This document shows, piece by piece, positions 1 to 64,000 of a stretch of 64,000 bases of DNA (position 1 is the stretch's first letter; each line of letters begins with the position of its first letter). The notes under the pieces are model-generated. The model made no database searches and was not told the DNA's origin. It saw only the letters and a list, made by a program, of their open reading frames with translations. The stretch is from Chrysoperla carnea (Eukaryota > Arthropoda > Insecta > Neuroptera > Chrysopidae), in assembly GCF_905475395.1 (NCBI RefSeq), contig NC_058340.1:74812181-74876180 (forward strand). The letters are read 5' to 3'. The position numbers and the translations under genes were made by a program.

Positions 1-125
1 TTGACAATTGCTGCATGATGTTTCCTATGATGTATTAGCCACAACGATAACGTTTGAATACTTTGTTGTGAAGGATTTAATTCGGCTAATTTTTTTATTA
101 AAGCACCTTCAGAAAAGTTTGACAT
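1..125 (-). CDS. RPRD1-type CTD-interacting protein, first coding exon (partial)
   Basis: The minus strand from the ATG at 125-123 is open to the window edge for 41 codons. The protein begins MSNFSEGALIKK and continues with LNPSQQSIQTLSLWLIHHRKHH. This is the start of the CID (CTD-interacting domain) of the RPRD1A/RPRD1B family, where the block SQQS-QTLSLWLIHHRKH is strongly conserved. Family members bind the phosphorylated C-terminal domain of RNA polymerase II in the nucleus and help recruit CTD phosphatases. Only the N-terminal fragment is present; the rest lies to the left of the window. It is divergent from Clp, with about 830 bp between the two start codons. RPRD1A and RPRD1B usually match a single insect gene, so no A/B choice is made. 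The identity rests on one short but very characteristic stretch. Confidence 0.85.
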   Translation of the reverse strand, partial: MSNFSEGALIKKLAELNPSQQSIQTLSLWLIHHRKHHAAIV

Positions 126-955
126 TTTATTTATTTCATATATTAAAGTTTAGAAATTGAACCAGAATGAAGGTAACGCATTTTCATTGAACTTCAAACC
201 GTTATTTACTTCAAACTTGAGACTGGCAAAGTATCGTAGGCCAATAGGGTATTCCACTATTTTTGAAAAAGTACTTCAAAATGTTGATTTTGCTACGAAA
301 AAGCCACCAAAAATTTATTTCGGAAAAATACACACGCTTTCTTGCCAAAAACTTAAATTAAATTTCAAACCTTTTTTAAACTGTCAAAAAAGCGGGCATC
401 CAATTTGATGATGTAATATGGGTATCACTATACGAAATAACACAAATAAGTTTGACAGATATATTCATAGACATCTGATTATAATAAATATAAATACTTA
501 TTATCTATGTATATATTATACCCAACTGTCTACACTGAACTAACTGATGGTCTATGACTCATACCGCTATGACGTCACAGCAAGGCTTACCCGTGTTTTA
601 GGTCACGTGATATACATTTTAAAAATTACTATTTTTAATTTTAATATTTTAAAAGAAAAATGTGCTTTTTTCAAATTTCATGATTTATTTTTGACTAACG
701 ATAATACCTATTCGTGTAATTTAACTTTGACCCCGGCGATGTTTTGCTACAACGTGAAGTTGGCAAATGAAAACAGCCACTACTTAAGTCATTAAAAATA
801 AATTTTAAAAGAAAATTCGATAAATTGAAAATATTAATATTTATATTTTAATTAAATGTTAAAAATGAATTTTGATTTTAGAACTTTAAAGTAATTTTGA
901 TTAATATTAGTGAATAGTTTTCAAACAAACATAACCTCAGAAATACAAACAAAAA
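126..955. promoter_or_regulatory. Divergent promoter region RPRD1 / Clp
   Basis: This is the only DNA between the two divergent start codons, so promoters and 5' UTRs of both genes must lie here or in undetected upstream exons. More than half of it is a copy of the AGGGTATT inverted-repeat element (246-710). No convincing TATA or initiator was picked out. The location is an inference from gene orientation. Confidence 0.5.
246..710 (-). mobile_element. AGGGTATT-type MITE, copy 1
   Basis: Non-autonomous element of about 465 bp with short terminal inverted repeats (AGGGTATT at the left, a slightly altered AATACCTA at the right). Nearly the same sequence occurs inverted at 1513-1960 and at 29081-29600. 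Small open frames inside it are shared by all copies in decayed form and do not look like genes. The superfamily is not assigned because no clear target duplication was seen. Confidence 0.75.
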
Positions 956-2802
956 ATGGAACTTATAGTAGCGAATGTTGATCATATTAAATTTGATATT
1001 GAAGTTGCATTAGACGAACAATATGGAGCTCTACCTCTTCCATTCCCTGGAATGGATAGTAAGTACATGGATGAATAAAAAGTACAACATAATTCTAATT
1101 GAAACATTCTACGTTTATTTCAGAATCAACAGCGGCTGTTTGTGACTTTTATACATCAGCAGCCGGTTGTCAGAAAGGACAATCGTGTCCTTTTCGGCAT
1201 GTTCGAGGCGATCGTACAATTGTTTGTAAACATTGGCTACGTGGATTGTGTAAAAAAGGCGATCAATGTGAATTTTTACATGAATATGATATGACTAAAA
1301 TGCCGGAATGTTATTTTTATTCGCGTTTTAATGCGTGCCACAATAAAGAATGTCCATTTTTACATATTGATCCGGAAAGTAAAATTAAAGATTGTCCATG
1401 GTATGATCGTGGATTTTGTCGACATGGTCCACATTGCAGGTAAAATATTCTCATTTATGCTTTGAAGACATTTTAATGATTCGTTCACTGGCGTAATTCG
1501 CTAAACTTGAATAGGGTATTATCGTTAGTCAAAAATAAATCATGAAATTTGTAAAAAGTTAAAATTTATGTTATAATATACTTAAATATTCTAATTTCGT
1601 GACCTAAAACGCGGGTAAGCCCTGCTGTGATGTCTTAGCGGTATGAGTCATAGACCATCAGTTAGTTCAGTGTAGACAGCTGGGTATAATATATCCACAG
1701 ATAATAAATATTTATATTTATATTATAATCAGATGTCTATGAATATATCTGTCAAACTTATTTGTGTTATTTCGTATAGTGATACCCATATTACGTCATC
1801 AAATTGGATGCCCGCGTTTTTGACAGTTTAAAAAAGGTTTAAAATTTAATTTAAATTTTTGGCAAGAAAGCGTGTGTATTTTTCCGAAATAAATTTTTGA
1901 TGGATTTTTATTAGCAAAATCAACATTTTGAAGTACTTTTTCAAAAATATTGGAATACTCGATTGAAAAATTAACCAGATTTTGGTGTCTATCAATCATT
2001 TAGAGTAATTATGAGTTAAAAATCATAAAAATCTTGCTCATTTGATGATTAGATCAGTATTTTATTATATGCCTTCAGAATTGATCCGAAATAAACGCTT
2101 TTAAAACACGATTTTAGGCATTATTTCCAAAACTACTTAAACAGTCGTTGAAGGGAGTACAAATTATTTTTTTTTTTTTATTCTTACAGACATCGACATG
2201 TCCGTCGTGTACTTTGCATGAACTACATCGCTGGATTCTGTCCTGACGGTCCACAATGTAAATACATGCATCCACAATTTGATCTACCCGCAGCACCCGA
2301 TGCGAACGCAAAAGATAGTAAAAAACCACAAGTGATTATTTGCCACTATTGTGGAGAAATCGGTCATAAAATCTCGTATTGCCTAAAAATGACCCCAGAA
2401 GCACGTGAAGCTGCTGTTAAACAAGAAGAAGCTAAATTAAAAGCATTAGGCTACATGAAACCTCCACAAGGACCTCCATTCGGTATACCGGGTGCTGCAA
2501 ATGGCCAGAATTCGGAGAATAATGAGGAAATGAACGAACAACAGTTTGATCATCCTCAAGATAATCCTCGGCAGCATAATCAACATAACCAGCATAATCA
2601 TCATCATAATAATCAGTCACAACAGAATAATAGCAATAATATGGGTGGTAATCATCCACGAATGCCACCCAAACCGTTGGAAGAAGTCACATGTTTTAAG
2701 TGTGGTAATAAAGGACATTACGCGAATCGTTGTCCGAAAGGACATTTAGCATTCTTATCACAAGCTAAAAGTAATTCACAGAATTTAAATAACAATAGAT
2801 AA
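956..2802 (+). CDS. Clp: Clipper / CPSF30 (CPSF4), pre-mRNA 3'-end processing factor
   Basis: Three exons, 956-1058, 1124-1439 and 2190-2802, join in frame to 343 codons. CPSF30 is the zinc-finger subunit of the cleavage and polyadenylation specificity factor; in the nucleus it helps recognise the AAUAAA signal. Five CCCH fingers are visible, for example CKHWLRGLCKKGDQCEFLH and CPWYDRGFCRHGPHC, followed by two CCHC zinc knuckles (CHYCGEIGHKISYC and CFKCGNKGHYANRC). The exon-1 peptide ends in LPLPFPGMD, as in known family members. Exon phases fit exactly (donors GTAAGT and GTAAAA, acceptors CAG). The linker between the knuckles is rich in His, Asn and Gln, which makes the protein longer than vertebrate CPSF4 (about 270 aa). 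Intron 2 carries a MITE copy at 1513-1960. Confidence 0.96.
1513..1960 (+). mobile_element. AGGGTATT-type MITE, copy 2 (Clp intron 2)
   Basis: Opposite orientation to the copy at 246-710 and very similar through the whole length, but lacking a segment near its left end that is present in the other two copies. It sits wholly inside intron 2 of Clp, so it should not affect the protein. Confidence 0.75.
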
Positions 2803-2919
2803 AGTGAAATTTTCTGTGTTTTTCTGTGAAATTTTTATCGTTGAATACAATTCTAAAAGACGTTGGAGATCCTTAAAGAAAGTTATCAATAATTCAGCAT
2901 TTTCTCAACTATGATTTCA

Positions 2920-2938
2920 AATAAATAGTTTAAATAAA
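2920..2938 (+). promoter_or_regulatory. Poly(A) signals of Clp
   Basis: Two AATAAA hexamers, at 2920-2925 and 2933-2938, lie about 120 bp after the Clp stop codon. This is the expected spacing for a short 3' UTR. AATAAA is frequent in AT-rich DNA, so their use is inferred. Confidence 0.5.
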
Positions 2939-3183
2939 TGTATGCTTAAAAATATGAATACAATAAACAATTTTCTTTTTTTAATTTATTTTCAAGGAAA
3001 AACCAAATATCGTGCACATTTTCTATTTAGAACATTTTCCTCTATTCCATCGTTCATCCAAATCTTGTACACCAAGCAAGAATCTCTAAACAAATTTTTG
3101 AAAACGAGCAATAATGAGCTTTACAAGTTGTTTTTAATTTTTATACAGCGTGTCTACTTAAGTTGGCTCCTTATGAGCAACAT

Positions 3184-3660
3184 TTTATACCATGTACATA
3201 TATGAAATATACATAGTATATTAAGTTTAGTCTCAAGTTTGTAACGCTTAAAAATATTGATGCTACGAAAAAAATTTTGGTTAAGGTGTTCATAGAATCA
3301 CCTAATTACTCCATTTCCGGTTGTCTGTCCGTCTGTCCATCCGTCCGTCTGTCTGCCAACACGATAACTCAAAAACGAAAAGAGATATCAAGCTGAAATA
3401 GCGTGCTCAGGACGTAAAAAGTGAGGTCAAGTTCGTAAATGAGCAACATGGATCAATTGGATCTTGGGATCCGTAGGACCCATCTTGTAAACCGTTATAG
3501 GTAGAACAAAAATTTAAGTGTAAAAAATGTTCCTTATAGACAAATAAACAACTTTTGTTTGAAACATTTTCTTGTAAACATCACCGTTTACCCACAAGGG
3601 CGCTAATTAGGTGCAAAGTTTGTAGTATGTATTAATATAGAAATATCAGGTTGGGTTGTG
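3184..3660 (+). mobile_element. ATACCATGTATAT / CACTTGTT repeat, copy 1 (3'-truncated)
   Basis: This is the first of at least six copies of a dispersed element of about 520 bp. It begins with a palindromic stretch around ATACCATGTATAT and contains the runs TTTGTAACGCTTAAAAATA, CCGTCCGTCTG and GGTCAAGTTCGTAAATGAG. Complete copies end in TTGTTTTCACTTGTT. This copy loses similarity near 3660. There is no coding capacity and the class is not assigned. Other copies: 23910-24463 (minus), 28313-28820, 29722-30193, 32353-33187 and 49403-49929. Confidence 0.75.
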
Positions 3661-3788
3661 TTTGGGTTGAGTGTGGGGTTGGGTGTCAGCCAAATTAATG
3701 TAGCAAACTGTTCTGTCACAGTTGTTTCCTTGGCTGACACCGACTCCAAAAATAACAATAATTGTATTACAAACTACATTATATTTTC

Positions 3789-3825
<37 letters not shown>

Positions 3826-3861
3826 TAGTGCATATTAATTTGTTTTGGAAAAGTATTTCTT

Positions 3862-4217
3862 TTGAAGTCGGTTTTCTTTTTGTTAAAAGTTTTTTTTATT
3901 TAGTGATTTTTAGTGAATCTGAAGTACACGAACTAATTTGTCACTAAAAAAAGAATCGTCGAAGTGATATTGAGTTATTCGTCCTCTTGTCGTGCATACT
4001 TAATGCAAATTTAAAACTTTTATGATTTTCCCATGGATGCCGTTGTCAGAACTCAACCAAAATGAAATAGGACCACACGGGAAGCACAAACTTTCAAATA
4101 CATAAAGAATCATCAAAATCGGTTCACCCAGTTGAAAGTTCTGAGGTAACAAACATTAAAAAAAAAAAAAACAGTCGTATTGATAACCTCCTCCTTTTTT
4201 GTTTGAAGTCGGTTAAA
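3862..4217 (+). mobile_element. AACCGACTTCAAA-type inverted-repeat element, copy 1
   Basis: The right end reads TTTGAAGTCGGTTAAAAA. The body (TGGGTGAACCGATTTTGATG on the other strand, a run of A, then CCTCCTTTTTTG) matches 35118-35374. Elements with AACCGACTTCAAA ends are common in insect genomes. In this copy the left edge also reads TTGAAGTCGGTT, so the left side is rearranged relative to the other copy. It lies between Clp and the end of ZAD gene A. Confidence 0.65.
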
Positions 4218-4308
4218 AATAAAACAATATGATGCTAGCAGTCATTATGATTTTTAATTAATTTAAAATACAAATTTCATTTTTTTAATTTAAAATACAA
4301 ATATTTAT

Positions 4309-7300
4309 TTATGAATGATTTAGTAAAAAATTAGCTGTAGTTGAATCAATCATAACATTTGATTGTTGAACTGAGTTAGTTGTTGCACCAGCTACACCTG
4401 GAGTAGATGTTGTGGCAGCAGCACTGGTAGCTGTAGCATGTACTTTCATATGTGTTTTCAACGTACTCCCTTGTCCAAACGCTTTTCCACAAAATTTACA
4501 TTCATATGGTCGCTCACCCGTATGAATACGCATATGTATCTTAAGTGTACCACTAGTTTTAAATTGTTTGTTACATCCTGTACAATTAAATCTACGTTCA
4601 GTTGTATGTGAGTAACGCATATGATATGCTAACGCACTTCTACGTTTAAATTGTTTCTCACAAATGGTACATTTTAGATTTGGTCGTGATTCGGTATTGT
4701 GTGTAAATCGTACATGTCGTAAATGTTCTGTACGTGTTTTAAAACCTTTGCTACATATTTGACATGTGTACGCACGTATTTCAGCATGTTTACGCTCGTA
4801 ATGTATTTTTAGTGCAGCACGACATTCACACGTGTAGCCGCATGTTGAACATAAGTATGGTTTTTTACGTGGTCCCGATGAATTTTTATGTAATTTCCAT
4901 ATATGAATGTTTAGGCCGTATGTTGATGGGAATTCCTTGCAACATTCTGGACATTTTACGTTGTCTTCACTGTGCGCGTACAATAAATGTCGCTAAAAAT
5001 TAACATCAATACATTATTAATAGTCCTGCACATCGCATACATTTAGTATTAAGAAAAAAAGTGTGAGCAAGAGATTCATCGCTAGGGTCTCCTTGATGAT
5101 AGAGCAAAATTAAATTTTTTAAATTCTGGTGACGCCATACATTTTGATAACACAGGTAAATTTGATCCGATCTTATTGTAATTTATTTTTAAATTCACTA
5201 ATTTTGGATAATTCTTTTCAGCTATGATGTCAGTTTTTTTGCTAGCTATCACTTATGTGTTTAAGGTAGTTCCTCCGCGACCGTCCAGTCAAAAAGTTTT
5301 GGACTAATACTATCATTCAGTGCATTAACTGTGCTATGACTATTATACATATACCATATATTATTTTCAAAAGACTGTAGTTCCTCACTACTGATTCTAG
5401 TATACATATAAACACACACACTATGACATATGCCTTTAACATTAGTCTTCATATCTTTTCCACAAAAATCATCGCTAAAACGAGTTATTTATTTAAGTTT
5501 TTTATCGAAACTATATGGTAAATAATTTTTATTTTTATTTATATATTTTCTAAATATAGTATTCTACATTATATTAGTTTTTCATAGAGATGGTGGACGT
5601 CATTCATTGGTAAATAAATATAATATTTGTAAATTTGTGTATTTTTATACACTTCTCCCATGTACACGTACAAATTGCGTCACTTTTAATTGCTAATATC
5701 TCATGTATGGCATGGTAAATCATCTTCTAATTTTAACAGCAAGTGTATTATGAATTAAATATTTTATATTCGGAGTTTTGAGAAATTCTTGGAATATCAC
5801 TTTCGTGTAGGTACTACCTTAATTGCGAAAACAGGACTCTAGATTCTTGAATCCTATTAAAACTAGTTTAATTTTGATCACAAATTTGAAAAGTATGACC
5901 CAAATTTAGTAGGATTACATACTTGGTTTATTAAAATTGGATAGAATTTGGATGTGATAGAGCAAGATTAAATTTTTTGGATTCTGATGACGTCATAAAG
6001 TTAAAAAATTTTTTTTTTTTGTTAACACAGGCAAATTTGATCCGATCTTAATGGAATTTTTTTTGAAAATCAGTATTTTTGAGTCATTCTTTTCTGCTGT
6101 GATGTCAGTTTTTCACTAGCTATCACTTATGTGCTTAATTCCGAAACCAGGTCTCCACATTCTTGAAACCTATTAGATCTAGGTTAATTTTGATCACAAA
6201 TTTGAATAATATGACCCAAATTTAGTAGGATTACATACTTCGTTTATCAAAATTGGATAGAATTTGGATGTGATAAGTTAAATTAAATTTTTTGGATTCT
6301 AATGACGTCATAACGTTAAAAAATGTCATCGGCGCTATGTACCCTCGTTGCAGTCCTGCTAAAGATGATGATTGTAGAATATTAAGTGAAAGTTTATAAT
6401 TACCTTCATATGTAAAACCGTTTTCCCACATATTTGACATACTTGTTTATCCTTTTTATTATTATGCGTATGATAGATATGTTTACGTAACGTTGATGAA
6501 TTCTTATATTGTTTATTACATTGTGTACAATAATATTGTTTCTCATGTTGTAATAAATGTTTTTGTAATTTATTTTTATAAATAAAACCTTTATTACAAT
6601 ATTTACATTTTAAATCATATTCATTCATATGTTTTAATTTAATATGTAATTGATATTCTGATTCAATGATATATAATTTATTACATTCCATACATTTGTA
6701 TTCTTTTAATTCATTTAAATGTTGTTTTTGTAAATGTTTTTTTAATATATTTAGTTCGTAAAATGATTTTAAACAATAATCACATTTATATCTAAAAAAA
6801 CAACAAAAATCAATCAAAAACGCAGGTTTTAATTAAAAGTTGTACGTTTTTTTTATTGATTTATAGACCCTACGCAAATTGAGACGCAGTTTTAGGTAAA
6901 TGCATGTTAATGGGTAATGCAAGTTAATGCATGGGGGGGGGGGCTCTGTACGGTGAGTGACGCAGTTTTTATGTAGCCGTGAGTTTTTATGCAAACACGG
7001 CGTGCAAACTGCGTCAATTCAGTATAAAAAATCCACCTTATATGAACCTGCGTTACCCACAGACCTCCGTATACATAAAGCTATATCTCAATTGGAGCTC
7101 GGCCGTAAATTATACGGTATAGGTTTATGTAAGAAATAGTATATCAGGTCTTTCCTGGTAGAAAAAAAATTTGAAGAATAAGTTAAAAAGTCTTAGAAAC
7201 TCTGAAAAAATCTTAAGAACTCTGAATTTCTCAACGTTTTTGTACTGTCTAATTCACAGTTATTCAGATTTATTCAGTCTGAATTAGACGGTCCAAAAAC

Positions 7301-9204
7301 TTCTAGAAATTCAGAGTTTCTAAGACTTTTTAAGACTTGTTCTTTCTTCAAATATTTTTCACACCAGGGTGTCTGTTACTTTGTATAAATGTAGCTGAAT
7401 TTATAGCTGAAGAAAGACAGACCAGAAGCATTAACGCTGCTTGGCTGTCGGTGCGGATAGTAATTTTTCAGAACATTAGAGTGTTTAATCGAACAAATTC
7501 GCATATCTCGTAAATAATCATCACTTTGCTTGATACACGGTACAGTAATCCGGCAGCCGGAATGATAGTCGTAAATCTAAATATTCAGAAAAAATCCTAC
7601 ATCCTACCTTCCGCCCTTTGGCTTAACCAATACCTATGTTAGATACTTACTTAGCATCTCGTTGATGACGCTGCATATGTCTTTGATAATTACCATTCTC
7701 ATAGAATCCTTTATTACAAATGTTACAAGTTGCACAGATCTTTCTATTTGTATCATGCGTCTCCATGTGTCTCGCTAACGATGAAATATTTACTAATTTT
7801 TTATTACATATTAAACATAATAATTTACTTAAATCACATTGATCTGTACTTAAACTTTGTAACCAATTAATGCGAGCTTTACGTAACGATAACCTATTAT
7901 TATCATTATTATATTGTACGTTAATACTATCATCCGTTAATACTTTTAATTCATCATTATCATTATTATCATCATCACTACTGATCATTGAATTATTATC
8001 ATTATCACTTATTACATCATCATCATTATCCTTAAATTGATGTGGCTCATCTTTGATATCAAGTTCATTTTCTTTTTCACTTTTTATTGATATATTTTCA
8101 ATAGTGTTATCTTTGTCTGTTGTTGTATTTTTAAACCATTTTTTATCATCGTTGGTCTGTTCATTTAATAATTCTAATAAATATTGTTCGGATCGTTCAC
8201 ACTGTTTTTTAAAATTAATTGTTTGGTAAGTTTTAAAAATACAATCATTACAAATTTGTGTCGGTAATTCATTATTTTCATTTATCTAGAATAATTAATT
8301 AAATTCGTATTAATTAAGGTGTTTGTTTCCCTACAGTATTGTAAAAAAGTTTTGGTTTATTGCACGGTACATCCATATAAACCAAACACATGCTTTGTAG
8401 TCAAGTAATGTGTTATTTTTAGCTTTAGAATACCACGCAACTACAAAAATATATAATATATTCTGTACAAGTGCTGCTTATAAATTTGATAGTATAGATA
8501 TATCGCCCTTCAATCATCAATACTCTGACTATAGTCGTCTCTGTTTATCAAATGATGGATCTTCGATGAACTCATAATTAAATTAAAATTTTTATTGTTT
8601 TCAATCGCTTAGACAGCCTGATGCACAGTACAAAGTAGGCAAGGGTCAATGACTAGACCCCGCCTAGATAGGCGATTTAAATTCAGCCACGGGCGTTCAT
8701 AGCTCGACATAGGAGGTTTCCTTTCATGTTCTTAATATATATGCTCTTGCCTAGTTTAAATAAATTCTATGTGCTTAAGCATCCTAGTTTTCTTGTTTAT
8801 TTTATATTAAACAAAAAATTAATATTTTTATGTAATATCTATTGCATTATACACGTTTGAATTTTAAATATAATCGATGCCAGTTTCATACAATGAAACA
8901 TGGATATGTAAAGTGTACATCTACCTTAAGTTTTGAAATATTGAAGGTGTATGGGCTTCTTTATAAGAATTTCTTTGCAAAAATGCTAAATTTGGTAGTA
9001 CAGACGAACACTCCATTAGTGAATGTTGTTTTATAATTAAAAAAATATTTTATAATGTACCTTAATTGTTGTAAAAATTTGTAACATTTGTAAAACATCT
9101 GATTCAGATGTGCAGATGGAAATCATCCCTTGCTTGAATTCTAAACAAGTTCTACATATTTTATCAAAATCATATTTAGTTACCGATGTGAACGTTAAGG
9201 ACAT
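4309..9204 (-). CDS. ZAD-C2H2 zinc-finger protein A
   Basis: Four exons on the minus strand (9204-9061, 8285-7651, 6791-6404, 4992-4309) join in phase to 616 codons. Exons 1 and 2 encode a ZAD domain: CRTC in exon 1 pairs with CNDC just after the first intron, followed by QCERSEQYLLELL. ZAD is an N-terminal zinc-binding dimerisation module of insect nuclear DNA-binding proteins. A long acidic Asp/Asn-rich linker follows, then about 13 C2H2 fingers. The last ones carry the TGERPYEC linker and end at HMKVH before an Ala/Thr-rich tail. The seventh finger is short (CQICGKTVLHMKRH) and straddles the exon 3/4 border. The start ATG is the one that puts the ZAD cysteines near the N-terminus. An AATAAA overlaps the TAA stop on the minus strand. 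The DNA target is unknown. Confidence 0.92.
5092..5262 (+). repeat. 320-bp satellite-like repeat, partial unit (gene A intron 3)
   Basis: Matches part of the unit arrayed at 58685-59775: GATAGAGCAAAATTAAATTT, a decayed TGACGTCAT box, AACACAGGTAAATTTGATCC and GCTAGCTATCACTTATGTG. Confidence 0.65.
5810..6335 (+). repeat. 320-bp satellite-like repeat, about 1.6 units (gene A intron 3)
   Basis: Contains two passes of the segment TTTAGTAGGATTACATACTT and one full central part with GATGACGTCATAA. Same orientation as 5092-5262; related to 11286-11735 and, inverted, to the array at 58685-59775. Confidence 0.7.
6866..7020. repeat. Short inverted repeat with GACGCAGTTT / AAACTGCGTC ends
   Basis: A stretch in gene A intron 2 begins GACGCAGTTTTAGG and ends CAAACTGCGTCA. 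A ten-base run of G lies between (around 6933-6942). It looks like a small foldback element. No coding potential was seen. Confidence 0.4.
7154..7368. mobile_element. Foldback MITE with CCTGGT ends (gene A intron 2)
   Basis: 215-bp palindromic element. The left arm begins CCTGGTAGAAAAAAAATTTG and the right arm ends TTTTTCACACCAGG. Internally, GTCTTAGAAACTCTGAA pairs with TTCAGAGTTTCTAAGAC, and GTCTAATTCA with TGAATTAGAC. The arms are almost continuous, so the RNA could form one long hairpin. Confidence 0.7.
8320..8600 (-). mobile_element. Intron-1 repeat, gene A copy (partial)
   Basis: Reverse-complement match of part of 9995-10555. It includes GTTGCGTGGTATTGTAAAGC-like and TTATGAGTTCATCGAAG-like stretches. 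Other copies lie at 47108-47425 and 50395-50955. Finding it at the same distance from the exon 2 acceptor in genes A and B shows that it was present before, or was copied with, their shared tract. Confidence 0.7.
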
Positions 9205-9717
9205 TTTTAATATTTCTAAACGAAATTAAATATTATTCTATGTACAAAATACAATGTATAAACTGAATTATAATTTTATTTATTTTTTCTTTTAAATTGA
9301 AACGTTTTAACCTAGCGATAGCGGTAGCGTAAACTTTTATGGCATTTCGATAGTTCGATATTATATCCAAATCGAATTTTAGGATGTTGTAGCAATAATT
9401 GAAATTTTATATTTGAAGCCCTTAATATGTTTTAAATTGATTTATACGGTAATAAAAGAAATTATTTAATAAATATGAGACCTAAATATGTGAGAACTTT
9501 CAGTAAAGCAACATTCGAACCAAAAAGATTATCTTTAAATGGAACTTCAGAACCCTAAATATTCATGATTGACCGTGGTTTCATTAAAGATTATGTTGGT
9601 AATGATATGACATTTTAACGTCAATAAACTGTCAGTGGTTAAATTAAAATAAAATAAACAAATATTAAAAATAAAAATGTTAAATTAAATTAAAGTAGAT
9701 ATTTATTTAAATGAAAA
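9205..9717. promoter_or_regulatory. Bidirectional promoter region of ZAD genes A and B
   Basis: The start codons of genes A and B lie 513 bp apart in head-to-head orientation, so this AT-rich spacer should hold both promoters and 5' UTRs. A partly repeated TCGATAGTTCGATA motif is seen near 9348-9361. No clear TATA boxes were assigned. Confidence 0.5.
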
Positions 9718-12700
9718 ATGTCTTTTACAAGTACAGTAACTACAAATGATTTTAATAAAATCTGTAGAACATGTTTAGAATTTAAAGATGATATGGACTC
9801 AATATATGATAATGATACATTTACATTATTTACAATATTTAAAATTAAGGTAAATAATATTATGTTTGTACATTTTTATTATTAATTATTAATATTTGGA
9901 ATGAGTATAATAGATTCATAAATCAAAGGGCTATTCATAATATTTACATGTACTGAATTACACTCTTACATTTGTTTACATTAGTTTGGCTATATACTAT
10001 GGATTTCAATAAAACTTTAGAAATACATTTTTTGATTAACAAAGTTTCCAAAAATTGTTAGGTCCTTGGGCTTTTTATTATTATTTTATCGTTCAAAGTT
10101 GGCTGAAAAAATGATTAATTATATAGGTTATCCTTTTCAATTGGATATTTCTATATCAAAAAATCTACAGAGTGGGATAAAAAAACTAAAAACTATCTAA
10201 AATATTTAGACAATCTTGTAGTTTATAATAACTCCATAAAAATATAAGGTTGAGGATGATATAACAACAAAATTTTAATTTAATTATGAGTTCATCGAAG
10301 GTCCATCATTAGATGAACGGAGACGACTATAGTTAGAGTATTGAAATTGAAGAGAAATATCTATACTATCAAATTTATAAGCATCACTTGCACACAATAT
10401 ATTATATATTTTTGTAGTTGCGTGGTATTGTAAAGCTAAAAATAACTCATTATTTGACTACAAAGCATGTATTTGGTTTATATGTATGAACCGTGCAATA
10501 AACCAATACTTTTTTACAAGACTGTAGGGAAACAAACATCTTAATTAATACGATTTTAATTAATTATTCTAGATAAATGAAAATAATGAATTACCGTCAC
10601 AAATTTGTAATGATTGTATTTTTAAAACTTACCAAACAATTAATTTTAAAAAACAGTGTGAACGATCCGAACAATATTTATTAGAATTATTAAATGAACA
10701 GACCAACGATGATAAAAAATGGTTTAAAAATACAACAACAGACAAAGATAACACTATTGAAAATATATCAATAAAAAATGAAAAAGAAAATAAACTTGAT
10801 ATCAAAGATGAGCCACATCAACTTAAGGATAATGACGATGACGATGTGATAAGTGATAATGATAATATATTTAGTGATGCTGATGATAATAACAGTAGTT
10901 CGGAAAATGATGATTTAGATGATGATGATGATTTTAAACAAGAAATAACCACAGATGCTGATGGTAAAATAATTCAAACTGAATCGAACAGTGCTAGTAG
11001 AACAAGGAAGTCACGTATTGAATGGTTAATGACTTTAGGATCCGATAAATGTGATATCAATAAATTATTATGTAACATATGTTTAAAAAAATTAGGCACG
11101 AAAAGTTCATTAGCTAGACACATGGAAACGCATGATACAAATCGGAAAATATATGCAACTTGTAATGTTTGTAATAAAGGATTTCATGAAAAAGGGAATT
11201 ATGTGAGGCACATGATTAAACATGAAAAAGAACCTAAGTAAGTTATTCATTTGTTTTAATAGGTGGAGGAGCAGGCGTAGTATATACTGCACGTATGTGC
11301 TAAATTCCGAGGCCAGGACTCCTCATTCTTGAAACGTATTAGAGTTAGGCCAATTTTGATCACAAATTTGAAAAGTATGACCCAAATTTAGTCGGATTAC
11401 ATACTTGGTTTATCAAAATTGGATAAAATTTGGATGTGATAGAGCAAAATTAAATTTTTTGGATTCTGATGACGTCATAAAGTTAAAAAATTCGATTTTT
11501 TTGATAACACAGGCAAATTTGGTCCGAGCTTATTGGAATTTTTTTTAAAACCCACTAATTTTGGGTCATTCTTTTCAGCTGTGATATCAGTTTTTTGCTG
11601 GCTATCATTTATGTGCTTCATTCCGGGACCAGGACTCCACATTTTTGAAACCTATTACAGCTAGGTTAATTTTGATCACAAATTTGAAAAGAATGACCCA
11701 AATTTAGTAGGATTACATACTTAGTTTATCTATATAATTAGATATATGTCTCCGATTTCATGTTTATTCTCGAAGCCGAGGATGATAAACATGAGATCTG
11801 AGATATTCTTTAATGGCTGCCGTGGTGTGTACTATTTTTCTACTACGGGGACGGAAAACAGCATCTTCATTTAGCGCAGCGGGCGAAAGTTGATAGTTTC
11901 CGCTCGGAGGGGAGAAAAATAATTTTTACGCTGGCTGTTATAAATATTACGCTTGAACCCTATACTGCATACAGAATATTTAAACAATTAATTAATGATT
12001 TGCTTGTTGTTTTTTTTGTTCTAGACATAAATGTGAACATTGCTCGAAAAAGTTTTATGAATTAAGTTTATTAGGTAAACATTTACAAAAGAATCATGCA
12101 GTTAATCCAATTGAATGTGATGAATGCAATAAAAAGTTTTATTTACAAGAGCAATATGATTTTCATATGAAGATCCATAAACAAGATTATGAACATATTT
12201 GTAAATATTGTAATAAAGGTTATTTCTTGTTACATCGTTTACAAGAACATCTGTTAACGCATGAACGTACATATTTATGTACGATATGTAATAAAACGTA
12301 TAAGAATCATACGTCATTAAATAAACATAACTTTAGATATCATAAAACTGTACAGGAGCCACAAGTATGTCAGATATGTGGCAAAAGTGTTCTACAAATT
12401 AAGGTAAATCAATTTAAATTATATACATCTTTTATCAGGCGAGCGAAGCGAGCCTCTACTAGGTTAAAATGTAACTTTTTGGGGGTAAACTTTACAAAAA
12501 AAATACAAAAGATTTAGACATGAAATGAAATGTTATAGTTCCATATTTATGTCTAGATGTGTTATCAATCATTATTTTTAGAAAAAATTATTACAGGGTG
12601 GACCATTTTAATGTATAATATCTAAAAGCTAATTTTGTAGAATTTGAAAAAGTTGTAGAATTTGATGGGGGGACAACATATTCTGACGTAAGATTGAACT

Positions 12701-13401
12701 TAGTTCTCTGGGTAGCTTTAATTGTTAATTTAGATCAAAGGTCCCCAAACTTTTTTTGTCTTGTAGATCGCTTGTCATGGTTTTGTATGAACTCCTCGTT
12801 AACTAATGTTACATTTTTGAAAATTTATTAACTTCAAATTAGCCTTAATAGATTTAAATGGTTCTGTGTGTGTTGATTGTTAATAAATTTGATTTAAATA
12901 TTATTGTTGCAGGCTCACATGTTAATACATAACGGTGCACGGATGTTTGAATGTGTCGAATGTGAAAAATCATTCTTCTATCGGAGCGATTTGGTAGCAC
13001 ATTGTAAACGTAAACATCGTAAATCAGATGAACCACCACCGTTACTACCATATTTATGTAATATTTGTGGTAAACGTAAGTTATCGAATGCAGCATTAAA
13101 ACAACATATCATTCATGCACACACAACAGAGAAAACGTTAAAATGTACGTTGTGTGATAAATATTTTAAAACGGATAATGCGTTAAAAGGTCATATTCGA
13201 TATATACATAAAGATGTTAGAAATTATAAATGTACGATTTGTACGAAATCATTTTATACGAATGCTATATTACGGAATCATATGCGAACGCATACGGGCG
13301 AACGACCGTTTCAATGTCATATATGTGCTAGAGCATTTGGTAAAAATAGTACGTTAAAGACACACATGAAAATACATAGAGCTGCTGATTTAGACAATTA
13401 A
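9718..13401 (+). CDS. ZAD-C2H2 zinc-finger protein B
   Basis: Four exons (9718-9849, 10573-11237, 12025-12403, 12913-13401) give 554 codons with the same intron phases (0, 2, 0) as gene A. The ZAD begins MSFTSTVTTNDFNKICRTC and is completed by PSQICNDC in exon 2. An Asp-rich acidic linker leads to about 12 C2H2 fingers: two in exon 2, five in exon 3, five in exon 4. The last two are joined by THTGERPFQC. The fifth finger of exon 3 is short and continues across the intron (CQICGKSVLQIK, then AHMLIH). By family it is a nuclear sequence-specific DNA-binding protein that dimerises through ZAD; its target is unknown. Exon 4 resembles gene C more than gene A, while the first part of exon 2 is almost identical to gene A. 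Confidence 0.92.
9995..10555 (+). mobile_element. Intron-1 repeat, gene B copy
   Basis: AT-rich dispersed repeat of about 560 bp. It starts near ATACTATGGATTTCAATAAA, contains CTTTTTATTATTATTTTATC and CAATTGGATATTTCTATATC, and ends near TACAAGACTGTAGG. Four copies were seen in the window (8320-8600 inverted, this one, 47108-47425 inverted and truncated, 50395-50955). It is non-coding and unclassified. Confidence 0.7.
11286..11735 (+). repeat. 320-bp satellite-like repeat (gene B intron 2)
   Basis: About 1.4 units. The segment ATTTGAAAAGTATGACCCAA and a near-identical second pass with GAATGACCC flank a complete centre containing GATGACGTCATAAAG. Same family as 5092-6335 and 58685-59775. Confidence 0.7.
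12432..12596 (+). mobile_element. CTCTACTAGG repeat, copy 1 (gene B intron 3)
   Basis: About 160 bp beginning GGCGAGCGAAGCGAGCCTC, then TACTAGGTTAAAATGTAAC. It is almost identical to 55860-56017. The TCTCTACTA-like start resembles a Helitron 5' end, but no 3' end was linked to it. Confidence 0.55.
12597..12735 (+). repeat. TACAGGGTGGACCATTTTAAT repeat fragment
   Basis: Begins ACAGGGTGGACCATTTTAA and includes TTTGATGGGGGGA and TAGTTCTCTGGGTAGC. It is related to 53808-53945 and, at its end, to 48739-48938 and 61558-61605. Its position directly after the previous element in intron 3 suggests nested or adjacent insertions. Confidence 0.5.
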
Positions 13402-13572
13402 TTCATTTAATGAGTCAGGCTTTGGTGTTTTGTATTAGAATATCCTGTGTTTTGACATAAGAAAGTAAGAACATCGTGAAACAGACGTTTATTGATCGCC
13501 TAGAATTTAGGGATGGCGTGAAATTCGTGGGATATTTATCCAAAATTTTAGTAATTTAGATATTATTTTCAA

Positions 13573-14154
13573 TAGGGAATATTCATGAAACTTAAATTTA
13601 GTTCAAATATTTTTCTTCCGTAACTTTAATGACTTTACATTTCAACTAAACCATTATTTTAGTAATTAATATCTTTTTAATTACTTAAAATTAATTAATA
13701 AAAGTACAAATTCAGTGAGGACATTTAAAAATTTCTAAAACGGAAATTAAAATTTTTAAACGGACGTGACATCATAGTACGGGCTTGTCAAATTTGTTGA
13801 CATACTGTATGATATTAATTACTTACATTTTATTTGGTATTTCATTAAACTATATTATTCTACGGATTTTTATTAGAAAACTTAATAATAACGAGTGTAA
13901 ATTCTATGTTGTAAATTCATTTTTTTAAGTGTAAATTATACATTGAACTGTCACTAATTGACAGATCACGTACTTATACGTCATCAACAGAGAGCGCCAA
14001 AAAACTGCGTTTAAATATCTCAAAATTATAATGTATTTTAAATATTTGTTTACACTTAAATACACCATTTTTAAGCAGTATTTATATTTTTTACTTTGTT
14101 ATAACGGTGTAAACAATGAATTAAAAATATCAAAAAAGACATGAATATTCCCTA
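13573..14154 (+). mobile_element. TAGGGAATATTCATG inverted-repeat transposon, copy 1
   Basis: 582-bp element with perfect terminal repeats (TA)GGGAATATTCATG and CATGAATATTCCC(TA), downstream of gene B. The TA at each edge fits a TA target duplication, as in Tc1/mariner-type MITEs. A second full copy lies inverted at 14908-15484 and a half copy at 40467-40702. No transposase is present. Confidence 0.75.
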
Positions 14155-14689
14155 TTAGCACTATTTTTAGCGGGCGCTAACTTTAGCTGAATGCAGCCAA
14201 TGTATTAATCAAAGAGAATAAAATAGAGGTGAAATTATGTTTTGAATAATATGATTTCTTTGATTTTAATTATGAGTTTTTTGTACAAAAATTTTTTATA
14301 CTCAATAAAACATAGTACTTAATTTGTATAAATAAAGCTTTACTTTTTATAAATCCCTAAAATTAAAAAACTTGTTGTTTTTATACTTCTGTAAACAACT
14401 TTTAGAAAATATTGATTTTTGAATTAATTAAAAGCATATAAGCATTTGAATTAGTCATTTGTGCAATAAAATCAATGAAATATTGATATTTAATTAATTT
14501 ATAATTAAATCTCATAAATATATTATATTTTAATTTATTAAAATCGATTAATTTAAAAAAAGTACCACAGTAATAGTAAATATATTGTAGTGGAGTATTC
14601 TACTTGTCATGTAAATTAAAAAATATTATATAGTGGAATGAAAGGAGTGAGCTTCATTAATTAAGTAAATAAATAACAAAAATTAAAAA
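14155..14689. other. Spacer before ZAD gene C
   Basis: AT-rich spacer of about 535 bp that should contain the promoter and 5' UTR of gene C. No gene or distinct repeat was recognised. Confidence 0.4.
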
Positions 14690-17600
14690 ATGATAACAAA
14701 ATCAGATTTTGATAAAATATGTAGAATATGTTTAGAATTAAAGAAATTAAATGAAATGAATCAATTTACAATTGATATTAAATCTATGCTACAATTTTGT
14801 ACAACTATACAGGTACGTATTTATTAATAAATTAAAGTCATTAATTAACAATTAAAAAAAAAGGATCTAATGTTAAAAATAAATGTTAAAACTTTAAACT
14901 TAAACAATAGGGAATATTCATGTATTTTTTTAAATATTTTTAATTCATTGTTTACACCGTTATAACAAAGTAAAAAATATAAATAATGCTTAAAAATGCT
15001 GTATTTAATTGTAAAAAAATATTTAAAATACATTATAATTTTGAGATATTTAAACGCAGTTTTTTGGCGCTCTCTGTTGATGAAGTATAAGTACGTGATC
15101 TGTCAATTGGTGACAGTTCAATGTATAATTCAAACTTTAAAAAATGAATTTACAACATAGAATTTACACTCGTTATAATTAAGTTTTCTAATAAAAAGCC
15201 GTAGAATAATATAATTTAATGAAATACCAAATAAAATGTAAGTAATTAATATCATACAGTAAGTATGTCAACAAATTTGACAAGCCCGTACTATGATGTC
15301 ACGTCCGTATAAAAATTTTAATTTCCGTTTTCGAAATTTTTAAATGCCCTCACTGAATTTGTACTTTTATTAATTATTTTTAAGTAATTAAAAATATATT
15401 AATTACTAAAATAATGGTTTAGTTGAAATGTCCAGTCATTAATGTTACGAAAGAACCAAATTTAAATTTCATGAATATTCCCTATTGTGAGATAGTTGAT
15501 AGAGTATTTTAATGAAAAATTGAACTATATTGTTAATTGAAATTTACGTGGAAAGATTTTCAATGGGAGGGGTTTTGACCCCCCAAAACCCCTGCCGTGC
15601 GCACAGGCCTGACTGTTCCGAATGGTAAACCTCTTATAATATTCATATTGTTTAATTTTTAGTTAAATAATAATTCATTATTACCATCACAAATATGTAA
15701 TTTATGTTTAATAAATATAAATAAATATTATGAATTTAAAAAACAATGTGAACATTCTGAACAATATTTATTACAATTATTATTAAATGATAACAACACA
15801 AATGATAATGATGATAAAACATGGTTTCAAAATATACAAATTAAATACGAACAACAACAACAACAAACTAATTTAAATCATAAAGATGAACAACAACAAG
15901 TACAAGATGATAAAAAAGATTTTAATATTTATGAAGGAGTTGGAGTGGGTGGTGGTGGAGCTGGGGAACCATCATCAACTAAACATGATAATAATGGTGA
16001 TGATGTTGTTGAAGATTTAAATGAATTGAATAATGATTATAATGATAATAATACAGATAATACAGATAGTAGTACAGATAGTAGTGATAATGGTGATAAT
16101 GATTTTAATGATCAAGAATTTGAACAAGAAACTGAAGAAACGTTATATGATAATAAAAATAATAAGTTATCGAAACGTGCTGAGCAAATACAATGGTTAG
16201 CACTTGCTTATAGACGAAAAAATAAACGAAAGAACGGGGATATTTTGATATTTTATGTAAGAACAGTGCTCTTCTGATCACGACAATTATTATTTAATAA
16301 AAAGAACTTCATCATTAAGGCTATATTTCTGCCTATTAGATTAGGATACCTGGCTCTCACCCAGGAGGCTCGGGTTCGATTCCCGGTACCGGAACCATTA
16401 TGTAAGAGCTTGTTCTTACAAATTAAAGCTGAAATGTGGAGAAAAAATAAGAACAACCATTTGATGTCTTTAAATCTCTCTCTGAGGGTGAGATGGTAGC
16501 CATGGATCTTGCATACGATCAATAAGAAACAAGAATCACCAGCCCGTTACAGTTTTTATAATTAGATTATTGAAAAGGGATTTTTGTCTTTTCATGTTTT
16601 TGAAAACTTGAAAAATCTACATAAAAGGCTGGAAAGTAGGGTTGTAGAAGTAGTACTGCTAAAAGATACTTCTATAAGATTAACTCAATTTACATATAAA
16701 CTCCCTACGCTTTAACACAATTTAATGAAAGTGTAGAGGTGTGGAACGTTATAAAAACTGCGAAAGATCATGTTTTGTGCTTTCTGGCCACGCAGAAAGC
16801 CAACTTCTCCGCCGGGATTTCTTCCAGGGTTGATGGATTCAAACATTCTAAACCTGACGGCCTGTTTGTTTCTGTAGATGCAAAAAATATGTATGGAGGT
16901 TTCGTCGTCCTCCATACAGACCCTACAAGTGAGGTTATCGGAGATACCCAATTTATAACAGTGGTAGTTCAATCGACGGTCTCCTGTCAAGAGTCAAAAG
17001 TGAGTTTCAGACGACTACGGTCGAATGGCCTAGCTGTGGCTATACACATTTTGACCTGTCGCATGCCCTGTGCAAAGTCGCTGCCATCAAGATGAGCTTC
17101 TCGTAGCCACTCCTTGATTCGGTAAATTACGAAGCATCTTGTTATGTAAATGACAGGCTCAGATGAAAGAGGCGTTTGAGACAACCTCTCTTGTACCAAC
17201 GAGTTCGCTGCTCATTCCCTTTAATACCAAAGTGGTCCGGTACCCAGGTCATTGATAGACTATCATCGATAGGACGCTTCAAGGGCCCGAAGAGCGACTT
17301 GACTATGTGAGAAGATGCTGATTTGTGTCCCACTGTAAACTTTTGTTCCCCAGATCTGGACACCTCGCTTATTAATCAAGAGGACTCGATTCTTTTATTG
17401 CAGGTCCTTAAAACCCAGCATCGGATAGATCTCCGGCCATTAATCCATCCGTTTACAGATATAACCCGGGCAGGGGTGAAAGACCATGATAATTCGACCT
17501 TAAAAGGGGGCAAGGGGCTGAAATGTTTCTTTATTGTTTTTTCCGTGATTATAGAGAGTAGGTTTTACATAAAATTCTAAAATATCGCTCTTTCATCACT

Positions 17601-20600
17601 AAATATATCCATTTTAAGTTTGATTTTTTTGTTGTAGGTTACAAACATTAAGTTCTGATAAATGTAATATTACAAAATTATTATGTTTAATTTGTAATAA
17701 AACGTTAGCTCACATCGGATCATTAGCCAGGCACATGGAAATACATGAAACAAATCGAAAATATGTAGCGGAATGTACACAATGTAACAAAGGATTCTAC
17801 GATCAAACGAATTATTTAAAACATTTAGAACGACATACGGGCCAAGTACAAAAGTAAGTTTTGCATTGTTAAAAAACAATAAGTTTGCAAGTGATGGGTG
17901 TTTATGCCAGGATTTCTTGCATACAAAACGCGTGTTTAGCCTCTAAACTATATATCTTTGAAGTTGGTGATGTGGTCTGTATGGCACGCATTCTCATGAA
18001 CACCTTGTTTTACACTCCGTTCATTGCGTGAAATTTTCACACAGAGATGTTCGCGACATGTTTTCTTAGGATCATTTTTAAATCGTGTATATACAGTGTG
18101 TCCCCGGATAGAGGTAACTATACTTGTAAATTTCCTTATTTTGCATTTTAAGAAAAAAAGTAATTCTTTATAAGAAGTTTTGCTTATTCTGAAAAGTATG
18201 TAGGAATATTTAAAACTTCTTAATAATGTACAGGGTAGCCAAAAATTTGGAATCACTATATATATTTTTAGTAAACTACCCTTCTTTTTTATAAGTTGGC
18301 GAAATGTTATAAAGAAAAGTAACTCGCAATTAAAAATTACGACTCTATACAAAATATCAAGAAGATCCGTGTACTTTAATTATAACATCATTTTTTATTT
18401 GAACAAAAGCTCTAATTATAAAAAAACGTAAGAAAGGAAATAATAATAAATCAATTAACATGTACTACTCGAGAGTGTAATTTTTGTGGAATAGTTTAGA
18501 AAATTAAAAAGAAAATTTATTTTCTCGGATAAACATTCACTAAGAATGGAATTGTTAAAGTTGAAAAGATCTTCTTGATATTTTGTATAGAGTCGTAATT
18601 GTTAATTTCGAGTAACTTTTCTTAGTAATATTTTATCAACTTTTAAAAACGAAGGGTAGTTTACCCAAATAAAAATAGTGATACCAAATTTTTGGCTACT
18701 CTATACATCATTTAGAAGTTTTAAATATTCCTACATACTTTTCATAATAAGCAAAACTTCTTATAACGAATGAATTTTTTTCTTAAAATGCAAAATAAGA
18801 AAATTTACAAGTATATAGTTACCTCTATCCGGGGACACACTGTATATACATGATTTAAAAAGAATCCTAAGAAAACGTGATTTTTTGGGAACGTCCTTAA
18901 GAGTGCATAAATGATTTGTATTTAATTTTGTAGACATAAATGCACACATTGTGATAAAGAATTTTATGAATTAAGTAAATTATCAACACATTTAAAGAAT
19001 ACACATAAATTATCATCCGAATATAAATGTAAAGAATGTAATAAAGAATACATATTAAAAGAACAATATACAACACATATACAAACAAAACATTATAATA
19101 TTAAACGATATAAATGTACAAAATGTCCAAAACAATATCATTTACAACATCGTTTACAAAAACATATTAAGAATACACATGAGAAAATTTATTTATGTCA
19201 AATATGTGATAAACAATATAAATCACATACATCGTTAAAGAATCATACCGATCGTTATCATCCGAAATCAATTGATAAACAATCGAATTTATTAAAAAAA
19301 TCATGTCATATTTGTGGTAAAATTGTTTTACATATGAAGGTAAACTAACTCTTAACTTATTTTTATCATTTAACCCGTCAGCACTGGCGTCAAACGTTCT
19401 GTAACACAGGTCTGCGACTAAAAAACTGCATAGGATTTTTTTACATTTTCTTATACATTTTGACCTTTCAAAAACAGGAAAACTTTTCAAAACATTCTAT
19501 CACATAGGTTTTCATAGATATTAGTAACAACAAAAATCTTAAAGTAGTAGTATTGTACAATAAAAATAAATTAGCTTCGCTTCCAATGGGTTATTCTGTG
19601 CATATGGAAGAAAACTAACTATAACAATTTGGCCATTACCCTGGAATATAATATCAAATATCAATGGACCATCAATGGATGGTTTGTGGGGACTTCAAAA
19701 TACTCACGATGCTTTTGGGTCAGCAGGCAGGCTATACTAAATTCTTATGCTTCTTATGCTTATGGGATAGTAGAGCCAGAAAACAGCACTGGACTAAAAG
19801 TGATTGGCCACCCCGAGAAACTTTAAAAACTGGGGAGAAAAATGTTATCAATACTACTTTGGTGCCGCCAACAAAATTATTGTTGGCACCTCTCCATATC
19901 AATTTGGGGTTGATCAAACAATTTGTAAAATCCCTGCAAGAGGGTGGAGACTGTTTTAAATATCTATGTACAAAATTCCCGAAGCTGTCAGAAGCCAAGT
20001 TGAAAGAGGGAATTTTCACTGGCCCCGACATAAGAAAGCTTTTAACTGACACCCTCTTTGTGGAAAGTATGATTGAGAAGGAAAAAGAATCTTGGGTATC
20101 GTTCAAGGATGTATTGCGAAAGTTTTTGGGAAATACTAAGGATCCTGACTACAAAACCATTGTTCAACTAGCAGCTTACGAAGCTCAAGGCTGCAAGATA
20201 AGCCTGAAGGTCCATTTTTTACACTCTCACATAGAATATTTTCCTGGGAACCTGGGAGCTTACCGTGAAGAACAGGAGGAGCGGTTTCACCAGGATGTCC
20301 GCGATATCGAGAGACGATACCAAGGAAGATGGGATCTCACTATTCTTGCAGGCTACTGTATAATTTTTAATTCGAACGGTTCACGCGAGTGTTGATGGGT
20401 TAATATATTATTTTTATATTTTTCATATTAAAATAATGTTTTAATGTTTTATGTTTAATGTTTTAGAGACATATGTTAGTACATAATGCTGCCCGTACAT
20501 TTCAATGTACAAAGTGTACAAAATCATTTTTATTCAACAGTGATTTAGTAGCACACATTAAACGTGTTCATGATGCTGCTAACAATCAAGATGGTGCATC

Positions 20601-20991
20601 GAATGCCACCCTTCTACCATATTTATGTAATATTTGTGGTAAACGTCGACAATCACAATCAGCGTTACAACAACACATTATTCATGCGCATACAACGGAG
20701 AAAACGAAATTATGCACAATATGTAATAAATATTATAAAACTGATTCAGCATTACATCGACATATTCGATTTTCACATAAGAATGATCGTCGTTTTAAGT
20801 GTACAGTGTGTACTAAAGTATTTTATACGAATGCTATGTTACGTATTCATATGCGTACTCACACCGGGGAACGTCCGTATCAATGTGTGATCTGTTCGAA
20901 ATCGTTTGTACAAAGTTGTACGTTAAAAACACACATGAAAGTGCATAAAGGAGCTGATGATCAACAATATCACACTAGTAACACCGCGTAA
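14690..20991 (+). CDS. ZAD-C2H2 zinc-finger protein C
   Basis: Five exons (14690-14812, 15663-16195, 17638-17853, 18934-19339, 20467-20991) give 600 codons. The ZAD has CRIC in exon 1 and PSQICNLC at the start of exon 2, then CEHSEQYLLQLL. A linker rich in Gln, Asn, Asp and Gly follows (including EQQQQQ and GVGVGGGGAG), then about 12 C2H2 fingers ending in THTGERPYQC and HMKVH. The short finger CHICGKIVLHMK-RHMLVH spans the last intron, as in A and B. The intron at 16196-17637 is absent from A and B and interrupts the conserved QWLQTLSSDKC block; it appears to come from a transposon insertion. If that intron is not removed, the frame ends after WLALAYRR... and the fingers are lost, so its splicing decides whether the gene works. 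Confidence 0.88.
14908..15484 (-). mobile_element. TAGGGAATATTCATG inverted-repeat transposon, copy 2 (gene C intron 1)
   Basis: 577-bp copy in the opposite orientation to 13573-14154, inside intron 1 of gene C, with the same ends and TA edges. The two copies, about 750 bp apart and inverted, could pair in a transcript. Confidence 0.75.
15560..15630 (+). repeat. GGGGTTTTGACCCCCC repeat end
   Basis: Locally GC-rich stretch in gene C intron 1 (GGAGGGGTTTTGACCCCCC followed by CCCTGCCGTGCGCACAGG). It stands out from the AT-rich surroundings and looks like the end of an inserted element of unknown class. Confidence 0.35.
16327..16393 (+). repeat. tRNA-Glu-like sequence (SINE head or tRNA pseudogene)
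   Basis: The anticodon arm CCTGGCTCTCACCCAGG (anticodon CTC) and the T arm CGGGTTCGATTCCCG match eukaryotic tRNA-Glu. The 5' acceptor strand does not pair with the 3' part (TACCGGA) and the D arm is degenerate, so a working tRNA is unlikely. It sits inside the transposon-derived intron. It may be the promoter head of a SINE, whose tail was not delimited. Confidence 0.6.
16700..17510 (-). mobile_element. Non-LTR retrotransposon (LINE) remnant, RNase H region
   Basis: Minus-strand translations show an RNase H-like piece (MTWVPDHFGIKGNEQ, compare the family motif WVPGHSGIxGNE) followed by TGDRRLNYHCYKLGI and [16 protein letters not shown]. The latter is the zinc-knuckle-like C-terminus found in I/R1/LOA/Jockey-type LINEs with RNase H. 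The reading frame changes several times and the reverse transcriptase region is absent, so this is a dead 3' fragment. A related fragment lies at 42620-43190 in cueball. Confidence 0.7.
18061..18875. mobile_element. Large foldback element with 310-bp arms (gene C intron 3)
   Basis: The left arm (18061-18365) and right arm (about 18560-18875) are reverse complements over about 310 bp. They share CAGTGTGTCCCCGGATAGAGG, TTGCATTTTAAGAAAAAAA and GACTCTATACAAAATATCAA. A spacer of about 195 bp separates them. There is no coding capacity. The CAGTGTGTCCCCGG terminus suggests a DNA transposon, but the superfamily is not assigned. Confidence 0.75.
19404..20395 (+). mobile_element. Element with ACACAGGTCTG end and conserved ORF remnant (gene C intron 4)
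   Basis: Begins ACACAGGTCTGCGAC and carries a protein-like region (about 19664-20380) with LHINLGLIKQFVKSL, FPKLSEAKLKEGIF, FLGNTKDPDYK, SHIEYFPGNLGAY and ERFHQDVRDIERRYQGRWD. Similar sequence recurs at 30538-31550 and 41139-41530, and proteins of this kind occur as multi-copy families in insects. The mobile-element class is not known to me. The copy is probably a broken relic and lies within an intron, so it is not part of the zinc-finger protein. Confidence 0.6.
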
Positions 20992-21768
20992 TCAATCAAA
21001 TACTTAAGAGTCTACTATCATACGGATCCAAACTGTCATAAGGGGGGGGGGGGGTGTATTTAAACTTTTGTTTATCATATTAGGTCATAAAGTGTCAATA
21101 AAAACAAGAAACTCTTTTTTCGAGTAAAAGAACATTTTATTCAACCGGTCAAAATGTGATATTTAGTCACTATTCTTCATACTTCAGTAAACGAGACTTA
21201 AACCTCATCGATCTTCAGACATTGTGGACCTAAAGTATGTTTTGTGATGACGGAAAGTTGAAAAGAAGCGTTCATTCATCGCTGTGGTCACAGACAAAAC
21301 TGCTAGAACACGAATAATTTAGTAGACATTTTGAAACGCATTTTCATTGCAAATATCGAGTGCTTGGAGTGAATTTTTAACGTCCTATTCGGCAATGTTC
21401 ATTGTAAAAAATTTTGAATAAAATAGCTAGCTTTCGATGTGTTTTATCGAATTGGCGTTTGTTTGACGGCGAAATATAATGAAAAATGTCCAACACGCGT
21501 ATAAGTTGACGTCAATTCAACAACTGTTGTGTTCAATAGTACATCGCCTTTTTGGATGGAAAGAAGTTAAGCAAAAAAGAAACCATTAGAGAAATATGAA
21601 GAGTGAATAATTATTAATATTGATTTGAACTGCGAACAATTAACAATTTTATATTTTATTTATAAATTCAATAAAAAATATCATCGATTATTTTATTCTT
21701 TTTGAGTTTGATTTACCTTTGGAATTTTTCACAATGCAGAATTAACAATCAGGCTAGTTAGAGTATGC
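20992..21768. other. 3' flank of gene C, no gene seen
   Basis: AT-rich sequence after the gene C stop, with a run of about 13 G near 21045. No coding region or recognised repeat. Confidence 0.4.
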
Positions 21769-22816
21769 AGCTCCGTATACTTAGCAGATAAAATTGTTAT
21801 TTTTCACTCGAACTATTTCCATTCATTTGGGAATCGTTTGGGAGGATTAGGGAATATAATTTTTGAAATTGGGAATCATTAGTTTTCCTGTAATTAATGA
21901 TTCTTTTTTCAGCGTATAGTTAGCAGGTTGGAAATTAAATCCACTTAATTTTTATGTTATTTGAAAGGAAATCATTTGGGAATTACGATAAACACGGTTT
22001 CAGAGTTTGGGAATGTATAATTAATTAATAACACCTATTTTTTAGTTTATTTATAGGTTATGTTAATTAACCGTAAACAAAATTATTCTAAATGAAGTAA
22101 CATTTGAATATTGCCGCCATTCATATTACCATAAAAAATTATTACTAAAAAATAAATGTAATTAATTAAATAATTATACTGTACCAAATGATGAAACCGT
22201 GTTTAATATAATTCCCAAATAAATTAGATTAGTCTCCATGTAAATTATTATCAAATAACTTAAAAATGGTGAAAATTTAATTTTTGACCTGCTAATTATA
22301 CGCTTTGAAAAATTAATTAATTACATGAAAACTAATCAGTCCTAAATAATAAAATTATATTCCTAAATCTTCCCAAACGATTCCCAATTGAATAAGAATA
22401 GTTTTAATGCAAAATAAAACTTAACATTAACATAAATTAAAAAATAAATTATTCAGTAATATTTGAATATCGGCGCCATACTTCCATATAACAATTAATG
22501 ATTCAGGTGTACGGTTAATTAACATAACCTATAAATAAACTAAAAAATAGGTTTTATTAATTAATTATACATTCCCAAACTCTGAAACCGTGTTTATCGT
22601 AATTCCCAAATGATTTCCTTTCAAATAACATAAAAATTAAGTGGATTTAATTTCTTACCTGCTAACTATACGCTGAAAAAAGAATCATTAATTACAGGAA
22701 AACTAATAATTCCCAAATTCTAAAATTATATTCCCAAATCCTCCCAATCGATTCCCAAATGAATGGAAATAGTTTGAGTGAAAAATAACAATTTTATCTG
22801 CTAAGTATACGGAGCT
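21769..22816. mobile_element. Large foldback element with AGCTCCGTATAC ends
   Basis: About 1.05 kb. AGCTCCGTATACTTAGCAG at the left is matched by CTGCTAAGTATACGGAGCT at the right, and the arms remain reverse complements over more than 300 bp (for example AAACACGGTTTCAGAGTTTGG with its complement). A third, diverged version of the arm sits in the middle (about 22195-22440). The motif TTTGGGAAT / ATTCCCAAA recurs many times. A small relic of the same family is at 31676-31742. It lies upstream of ZAD gene D. Confidence 0.75.
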
Positions 22817-23050
22817 CCCAAACGCTGGATACATTTCCCATCATGCATTGCAGGATTAGAATACCTGTCTTTTATTTTATCTTAGTTTATGGTTTTGACA
22901 GTCAGTTGTGTTTATAACTTTTTTTACATTTTTTTTTTGTTGCGAAAATCAAATTTTATGAATTGTAAGAAGAAAGTTAATTACAAAATTAACAAAATTA
23001 AACTAAGTTGAATAGTTTTTTTGGAATAAAAGTGTGTTCGATATATAAAA

Positions 23051-26000
23051 ATGGATAATCCGTTATCATTATACTGTCGACTTTGTGCAGAAATTAAATC
23101 AAATACCGATTTAATTAATACAGTTAATGATGATTTAGATTTAAAGTGTAAAATATACGATCTATTAGCAATAGAAACATCGAATGATATTGATTTACCA
23201 AAATCAATATGTAGTGAATGTTTTAATAAAATAGTTTTATGCTCAGAATTTAAAGAGCAATCACAGAAAGCACAGACTAAATTGCGTGAAATTGTTATAC
23301 TTAATAATAAAGTTAAAATTGAATTAAGTGCTATCGAAGAAAATATTGAACAGGAAGATAATAATTATAATGATTCCCGTGATGATCCTTTATCGGCTGA
23401 CGAAAATCCAAATTCTATTGGTGATGATCCAAAAGAAGGTACCGTTAATTTTTATACCCTTTCTATTTGATCGTGTCGAATATCTTACCGAGAGTGCATT
23501 TTTTGTAGTAAACAATTCACACGTTTTTCTATGAGGATCCCAAGGAACATTCATCCAACTAAACCTAGTCGTAAGGGGGCATAGGGTTCCATTAGGGGGC
23601 CCTATTTATGTAGGCCAGATTTTTTTTTGAAATACCTATTTTGGCTTAAAATTGTCATTTAGTAAGTATTTTTGGTCGCCAAATACGAATTCTATGTCAG
23701 ATTATATAAATTCTGTCACATATTCCAAAAAAATCGTGCCATTTTTGAATCTAAATACCACAATTCTTATTTTATATCATAAAATTAATAATTTCGTTGT
23801 TGAATTATGAAATTTATTTTATTACAGACATTACAATTGTTAAAAATGAAATAAAAATTGAAGATGCTGAAATAAATGTAAGTAAAACATGTATAGTCTA
23901 ATAAAAACTAAATATAGTTAATTGTTGAAATACCATGCATAGTCAGTGTTGATTTCTTTATCACATTACACATGCAAACATGTGACACATACATAACTGA
24001 TAATCAAGTATAGTACATATTATAAAATTTCCGCCTAATTGGCGCCCTCACGGGTAAACAGTGATGTTTACGAAAAAATGTTTCAGGCAAAAGTTGTTTA
24101 ATTTTTGATAAGGAACATTTTTTACATTTAAACTTTTGTTCTATCTCTAACAGTTTACAAGATGGGTCCTACGGACCCAAGACCCAATTGACCTATGGTG
24201 CTCATTTACGAACTTGACCTCACTTTTTACGTCCTGAGTACGCTGTAAAAATTTCAGCTCGATATCTTTCGATATCTTTTTTCGTTTTTGAGTTATCGTG
24301 TCCACAGACGGACGGACGGACAACCAGAAATGGACTAATTAGGTGATTTGGTGAACACCTATGACAAATTTTTTTTCCTAGCATCATTACTTTTAAGCGT
24401 TACAAACTTGGGACTAAACTTAATATACCATGTATATTTCATATATACATGGTATAATAAAATTTCAAACATGCATTAATTTTTTCTCTATTATAATGAT
24501 ATTCTATTTTGTTTTATAAGACTAATAATATTTTTATTTAGAATTTTGTTACTTTTTTTTTTAGAATAAACAATGCAAGTCATCTAAAGATAATCGTAGT
24601 GACGAAGTAAAGAAACTACAACAACGTTGGAGTCATGATGGTAACTATAATAAATCTCTTTTATCACAAACAATCATTTTAGAAAAATTACCAAGAATTA
24701 TATCTGTAAGCAGCAAGAAATATTTTGAGTATGTCCAACTGAAATTAAGATCCTTAATAAATTTTCTGGAGTAGTTTAAATGTAACCACCCTGATAAAAA
24801 AGTCCGATTGAATTTCGATTCAAATTGCCAATTCATTCCGATTGATTTCTAATTCAACCCAATAGATCCCAATGTGAAATTTTCAATTCGATCCCATTCA
24901 TGAATTGCAGCCAATTAGAAATTTCCGATTAGTTCTATTGGATTGAATCGGAATTAAATCGGAATGAATTGGAAATTTTTTTCCAATTAAACCCGATTCA
25001 TTTCAATTAAATTTCGATTAAAAATTCTAATTGGTTTCAATTGGAATAAAGAAGAATGAATCGAAACTTTTTTTACAATTGAATCCAATTCATTCCGATT
25101 GGTTGAATTGGAAATTTCCGATTTATGAATCGAATTTTTTTATCAGGGCAAATACAGTTCAAAATCCGTTCAAAAGGTAGACCTTGTTTATCTAAAAAAA
25201 TTTAATTGTTTTTTGTAGTTTATAAATATTATGGCGACTGGCAATGTAATGATTGTGATGAAATCATAAAATCATCAAAACATTTTCGTGAACATTGTGC
25301 CGCAGCTCATAACAAATTACCTGTATACGTGTGCAAAATATGCTCAAGAGTTTATCAGGATGAAAAATTTAGTGCATTTTATAAACATATTTTTAAACAT
25401 TTCAAGTATCAACATCGGTATGTATTTAAAAAAAACTACCGACAAATGCGATTTATTCCTTGTAAACCGATTTTTGAAAACTTAGCTTTCCAAAGATCTC
25501 AATCAAGTCGGTTCGATCGTTTAGGGGCTACGATGTCACTGAAAAACACAAAGACGCAGAGATAAACACTTTAAACTTATAACACCCCTTTTTTTTAGTT
25601 CGGGGGGTTAAAAATGAAAATACCAAAACCGATGAACGTCAGAATCATCAAAGCCACATAGAAACTCACATACATTCTTTTTTCACAATATGGCATCTGG
25701 TGATCGCTATATTGAATTTTTATTGCAATTATTTTTAAGACAAATCGATTGACGTTAGAATTATCAAAATCGATCGACGCGTTTGCCTTGTTCAGTCGGG
25801 TAAAAATAACCGATCTACTGAAAAAATCCAGAAAATGAGTTTAGACTTTTTAAAAAGTTTTTACAACCTAATAAATAAAAATTTCAAAGATGCATTAATT
25901 AATTTATTAATTTTTCCTTGATTACCATGTTATTTAATTTAATTTTATTGTGCTAATATTTGATGAAAAACTCTTTGATATAGACCAGAAGATATGCGTA

Positions 26001-29000
26001 ATAAACAAGGACGAAAGCATTCATCGAAAGTAAAGAAAGAACATAAATGTACTGAATGTGGAAAATTATTCGAGAAACCGATATATTTACAAAGACATTC
26101 AAAAGTACATGAACCAAAAGATTTATTTACATGTACAACATGTAACAAACAATACCAGACAATAGGGGCATTAAAGTATCACGAGGCTAAGCATACAGGT
26201 AACCTTATATATTATTAGCTTACCTAGCAAGTTTCCTATCCTATCCTATCCTTAACAGGTAATCTTATATATTACTAGCTTGATAGCGGGCGGATACGCT
26301 TCACTGGTAAGGTTAGGTTGGAGTGGCTGTCCTGGGGTGGGACACACTTAGACCATAGAGTCCGTTTTGTTTAAATTTCAAAATGATGTTCATACATCTG
26401 CTCCATCCATAATCATTATTTTGAACCATAAATTAAAGATTTCTGTAAAAATTTAAAAATTTTTAAAATGTTTTTTTATAAATTATAGCTCATGTGTTAT
26501 TCTGATATATGAGCTATATTGATGTACAATTTCGTTCAAATCAAAGCGTAACAAACAAACAAACAAACATACTTACTTTCACATTTATAATATATGGGGA
26601 TAGGGATAGGGATTATAATTTTTTTTATGTCCTATCCTTATCTTCCTTATTATTTTATCAAAATCCATGATTCACTCCTCTTTTTCAATGTTCTGAATGT
26701 ATTTTATTTTCCTTTTAAATATTTAGTTTAATATTGTACTAATCTCTAATCTCTGTTAAAAAAGCCTTTTTTAATTATGATTTTCACTTTTCTAGAGGAG
26801 CGAGTTTTAGTATACTGTGAACAATGTGGTAAAAGTTTGACAACGAAATCGAGTTTAGTGTGTCACATGAAAACAGTACATACAGAAGAAAGGCCTTACC
26901 GTTGTGAACAATGTCCAAAACGGTGCGTGTATTATAAACTTTCACTGCATAGTTGAATAAATCTACCGGATTTTGATAATAAATTCGATAAAGATTCTTT
27001 TATTGTAAAAAGTACCGAAAAGGAGTTTTTTTTTTGCGACCTTCTGCACGCGGTTTTATCTTCTCATTGTTTTCTTTGGTGACATAACAGTAAAATAACG
27101 TTAAATCTTAAGGAAATCGTTGTAATCTGACATTTCCAACTTTTTCTGATAAAGAAATGAAGAAATCATAAAAAAGGGTTGTAAATTTTAGAGAATTCTC
27201 CGCTTGGAAGAGATCCCGGTGGAGAAGCTGTAGGCTTTCTGTATGGCGTCTAGTCTCGACAAAATTCTTCTCCGGGTGTCCGGGTGACAGGACGTTCTCA
27301 AAGAGGGCACAAAGGACTCTTGGTCTCGATACTAGGGACCCACTTGCGGTACCACTCTTTTATTTATAATATTAATAACAAAATAATATTATTATCAAAA
27401 TTCGCCAGATTTATCCTTTGTAGAATTGGATAAGGTATGCTCGAATGTAGGACGAGTTTTGCACTTAAAATCCTGCTAGCCTCGTTGCTGTTGCATAAAC
27501 CGTATTTTTATGAGCATAACATTTAAATATAGACTTTTTCTTTCCTTTCCTTTAAAATGAGTACCTTATTAATATTCAATCTAGGGCCGTTTCAAACCAA
27601 TGCTGACCTTATTTTCTTATCAAGGCGAATAAAAAAAGAAAATATTTGCGTTTTCGAGTAGAATAAAATTGGACAAAATTTTTTTACTAAAATTTTAATA
27701 ACTTAGGATTTATGACCTATAAACAATTAATTTGTTTATAAGAAATTTCCCCTCATTCTAAGCGATGTGCAAGCTGAAAATTCGGATTCAGCCGGTCAAA
27801 ATACGTCGAAATACACTTGTTGGTCGGTAGAACTTGTAAATGCATACAAAACATACTTATCGTCTACACCATGGAGGTTATAAAAAAGGAGAACGATCGC
27901 TATAGAAAATATTGTCCCCGAAATATGGACAAAATAAGTGAGGCGCTGCGATCGCTAAGTTGTCTCATTAAAAGCGGGCTGTTGTGCGCTAATTTCCAAT
28001 GATCTATCAACGTTTAATATACGTGTATATAATATCATTCAATTTGAAGGATACTATCTTCGTAAATACTACTTACCGACTGGTGGCTGAAATATGAACT
28101 ATAAATTCTACAAATTTATACAGGGACAGCTGGGCTAATACTTTAGCACGTAGCGATCGTTCTCCTTCTTTATAACCTCCATGGTCTACACTATAAACTA
28201 ATAAGCAATATGGCGGTGACTGAGTACCGTGCGTGAGAGTAAAAGAATGTCCCCATCCTATTCCTTGTCTAAGATGCATAAGAGCAAGAGCATACTTTGT
28301 CTAGTTGTATAATGAGTTTTGTAACGCTTAAAAATAACGATGCTAGAAAAAAAATTTTGTCCTAGGTGTTCATAAAATCACCTAATTAGTCCATTTCCGG
28401 TTGTCCGTCCGTCTGTGGACACGATAACTCAAAAACGAAAAAAGTTATGGAGCTGAAATTTTTACAGCGTACTCAGGACGTAAAAAGTAAGGTCAAGTTC
28501 GTAAATGAGCATCATAGGTCAATTGGGTCCTGTAAATCGTTGTGTCATCTTGTAAACCGTTAGAGATAGAACAAAAGTTTAAATGTTAAAAATGTTCCTT
28601 ATCAAAAATTAAACAACTTTTGTTTGAAACATTTTTTCGTAAGCATCACTGTTTACCCGTGAGGGCGCCAATTAGGCGGAAATTTTATAATATGTACTAT
28701 ACTTGATTATCAGTTATGTATGTGTCACATGTTTGAATGGGTAATGTGATAAAGAAATCAACACTGACTATGCATGGTATTTCAACAATTAACTCAGTCA
28801 ATTGTTTGTTTTCACTTGTTCTTTTTTGTTTTAGATTTAAAAATATACCTACTTTGCATAATCATTTAAAGACACATATTGGATTGAGATTTAAATGTAA
28901 TAATTGTGATAAACTATTTTCAAGTAAATCGTCATTAAAACGACATTCATCCACACATTCTGGTCTTTTACCATTCGAATGTAGTTTTTGTAATAAACGA

Positions 29001-30396
29001 TTTAGAATTGCAGAATCTTTAAAGGTTTGTTTGTTTAAAAATGTTTTTTTTTTTAATTCTAAAAATCTTTTTGAAAATGAAGGGTATTATCGTTAGTCAA
29101 AAATAAATGATGAAATTTGAAAAAAGTTAAAATTTATGTAAAAATATATTTAAATATTCTGATTTCTGAGTCATAAAAGCACATTTTTCTTTTAAAATAT
29201 TAAAATTAAAAATCGTAATTTTTAAACTTTATATCACGTGACCTAAAACGCGGGTAAGCCTTGCTGTGATGTCATAGCGGTATGAGTCATAGACCATTAG
29301 TTAGTTCAGTGTAGACAGTTGGGTATAATATATATACATAGATAATCAATATTTATATTTATTATAATCAGATGTCTATGAATATATCTGTCAAACTTAT
29401 TTGTGTTATTTCGTATAGTGATACCCATATTACGTCATCAAATTCGATGCCCGCGTTTTTGACAGTTTAAAAAAGGTTTAAAATTTAATTTAAGTTTTTG
29501 GCAAGAAAGCGTGTGTATTTTTCCGAAATAAATTTTTGGTGGCTTTTTATTAGCAAAATCAACATTTTGAAGTACTTTTTCAAAAATAGTGGAATACCCT
29601 ATTTTCAATCGAATTATGAATGAATATTATGTGGAAACGAAAATTATGAATTTAAAACGTTCTCCTTCATAAAGTGCTTTCAGAACATAGGGTTCCGAAT
29701 ATCTAATTATTGATATCGTTTTTATACCATGTATATATGAAATATATCAAGGTATACTAAGTTTAGTCCTAAGTTTGTAACAAAGAGCTTAAAAATATTG
29801 ATGCTACGAACAAAATTTTGTGTTGTCTGTCTGTCTGTCAAGAGATATCAAGTTGAAATTTTTAAAGCATGCTTAGGACTTGAAAAGTGAGGCCAAGTTC
29901 GTAAATGAGCAACATAGGTCAATTGGGCCATCTTGTAAACCGTTAGAGATAGAACAAAAGTTTAAATATAAAAAACGTTCCTTATTAAAAAAAATAACAA
30001 CTTTTGTTTGAAACATTTTTTCGTAAACATCACTGTTTTACTCGTGAGAGCGCAAATTTGACGCAAATTAAATAGTATGTATTATATGGGAATATCAGTT
30101 ATGTGCGTGTGTGACATGTATGTATGTGTAATCATACCTGTTTATACATGGTATTTCAACAATTAACTTAGTTAATTGTTTGTTTTCACTTGTTCTAGAT
30201 ACATGTTCGACAGCATACAGGTGAAAGACCTTTTTCATGTGAAAAATGTAATCATCATTTTTCAAATTTAGCAAATTATATCAAACATATGAGAGGAAAA
30301 CACGGTGTACTTAGTGTGGCTAAAGATCCTGTTTATTGTAATCCCAAGTATGTAAAAACTATCACGGAGAGTCAACAACCAATTACGGAAAAATAA
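23051..30396 (+). CDS. ZAD-C2H2 zinc-finger protein D
   Basis: Eight exons (23051-23438, 23828-23877, 24565-24640, 25219-25417, 25984-26198, 26796-26922, 28835-29024, 30199-30396) join in phase to 480 codons. The ZAD has CRLC near residue 10 and SICSEC near residue 60. An acidic linker and a Lys-rich stretch follow, then about nine C2H2 fingers, including CNDCDEIIKSSKHFREHC, CTECGKLFEKPIYLQRH, CEQCGKSLTTKSSLVCH and CNNCDKLFSSKSSLKRH. The last has the HTGERPFSCEKC linker. Exon phases differ from genes A-C, so it is an older or independent member of the cluster. Most introns contain mobile elements. The role is inferred from family only: a nuclear DNA-binding regulator. Confidence 0.9.
23910..24463 (-). 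mobile_element. ATACCATGTATAT / CACTTGTT repeat, copy 2 (gene D intron 2)
   Basis: Reverse-orientation copy. It starts near GTTAATTGTTGAAATACCATG and ends at the hairpin CCATGTATATTTCATATATACATGG. Confidence 0.75.
24789..25148. mobile_element. MITE with CCCTGATAAAAAA ends and GATTGAATT subrepeats (gene D intron 3)
   Basis: 360-bp element bounded by CCCTGATAAAAAA and TTTTTTTATCAGGG. The interior is built of many variants of GGAATGAATTGGAAATTT and CCGATT, in both orientations. Non-coding. Confidence 0.7.
25440..25620 (+). repeat. AACCCCCGA / TTATAACACC repeat end (gene D intron 4)
   Basis: The stretch AAACTTATAACACCCC, a T run, then CGGGGGGTTAAAAA matches the end at 54285-54325. Probably the terminus of an inserted element. 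Confidence 0.4.
26262..26610 (+). mobile_element. Helitron-like (Helentron-type) non-autonomous element
   Basis: Begins ATTACTAGCTTGATAGCGGG and ends after CAAACAAACAAACATACTT and TTTATAATATATGGGGATA, a pattern common to Helentron-like insect repeats. It includes GGAGTGGCTGTCC, GGGGTGGGACACACTTAGACC, also seen near 35985. It sits in gene D intron 5. Confidence 0.5.
27870..28183. mobile_element. 8-bp-TSD MITE, copy 1 (gene D intron 6)
   Basis: 314-bp element with inverted ends CATGGAGGTTATAAAAAAGG and CTTCTTTATAACCTCCATG. It is flanked by an exact 8-bp duplication GTCTACAC at 27862-27869 and 28184-28191. An 8-bp duplication is typical of hAT-type transposition. A sister copy lies at 32806-33055. 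Confidence 0.85.
28313..28820 (+). mobile_element. ATACCATGTATAT / CACTTGTT repeat, copy 3 (gene D intron 6)
   Basis: Lacks the left hairpin but keeps the right end TTGTTTTCACTTGTT, which ends 14 bp before the acceptor of exon 7 (28835). Confidence 0.75.
29081..29600 (+). mobile_element. AGGGTATT-type MITE, copy 3 (gene D intron 7)
   Basis: The most complete copy: AGGGTATTATCG at the left, GTGGAATACCCT at the right, 520 bp. Confidence 0.78.
29722..30193 (+). mobile_element. ATACCATGTATAT / CACTTGTT repeat, copy 4 (gene D intron 7)
   Basis: A shortened copy whose right end TTTTCACTTGTT runs straight into CTAG, the acceptor of the last exon (30199). Confidence 0.75.
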
Positions 30397-30435
30397 TTAT
30401 TAATTAATTAGTCTTAATCAAATTAATAATAATTC

Positions 30436-30500
30436 CAATAGACCTTTTTCATGAAAAATAGAAATGATTTTGATTAATTTTTCATGAAAAAGGTCTATTG
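30436..30500. repeat. Hairpin just after the gene D stop
   Basis: Inverted repeat CAATAGACCTTTTTCATG ... CATGAAAAAGGTCTATTG with arms of about 23 bases and a loop of about 19, starting 40 bp after the TAA stop. It may be a tiny foldback element or a 3' UTR structure. Confidence 0.6.
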
Positions 30501-30537
30501 AATTATTAATTTGATAAATAATTCAGTTTTAAATTAT

Positions 30538-31550
30538 ATAACACAGGTCTGTAAAAAAAAATTTTTTGTCAGCTGCATGAGATATTTTTACTAAATTTGC
30601 AAATTCAAAAACATAAAATTGGTAAAAGCACTCGTTTATTAAAAATTATACAGTAGTCTGCAAGCATCCCATCTTCCTTGGTAACGTCTGTCGATATCGC
30701 GGACATCCTGGTGAAACCGCTCCCCCTGTTCTTCACTGTAAGCTCCCAGGTTATCAGGGTAATATTCTATGTGGGAGTGCAAAAAATGATCCTTCAGGCT
30801 TATCTTGTAGCCTTTAACTTCGTGTGCTGCTAGTTGAACAATGGTTTTGTAGTCAGGATCCTTAGTATTTCCCAAAAACTTTTGCACTACATCCTTGAAC
30901 GATACCCAAGCTTATTTTTCTTTCTCATTGATACTTTCCACAAAGAGGGTGTCGGTTAAAAGCTTTTTGATGTCGGGGCCAGTGAAAACTCCCTCTTTCA
31001 AATTTGCTTCTGACAGCTTCGGGAATTTTGTACATAGATATTTAAAACAGTCTCCATCCTTTTGCAGTGATTTTACAAATTGTTTCATCAACCCCAATTT
31101 GATATGGAGATGTGGCAACAAAATTTTTTCTGGCGGCACCAAAGTAGTATTGATAACATTTTTCTCCCCAGGTTTTAAAGTTTCTCGGGGTGGCCAATCA
31201 CTTTTAGTCCAGTGTTGTTTTCTGGCTCTACTATCCCATAAGCATAAGAAGCTTGCGTATTTAGTAAAGCCTGCCTGCTGACCCAAAAGCATCGTGAGTA
31301 TTTTGAAATCCCCACAAACCATCCCTTGATGGTCCTGATGTTTGATTCTTTCCAAGGTAATGGTCAAATGGTTACAGTTAGTTCTCTTCCATATGCACAG
31401 AATAACCGCACTGGAAGCGAAGCTAATTTATTTTTATTGTGCAATAATACTACTTTAAGACTAGTTTATGTTGTTACTAATATCTATGAAAACCTTTGTG
31501 ATAGAATGTTTTGAATAGTTTTCCTGTTTTTGGGAGGTCAAAATCTATAA
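30538..31550 (-). mobile_element. Element with ACACAGGTCTG end and conserved ORF remnant, minus copy
   Basis: Relative of 19404-20395 on the opposite strand, with LHIKLGLMKQFVKSL, FPKLSEANLKEG and ERFHQDVRDIDRRYQGRWD. The edge at 30540 reads ACACAGGTCTG, which shows that both ends of the family carry this inverted terminal motif. It appears to be a broken relic of unassigned class. Confidence 0.6.
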
Positions 31551-31744
31551 ATAGATTAGATTTCTCTACAATACTGTGATCTAATAACGTTAACCACAAC
31601 AATACAAGTGATAATTTAATATAAAATATATTAAAACTTCATCGAATAAATTAAATAATCAAATACAAAAGTTACAGGAAAACTAATATTTCCCAAATTC
31701 TAAAATTATATTCCCAAATCCTCCCAAACGATTCCTAAATAAAT

Positions 31745-32268
31745 CGATTACAAATTCTTATAAAATTTTATCTATAAACCATGTAAATTGTACAAAAATA
31801 TCGTATACGCAAGACACATTACAAGTTATTTTTAGATTTCTGAAGTAAAAATTTTAAAATTTGGTAACAGGAGAATATGTTATACAAGCGATGTTACAGT
31901 AATATACATATTCTTGTATGTCTATTGTAATATAATAAAGACACACCTCCTATTATAAGAAAGTATAATAAAAGGTGTGTCTTTATAAAGCATTTCTATT
32001 GGTCGAAACTACAAAAAACATGGCTGCTATAATATAAAATTATAAGTGAGTAACTACCAATCTGACGGCATTATAACCAAGCATTACCAACCTAAGATAA
32101 AGAAATGTATTTTAATCATATTCTCCTGATACAAATTGTTATTAAATTTATCTATAAAACCATGAAAATTGTACAAAAATATCATATAGGCAAGACACGT
32201 TACAAGTTTTCTGTTTCTGAAATAAAAATTTTAAAATTTGGTATTAGGAGAATATGATAAAATGGTGA
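31745..32268. repeat. Direct repeats flanking a hairpin
   Basis: Two diverged direct repeats of about 135 bp (about 31750-31885 and 32137-32268) share CCATGTAAATTGTACAAAAA-like and AAATTTTAAAATTTGGTA stretches. Between them is a strong hairpin, AAAGACACACCT ... AGGTGTGTCTTT, at 31935-31985. No coding potential. Confidence 0.55.
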
Positions 32269-32352
32269 TATATAACTGTATAAAAATGTAGAATCATAAT
32301 AAGCCACTTTTATACTAAGAAGAAAGTGAAGTATGTGCATATATATTATTAT

Positions 32353-33187
32353 TATACCATGTATACATAGTATATTAAGTATATGAAATATACATAGTAT
32401 ATTAAGTTTAGTCCCAAGTTTGTAACGCTTAAAAATAATGATGCTAGGAAAAAAATTTGGTCATAGGTGTTCATAAAATCACCTAATTAGTCCATTTCCG
32501 GTTGCCCATCCGTCCGTCCGTCTGTGGACACGATAACTCAAAAACGAAAGAAGATATCGAGCTGAAATTTTTACAGCGTACTCAGGACGTAAAATGTGAG
32601 GCAAGTTCGTAAATGAGCATCATAGGTCAATTGGGTCTTGGGTCCGTAGGTCCCATCTTGTAAACCGTTAGAGATAGAACAAAATTTTAAATGTAAAAAA
32701 TGTTCCTTATCAAAAAATAAACAACTTTCACTTGAAACATTTTTTCGTAAACATCACTGTTTACCCGTGAGGGCGCCAATTAGGCGGAAATTTTATAATA
32801 TGTACCATGAAGGTTATAAAGAAGGAGAACGATCGCAATAGAAAATATTGTCCCCAATATTTTGAAAAAATAAGTGAGGCGCTGGGATCGCTAAGTTGTA
32901 TCATTAAATACGGGCTGTTGTGCGCTAATATACTACTTACCGATGACAGCGCGGCTGGTGGCTGAAAATGAACTATAAATTCTACAAATTTTCAGGGACA
33001 GGTGCGCTAATGCTTTAGTACATAGCGATCGTTCTCCTTCTTTATAACCTTCATGATATGTACTATACTTGATTATCAGTTATGTATGTGTCACATGTTT
33101 GTATGTGTAATGGGATAAAGAAATCAACACTGACTATGCATGGTATTTCAACAATTAACTCAGTCAATTGTTTGTTTTCACTTGTTA
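32353..33187 (+). mobile_element. ATACCATGTATAT / CACTTGTT repeat, copy 5, split by a MITE
   Basis: Near-complete copy interrupted at 32806-33055 by the 8-bp-TSD MITE. The sequence resumes after the duplicated ATATGTAC. Confidence 0.8.
32806..33055. mobile_element. 8-bp-TSD MITE, copy 2 (nested)
   Basis: 250-bp element with inverted ends CATGAAGGTTATAAAGAAGG and CCTTCTTTATAACCTTCATG and an exact 8-bp target duplication ATATGTAC (32798-32805 and 33056-33063), inserted into the repeat at 32353-33187. Confidence 0.88.
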
Positions 33188-33464
33188 TTATTAACTTTAA
33201 GTGATATAATTTTACTTATTTTGTATAAAAACTTAAGTAAGAAAAGAAGAATCTCTGTTAATTTGTTTTATGAATGTGTACAATATGATTTTTCATGAAA
33301 ATTTAATACATTTTTTTTTTTTTTTTGGTTAGAAATAAAGAAAAATATATTTTAAATTTTGTTTTATTTTTTAAATTTTCTGTCGTATTTGTCTTTCAGA
33401 ACAAAATTATCAATTAATTATTTAGTAAAGGTAAGTATTAAGTTAATTATATGGTTAATTAAAA

Positions 33465-33832
33465 GCTGGGTGGCTGAGTGGGTATAACACTTGCCTAAGG
33501 AACCAAGGTACTATAGTTTGTATCCTAGTGTGATTAACATTTTTACTTTTACATTTAACGAATTTTTCCTGATGTTAACCTGGAGTTAACAGTAAATTCC
33601 AGTCTTTTTATAGTTTTAATTATCTATATAACCCGCCCTCTTGCTGTAAATAACGTTAGCTATACATATGCCATAAATCACTCTTCTGTCAGAGGGTGGG
33701 AATTAAAATAAGATAAAATATACCTCGCAATTATCTAAAAAAAATTACTGAATTAAAACTTAACCGGGACAATGCTAGATACGAACCAAGTTCCTCTGAA
33801 ACCGGAGGCGACTGAGCTACCCACTACCCCAG
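33465..33832. repeat. Two convergent tRNA-like (SINE) heads
   Basis: Plus strand: TGGCTGAGTGGG at 33471-33482 fits a pol III A box and AGTTTGTATCC at 33515-33525 a decayed B box. Minus strand: TAGCTCAGTCGC (33819-33808) and TGGTTCGTATCT (33788-33777) give a second, better set. The two face each other. They may be two SINEs or one inverted composite. Confidence 0.5.
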
Positions 33833-34377
33833 ATTTGTCATATTATACTTATCAATAATGTAATTACATACATACCTTTTACTCACCTTTCTTTAATAAA
33901 CTTCTTTTCTTAAACTTTATCTTTATTTTTCTTTTACTGACCTTTTTTGATGAAACTTATCCATTCTGCATTTCTTTTTACTCACCTTTTTTTCAATAAA
34001 TTTAAATTGATTTGTAAAAAAATAAAACATATAATTTGATCAATAATTTATTAAAAATATTTATTATTATTATAAATAAATCAATAATTGATGATAGATT
34101 CCCAATCAATGTATTGTGTGTTGTATTTAATTATAAATTTTACATACACATACATACATAAATACATTTTTATAATAATAATTATTATTAATTTTAAATG
34201 TATAAAATTATGAATATTAATATTTAATTTATTTATTTATTTGCTGCATAGACCTTACAATCATAATATCACATTTCTGATGTGGATATTATATTATTAC
34301 AAAATCCACAGCACAGACTAATTAATTCTAATTTTAGTTAATTAAAATTCTCACTAAAATTTACTATCAAATTATAT
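33833..34377. other. AT-rich gene-less stretch
   Basis: Mostly A/T simple sequence with TTATTATTATTA and ACATACATACATA runs. Nothing else seen. Confidence 0.5.
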
Positions 34378-34852
34378 TAGGTCTACGATCAATCGTAGTT
34401 TTTAGTGTGTCATTTCAGAAAGGCTGGAAATTTTATAGATGTTAGCCAGCACCATATTCTCAATCGTAGTAATCGCATATCTGTTTACATCAAGAATTAG
34501 GGGGGGGGGGGGGTAAGGGTCTGAAAATAGATTTTGATTTCATTAGTGGCAAAACTTTCCGAGTTCTAGACAATTGAGTCTAAAGTCTAAAAATCACAAA
34601 AAATCATCCTTCGCAATGTAGATGAGAGATTTATTCAATCCGATCCAATTGATTGAGGATTGACTAAATCCTCCCACCTACATTGCGGATGATACGATAT
34701 TTAGACTTAATTCTCTCACATCGGTTTCATTTTTTTTTTTTTGGTGTATCTGACGATTAAAACACTTTCTGGAAATAGTTCAAACTTAATTGGGGCCAAA
34801 GTCTTTGCTAGCTGAAATGACTCACTAAAACTGCGGTTGACCGAAGGCCTAT
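34378..34852. mobile_element. Inverted-repeat element with nested foldback
   Basis: Outer ends of about 40 bp (GTAGTTTTTAGTGTGTCATTTCAG at the left; CTGAAATGACTCACTAAAAC at the right, ending in GGCCTATA) enclose a second inverted repeat (CATCCTTCGCAATGTAG with CTACATTGCGGATG). A run of about 14 G lies inside at 34500. Non-coding. Confidence 0.6.
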
Positions 34853-35117
34853 AAACATCTAAATTCAAATAATTTTCACTACTTTATTTTTATATACAAC
34901 ACAAAATAAATTTGTTTTTATTTGAGTCCTTAGACGAATATTAATCAATATTATTATGTATTTATTTCATACACAAAAATATTAATCGGAAAACTCTAAA
35001 GAAATCAAAGAATGCCATCAAAAACTTTATTAATATTTATATAATTAAACATAGACACACATGTCTAATTACACATACTGTATTTAAAAGATACCAAAAA
35101 TGTTAGAAAACAAAAAG

Positions 35118-35374
35118 AAAACCGACTTCAAAAGAAAAACTTTTCTAAAACAAATTAATATGCACTAATTTAAGACTTTTATGGTTTTCTCATAGATACC
35201 GTTATCAGAACTCGGCCAAAATGAAATGGGACCACACGGGATGCACCAGCTTTCAAATAGACAAAGGATCATCAAAATCGGTTCACCCAGTCAAAAGTAC
35301 TGAGGTAACAAACATAAAAAAAAAATACAGCCGAATTGATAACCTCCTTCGTTTTTGTTTGAAGTCGGTTAAAA
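35118..35374. mobile_element. AACCGACTTCAAA-type inverted-repeat element, copy 2
   Basis: 257 bp bounded by AAACCGACTTCAAAAG and GTTTGAAGTCGGTTAAAA; homologous to 3862-4217. Confidence 0.75.
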
Positions 35375-35959
35375 ACACGTTCAAAACAGATTTTATTTTT
35401 GAATAAATCTTTATTTAATTTTAAACGTTCAAAATCAACACAGTTTTCAAAAGTTTTTGGTAATTCTCTTCTGTGGCAATAAAATACAGCTGCTAGCTGG
35501 ATTGATTGCAATTGGTTCATTTTTATAAATATTGATAAATAATTTGAATAATTTTATCATCAATATCGTCTTTTTTTCATACAATTGTCTGACGTTAGCG
35601 TTACAATACGATCTAAAGATTTTTATTAATGGTATTAAGTGCATTATATCGTATGATCCATGCTTTTTGAACACATTGTAACTAAATAATTAAGTTTTAA
35701 ATCTATATTATTTATATTTTATACAACATTTATTTAGGCACACATGTGTTTTATTTATATACAGCTTTCTAGCTATCAAAGTGATATCAGTTATCACTGA
35801 AAAACTCTGAATTTATTTGTTTTATTCGAGAGAAGGACGGACAAAAATTCGTGTGAAATGGCTACGTCAATCTTTTTTAATAATTGTTAGAGATTAGCAT
35901 CCTATCTGCCATCTTGCACCAATCTTGTAACCCCAATTAGGATGCAGATATAAATCCCT

Positions 35960-36300
35960 AATGTAGAAAAAATAGTTTAGAGTGACTGTCCTGGAATGGG
36001 ACACACTTATACCAAAAGATTTGCTGTGATACCGAATAAGAATTGGCTTATCCTCGACCACTACTCTATGAACCATTTGGAGCGATTCAAGAACAGCAGG
36101 AGTGCTTTAAGGCCTGCGAACTTAAGACCAAAAAAAGGCTGGCTTAAGTAAGTCAATCTCCTCATGGCAGAGAAGATTAGACATTGTTTCTTCTTACTCT
36201 CCACTGTGACAGTTCCTGCAAAAATTGTGATATTCTGTCAGAGCCAGGAGTTCAGCGTGACATATTAGTATTGCGAAACATAGAAATTTGGAGCAAATTG
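35960..36300. repeat. Probable retroelement fragments, unclassified
   Basis: AGTGACTGTCCTGGAATGGG followed by ACACACTTATACC matches 26320-26360. The next part has higher GC and protein-like composition but no stable frame. Confidence 0.3.
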
Positions 36301-36780
36301 TGTGATTAATCCATTGCTAATTATCTGCCCATGTGTCGCAATACAACCATGTCGAAAAAATCTCCTCGGAATTAATTCATTTTTGGGTGTTTATATGTTC
36401 TCCCTGATCGGGGTTACGAGATCAAATCTTGATGCAAATCAGTGGACATCTTTGACTATTTTAACAAATCTTGATGTAACCATTTTACACGGATTTCGCA
36501 CCAGTATGTCCGGATCATAAATTAAAAAAAAAAAGAAAAAAAAACTTTAAATAAAAATGTGCCATTTTTAAAAACAATTAGAGATTAAATCAACCATTTA
36601 ATGAGATCTTATTTAATTAATTTAATTATTAAATTAAAAAGTTTAAGATGTTTGAAATAAATAAAAAATAAACTTTGTTTGTATTTAGGAACTTTGAATC
36701 ATATTGTGTTTAAGTTTTATTTATTAAAATCAATTAGAAATTTAAAAAAAGAATTTAACTAATTATGTGTGCGTCATTAT

Positions 36781-37187
36781 ATAGTATAAGAGCTAGTAAC
36801 GTTACGAAAAAGTTGATTTCAAGACGGCTGGATTTTTGATATTTATTTTGTGGATATGTCTGACATCTGAGAGCGGCCGAAAAAAGTTGCGAAAATTGCT
36901 AAATTTAAAATCGTTTAATGACAATTTTTATCAACTTATTTTTCATGTCCTTTTAGCATAGAAATTACAATTGCCAGACGGATTTACCGTTGCTATCATC
37001 ACGCCAGATACTATTCTAAAAATTCGAAATTCGATGGCTTTACTAGCGTGAATCTATCGTTAATTAACGAAACCATTCTCAGATGCAAGACGTAATTCAT
37101 TACTTCCTATTTTTAATAAAGATAGAAACATCCGAAATTCCACCAACTTAAAATAAACTCTCGAAAACGTTGCCAGCTCTCGTACTA
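36781..37187. mobile_element. Inverted-repeat element with AGAGCT-AACGTT ends
   Basis: The left end AGTATAAGAGCTAGTAACGTT is matched at the right by AACGTTGCCAGCTCTCGTACT. About 400 bp, non-coding. Confidence 0.5.
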
Positions 37188-37914
37188 CTACATTAAAAAA
37201 CAATAAGTTTCCAAAATATAAAATAAACTATATGAGTAGCAGACACCGAGGCTGCTAAATTAAGGAAGAAGCACTTTTTATTTTGTGTTTAAGTAAATAC
37301 TGTGAGACGCATTGATTTATGTACAAATTTTATTAAGTAAGTACTTCTTTTAAGTGAACTTTGATAGGAAGGTTTTTGTTACATTGCATGATTAGCTGCA
37401 GCGGATAAAAACGTTTTAAATTTTAAACTGCCATACTTGAATTAATCGTGCTTCTTAAGATGCCTTGGGAAGTTATGTGAACACGCTTTTTATCCGCTCT
37501 TAGATTCAATTCAATCACTTAAAATATTTTTTATTTTATTTACACTTTACAAATTTACGTATTTCAAAAAAGAAAATCGCCTACTTTTTTTGGTAACTTC
37601 TTTTTTTTTTTTCAACTTTAGATAAATTTTGTATTACATTTCATGTTTCGAGATTAAAATTACTATTCGAGAAATTATTAAAATCACATTAATATGAGAT
37701 TGATTATACAGAATTGATTATTTTAATCGATAAATGGAAAAATCTTGTAGGGTAGCTAAAAAGTATCTGTTCGAGGTGATTTCGACTCTCGAGGGTGTTA
37801 TAATAAAAAGGCAGGTTTTGAATTGCGCGTCATTTTTAGAATCATGATTTGATGTTACAAAAGAAATGTCTGTTCGTTTGTTAGTATACAGCTGAAGGTT
37901 AAGTAAAATGAAAC

Positions 37915-38300
37915 GCTACAAAGAATTTTCATTGTTGAAAGTTTTGCAGCAACGAAATGCTCCAAGCCACTGTGAAAAAATTAATGAAAAAATCTGAGAA
38001 AACTGGGTCTGTAAATGCCGTAGAAACAGAAAAGTGCGTTCGCCTTGGACGCTCGACTGTTTTCTCAACCACTATGCATCGAATCTTAACAAAAAATTTG
38101 AAACTTCTTGCGTATAAAGTTCAATTAACTCAAGAACTGAAGACGGAATAAATCCACAACGATTAAAGCCTTAAAAGATGAAATTTTAACGCTGTATCAG
38201 TGAAATACCGCCAAATTTATGTGGAACAGTCCTTGAAAATTTCAAGAAAAGATCACGCTTGTGCCAGCATGACTGAGGCGGTCATTTTTAGTCCGTATAT
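37915..38300 (+). mobile_element. Tc1/mariner-like transposase relic
   Basis: An N-terminal helix-turn-helix-like part (VKKLMKKSEKTGSVN, then TTMHRILTKNLKLLAYKVQL) runs directly into what resembles the C-terminus of the same kind of protein (a NFKKR-like stretch near 38240). The catalytic middle is missing, so the element is internally deleted and frame-broken. The superfamily is judged from these motifs only. Confidence 0.5.
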
Positions 38301-39004
38301 AACCTCAAGATGTGGTCTTCATAATTCAGTAAATGTTTCAAACTTAAGCCACAAATATAAATGGTTTTGAGTATTATTTAAAACTCAAAACCGGCTTTCT
38401 TATTGGAGAGCCTTTAGATGATCCTAAAGGTCAAGGTCAAATTCAAGCTGTTTTAAGGATGTTCATTATTGATTTCAACTTTTTTTGTATTCTAGCTAGT
38501 CTACAAAATTTTTCTCCCCTGTTCGTTTGAACTTACATAAAATATTTTGCCAATCATGGCACCCTTAGTATTTTACATTCAACTACTAATTGCGTTTGAG
38601 ATATGATTTCAAAGTTTTAAACATAAATAAAATGAATTCAAAAAGAATCTAAAGATGTTGTTTTGATTTGTTTTTTAATCATAAAATAAAGACAATTATT
38701 TTAATTTAATTAATTAAGTAACAATTAATGAATGAATTAATATAATTTATACATACAATAAGTATGTTCTCAAATACATGCTGTTTAGTTTACATCATGT
38801 AATTATATACAAATTACAATCCAATTCAAAATGAATTGAATTTATTTTTTAAATTTAATATTAATTATATAAAAATTAAGTAATAATTCCATTTCTTCAT
38901 TCATCCATCACATTTATATCACATCATGTGTCATGTCATTCTATATTTTAAAACTAAGTACAGCGGAAATTTAATTTACTTTTTATCCAGGTTATCTACT
39001 GCAC

Positions 39005-40005
39005 CAGGGCCGTCTTTATTTGGGGATGCAAGGGTATAGGGTTTTGGGAGGATCTAGCCAATAATCAATCAGTTTTGAAAAGTACTTAAGGGGAACAAGG
39101 GTCGGAAATTTCTTGGGTCAGAATATAACTTATATAAGAGAATAAGATATATTAGTTGTTAGGATCTAAACTTTCCGAGTTTTGAGTATCCGGACGAACA
39201 GTTGGACCGATTTTGCCTTAACTTCCACACTTCATTTACATACTAATCATTAGTTTCTGAACAAAGGTTTTTTTCTTTCAAAAATAACCTTTTTTTGGAA
39301 ATTTATGGCAAAAAATCGAAGTTTAAATCAGAGTTTTTTGATTGCACTTTCACCAAAATTTCTAAAATACTAATTTTGATAATTCTTTCGTTCATATTCA
39401 AGACAAACTTTTTTACGAAAGAAATCCCTTTGGTTTTTGAATTTCAGATGAAGCAAGCCCGAGTTATCTTGGATACCGTATGGAAAATTTTGTTTGAGGT
39501 GACTCGATTTTCACCACTACCACTGGCTGAATTATTAATATTTTTTCATGAAAATGTAGCAGAATATTATTAGAATAATGCTTAATAATGTACAGTATGT
39601 TTCAAAATATTAATAAATAAAGTACTCTGTAAAAAAAATCACAAGAATATGATTTATTTTTGAGTATCTCATACCCTTTGCTCCCAAACTTTGTTACAAA
39701 GTGCGCCTGCAACTTGCAATGTACAAGCAATTTAGATCTTATTATTACAAGAGAAGGCGAAACGTCCTTTCTCAAAACTGAAATTAATCAAACCTACTTA
39801 CGATCAACCATGACTCAAGAGAGATTGACAAATTTGGTCATGGTATCGATCGAAAGTAGATTTCAAAACAGACGATATCATAAAAAAGTTTGCCAATTTA
39901 AAAGCTAGAAAAATTAATTTGATGTTTATTTAATTTTGTTGTTGGTAAGGGGGGTGCCGTCTGATTTGCGCACCCCCGATGCCCAATATAGCTTAGACGA
40001 CCCTG
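39005..40005 (+). mobile_element. hAT transposon remnant
   Basis: 1001 bp with inverted ends CAGGGCCGTCT and AGACGACCCTG, flanked by the 8-bp near-duplicate TACTGCAC / TACTGTAC (38997-39004 and 40006-40013). An open frame at 39660-39908 ends with RSTMTQERLTNLVMVSIE, which resembles the C-terminal dimerisation region of hAT transposases. Most of the transposase is gone. Confidence 0.75.
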
Positions 40006-40315
40006 TACTGTACTGTACTATTTAGGTGTAGTACTGATGTGATGGTTTTAATTTAAAATTAAATCTAATATTGTGCAGTCTTACCACCCCCTAAACAATA
40101 TCAAAATAAATTTCAAACCTCACACAATTCATCTTCACTTATCATCACCCCCACACCACACCACACCGTTAATGGTAATTATTTTTTTTGGCATAAATAT
40201 ATATCTCCTATTATAAAATTCGTAATAATTTTGAATTTAAACCATCATAGCACCAGACCCAGATCCATGGAATCCATTTTAAATAGCTCTGGTCATGTCT
40301 TTGTTGCTTCAAATG

Positions 40316-43300
40316 CTAGTAAAAGTCATCACCATTTTCCATATTTGTGAGTAGAGTCTTTTTTTCTTCAGTCTTTGATGATTTGGTTGATGTACGTAAT
40401 TGGGGTGGTTCAAAACACGGCTAAAATTAAATAAAATTAAAATGTATTTTTATACCATGTATGAAGGGCTTGTCAACAAATTTGACAAGCCCGTACTTTG
40501 ATGTCACGTTCGTATAAAAATTTTAATTTCCGTTTTAGAAATTTTTTAATGCCCTCACTGAATTTGTACTTTTTTATTAATAAATTTTAAGTAATTAAAA
40601 AGATATTAATTACTAAAATAATGGTTTAGTTGAAATGTCCAGCCATTAAAGTTACGGAAGAAAAATATTTGAACCATATTTAAATTTCATGAATATTCCC
40701 TAATATGTAATGAATTGTAACTTACCGTTTCACAAATGTTCATGTTACAACAATTCTCAATGGTAATCTCACATTGATCACCTGGACCTGGTGATCGTGT
40801 ATCATTTGGACGACTTGTTAATGGTGTTACATTCTTATTTACAATAATTCGACGTTTAATTCTCGGTCGTTTTTTAAGCCAACACACAGCTGTTGTTAAT
40901 GCCATATTGACGGGTATTAAAACAATTACTAATACAATTAACACAATTACAAATGGATCTTGTAATTTTGCAAACATTCCATAGGTCTCATCTGATGCGC
41001 CTGTTTCTTGTCCTCGTTGTGATGCAGATGTTAATTCTTCTTGTATGTTTGATGATGCTGCTGGTATATTAACATCGTATACACATCTGCACAAAGAAAT
41101 TAAATTATTTTATTAATACTACCCTAAATCAAATTCATTACACAGGTCTGCGACTAAAAAACTGCATAGGATTTTTTTCCATTTTCTTATAGATTTGACC
41201 TCCCAAAAACAGGAAAACTATTCAAAACATTCTATCACATAGATTTTCAAAGATATTAGTAACAACATAAACTAGTCTTAAAGTAGTAGTATTGCGCAAT
41301 GAAAATAAATTAGCTTCGCTTCCAATGAGTTATTCTGTGTATATGGAAGAAAACTAACTATAACAATTTGGCCATTATCCTGGAAAGAATCAAATATCAG
41401 GACCATTAATGGATGGTTGGTGGGGACTTCAAAATACTCACGATGCTTTTGGGTCAGCAGGCAGGCTATACCAAATACCTATGCTTCATATGCTGATAGG
41501 ATAGTATAGCCAGAAAACAGCACTCCAGTGCTGTAAAACGGACTGATCCGTTTTGATAAATTAATGCTTACGGTATGTGTTATCGCACGATAGGTTGCGT
41601 ACAACATTTAATTTACAAAGAAAAGCAGTGTAGGTTTTAATGGGTTAGTTTTTATAATAACATAAGTAGCCAAATTGAGTTTTTTTGTAATAATTTTGCA
41701 TTTAGAGACGCCTTCCACAAAAAGTTATTGAGCTGTGATTCTCTAAAGATATATTAATTTGTTTTGTTAATTATCTCGCAAAGTAGGCTTCAGATCCAAA
41801 AGTGGAAAATAACTTTTTCCTTCGTCGTTATGAGCTTATTCTGCAGGATGACGATCTGCAGTCAATAACAGAACGCCCTGTATACTAGGGAAGGGATGTA
41901 CTTACTTGCATAAAGATGTATCATGTTGTGACTTTAATATTTGATATAAATCATGTTGTTCACAAATAATTCTACAGAGTTGTTCTTGTTGATCACCATT
42001 ATTATTCATCTCACATCGTTCACCATTAAATCCATCCAAACATGCGCATTGTGCTTCTAATGTTTCATTATTTATTGAACAATAACCATTATTTAAACAA
42101 TATTGATCACATTTATTGATTTCACAACGTAATCCTGTATAACCTACAGGACATAAACATTGTGGTGCACCATAATCACTAGCTCCTTCACTAGCACCTT
42201 GTATTGAACATATACCACCAGACATACAGAAGTTATGGCATGCTTCTACTTCACAACGATCACCCGTGTACGCTGCTGGACATTTACATATTGTGTTACC
42301 ATGGACATTTGTATATAATTCACCATTGTTTAAACATTCTAATGTTGTGGTTGTTGTTGTTTGTTTGTTGTCTTCTTCGACGATTGTTGTTTGTTGATTG
42401 TCATTATTTGATAATGGTGTACTAGTACTAGTAATCATTGTTGTTGTAGATGTTGATGTAAGTGATTTAGTTGTTGGTATTGTTTCAATAATAGCATTAC
42501 ATTGTTCTTGTGGTATGAATGGTGAAGTTAATGATGTCATTTGTACCATATCCACATCTAAAACAAAAATAATAAAACTTATTCACCTTGTACCTGAAAC
42601 ATTTTTTAGTTGTGGTACCGCAAATAGGTCCCTAGCACCTAGATCAAGGGATACTCTGTGCCTTTCTTGAGAATAACATGTCATCCGGAGGCAAGACGTC
42701 CTCAAGAAAGAGATGACATTCTCCACCGGGATTTCTTCGAGATTTCTGCTGGTGGAAATAACATGTATGGATGTTTCATCGTCTTCCCATAGATCCTCGT
42801 GTTATGAGGAAAGCACTTCAATCGACAGTGACTTGACAAGAGTCCTATCAACCTTCACAACTATGCTCTGATGAGTTTCAAGCGAGCACAATCGAATGAC
42901 CTAGCTGTGTTTATACACAGTTAAGTCGCATGCCCCCCGCAAAGGTCGTAGCCATTCTTTGATTTGGTAAATTATGGAGCATTTTGCTATTGGAATGACA
43001 GGCTCAGATGAAAGGGACGTTTGAGACGACTTTTCTCGTACCAACCCCGATACCCAGATCAGCCTGTTTGTGTTATTCAGTACCAGACTACTCAATGCTG
43101 ATTTGTGGCCCACTGTAACCTTTCGTGTTAGAGATCTGTGCACGTCTCAGGATGGAAAAGATTTATGGTTGAATTAAAATGGTCAAACTATGGCCAAACA
43201 CGAAAACAAACTATTTTTAATTACGTAGAGGATACGATTTACTTTCTAAAGTTAAAGAATATTTAACGCGTAAAATATTTGAGGCATGTGCAGAAGGCGT

Positions 43301-46300
43301 TGATGCCTGTGCTAATGGTTAAAAGTAAATAAATACAAACCTTTAAATTTGGCTAACTGATGTGGCATGGTATCATTATTTAAATTTAACGTCCAAATTT
43401 CATTAAAATCAATCCAAAAGATTTGTTCCTGAATTTTAATAATATTAAATGGATGATGATGACGTGCATGTAAGATCTCTTGACGATGTTGTCCATTTAA
43501 ATCAGCACTCTCAATTAGATAATGTTCACCATCTGTATCATCTGTCCAATAGATACGATTCAATTTTTGATCTACTGTTATACCAGTTGGAAAATATAAA
43601 TCTTTATCAACGATTATTTGAACATCATCACCATCTAATGTCGATCGTTCTATTGTTTGTGATCCTAATTTACTATTTGTCCAAAATAAATATCTACAAT
43701 CATAAAATGGGATACATTTTAAAACAACTCCTTCGGGATGCGTTGAAATCAAACGTTTGAGTCTGTCTATTTCAGTGGCGGATCCACCCATATGGGCTTG
43801 ATGGGCATGAACCAAATGTTGGTGTTAAGTACTTGAATATCGATATCCAGGCAATGAAAGAAAGGGTTCAGATGTACCGGCGATTTATTAATGAGAGTGA
43901 ATCAACTATTATAAATGAATAATGACTCCGGATGGCCAAATGGAAAACAGAATGTGAAAATAAGCCATACCAGAGTCGGTAGCTCATCTAATTGAAGCAT
44001 GCGATCAAGACTTGCAGCGTAACTCTTCCGAAAAGCGTAACTACCACAGAGAGGTTGTTTTCTACACTTCACAGGATAAAATCTTGGTTGCGTGCCTAAA
44101 TGGGACAGGAAAGATTATTCGTGCTTGCTTTCCTAAACATCTGGAAATTGATGATATTATCAACGCTTTCGTGGAAAAAACGAAAGATTGAATTTGTAAT
44201 TTAAGTAAAGAACCTAAATAAAATTATTTAATTTAAAATATATACTGGCATTTAATTTGATTTGAAGTTGTAAAAATTTCATCAAAATTGGTTCAGTAGT
44301 TTTGAGTCTAAATGTGACACTGTGATATGTAAACAAACGGACATTTACTTTTGTAATTTTTGTGAGCGAACAAACTAACATTTCACAGATTTACTATTTT
44401 ACAAATACACTGTACAAAATCCTGGTCAAGACGTCATATATTTTGTCAGAATGTACTATCAATCATGAGCGAGTTCATACTCCGATTCGCATTTGGCCCA
44501 TAACCTTTTTTGTGGGTTGGATCCGCTCTTGGTCAATTTGGTCTTACCGTTGACAACTATGTGTTGCAATACTAGTTAATTCTTTTTGTTTAGTATTATT
44601 AAATTGTAAAACTGGTTCGATTTGTTGTGTATTATTTGTTGTTAAACTAATTTTATTAATTTTATGTTTGTTTTCAATCCAAAATAATGTTTTTGTAAAT
44701 GGTTCATAATGTATTGAATCAATTGATTTTGTATTTGTTGTATTTAACATTAAATCATAATTATTATTTTTATTATTAAAATATATGATTTTAATATATG
44801 GTTGATTTTCATTGATTATTGTAAATAATCTTGAATCAATTGGATCAAATGTTATTGTATTTATATTCTTCTTTAATATTATTGATGTTCTACTGATCGT
44901 ACCATTTTTATATAATAATTTTATTTCATTACCATTTGTTACAGCTAAATCTGTAATTGAAAAAGACAAAATTAATTTTATATGAGAAACAATCTAAAAA
45001 TATATTTTTGAAATATCTTAGGCAAAAAGTAGTCGGGAAATATTAATTTTAGTTCATAAAATAACAAAATAAATTTAGCAAAAATTATTTAGTGAAAAGT
45101 TTATGTGAAACTTTGTCATTTTTGAAGTTAGAAATGTAAAACTTGATATATGAGCTCATGGTTTAAGACAAAAGTTTATTTTACATTTTTCATAAAAATC
45201 CATTAAGAGGGTCAAATTTTGGGATGAAAGTTTCATATAAACTCCATAATTTTGGTGGTGAAAAGGGGATGATTGTTTGTATGAAAATTCGTCATTTTTG
45301 AATTAACTACTTATTCGATTTTCTAAAAATTATTTCACCTATAGAAAGCTATATCAGCCAGTATCAAGTAGAAATTGCTCAGCAAAGCGGGCGGGTATCT
45401 GCTAGTTATAATATATAGTGCTAAAAGGACATTAAAATGAAATTTTTGTCACACAAGTGCTGTTTTAAAATCAACTTTCTCGTGATATTGTTAACTCTTT
45501 AAGAAGTAATTGTATCTACATTGTATTTAAAAAAAATGTGATTTTGAATGACAAATCAAATAAAACTTAATGAATTGAAACTAATAAATTTATTAATTAT
45601 TATTAATAATATTGATTATAAACAATAATAATTACAAGGTAATTAAATAAACACACGTGATGTAATTTATTTATTTACTTATAAATACGTGACGACAAAA
45701 CAAAAACTAAATTCAACAATTACCTATATATTTCTTTTTTACAATAAATAAATTATTATAAATCAATTTAGTTTCCGCAATTCTTTTCTTATTTTCAAGA
45801 TTTTATTCAATCTAAAATATGTTTTATGAATCTAAATAGTAACTGTTTAAAATGTAAAGGAACAATAATAATTGTTATTTCCGGTCTGGTTTTAATATTG
45901 GAAATTTATAAGGAAACTAATTTTGATAAGCACGCATTTATTAAAACGGATTCTGGTATCCCTAAGGTAAAATAAATAGTTACTGATAATAAATAAAATA
46001 GATTAATTAATTAATTAATTTTGTGTCTAGCCTCCTCAAAGTCATGGATCATTGATTAATTAAATTAACCGTTTCATATTTTTATTATGAATGTGTATTT
46101 GTTTCAAATTTTGTGTGTATACAAGTTCCTCATATAAGGTATTTTTAATAGCTTTTGCTATATTAACCCATTATACAAAATAATAAATGTTTTAAATCCC
46201 ATTTTTTGATTATAAATTATAGAAAAATAAATAAATAAATATATTATTTAATATTAAATAATAAATATGTAATAAATAATTAGGTATGTAAGGTAATTAT

Positions 46301-49300
46301 CTATATTATTTAAAATTATTATTCATGTTGTAATAATAATTAATATATTTATTATAATTCATAAAAAATAACCCTGCTATTTTATAATTCCGGTTTATAA
46401 CCATTTAAAAAACAGTCGCCGTGATATCAATTTATAGTACAAGATCCGAATTAGGGTCGACCTTCACCCATCTGTTTACCGAATGAAAGTTATTTTTTAT
46501 GAAATGTAAAATATTAACAAATATTCCTGTAACGGGTTGCCTTTAAAAATATGGTCCAGACCATTTTTAATATAAATATCAAAACTTGGAAAGCTTGTAA
46601 ACATTATTTTTGACCAATATTTTGTGGCCAATCATATGCCACCGTAATTGTAACAAAATTATCTTTATTTAGATATGCGAGTCAATGAATTAACAGATGC
46701 ACGTAATTACTATTTTCAACTTGTATAAATGCGATAATAGTGAACGAAAAAAGGCAAACAACATAGCTGCTACATATTCTTTATGGCTTTTACTTTCGAG
46801 TAGATCAAAATTCGTAAGATATGCAAGTCAGTGAAAAATTTCTAAAAATTTTACTCTTGATATTTTCACTAAAAGTAGTCTGGACCACATTTTTTTAGGC
46901 AACCCATTGCAGGGATATTTGTTAACATTTTATATTTCATAAAAAATAACTTCCATCCGGTAAACAGATGGGTGAAGGTCGATCCTAATTGGGATCTTAG
47001 ACTATTATTTAAATCATAATATGTGCGTATGAAGTTTTTAGCTACTTATATATGTAATTATTTGCAAATATACGAGGTGTCACAAGAGTAACAGACACCC
47101 TTGTTCAAAATAAAAAGATATATAATATATTGTGTGCAAGTGCTGCTTATAAATTTGATAATATAGATATCTCTCTTCAATCATAAATACTCTAACTATA
47201 TTCGTCTCTATCTAATTTTAGATTATTTTTTATCACATTCTCTAGATTTTTTGATATTGAAATATCCAATTGAAAAGGATAACCTTTAGGATAATCAATT
47301 TTTTCACCCAACTTTGAACGATAAAATAATAATAAAAAGCCCGATGACCTAGGAATTTTTTTGTGATTTTTGGAAACTTTGTTAATCAAAAAATGTATTT
47401 ATTAAGTTTTATTGAAATCCCTACTATTATACAATACTTGTACATCTCCTTAAAAATACTAATTTACTCCTGAGTAAATTTTACTGCTTGGTCAATCAAA
47501 CTAAATAAATGAGAATGATGGGCATACAGCTGAGTAATTATAGAAGTAATATGAAGTTTTAAAAATAATATTTGTTTTAATATTAATTAAAATAATTAAC
47601 ATATAAACGTTATAATAAAAATGGTAGCAACAGTTTAATAAAATAACCTTGATTTAATAATATTTAATAAGAATATATATAAAAGTATATCTATTCGTTG
47701 TGTGCGTAGTCATGGTAGGGATAATAAAATCGATGCCAGCGCTTTAAGTGAAAAATTTTGGAGATAAAGTGGGCTGTTATGACTAATTTGCAATTATTTA
47801 CATGTTAATGATATAGAAACTGTCAAATTAAAATGATTGAAAAACACTAATTAATTAAACTTAATGCATTAAAAATTGTGAAAATAAGAAATCAAATTGT
47901 ACAAATATTATTTTTCAAATGTTAATTATCGTAATTATTTATTTAAATTTGTGAAACAAGAATATTAAATTTTAAATGTAAGTTTTCAATGCAATCCACA
48001 CAATTATATATGCATCCATTAATTCTATAATTAAAGTAGTGTATCGTTGTCATGGAAACGAAATTCACGCTCGGAGCGAATATAAATAAAGTTTCTTTTA
48101 AAAAGTTTCAGTTTAAAATTATTTAATTATTTTTTTCTTTAATTTTTAATCAATTATTAATTAAATTAAGTAGGTACTTATACCTACTTAAGAGTTTTAT
48201 AATAATTTGTTTTAAGATTATTATCATAATAATTAATTATTTACTAATTAATTATATCCTTTATTAATAACACTTAATTCAAGTAAAATAATCAGTAAAG
48301 CTAAGGACTCTCTTCATGATTTAATACTTATAGTGATAAATTAAAATAACCAATGGTCAAAAAAATTTATAGGACCGCTTTTTTGGAAATATGGTAACTT
48401 TATACTAAGCGAAGATTGTGTATGCAAAATTTCCAATTTTTTCATCAGGCGATTCGGCAATATTCATAGAAGTATCTTTTCTAAAATTTGTATTTAGAAA
48501 TGGACGCTTTTCGGGCTACAAATGTATTGCAAAACTATCATTATTTTAACGTTATCTAACATTTGATGAAATCCTACTGCCACTTTTAGTTGGACCACCC
48601 AGTATTTGGCATAAAAACTTGTCTTATCTAACTCATTATTTATAATTTTAAATGGCCCAATACTATTTGAAGTATTGTCAAATAAAGGCATAATAAATAA
48701 TATTTTTTTATTTCAAAACTACGCACATTATTAGTATACAGAGTGGACTTGTTTCATCGCAAACCAATCAAAAAATAACTTATACAAAAGTTGAAGAGTT
48801 TTATAGGCGATTTTATGTTCTGACATGAAATTGGACTTCTCCAGGTTTTGCTTTATTGTTAAATTATTTTTTAATTGGTTAAATACAAAACAAGCTATGA
48901 GCCATAATAGATTAAAATGGTCCATCCCTGTATATATGATTAGATAAAATAATATTATGCGTAATACTTTAAAATAATTTAAGTAATTATTTATTAAATA
49001 TAAATACAATGTAGTATTCTTTTTATAATGACACACGCATACAATGTATCAATTTATAAAATTAAATAAAATGATATTTATTTTTTAAATTGTAATTATT
49101 TTTAAATGTTATATACAAAATTGATCTAAAGCTAATCATTGTATTCTTTATTATAATATAAGCATTTCAGATTACAAACTATTTTAATTACTTTTTTTAT
49201 ATTTATTATCGTGATAATTAAGACAAAAAATCAATTCTATTATTTATAAATATAAATAATTAAGTAAATGTATTTAATTTTGTTATCAATTTTTTAATTG

Positions 49301-52300
49301 ATTTAATTATAATCAAACTATCTTATGTCATTTTTATAGTAATATTTTCTGGTCAAATTAATTAATTATTAAAAATATAATTATAAGAGAAATATTCTGC
49401 TTTTTATACCATGTAATATGAAATATACACAGTATATTAAGTTTAGTCCCAAGTTTGTAACGCTTAAAAATAATGATGCTAGGAAAAAAATTTTGTCATA
49501 GGTGTTCATAAAATCACTTAATTAGTCCATTTCCGGTTGTCCGTCCGTCTGTAGACACGATAACTCAAAAACTAACGTACTCAGGACGTAAAAAGTGAGG
49601 TCAAGTTCATAAATGAGCATCATAGGGCAATTGGGTCTTGGGTCCGTAGGACCCATCTTGTAAACCGTTAGAGATAGAACAAAAGTTTAAATGTAAAAAA
49701 TGTTCCTTATCAAAAATTAAACAACTTTTGTTTGAAACATTTTTTCTTAAACATCACTGTTTACCCGTGAGGCTGCCAATTAGGCGGAAATTTTATAATA
49801 TGTACTATATTTGATTATCAGTTATGTATGTGTCACATGTTTGTATGTGTAATGTGATAAAGAAATCAACACTGACTATGCATGGTATTTCAACAATTAA
49901 CGCAGTCAATTGTTTGTTTTCACTTGTTATTTTAAAAAATCAATTAAAATTATTGATTGAATCATTTGCAAAAAAAATCATTAATTTTTTTTAGAAAGAG
50001 TGGTCTAACAAGTAAAATTGACAAAATTTTAAAAACCTCCGAAAAATGATTGCTGACTGATTGCTTTATAATATTATTATCATTATAAAATGATAATATT
50101 TAAAATTTATTATTAAATTGATTTTAATTTGATGTGATACACACGATTGACTTGTAACAGTTACAATTCAATTAATAGGTATCTTTAATATTTGTATTAA
50201 ATATTCAAATTAATTTTTAAAAATATTTATATTTTTAGTATCAACAATAAATATCTATACCTATCTACAAATCAACGATTATTAATATTTTTACATTCAT
50301 CAATTAATTAATTACTCAATCAATATGTTTATAATTTATATTTAATTGTTGTCCAAAATATTTATTTTATAATATTTAAGGAGATGTGCAAGGATTGAAA
50401 ATAATACTGGGGATTTCAATAAAACTTTATGAATACATTTTTTGATAGACAAAGTTACCAAAAATCACAAAAAAATTCCTATGTCATCGGGCTTTTTATT
50501 ATTATTTTATCATCCAAAGTTGGCTGAAAAAATAATGAATCATATAGGTAATACTTTTCAATTGGATATTTCTATATCAAAAAATTTCGAGTGTGATAAA
50601 AAATTATCTAAAATAATTACACAATCTTGTAGTTTATAAGAAATACCATAAAATATAAGATTGTCGATGATATAAAAAAACAAAATTTTAATTTAATTAT
50701 GAGTTCATCGAAGATCCATCATTTGATGAACAGAGACCACTATAGTTACAGTATTGATGATTGAAGAGAGATATCTATATTATCAAATTTATAAGCAGCA
50801 CTTGCATACAATATATTATATATTTTTGTAGTTGCGTGGTATTGTAAAGCCAAAAATAACCCATTACTTAACTACAAAGTATGTATTTGCTTTATATGTA
50901 TGTACCGTATAATCAACCAAAACTTTTTTACAATAATGTAGGTTTACAATCACCTTAAACGCGTTTAATTTAAATTCTTGAAATTTACTAGCTCTGTATA
51001 TATGGTAAAGTGTAATTATTTGAAAAGAATTGAATTATTTGTAAATATTTATAAACAACCTAAATTAAATATAAATTAATTGAATAATTAACATTTTAAT
51101 AAAAGGTAAAACAGACTTTATCATCCGCACATGTACACAAGTCCAGCTGTAACTGGTGTTATGTTATTATCACCTTGAAACTATTAACTAGCAATGTAGA
51201 GGTATTTAATTAAAAGTTATAAGTAATTTTTTTTAATATTTACTTAAACTGTTTAATTATATTTATGTACTATTTTATAATTTTCCAATCGAATCAAACA
51301 TATCAGATCTCTAAAAAAAAAAACCCAAAAATAATTCGAAGTAAAAATAACCAATCTAAATAACCAATATTTAAATGTAATTTCTTAGATGTTTTTTAAA
51401 TAAACTACGCAATTGGAAAAATAAATTATTTTCGAATTTTTTTTATGTTCAATAAAATTATATGCAAAAATAAATGAAACCGGTAAACAGGTTTTTTTCC
51501 GATTTAATTAACAGGTTGTTTTTTTTTACAATAAAATGTATGCCGATTAATAAACTGAGTTGACTAAACAAAAAAAAACTTTTAAAGATAATTTTTAGAC
51601 TTCCAAAACGGAACTTTGACCAGAGTTCTCTTTTATCTGTCTGTCAATCTGTCATAACCATTTCTCATTTATATTCAGCAAAAACTTTTGTACGAAATAA
51701 TTTTTCCAAATTCAACAAATAAGACATAAATTGGACGCGGAGTTTCCGACAACGGGAACGCTTTTAATTTTTTTTTCAGTGTATATGTTTCATCTATAAA
51801 TATATAGGAGACTTTCTATAGATATAGATAGATAGATAGATAGTCACTCATCACGATATCTCTGGAACTATAAGACCTAGAGACTTGAAATTTGGGAGGA
51901 ATATTCCTTTTGCCAAGTAGAGGTCAGCTAAGAACGGATTTTACGAAAGTCCACCCACAAGGGGGGTTGCGGGGGTGTTCATGAATAAAAAATTCATATT
52001 TTTCAATTATGGCTTTTAATAGTTCAAAACTTGGTCAGAATGTTTTAAATTACATTTAGAAATTTTTTTAACCTTCGGAGGGTAGAAAGGTGTAGCGAGA
52101 AAGTGGGAAGGAAATATCGAATATTTACAAATATACCTAAGTGGGGTATCAAATAAAAGAGCATGACGTGTACATTACAAAACTGTTATCCAACGCAAGG
52201 AAATGTGGAGGGAGGGGTGCAAGTGGGGATGTTGCCCAGCAAAGCGGGCGGGTAACAGCTAGTTCTGTATAAAAGTGACCTTACGGACATTCTACCTTAA

Positions 52301-55300
52301 AGACAAATCTAATTAATTAGAACTGGCTCTCTCATAAGTTTTTACATACTCATTACCCATTATAGCCCCCCACATTATTGTGCTAAAATATGCAATAAAA
52401 GACAGTCAGACAGACGGATAGACCCATTTTAATGTAATATTCATAAAATATAATTTTAAAATAATATTGAGAATTTATAATCATATACTTAGAATTCTAT
52501 TTTATACAAATTCTTTAACAAATAGCTGTCTGTTATCAATTGTTATTTATAAAATAATACCAACTGATTGTAAGACCAATTTGTTTTGTTTTTTTTGGGC
52601 GATTTGTGGTTTTATTGGTCAGAAATCTCAAAGTTTGAGTACTATCTAATCGAAATTTATATTTTAAATTGAGTTTCCTTTGAGTAATCGATTCAAAAAT
52701 TCACTTATGATTTACTACTAAAGTAGTTTCAAAAATATGATCATTTGTTTAGTGTTCCGTAAAATCCGATGGGTGATACCATATGTGACTGACACTACAT
52801 GCAAAAAGAAATCGTGTTCTAGAGTGTCTTTAAACTTCGGACATCTTCCTCTATGCAGGATTTATGATTTTAAATTGAATTTGGGGCCAAATTACATAAA
52901 TTATTGGAAAATGGTAAAATAAAGAACCTTAGTATTTTAGAATGAAATTTAGTAAAAAAATAAATCTTGACTGACGCTAAAATAATGAAATTTTAAGGAA
53001 AACTTAAAATTTATGAAGAAAAATCGAATTTTAGGTATTCTAAGATACTGAAAGCTACAAAGTACTACAGTGTTGGACTCATACAGTATTTTTACCACCA
53101 ACAGCAATATTTTTTTCCATTCATGTTACACTTTTTCATGGAATCACCCATTTGATAAGTTTTTAAACATCTTATAACAGAGTTAATTAATGATTACGAA
53201 AAAAACCTAGGACAAGAAAGACTTTGACTTCTTTAATTAATAAAATATTTATTAAAATCAATCAATCAATCAATAAACAAATATCTTTATTATTATGATT
53301 AAAATGTCAATAGTTTAAACACTTTTTTTTTTAACAGTCTTATACTTATTTCTTTTTATTTAATTAATAGAATAAATTTTCTGTTAAAAAGAATACAAAT
53401 TATATTAGCATTCTAATAAAATAGTAAAAGATAGTGTTATTAATAGTAAATTAAGTTTTATGTGCAAAATATTAACGATTCCGTTATATTATTTATTTTG
53501 CAAAACAAAGATAAACTAATTACAAAGCAATATAATGCCATCTCACTTTAACAAACTATCAAAAACTTTAGATTTATCAAGGAGCCATACTTAGAGAAAA
53601 TTTGATCGTTCACAAGAAATAATAAAAGGATATACCTTAGACATTTTAAATTTGATCTTGATCTTGGGGGGGTCGTCTAAAAGTCATCTAGAGCTAGTGT
53701 TAGGTAATAGAAGAATACTTCGAATTTTGAAAAAGTTGAATCATTTATTGGGAATATTATTTTTTGTTTAAATCGAGTAGATTAGGCAAAAATTGATTTT
53801 CAACATACAAGGTGGACTAACTATTATGGCTAATATCTCGTTTTGTAATTAGTCAATCAAAAAATAACTTCAACAAAAGTTGCAGTTTGATGGGGGGATA
53901 TCATCATTGGACCTAGTTCTCCGGGTTGCTTTAATACTCACTTTCGATCCTAAACTGTAAGAGATAGAATATCACTTTAAATTAGAAAGCTTAACCTTCG
54001 AAAATCGTTAGTTTTTGGAGGAAACACGACTTAAAATTATGTCAGTTTTGCATTTCGAAAGGAAATCGAAAAGAAAACACGCTAGCTACAGAAAAATGTT
54101 CTAGACAAAAGTTGTTAAGGCCAATAGAGGACATTCGCCTGTGTCCACGACTTTGACCTACAATTATAATTAATTAATTTGTCGGGGGTTTTTTAAATTT
54201 TGTAAACTTCACTTGTTATCGTTATTTAGCGAAATGTAAGTCTTTCATGTTGTATGCTTTTTTATTTATATTATTTAGACGCCAAACTTATAACACCCTT
54301 CTTTTTGTGTCGGGGGTTAAAAACGCAAGAAGTTCAGCGTAAAACTAAAATTTAACTTGTATGGATGGCTCTTAGTATAAAAGTTTATTTTATGGCTCTT
54401 AGTATAAAAAGTAGGTAAGTAATAGACAAAGATAAAAATTTATTATTTACAATACATTTGTATATAGTTATCCTTATTTTATACAAATTATTAATAAAAT
54501 GTTATTTAATATGGGTCGTTAAATAATAACGCTGACAATGTGTTAAAGATTAAAAAGCTTGACGATAGTGTTAGATGTGATTTTAGTCACGTAGGCCTTC
54601 TTTTTATTTATAATAAATAAATATAAGAAGTAATATTAGAATTAAATGATGTGTGTTAAATTAACAATCAATTATTAATTTATAAATAAATAAATAAAAT
54701 AATGAAAGTAATATGAAGCTACATTTTAATCAGTTTTATTGTTTTGCTAACGTTTCAAACATATTATAGACGAAGAAACGAAGCACAAAAATGATCACAG
54801 TTAGAAAAATTTGAGAAGTAAGTCGGATTTGAATGCGGTTTTCGACATTAAATTCGTTAAAGAGTCAGGAATATTGTCACTTAGTCTGATTTATAAGAAA
54901 TGCATTTTATAATTGCATTTTAAATTGACCGATAATTTTAAATTGATCAAAAACTACAGATGACGGGGAGTTGACGGGGATACCATTGTACCAGATACCT
55001 CTGAGACCAATTCCGTCAAATTCCGTCACTATATTCATGTTCAGCGTCCCCAAAAACTACCGAGTAACGAGTTTGGACTGATTATATGATGAATTTCTCA
55101 AAACTCCAGTAGGCGACTGGGATACAATTGCACCAGGTACCTCTGAGAACAATTCCGTCGCGATATTCGTGTTCAGCGACCCCAAAAACCCTCGAGTTAT
55201 AAGTTTGGGCTGATTATATGACGAATTTTACGAAAACTCCAAGAGGCGACGGGGATAACATTGCATCAGGTACTTCTGAGATCAATTCTGTCACGATATT

Positions 55301-57784
55301 CGTGTTCAGCGACCCCAAAAACCCTCGTGTAACGAGTTTGGCCCGATTATATAACAAATTTCCCGAAAACTCCACTAGACGACGAGGAACCGTTTTTACC
55401 CTAACCACCAGGTACCTCTGAGACCAATTCTGTAACGAATTTAATCTTTCAACAAGGTAAAAAAGAAATTTCCAAAAAATACACATAAAAAACCCACTGA
55501 CCAATGTTTTTCTCTATTGTACTAAAACCTACGCTCTAGAAAATATGCTTTTTATTATGATAAGTAATCTTCTGCCCTCGCTTTTCGTATGCGTCCTTTG
55601 TATTTTCACACATCGTCAATTTATTAAGCACACGCAGTCAAATCTTACCTAATAATTTTTATTATTTGATAAAAACATTCATTCTATTGTTTATGCAATA
55701 TTATTTATAATTTTACGACTTAAATTTTATTTGTCATGGAATAAAAAAAAATATTTTTTGCAAAATCATTATTAATTTTGACGCAGAAACAAATAATTTT
55801 CTAATTTAATACTTTATCAATGCTTATACTGTACAGTTAATTCGATTTAAAATGACTTATCAGGCGAGCGAATCGAGTCTCTACTAGGTTAAAATGTAAC
55901 TTTTTGGTGGTAAACTTTACAAAAAAAATACAAAAGATTTAGACATGAAATGAAATGTTGTAGTTCCATATTTATGTCTAGATGTGTTATCAATCATTAT
56001 TTTTAGAAAAAATTATATAAATAATAACTAATTAAAAACAACTATTTTTTATTTATTCCATATGCAGAGACGGTGGTACCATCTGTGAGCTACATCTAAT
56101 ACTAATATATAATTGGCTACATTTAATATTAATTTTAATTGAGTGGCCATCTGTAGATTCTTTCAAGTATTAAAAAACGTCATAATAAAAAATACCGTGA
56201 TAAAAAAACATAAACAATTAATTTTTGCAGTTCTACAGTAGAATAACTTAAAAAATTAAGTGATATTAATACAAGTTATGAAAAAATTTTAATTATAGTT
56301 ATTATAATTTTAAAGTTATTAATTAATTGTTATTAAAGCAATAAAATGACACGACGTCGTACGTTGACGGGTCGTAAAGAGCGTGATCGCAATCGATCAT
56401 TAATGCGTGATCATCGGAAACGACGAAAACAAAATCAAGAAGAATTATATCTTTATCAAGATGATATTAATTTTAAAATGTATGCAGAAAATTTTGAAAT
56501 TGCTCAAAAGAATTTGAATTTTGAAGCATGTAATGTATGTCATCGTCGTTGGTTTGATTTACAAATTAATAAAGATGGGTTTTGTTGTATTTGTCATAAA
56601 TTTAAAATAAAAAATGAATTGAATATTTTCGCAGCGGATAATAACATGGATCCTGTTTTACAACCTGATGTTGAGGAACAATTAAATTAAAAATATTTGT
56701 CAATAATTGAAGTATAATTTTATTTTAGAAATATCTATTTTATATGATACCAGTCGCGAGCCATTACAAAGTTATACTTTTAGCTAGTTTAAAAAACCAA
56801 ACTTCTTTTATAGAGGTTCAACTTATGTGAAATAAACTATAGATGCAGACGTCCGAATGAAGTCCGATGTCAAAAGCACATGGTAGATTCATTATGTTCG
56901 TATAGAATCGGTAAAGAGTTCGTAACGATACGACCAAACCACGTGGCTTGCACAATTAATATATTCTTATTTAAAAAATTGTTAAAAATAAAATTCTTTT
57001 TTAACTTTGAATACCTACTATGAAAATTATTTTTTTCCAATCACGTGATTACCAATCTAGTTATCATATATAAAATGTTTACGAAAATCATACGTCTTGA
57101 CCTTAAAAAATATACTTTTTCTGCGTCATTCAAAACAAATAAAATCCGAATAAATTTTTCCATTTAATTCATTAAAAAAAAAATTAATTTTATTATTGAT
57201 GATAACCTCTCTCAGTATTTAAATAAAATTTTTTATTTAATTTATTTTTTTTTTTTAATGAAAATTTAAATAAAAAAATTAATGATTAAATTTTTGACAT
57301 TTGATAGAATATCGTATCATAGGTTATGTGCGAAATATTCAAATAATTTAAAATTTTTTATTAAAAATAATACGATAGTGTCTACGTGCAAAATGAAACG
57401 ACTCTGATGGATGACTTCGTTAATGTTGTTTAACAACACAAATATCAATTGATTTATTCATTTTACCTATACATATCTTAATAATTATTGATTTTAATTA
57501 GTTATAATTAATTTTTAAGATAACTTTTATTAATAATTAACAATAAATTTTAAATATTTGTTGATATTTAAGCACTTGATGTACTTTTATTACTATTTAG
57601 TTATGTCATCATGTATGACAAAGATGAGATGATATATTTATAAGGGATTCCCCATATATAGTTATCTTTGTTTAATGAATATCTGATATTAAAAAGTAAT
57701 AATTTTAAAGAACTTACCCCAACAATGGATAATTGACACACAAATAGAACTAAATAGAATCACTAAACTAATTTTCAGGAACAT
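40316..57784 (-). CDS. cue: Cueball, YWTD/EGF transmembrane protein
   Basis: Six minus-strand exons (57784-57718, 44950-44548, 43693-43341, 42557-41906, 41086-40726, 40420-40316) join in phase to 646 codons, close to Drosophila cueball (about 644 aa). Exon 1 is a signal peptide ([16 protein letters not shown]...). Exons 2-3 hold LDLR class-B/YWTD-type repeats ([24 protein letters not shown]). Exon 4 has a Ser/Thr-rich stretch and three EGF-like modules (ECLNNGELY..., [24 protein letters not shown]). Exon 5 has the membrane helix [19 protein letters not shown], a basic stop-transfer KKRPRIKRR and the family signature [16 protein letters not shown], completed by PCFEPP in exon 6. In flies cueball acts at the cell surface in germline development and immune/neural tissues. 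Intron 1 is about 12.8 kb and holds an antisense ORF and many repeats; introns 2 and 3 hold transposon fragments. Confidence 0.95.
40467..40702 (+). mobile_element. TAGGGAATATTCATG transposon, right half (cueball intron 5)
   Basis: About 236 bp matching the right part of 14908-15484, ending CATGAATATTCCCTA, 23 bp from the exon 5 donor. The left half is missing. Confidence 0.65.
41139..41530 (+). mobile_element. Element with ACACAGGTCTG end, short copy (cueball intron 4)
   Basis: Covers only the first ~390 bp of the family described at 19404-20395, starting ACACAGGTCTGCGAC; the rest is absent. Confidence 0.6.
42620..43190 (-). mobile_element. LINE remnant (cueball intron 3)
   Basis: Shares a long stretch with 16960-17370 in the same orientation, and its minus-strand translation includes [10 protein letters not shown]. 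It is a decayed 3' part of an RNase H-bearing LINE. Confidence 0.6.
43830..44215 (+). mobile_element. Unclassified repeat with protein-like segment (cueball intron 2)
   Basis: Plus-strand pieces read as protein ([19 protein letters not shown]; later [19 protein letters not shown], then [18 protein letters not shown]). A relative lies inverted at 60850-60975. It appears to be a relic of a multi-copy element; the class is unknown. Confidence 0.4.
45010..45412 (+). mobile_element. Helitron-like element, 3' end CAGCAAAGCGGGCGGGTATC
   Basis: Ends in GCTCAGCAAAGCGGGCGGG, TATCTGCTAGTTATAATAT, the usual 3' end of Helentron-type elements. The left border is uncertain. Confidence 0.5.
45413..46437. 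other. Gene-less part of cueball intron 1
   Basis: Very AT-rich, with simple A/T runs. No coding region or recognised element. Confidence 0.5.
46438..46999. mobile_element. Foldback element with GATCCGAATTAGGGTCGACC ends
   Basis: Arms of about 150 bp are reverse complements (CGACCTTCACCCATCTGTTTACCG and, at the right, CGGTAAACAGATGGGTGAAGGTCG). About 560 bp in all, non-coding. Confidence 0.7.
47108..47425 (-). mobile_element. Intron-1 repeat family, copy in cueball intron 1 (truncated)
   Basis: Reverse-orientation match to 9995-10555, including AAAGCCCGATGACCTAGG and AACTTTGTTAATCAAAAAATG. Confidence 0.65.
47426..48738. other. Gene-less part of cueball intron 1
   Basis: AT-rich sequence. 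The part at 48360-48700 has repeat-like wording (TGGACCACCCAGTATTTGGC) but no clear border. No genes seen. Confidence 0.45.
48739..48938. mobile_element. Inverted-repeat element with GTGGAC / GTCCATCCCTGTATA ends
   Basis: Begins ATACAGAGTGGACTTGTTTC and ends TTAAAATGGTCCATCCCTGTA, with imperfect inverted ends. The right end matches the TACAGGGTGGACCATTTTAAT family at 12597 and 61558. Confidence 0.5.
49403..49929 (+). mobile_element. ATACCATGTATAT / CACTTGTT repeat, copy 6
   Basis: Nearly full-length copy from ATACCATGTAATATGAAATA to TTGTTTTCACTTGTT, in cueball intron 1, antisense to cueball. Confidence 0.8.
50395..50955 (+). mobile_element. Intron-1 repeat family, copy in cueball intron 1
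   Basis: Full-length match to 9995-10555, from GGGGATTTCAATAAAAC to ACAATAATGTAGG. Confidence 0.7.
51786..52266 (+). mobile_element. Helitron-like (Helentron-type) element
   Basis: Contains a (GATA)n run near 51825-51843 and ends in GCCCAGCAAAGCGGGCGGG, TAACAGCTAGTT, the typical 3' end of this group. The interior (ACCCACAAGGGGGGTTGCGGG) is GC-richer than its surroundings. No replication or helicase gene. Confidence 0.6.
52267..54960. other. Gene-less part of cueball intron 1
   Basis: AT-rich. A GGTGGAC / TTTGATGGGGGGAT repeat fragment lies at 53808-53945 and a TTATAACACCC-type end at 54285-54325. No genes recognised. Confidence 0.45.
54965..55445. repeat. Tandem repeat, unit 133-142 bp, about 3.4 copies
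   Basis: Spacing of the CTCTGAGACCAATTC motif (starts near 54999, 55141, 55274 and 55416) gives units of about 142, 133 and 142 bp. Each unit contains ATATTCGTGTTCAGCGACCC and ACGAGTTTGG. It is richer in GC than its surroundings and largely open in two frames, but no gene match was recognised. Confidence 0.8.
55860..56017 (+). mobile_element. CTCTACTAGG repeat, copy 2
   Basis: Near-identical to 12432-12596, starting CAGGCGAGCGAATCGAGTC and TCTCTACTAGG. It lies about 330 bp upstream of the ORF at 56346 in the same orientation. Confidence 0.55.
56346..56690 (+). CDS. Helitron/PIF1-type N-terminal zinc module, single-exon ORF
   Basis: A 114-codon uninterrupted ORF from ATG to TAA, antisense inside cueball intron 1. 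The N-terminus is very basic ([17 protein letters not shown]). It is followed by [13 protein letters not shown] and FCCICHK, a CxxC...CxxC zinc-binding pair, then [12 protein letters not shown]. The order CxxCxxxWFDL - CxxC - FxAxNNMDP resembles the region upstream of the DUF6570-like part in Helitron- and PIF1-helicase-type proteins. In those it continues for hundreds of residues; here it stops about ten residues later. It may be a truncated transposon piece or a small domesticated gene. A PAS-like AT-rich stretch follows. No family function is claimed. Confidence 0.45.
   Translation: MTRRRTLTGRKERDRNRSLMRDHRKRRKQNQEELYLYQDDINFKMYAENFEIAQKNLNFEACNVCHRRWFDLQINKDGFCCICHKFKIKNELNIFAADNNMDPVLQPDVEEQLN
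56691..57717. other. AT-rich end of cueball intron 1
   Basis: Very AT-rich with poly-A and poly-T runs near 57170-57260. No element with clear borders was seen. First-intron enhancers could be here, but nothing in the sequence shows them. Confidence 0.4.
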
Positions 57785-60571
57785 TTTTAAAATAAACTTT
57801 GGTTCGAATTCAATAAATTTTCATTCAAAAATAAATAAAATAATTTTGTTAATATAGGTATAAGAATCTAGTGGTCACACATTCAACACTCTGCGCGCAC
57901 AGCTCACAGCACCCATGCGCTTTCTATTACATATATCGCGTAAATGAACGAGTTTGTCTATTGCTTGTACTTATGGAGTCCCCAAACGATTGACGACTAA
58001 GCAAATTTCTGTTCTATACGGACAAATAAATATTAACTTTCCCCTATCATTACAAATAACAAGGATAGATTTATATTCCTTATCATTTTTTTCACTATTT
58101 ATATCTTTGTTTATTATCATATTTTGAATGTCTATCAATCTTTTAATAATGATGGCAAAAAATTTACCTGTTACGTTTATGAAGATATTTGTGTGATAAC
58201 AAATATAGATAGAGTTGCAAGTGTACAAATAACTTAACGGCCATCTGAACAATTATTGAAATTATACCTGAAAATAGATTTTTCAATTTATTTAAATTCT
58301 TTTAAATATTAATTCAGCAGTTTCTAAATATTAAATTTAATTATTAAATATTATACAATTATTTGTAATTATTTAATTAAGTGTATTGTTATTAATTTAA
58401 CCCACTGACTTAAAATTACACGTTTTTTATTTTTGTATTGAGAGAAAATTTTTCAAAATTGTGAATAAACAACTTTTGTTTAAAAAAAAAATTAAAACAA
58501 CGACATCTATGGGAATTAATTGTTAATAATACATATTGCCGATATCTGTATAAATTAGATAAGTGTCTGCGCTAATATTGAAAATGCTAAAACTCATTTT
58601 TCCACAGAATTGAACGAATTTTTTTTTTCACACACTGAGAATATGATATGATGCTTTTTTTTCCGTTCTTAAAACATTCCTTTCCACTCAAAAAGTATTA
58701 TCAAAAAGATCAAATTTTTGACGTCATCAAAATCCAAAAAATTTAATTTTGCTTTATCACATCCAAATTTTATCCAATTTTGATAAACAAATATGTAATT
58801 CTACTTAATTTGGGTCATACTTTTCGAATTTATGATCAAAATTAACCTAGCTCTAATAGGTTTCAAGAATGTGGAGTCCTGGCCCCGTAATGAAGCACAT
58901 AAGTGATTGCTAGCGAAAAACTGACATCACAGCTGAAAAGATAAACCCAAAATTAGTGGGTTTCAAAAAAAATTTCAATAAGATCGGATCAAATTTGCCT
59001 GTGTTATGAAAAAAATCGAATTTATATACCGAAATTATATATTTTTTAACTGTTGGGTTGGGTTGGGTTTAAAACAAAAAATTTAATTTGGTCTATCACA
59101 TCCAAATTTTATCCAATTTTGATAAACAAAGTATGTATTTCTACTTAATTTGGGTCATACTTTTCGAATTTATTATCAAAATTAACCTAGCTCTAAAAGT
59201 TTTCAAGAATGTGGAGACCTGGTCCCGGAATGAAGCACATTAATGATAGCTAACGAAAAACTGACATCACAGATGAAAAGAATGACCCAAAATTAGTGGG
59301 TTTCAAAAAAAATTTCAATGAGATCGGATCAAATTTGCCTGTGTTATCAAAAAAATCGAATTTTTTAACTTTATGACGTCATCGAAATCCAAAAAATTTA
59401 ATTTTGCTCTATCACATCCAAATTTTATCCAACTTTGATGAACCAAGTATGTAATTTTACTTAATTTGGGCCATACTTTTCGAATTTGTGATCAAAATTA
59501 ACCTAAATCTAATTGGTTTCAAGAATGTAGAGTCTTGGTCCCTTAATCAAGCACATAAGTGACAGCTATCCAAAAACTGACACCACAGCTGAAAAGAATG
59601 ACCCAAAATCAGTAGGTTTCCAAAAAAATTTCAATAAAATCGGATCAAATTTGTCTGTGTTATCAAAAAGATCGATTTTTTTAACTTTATGACGTCATCA
59701 AAACAAAAAAATATAATTTTGCTCTATAACATCCAAATTTTATCCAATTTTGATAAACAAAGTATGTAATAATTTTTGCTTCGTTCCTGCTACTAAAAAT
59801 ATTGTGTGTGTGTTTTTTTGTGCCATTTTTGTGCAAAAAAGTGTAATTTTGTGTCAGAAATGTACGATTTACGGAATACGTGTCAGAAATATTTAAAATT
59901 CAATGACCAAAAATACTTACTAAATGACAAATTTAATCCAAAATAAACATAAACAAATGTTTTTGGACTTCATATTGGAACTTCTATGACTGGGTTAAGC
60001 TCTATGTTTGAATGTTCCTTGGGGTACTATAAACGCGTTACAAAAAGTTTCATTAAAATCGATGCGGTTTCCCAACTTTTCCACTATCGACACTTCACTT
60101 CATTGTATTAAATAAGTATGGAGTTAATTGAAAAAAATAACAAATCTTTGTTTTATATTTATAATCAAGGAAAATTAAACAGGTAAATAAAAATTTTTAT
60201 TTATTATTCTTAATATTTTCCTCTCCATGTGTTTATACTGAAACTTTAGAGTGCAGGTCGTATTGGCGAACGAGTACGGAAATTTTTAGGATGAATTTCT
60301 TTGGTTAGAATTGGCTATGATTACCCCTTCACTTTTTAGGTAGATACCCATTGAGCCGATCTAACTAAAAATAGATATTAAGTAAATTCTGTTATTCAAG
60401 TCGAAAAAGAAAATCCAACGAAAAAATTTCTTCCTATAATGTTTTCCACACTCGTGTGCCGCTACGATCTGCACTAGATTTTTTTACATCTTACTTTTTT
60501 TTTTCTTCTTTGAAATAAATTTTAACTTGAATGTGTGATCCACAGTGGATTGGGTTGTTAGTTTTACAATA
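57785..60571. promoter_or_regulatory. Divergent cueball / LRP1 intergenic region
   Basis: This 2.8-kb spacer separates the start codons of two divergent genes and should contain both promoters. The GC-richer stretch CTCTGCGCGCACAGCTCACAGC near 57890, about 100 bp upstream of the cueball ATG, could be promoter-proximal. The middle is filled by the satellite-like array at 58685-59775. Confidence 0.4.
58685..59775 (-). repeat. Satellite-like tandem array, unit about 315-340 bp, about 3.4 copies
   Basis: The segment ATCACATCCAAATTTTATCC starts near 58757, 59096, 59411 and 59728, giving units of about 339, 315 and 317 bp. Each unit carries TGACGTCATCAAAA, ACACAGGCAAATTTGATCCG (on the other strand) and GGAGTCCTGG. 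Single and partial units are scattered in introns of ZAD genes A and B. Confidence 0.85.
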
Positions 60572-63500
60572 ATGACGATGTGCTTCGGTTTGAATGTTCG
60601 GGCATTGCCCCAACTATATAGAAACCACTTTTTAATTGTGTATTGTTGGATGGTAATATTGTGTTTTCAATATACGAGTAGCCAAGAAATTTCAGGTGTG
60701 TCAATTATATTGTTTAAGTTTTTTGTTTTCAATGATTCTTTTTTCAATTATTTTTATTACAAACAAGTGACTGAGTTAATTGTTGAAATACCCTGTATAC
60801 AAAGTGTTAAATGTCAGTGCTTGCATTATTTTTAATCAGTTAGAAGAGTTTAGAAAACCACAATCAAGATTTTACTCCCGTGAAGTGCAGAAAACGTTCT
60901 CTCTGCGGTAGCTACGCTGGCCGGAAGAGTTACGCTGCAAATCTTGGTCGCATGCTTCAATGAAATGAGCTACTGACTCTGGTAAACATTACTGTTTACC
61001 TGTGAAGTTGCAAATTAGGCTCAAATTGCCACTGCTAATAACTTCATATAACTTTATGTTTTCTGTATGTTTTAGACAACAACGGTTCATGTGATCCATC
61101 TTTAAACTGCGAATATAAATGTGAGCGTTCATTAACAGGTGGTACATGTTTTTGCCCCGATGGACATATACTTAACGTTGATAATCGTACATGTATCGAT
61201 CGTAATGAGTGTATTGATTGGGGTACCTGTGATCAGTTATGTACGAACTCTGATGGTAGTTTTTCATGCTCGTGTGTCCATGGCTATCAGCTTATTGATG
61301 ACAAACATTGTATGGCGTATAATTCATCACAATTATTATTGTATTTTGCATACAAATATTTGGGTGTGTACCAAATGACCCAAAATGGAGATAATATTAC
61401 GATGGTTGCCAATTCAACGAGTGCTAGTGGATTGGATTTTCATTATAATCGTAATTTATTATTTTGGTCGGATACCAAAACCGGTAAAGTAAGTTTTGGT
61501 TTTTTAATTTTTCTATACCCAGAATCCACGAATACTATCGACACTTTTTTCAGATTTTTACAGAGTGGACCATTTTAATCTATTATGGCTAATAGCTCGT
61601 TTTGTAGTATCTCTTGTGGGAATAAATCTGTTCTGGAACTAAGAATATTTAGTTTGAAATTCAGAAAAAGAATATATGAAGTAAAACTACCTTTGAAAAA
61701 GTTAGAAAAAGTCTGAAAATATCAAATAAAATATTGATTAATCATTTAATGACAGAAAATGGTAATAGATGAGACTCTTTCGCTGGTCCGTAACTTGAGC
61801 GTGGCCTTTTGATTACAAATTTTAAAATGTTGATCAATTAAATGTACAAACTCTTTAAGAGTAAAATGACACAATTATGGCTACTCTCTCCTGTTTTTCC
61901 TTTAGTTTTACGTTAAATACGTAATCGTATACTGATACGATTAATCAAAATCGTTAGAGCCGATTCCGATATACATAAGGCGCAACCTAAATAGTTGCCA
62001 CCAGCGCTATGTACCCTCGTTACGGTCTTGCTCTTTCGGAAGAAATATTCCGACTTCTCCTAGAAGACTTTTTCAGAATTAATCAGAGATCTTATGAAAA
62101 TTTAGTTAGCAAAATAAAGTAAGAGTTTAAGACTTTTTCTGAGTTTTTCAGAATTAATCAGTAAAATTTAAAGCATTCACATTTTCGAAAAATTAATTAC
62201 TGTAGGTTTTACTTTTATCATATTGAATACTTCTCTTAGGGAAAATAAAAAATTTACCAAAAAATTAGACATGATGTCGACATTTCTCTTCAAATAGAAA
62301 TGAATTATTCAGTAAATTAAGGACCACCCAAAACATGAATTTTCTTAAATATTTCTAGGTACATTCTCAAATGCTAAGAGAAAATACTCCAACATCTGTA
62401 CAAAGTCCACCAGCAAATATTACTCTACCAGTAAAATGGGATCCAATAGCCATAGCAGTTGATTGGGTGGGTGATAAATTATATGTTGTGGATTCTTTTG
62501 GACAAAAAATAGATGTTTTTGAATTGGATGGACGTTGGCATACCGTGGTAATTGGATCTTTAACTAATCCAGCTGATATTGCTTTGGATCCAACTGTTGG
62601 ATACATGTTTATTGCAAATGGCCCTCAAGTAATTATTAAAGCCCATCTTTTTTGCAATCTCAGAATAATTTAAAAAGTAAAATGATTTTTTAGATTTTGC
62701 GAGTAAATATGGACGGAACAGATTCACAGGTAATTGTCTCAAAATTGCCAAATTATGCAACAGGTATTGCTGTTGATATAATCGCAAAACGCATCTTTTG
62801 GTCTGACTCGGTAGCGAGTCAGATCGAATCTGTCGACTATAATGGGGAACATCAAGTAATAATAATTCGAGAAGAATCAAAAGTAAATCCAACTCGTTTA
62901 GCTGTTTTCGAGAACCGTGTATATTGGGGTGAGGACACTCAAGGTAATACATCTCTGAATAAATACGAAGGCATTATATCTGTAGATAAATACGACGGGT
63001 CCAACTCAATACAAGCAATTAGCAGCACTCATGATAGTTTTTTCTTTGTGAAGCCAAAAGCTATTAAAACAGTTCATGAATTAATCCAAAAACATACCGT
63101 AAATCCATGTGGAAAAGATAATGGTGGTTGTCAACATATGTGCATACTTACACATGCTACTGTGGATCTAGGATATCGTTGTGCCTGTAATATTGGTTGG
63201 GAACTAGCGTTGGATAAACGAACTTGTTCCCCAATCCAGGAGTTTTTACTATATGCCGAACAAAAATTTATTAAAGGAAAAATTGTGAAACCCGTTGGGA
63301 ATGCGTTTAGTGAAGCAATTCTGCCAATTGGAACCGCGCATGGACGGTTTATTGGCTTAGATTTTGATGCACACGAAAAATATATTTATTACTCAGATGT
63401 TTTACAAAATGTTATATATCGAGTCCATCTTAATGGATCTTCAAAAGAAGTTATTGTTGCATCACAAATTGAATCAGTTGAAGGTTTAGCCGTAGATTGG

Positions 63501-64000
63501 GCATCCAAAAATTTGTACTATATTGATAGTCGAAAAGGTACTTTGAATGTATTATCGACCAGAAATGTTACATATCGACGAACTTTATTGAAAAACTTAA
63601 AGCGACCTCGTGGAATTGTTCTTCATCCAAACAAGGGGTACATCTTCTTTTCCGTATGGGAACAACCTGCAAATATATCACGTACGAATACAGATGGTAC
63701 CAATTTGATAACCTTTGAAAATATGACCTTAGGATATCCAAACGGTTTAACTATAGATTTTGAAAAAGATCGCTTATACTGGTGTGACTCGAAATTACAT
63801 CACATTCAACATTCGAATTTGGATGGTATCGATATAAAAACCATCAATTCTCAATTAATTCGACGGCCATTTAATCTCATTATTCATGGAAATTACATAT
63901 ACATGACTGATTGGAAATTTAAGGCGATTATTAAGTTAAATAAAGACGGGACCGGAGAAGATGAAGAAATTCTTATAAAGGCGACAAATCTTGTTTATGG
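60572..64000 (+). CDS. LRP1: LRP1-like low-density lipoprotein receptor-related protein (5' part)
   Basis: Four exons (60572-60695, 61076-61488, 62359-62628, 62694 to the window end) join in phase. Exon 1 encodes a hydrophobic signal sequence ([13 protein letters not shown]). Exon 2 has two EGF modules, the second of the calcium-binding [15 protein letters not shown] type. Exons 2-4 then encode a six-bladed YWTD-type propeller ([32 protein letters not shown]), an EGF closing it ([12 protein letters not shown]) and most of a second propeller ([33 protein letters not shown]). The order and wording follow the N-terminus of LRP1, a large endocytic receptor. No LDLa repeats are seen before the first EGF, unlike vertebrate LRP1. 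The start could also be the ATG at 60578. The gene continues beyond the window. Confidence 0.9.
60850..60975 (-). mobile_element. Unclassified repeat, relative of 43830-44215 (LRP1 intron 1)
   Basis: The minus strand contains [19 protein letters not shown], matching the copy in cueball intron 2. It is flanked by scraps of the CACTTGTT repeat family (60761-60800 and 60976-61030). Confidence 0.45.
61558..62358. other. Rest of LRP1 intron 2, repeat scraps
   Basis: Starts with TACAGAGTGGACCATTTTAATC and ATTATGGCTAATAGCTCG, a piece of the family at 12597 and 48739. A stretch at 62005-62030 (GCGCTATGTACCCTCGTT) matches 6331-6349. No coding exon seen. Confidence 0.45.

Follow-up and report, generated by a model that had tools for sequence, protein, structure and literature searches.

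The window, by which we mean the whole 64,000-nucleotide stretch of Chrysoperla carnea DNA analyzed here, contains an adjoining trio of ZAD zinc-finger genes, A on the minus strand and the other two, B and C, on the plus. The third raises the question of how a coding block that is continuous in its two neighbors came to be interrupted, within a Trp codon, by 1442 bp of other DNA. In Pfam searches with part exons of the three genes, zf-AD scored slightly under the cut-off and C2H2 was also matched. All features of gene C given here lie on the plus strand unless stated otherwise. Exon 1 (14690–14812) encodes the start of the ZAD and ends at the donor CAG/GTACGT, and exon 2 (15663–16195) encodes the remaining ZAD and an acidic linker, its last bases being the TG of the Trp codon. 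The proposed gained intron (16196–17637, GT...AG) follows. Exon 3 (17638–17853, donor GTAAGT) then encodes zinc fingers 1 and 2, and further zinc fingers are encoded by exons 4 (18934–19339) and 5 (20467–20991), the latter with the stop. Exon 2 closes with CAATG at 16195, the insert has GTTAGC as its first bases and TTGTTGTAG as its last, and the frame picks up with G TTA CAA at 17638. Joining 16195 to 17638 gives CAA TG/G TTA CAA, that is QIQWLQTLSSDKC, so that splicing after the first G of GGTTA yields QIQW LQTLSSDKC. The unspliced frame runs for 26 residues beyond the Trp and stops at 16275–16277. The corresponding site is empty in the open frames of paralog A (7647–8285, minus strand; AAT TGG TTA CAA) and paralog B (10573–11241, plus strand; GAA TGG TTA ATG), and a third close paralog, L016, reads ACA TGG GTT ATG there. 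An earlier note on this DNA had described about 1.44 kb in the Trp-Leu block of C with A and B uninterrupted, GGTTA at both borders, and restoration of QWLQTLSSDKC upon removal of G/GTTAGC ... TTGTAG/G. These observations hold: the insert is 1442 bp long, TGG TTA occurs once in each of A and B, the GGTTA copies are located at 16195–16199 and 17637–17641, and the join is frame-exact. The interruption together with the frame-exact join exceeds chance.

Whether the intron was gained in C or lost elsewhere is a matter of its distribution in the gene family. The genome (559 Mb, containing the window) was searched with the spliced C peptide; at least 155 matches were counted, and the best 150 of 4288 candidates were scored. 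Thirty loci were fetched and 21 examined, namely C itself (L014) and 20 others (L015–L032, L035 and L037). The other nine (L033, L034, L036 and L038–L043) match chiefly in the finger part and were for that reason excluded; four of them (L033, L034, L038 and L041) are on the minus strand and had no reading in the correct orientation. The 20 other examined members are all open from the ZAD part into the first fingers, and the interruption occurs in C only (1 of 21, in one genome). The Trp at the matching place is kept in A, B and L016 only, and the remoter members are continuous there with a different sequence. In a tree of these 21 rows, with C and B represented by their finger part only, C falls together with L016, A and B (93/89, without a firm order inside the group), and this group adjoins four more intron-free genes (97/92). 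The remaining introns of the family are kept, including neighboring ones in A, B and related genes. Since only C is interrupted among the 21, gain is likelier than loss, and gain on the gene C branch is the simplest history. If the intron were instead ancestral and had been lost in the other family members, several independent exact losses would be needed while neighboring introns persist in A, B and their relatives. Loss of introns is generally frequent, a Drosophila survey having counted 297 losses vs 189 gains (PMC3296678), which speaks for such a history; even so, we consider it very unlikely. Transfer from a paralog was also considered, and no paralog with the same intron was found among the 20 examined.

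The interior of the insert is a nest of repeats: a dispersed repeat that we call X, a SINE within X, and the antisense remnant of a LINE. The left part of X occupies 16303–16341 and has dispersed copies, and its right part runs from 16568 to ~16723, with one listed copy matching to ~16765. The SINE (16342–16560) has a tRNA-like 5' part, is 5'-truncated with internal deletions, and is flanked by its own target-site duplication, ATTAGAT, at 16335–16341 and 16561–16567. The alignments of X comprise five copies, and X is unbroken elsewhere where the insert has the SINE (e.g., C2:66122452, C1:17984509 and C2:17986640); the SINE is therefore later than X. The presence of X around the SINE had been missed in the earlier note. 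The SINE was scored at 39 other places in the genome. Seven copies were aligned, and L005, with a different 3' part, was kept out of the count; the copy in the insert differs from the consensus of six other copies at 12 of 195 sites (6%), which sets a minimum age for the insert. With the Rfam tRNA model the SINE scores 25.7 bits, under the gathering threshold of 29, and ARAGORN calls a tRNA in two of eight SINE loci (L006, Glu; L007, Lys) and none in the insert copy. The LINE remnant (~16787–17481, minus strand) appears to cover the RNase H and C-terminal region and carries stops and frame breaks. Its main matches to other copies show ~70–81% identity; likeness to the LINE left of 16787 is weak and was judged by eye. 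Pfam found no match in the two LINE pieces of the insert itself, and of two pieces from relatives one gave RNase H a score of 22.5 bits, below the cut-off of 25.8. The earlier note had spoken of a tRNA-Glu-like SINE head and a dead LINE. Both elements are indeed inside, the LINE in broken form and the SINE-like repeat with more than its head, and the note's suggestion that later insertions may have enlarged the insert is supported.

That the insert is spliced out is suggested by the frame beyond it, since exons 3–5 run for ~380 codons without a stop although the insert's SINE has diverged by 6%. In 2000 runs of a neutral simulation of ~380 codons, the frame was stop-free in 14% at 0.02 substitutions per site, in 0.7% at 0.05 and in none at 0.08. 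Over exons 3–5, C and B differ by dN 0.34 and dS 0.98 (355 codons) and C and A by dN 0.45 and dS 1.04, values that also span time preceding the insertion. In exon 4 alone, the C–A dN (0.49) exceeds dS (0.39), and purifying selection is therefore not uniform. A separate downstream promoter is another circumstance from which an open downstream frame in gene C could come. The donor GTTAGC was called non-standard in the earlier note, and it appears unusual but not alien. Twenty other donors of the family were read by eye through homology, a few of them with uncertainty, and two have T at +3. Both belong to L016; one is GTTAGT, the only GTTA donor of the 20, which L016 probably uses. A cryptic, more consensus-like donor, GTAAGA, lies 61 nt further on (16257–16262); paired with the acceptor of the insert, it would shorten the product, the frame stopping after 6 codons of exon 3. 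Were the insert to stay unspliced, as the unusual donor and this competing site might suggest, gene C would be disrupted and its product would be a ZAD-linker protein or nothing. With ~380 downstream codons stop-free after at least 5–6% neutral change, we give that reading almost no credence.

The repeat at the borders carries less information than its length implies. GGTTA occurs twice in C, at both borders, and once at each of the empty sites in A and B. The left copy forms the donor G/GTTAGC, and the right copy overlaps the acceptor TTGTAG/G. The acceptor region (17595–17637) contains, ahead of that acceptor, a T tract and the motif ACTAAAT, which resembles a branch point. Since the Trp codon together with the GT/AG rule fixes G, G and T, only the T and A at +3 and +4 are informative. 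In the non-coding DNA of the window, TA follows GT in 7% of 251 cases, and under an ordinary intron the coincidence would be ~5–7%. The 5-bp duplication alone therefore exceeds chance only weakly. The Drosophila survey found direct repeats of at least 5 bp at the junctions of 26 of 100 conserved introns vs 19 of 77 gained ones (PMC3296678, retold in PMC3443670), and another study reports direct repeats near 213 of the 213 introns examined (PMC11782384), which weakens GGTTA as a special sign. With the 5–7% chance and the survey rates in view, the direct repeat alone was dropped as proof of insertion. The repeat supports insertion with duplication without proving it, and it cannot separate a transposon from a filled staggered break.

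The ends of the insert bear on what was inserted. Neither the left end (16196–16302, 107 bp) nor the right end (17482–17637, 156 bp) has another copy in the genome at E <= 10, in searches that skip very common words and may miss old copies; when the right-end search reached into the LINE, three extra matches appeared, all in the LINE part. The ends match only themselves, and therefore no transposon end is seen at GGTTA. Nor does the genome contain, at E <= 10, a second copy of the ends of the kind that an introner family would supply. Within the ends lies a diverged inverted repeat, its left arm at 16228–16311 (plus strand, the last 9 bp overlapping the start of X) and its right arm at 17519–17594 (minus strand). 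The arms are identical at 61 of 72 aligned bases. The repeat was spotted by eye before being tested, and its score was equaled in 3 of 10,000 dinucleotide shuffles. In comparisons with the window, the score was reached in 0 of 1618 for the left arm and 1 of 1618 for the right, and when 5000 pairs of pieces were drawn at random from the window, real repeats included, 1.6% scored as high. The inverted repeat suggests an old element, foldback or MITE-like, no longer than ~263 bp. Its arms, however, start 32 and 43 nt inward of the splice sites, and their outward extension is not significant (p = 0.06). Inclusion of the stretch between SINE and LINE in the inverted-repeat element, with a LINE end at 16605, was rejected when a joined search showed repeat X instead. 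A tandem genomic duplication was likewise set aside: the insert, compared with the window, gave only short matches to exon 2 (E 0.27) and none listed to exon 3, leaving no flanking-exon copy beyond these.

The reading that we prefer, and to which we give about even credence, is that a spliceosomal intron was gained in the gene C lineage alone by an insertion of at most ~263 bp with a 5-bp duplication, and was later enlarged. On this proposal, DNA amounting to no more than the outer 107 and 156 bp would have entered at G/GTTA of the Trp-Leu codons, duplicating the 5 bp. The founder DNA would have carried the diverged inverted-repeat arms, possibly as an old MITE-like element. The 5' splice site would be the left GGTTA copy (G/GTTA) followed by GC from the insert, and the acceptor AG would combine an A of the insert with the first G of the right copy. 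Splice sites so placed would thus remove the insert and one copy of the target, leaving the coding sequence unchanged. Repeat X, the LINE piece and the SINE would have landed inside later, bringing the length to 1442 bp. A narrower proposal, which we hold tentatively and at clearly less than even confidence, is that a foldback (MITE-like) element of ~260 bp, now single-copy, founded the intron in an insect transcription-factor gene, that the duplicated 5-bp target supplied the entire donor GT and one of the two acceptor bases, and that the intron then served as a safe site for three further mobile elements with the frame intact. The gain in C has stronger evidence behind it than the identity of the founder. 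The earlier note had proposed that the intron was apparently created by a transposon with target duplication. That interpretation is supported in part: the intron confined to C (1 of 21) and the exact join between the GGTTA copies agree with it, while a transposon end is not seen at GGTTA.

Two other accounts of the founding event compete with such an insertion. A plain intron of ~75 nt, consisting of the outer 32 and 43 nt, might have been gained first by some other route, with the inverted repeat, X, the LINE and the SINE arriving later and GGTTA being coincidental. The arms of the inverted repeat start just where this would have them, the residual 75 nt resemble an ordinary short intron with a donor, the branch-point-like ACTAAAT and a T tract, and a GTTA donor is present elsewhere in the family (1 of 20). 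This account leaves the origin of the 75 nt unexplained, requires the 5–7% coincidence at +3 and +4, and finds no duplication, by eye, around the inverted repeat; we judge it rather unlikely. Alternatively, repair of a staggered double-strand break could have introduced filler DNA and left a short direct repeat, a mechanism put forward for introns of Daphnia. The 5-bp repeat and the lack of any other copy of the ends in the genome (E <= 10) would fit, and 33 such repeats of 4–12 bp are reported in a Daphnia study (PMC4202315). Filler would not explain the inverted arms, however, and the genome search (E <= 10) found no source for it, which might have become unrecognizable with age. We regard this origin as unlikely.

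The target-site-duplication model is already known, and the gene C intron is a further candidate of that kind; among the paper titles surveyed, none points to this locus. The Doc1053 intron in Drosophila sechellia GM26034 is an intron gain by transposon insertion (PMC3296678) and, like the proposed intron of gene C, is an insect case of a coding-region insertion that is removed as an intron and comes with a target duplication. Across 99% of its length it has 98.4% similarity to a known element, whereas the gene C ends match nothing; of its duplications, one is at the 5' end and one 15 nt past the intron, and in gene C, unlike Doc1053, the recognizable elements lie inside the intron. Introners share with gene C the derivation of splice sites wholly or partly from the duplicated target, leaving the mRNA unchanged, and mixed splice-site cases are described (PMC9860276). 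They differ in forming multi-copy families, where the gene C ends gave no second copy in the genome search, and among animals and land plants that paper places them in two groups only, both animal. Introns from tandem duplication are treated in PMC2891723. The Daphnia neointrons ascribed to staggered breaks (PMC4202315) resemble gene C in having a short direct repeat at opposite ends and an unknown source sequence; gene C differs in its inverted arms and nested repeats, and the Daphnia case has population data. Few intron gains in animals can be traced to a founding insert; 35 transposon cases, from four genera, are counted in a 2012 review (PMC3443670). In gene C the target is repeated and the interior is layered, and sister genes of the same cluster provide empty sites; the order of events is therefore testable with a few related genomes and one RNA-seq library.

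The window has three neighbouring ZAD zinc-finger genes, A, B and C. Gene A looks mosaic from its sequence because its DNA at 7645-8592 is 83% identical over 983 bp to gene B at 10269-11243, yet its exon 5 protein is only 46-47% identical to those of B and C; B and C share 65% there. Gene conversion is perhaps the source of this mosaicism. More members of the ZAD family lie on the same chromosome as the window, at C4:832500-850500 and at C4:75.00-75.02 Mb. The introns of A and B hold copies of a repeat of about 316 bp, which is found at 5818-6324, 11290-11744 and 58695-59770, with a tandem arrangement at 59071-59770. A separate tandem array, 2.8 copies of a 133-bp unit, occupies 55019-55388.

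Exon 1 of gene C sits between two inverted copies of another repeat (13570-14156 and 14906-15487; 92.9% identity), the ends of which are AATAGGGAATATTCATG. A partial copy is present at 40471-40702, and among the matches listed for the genome the repeat occurs at 39 other places (92-93%), the 13570-14156 copy being one of the 39. The last intron of gene C contains a 247-codon open frame (19652-20395), for which a Pfam search gave no match. The overlapping region 19451-20371 has a 90.6% DNA copy at 30638-31550 and a partial copy at 41140-41524. The LINE remnant in the gene C insert also has a second diverged copy, fragmented, at 42719-43126; its longest piece is 71% identical to the LINE in the insert.
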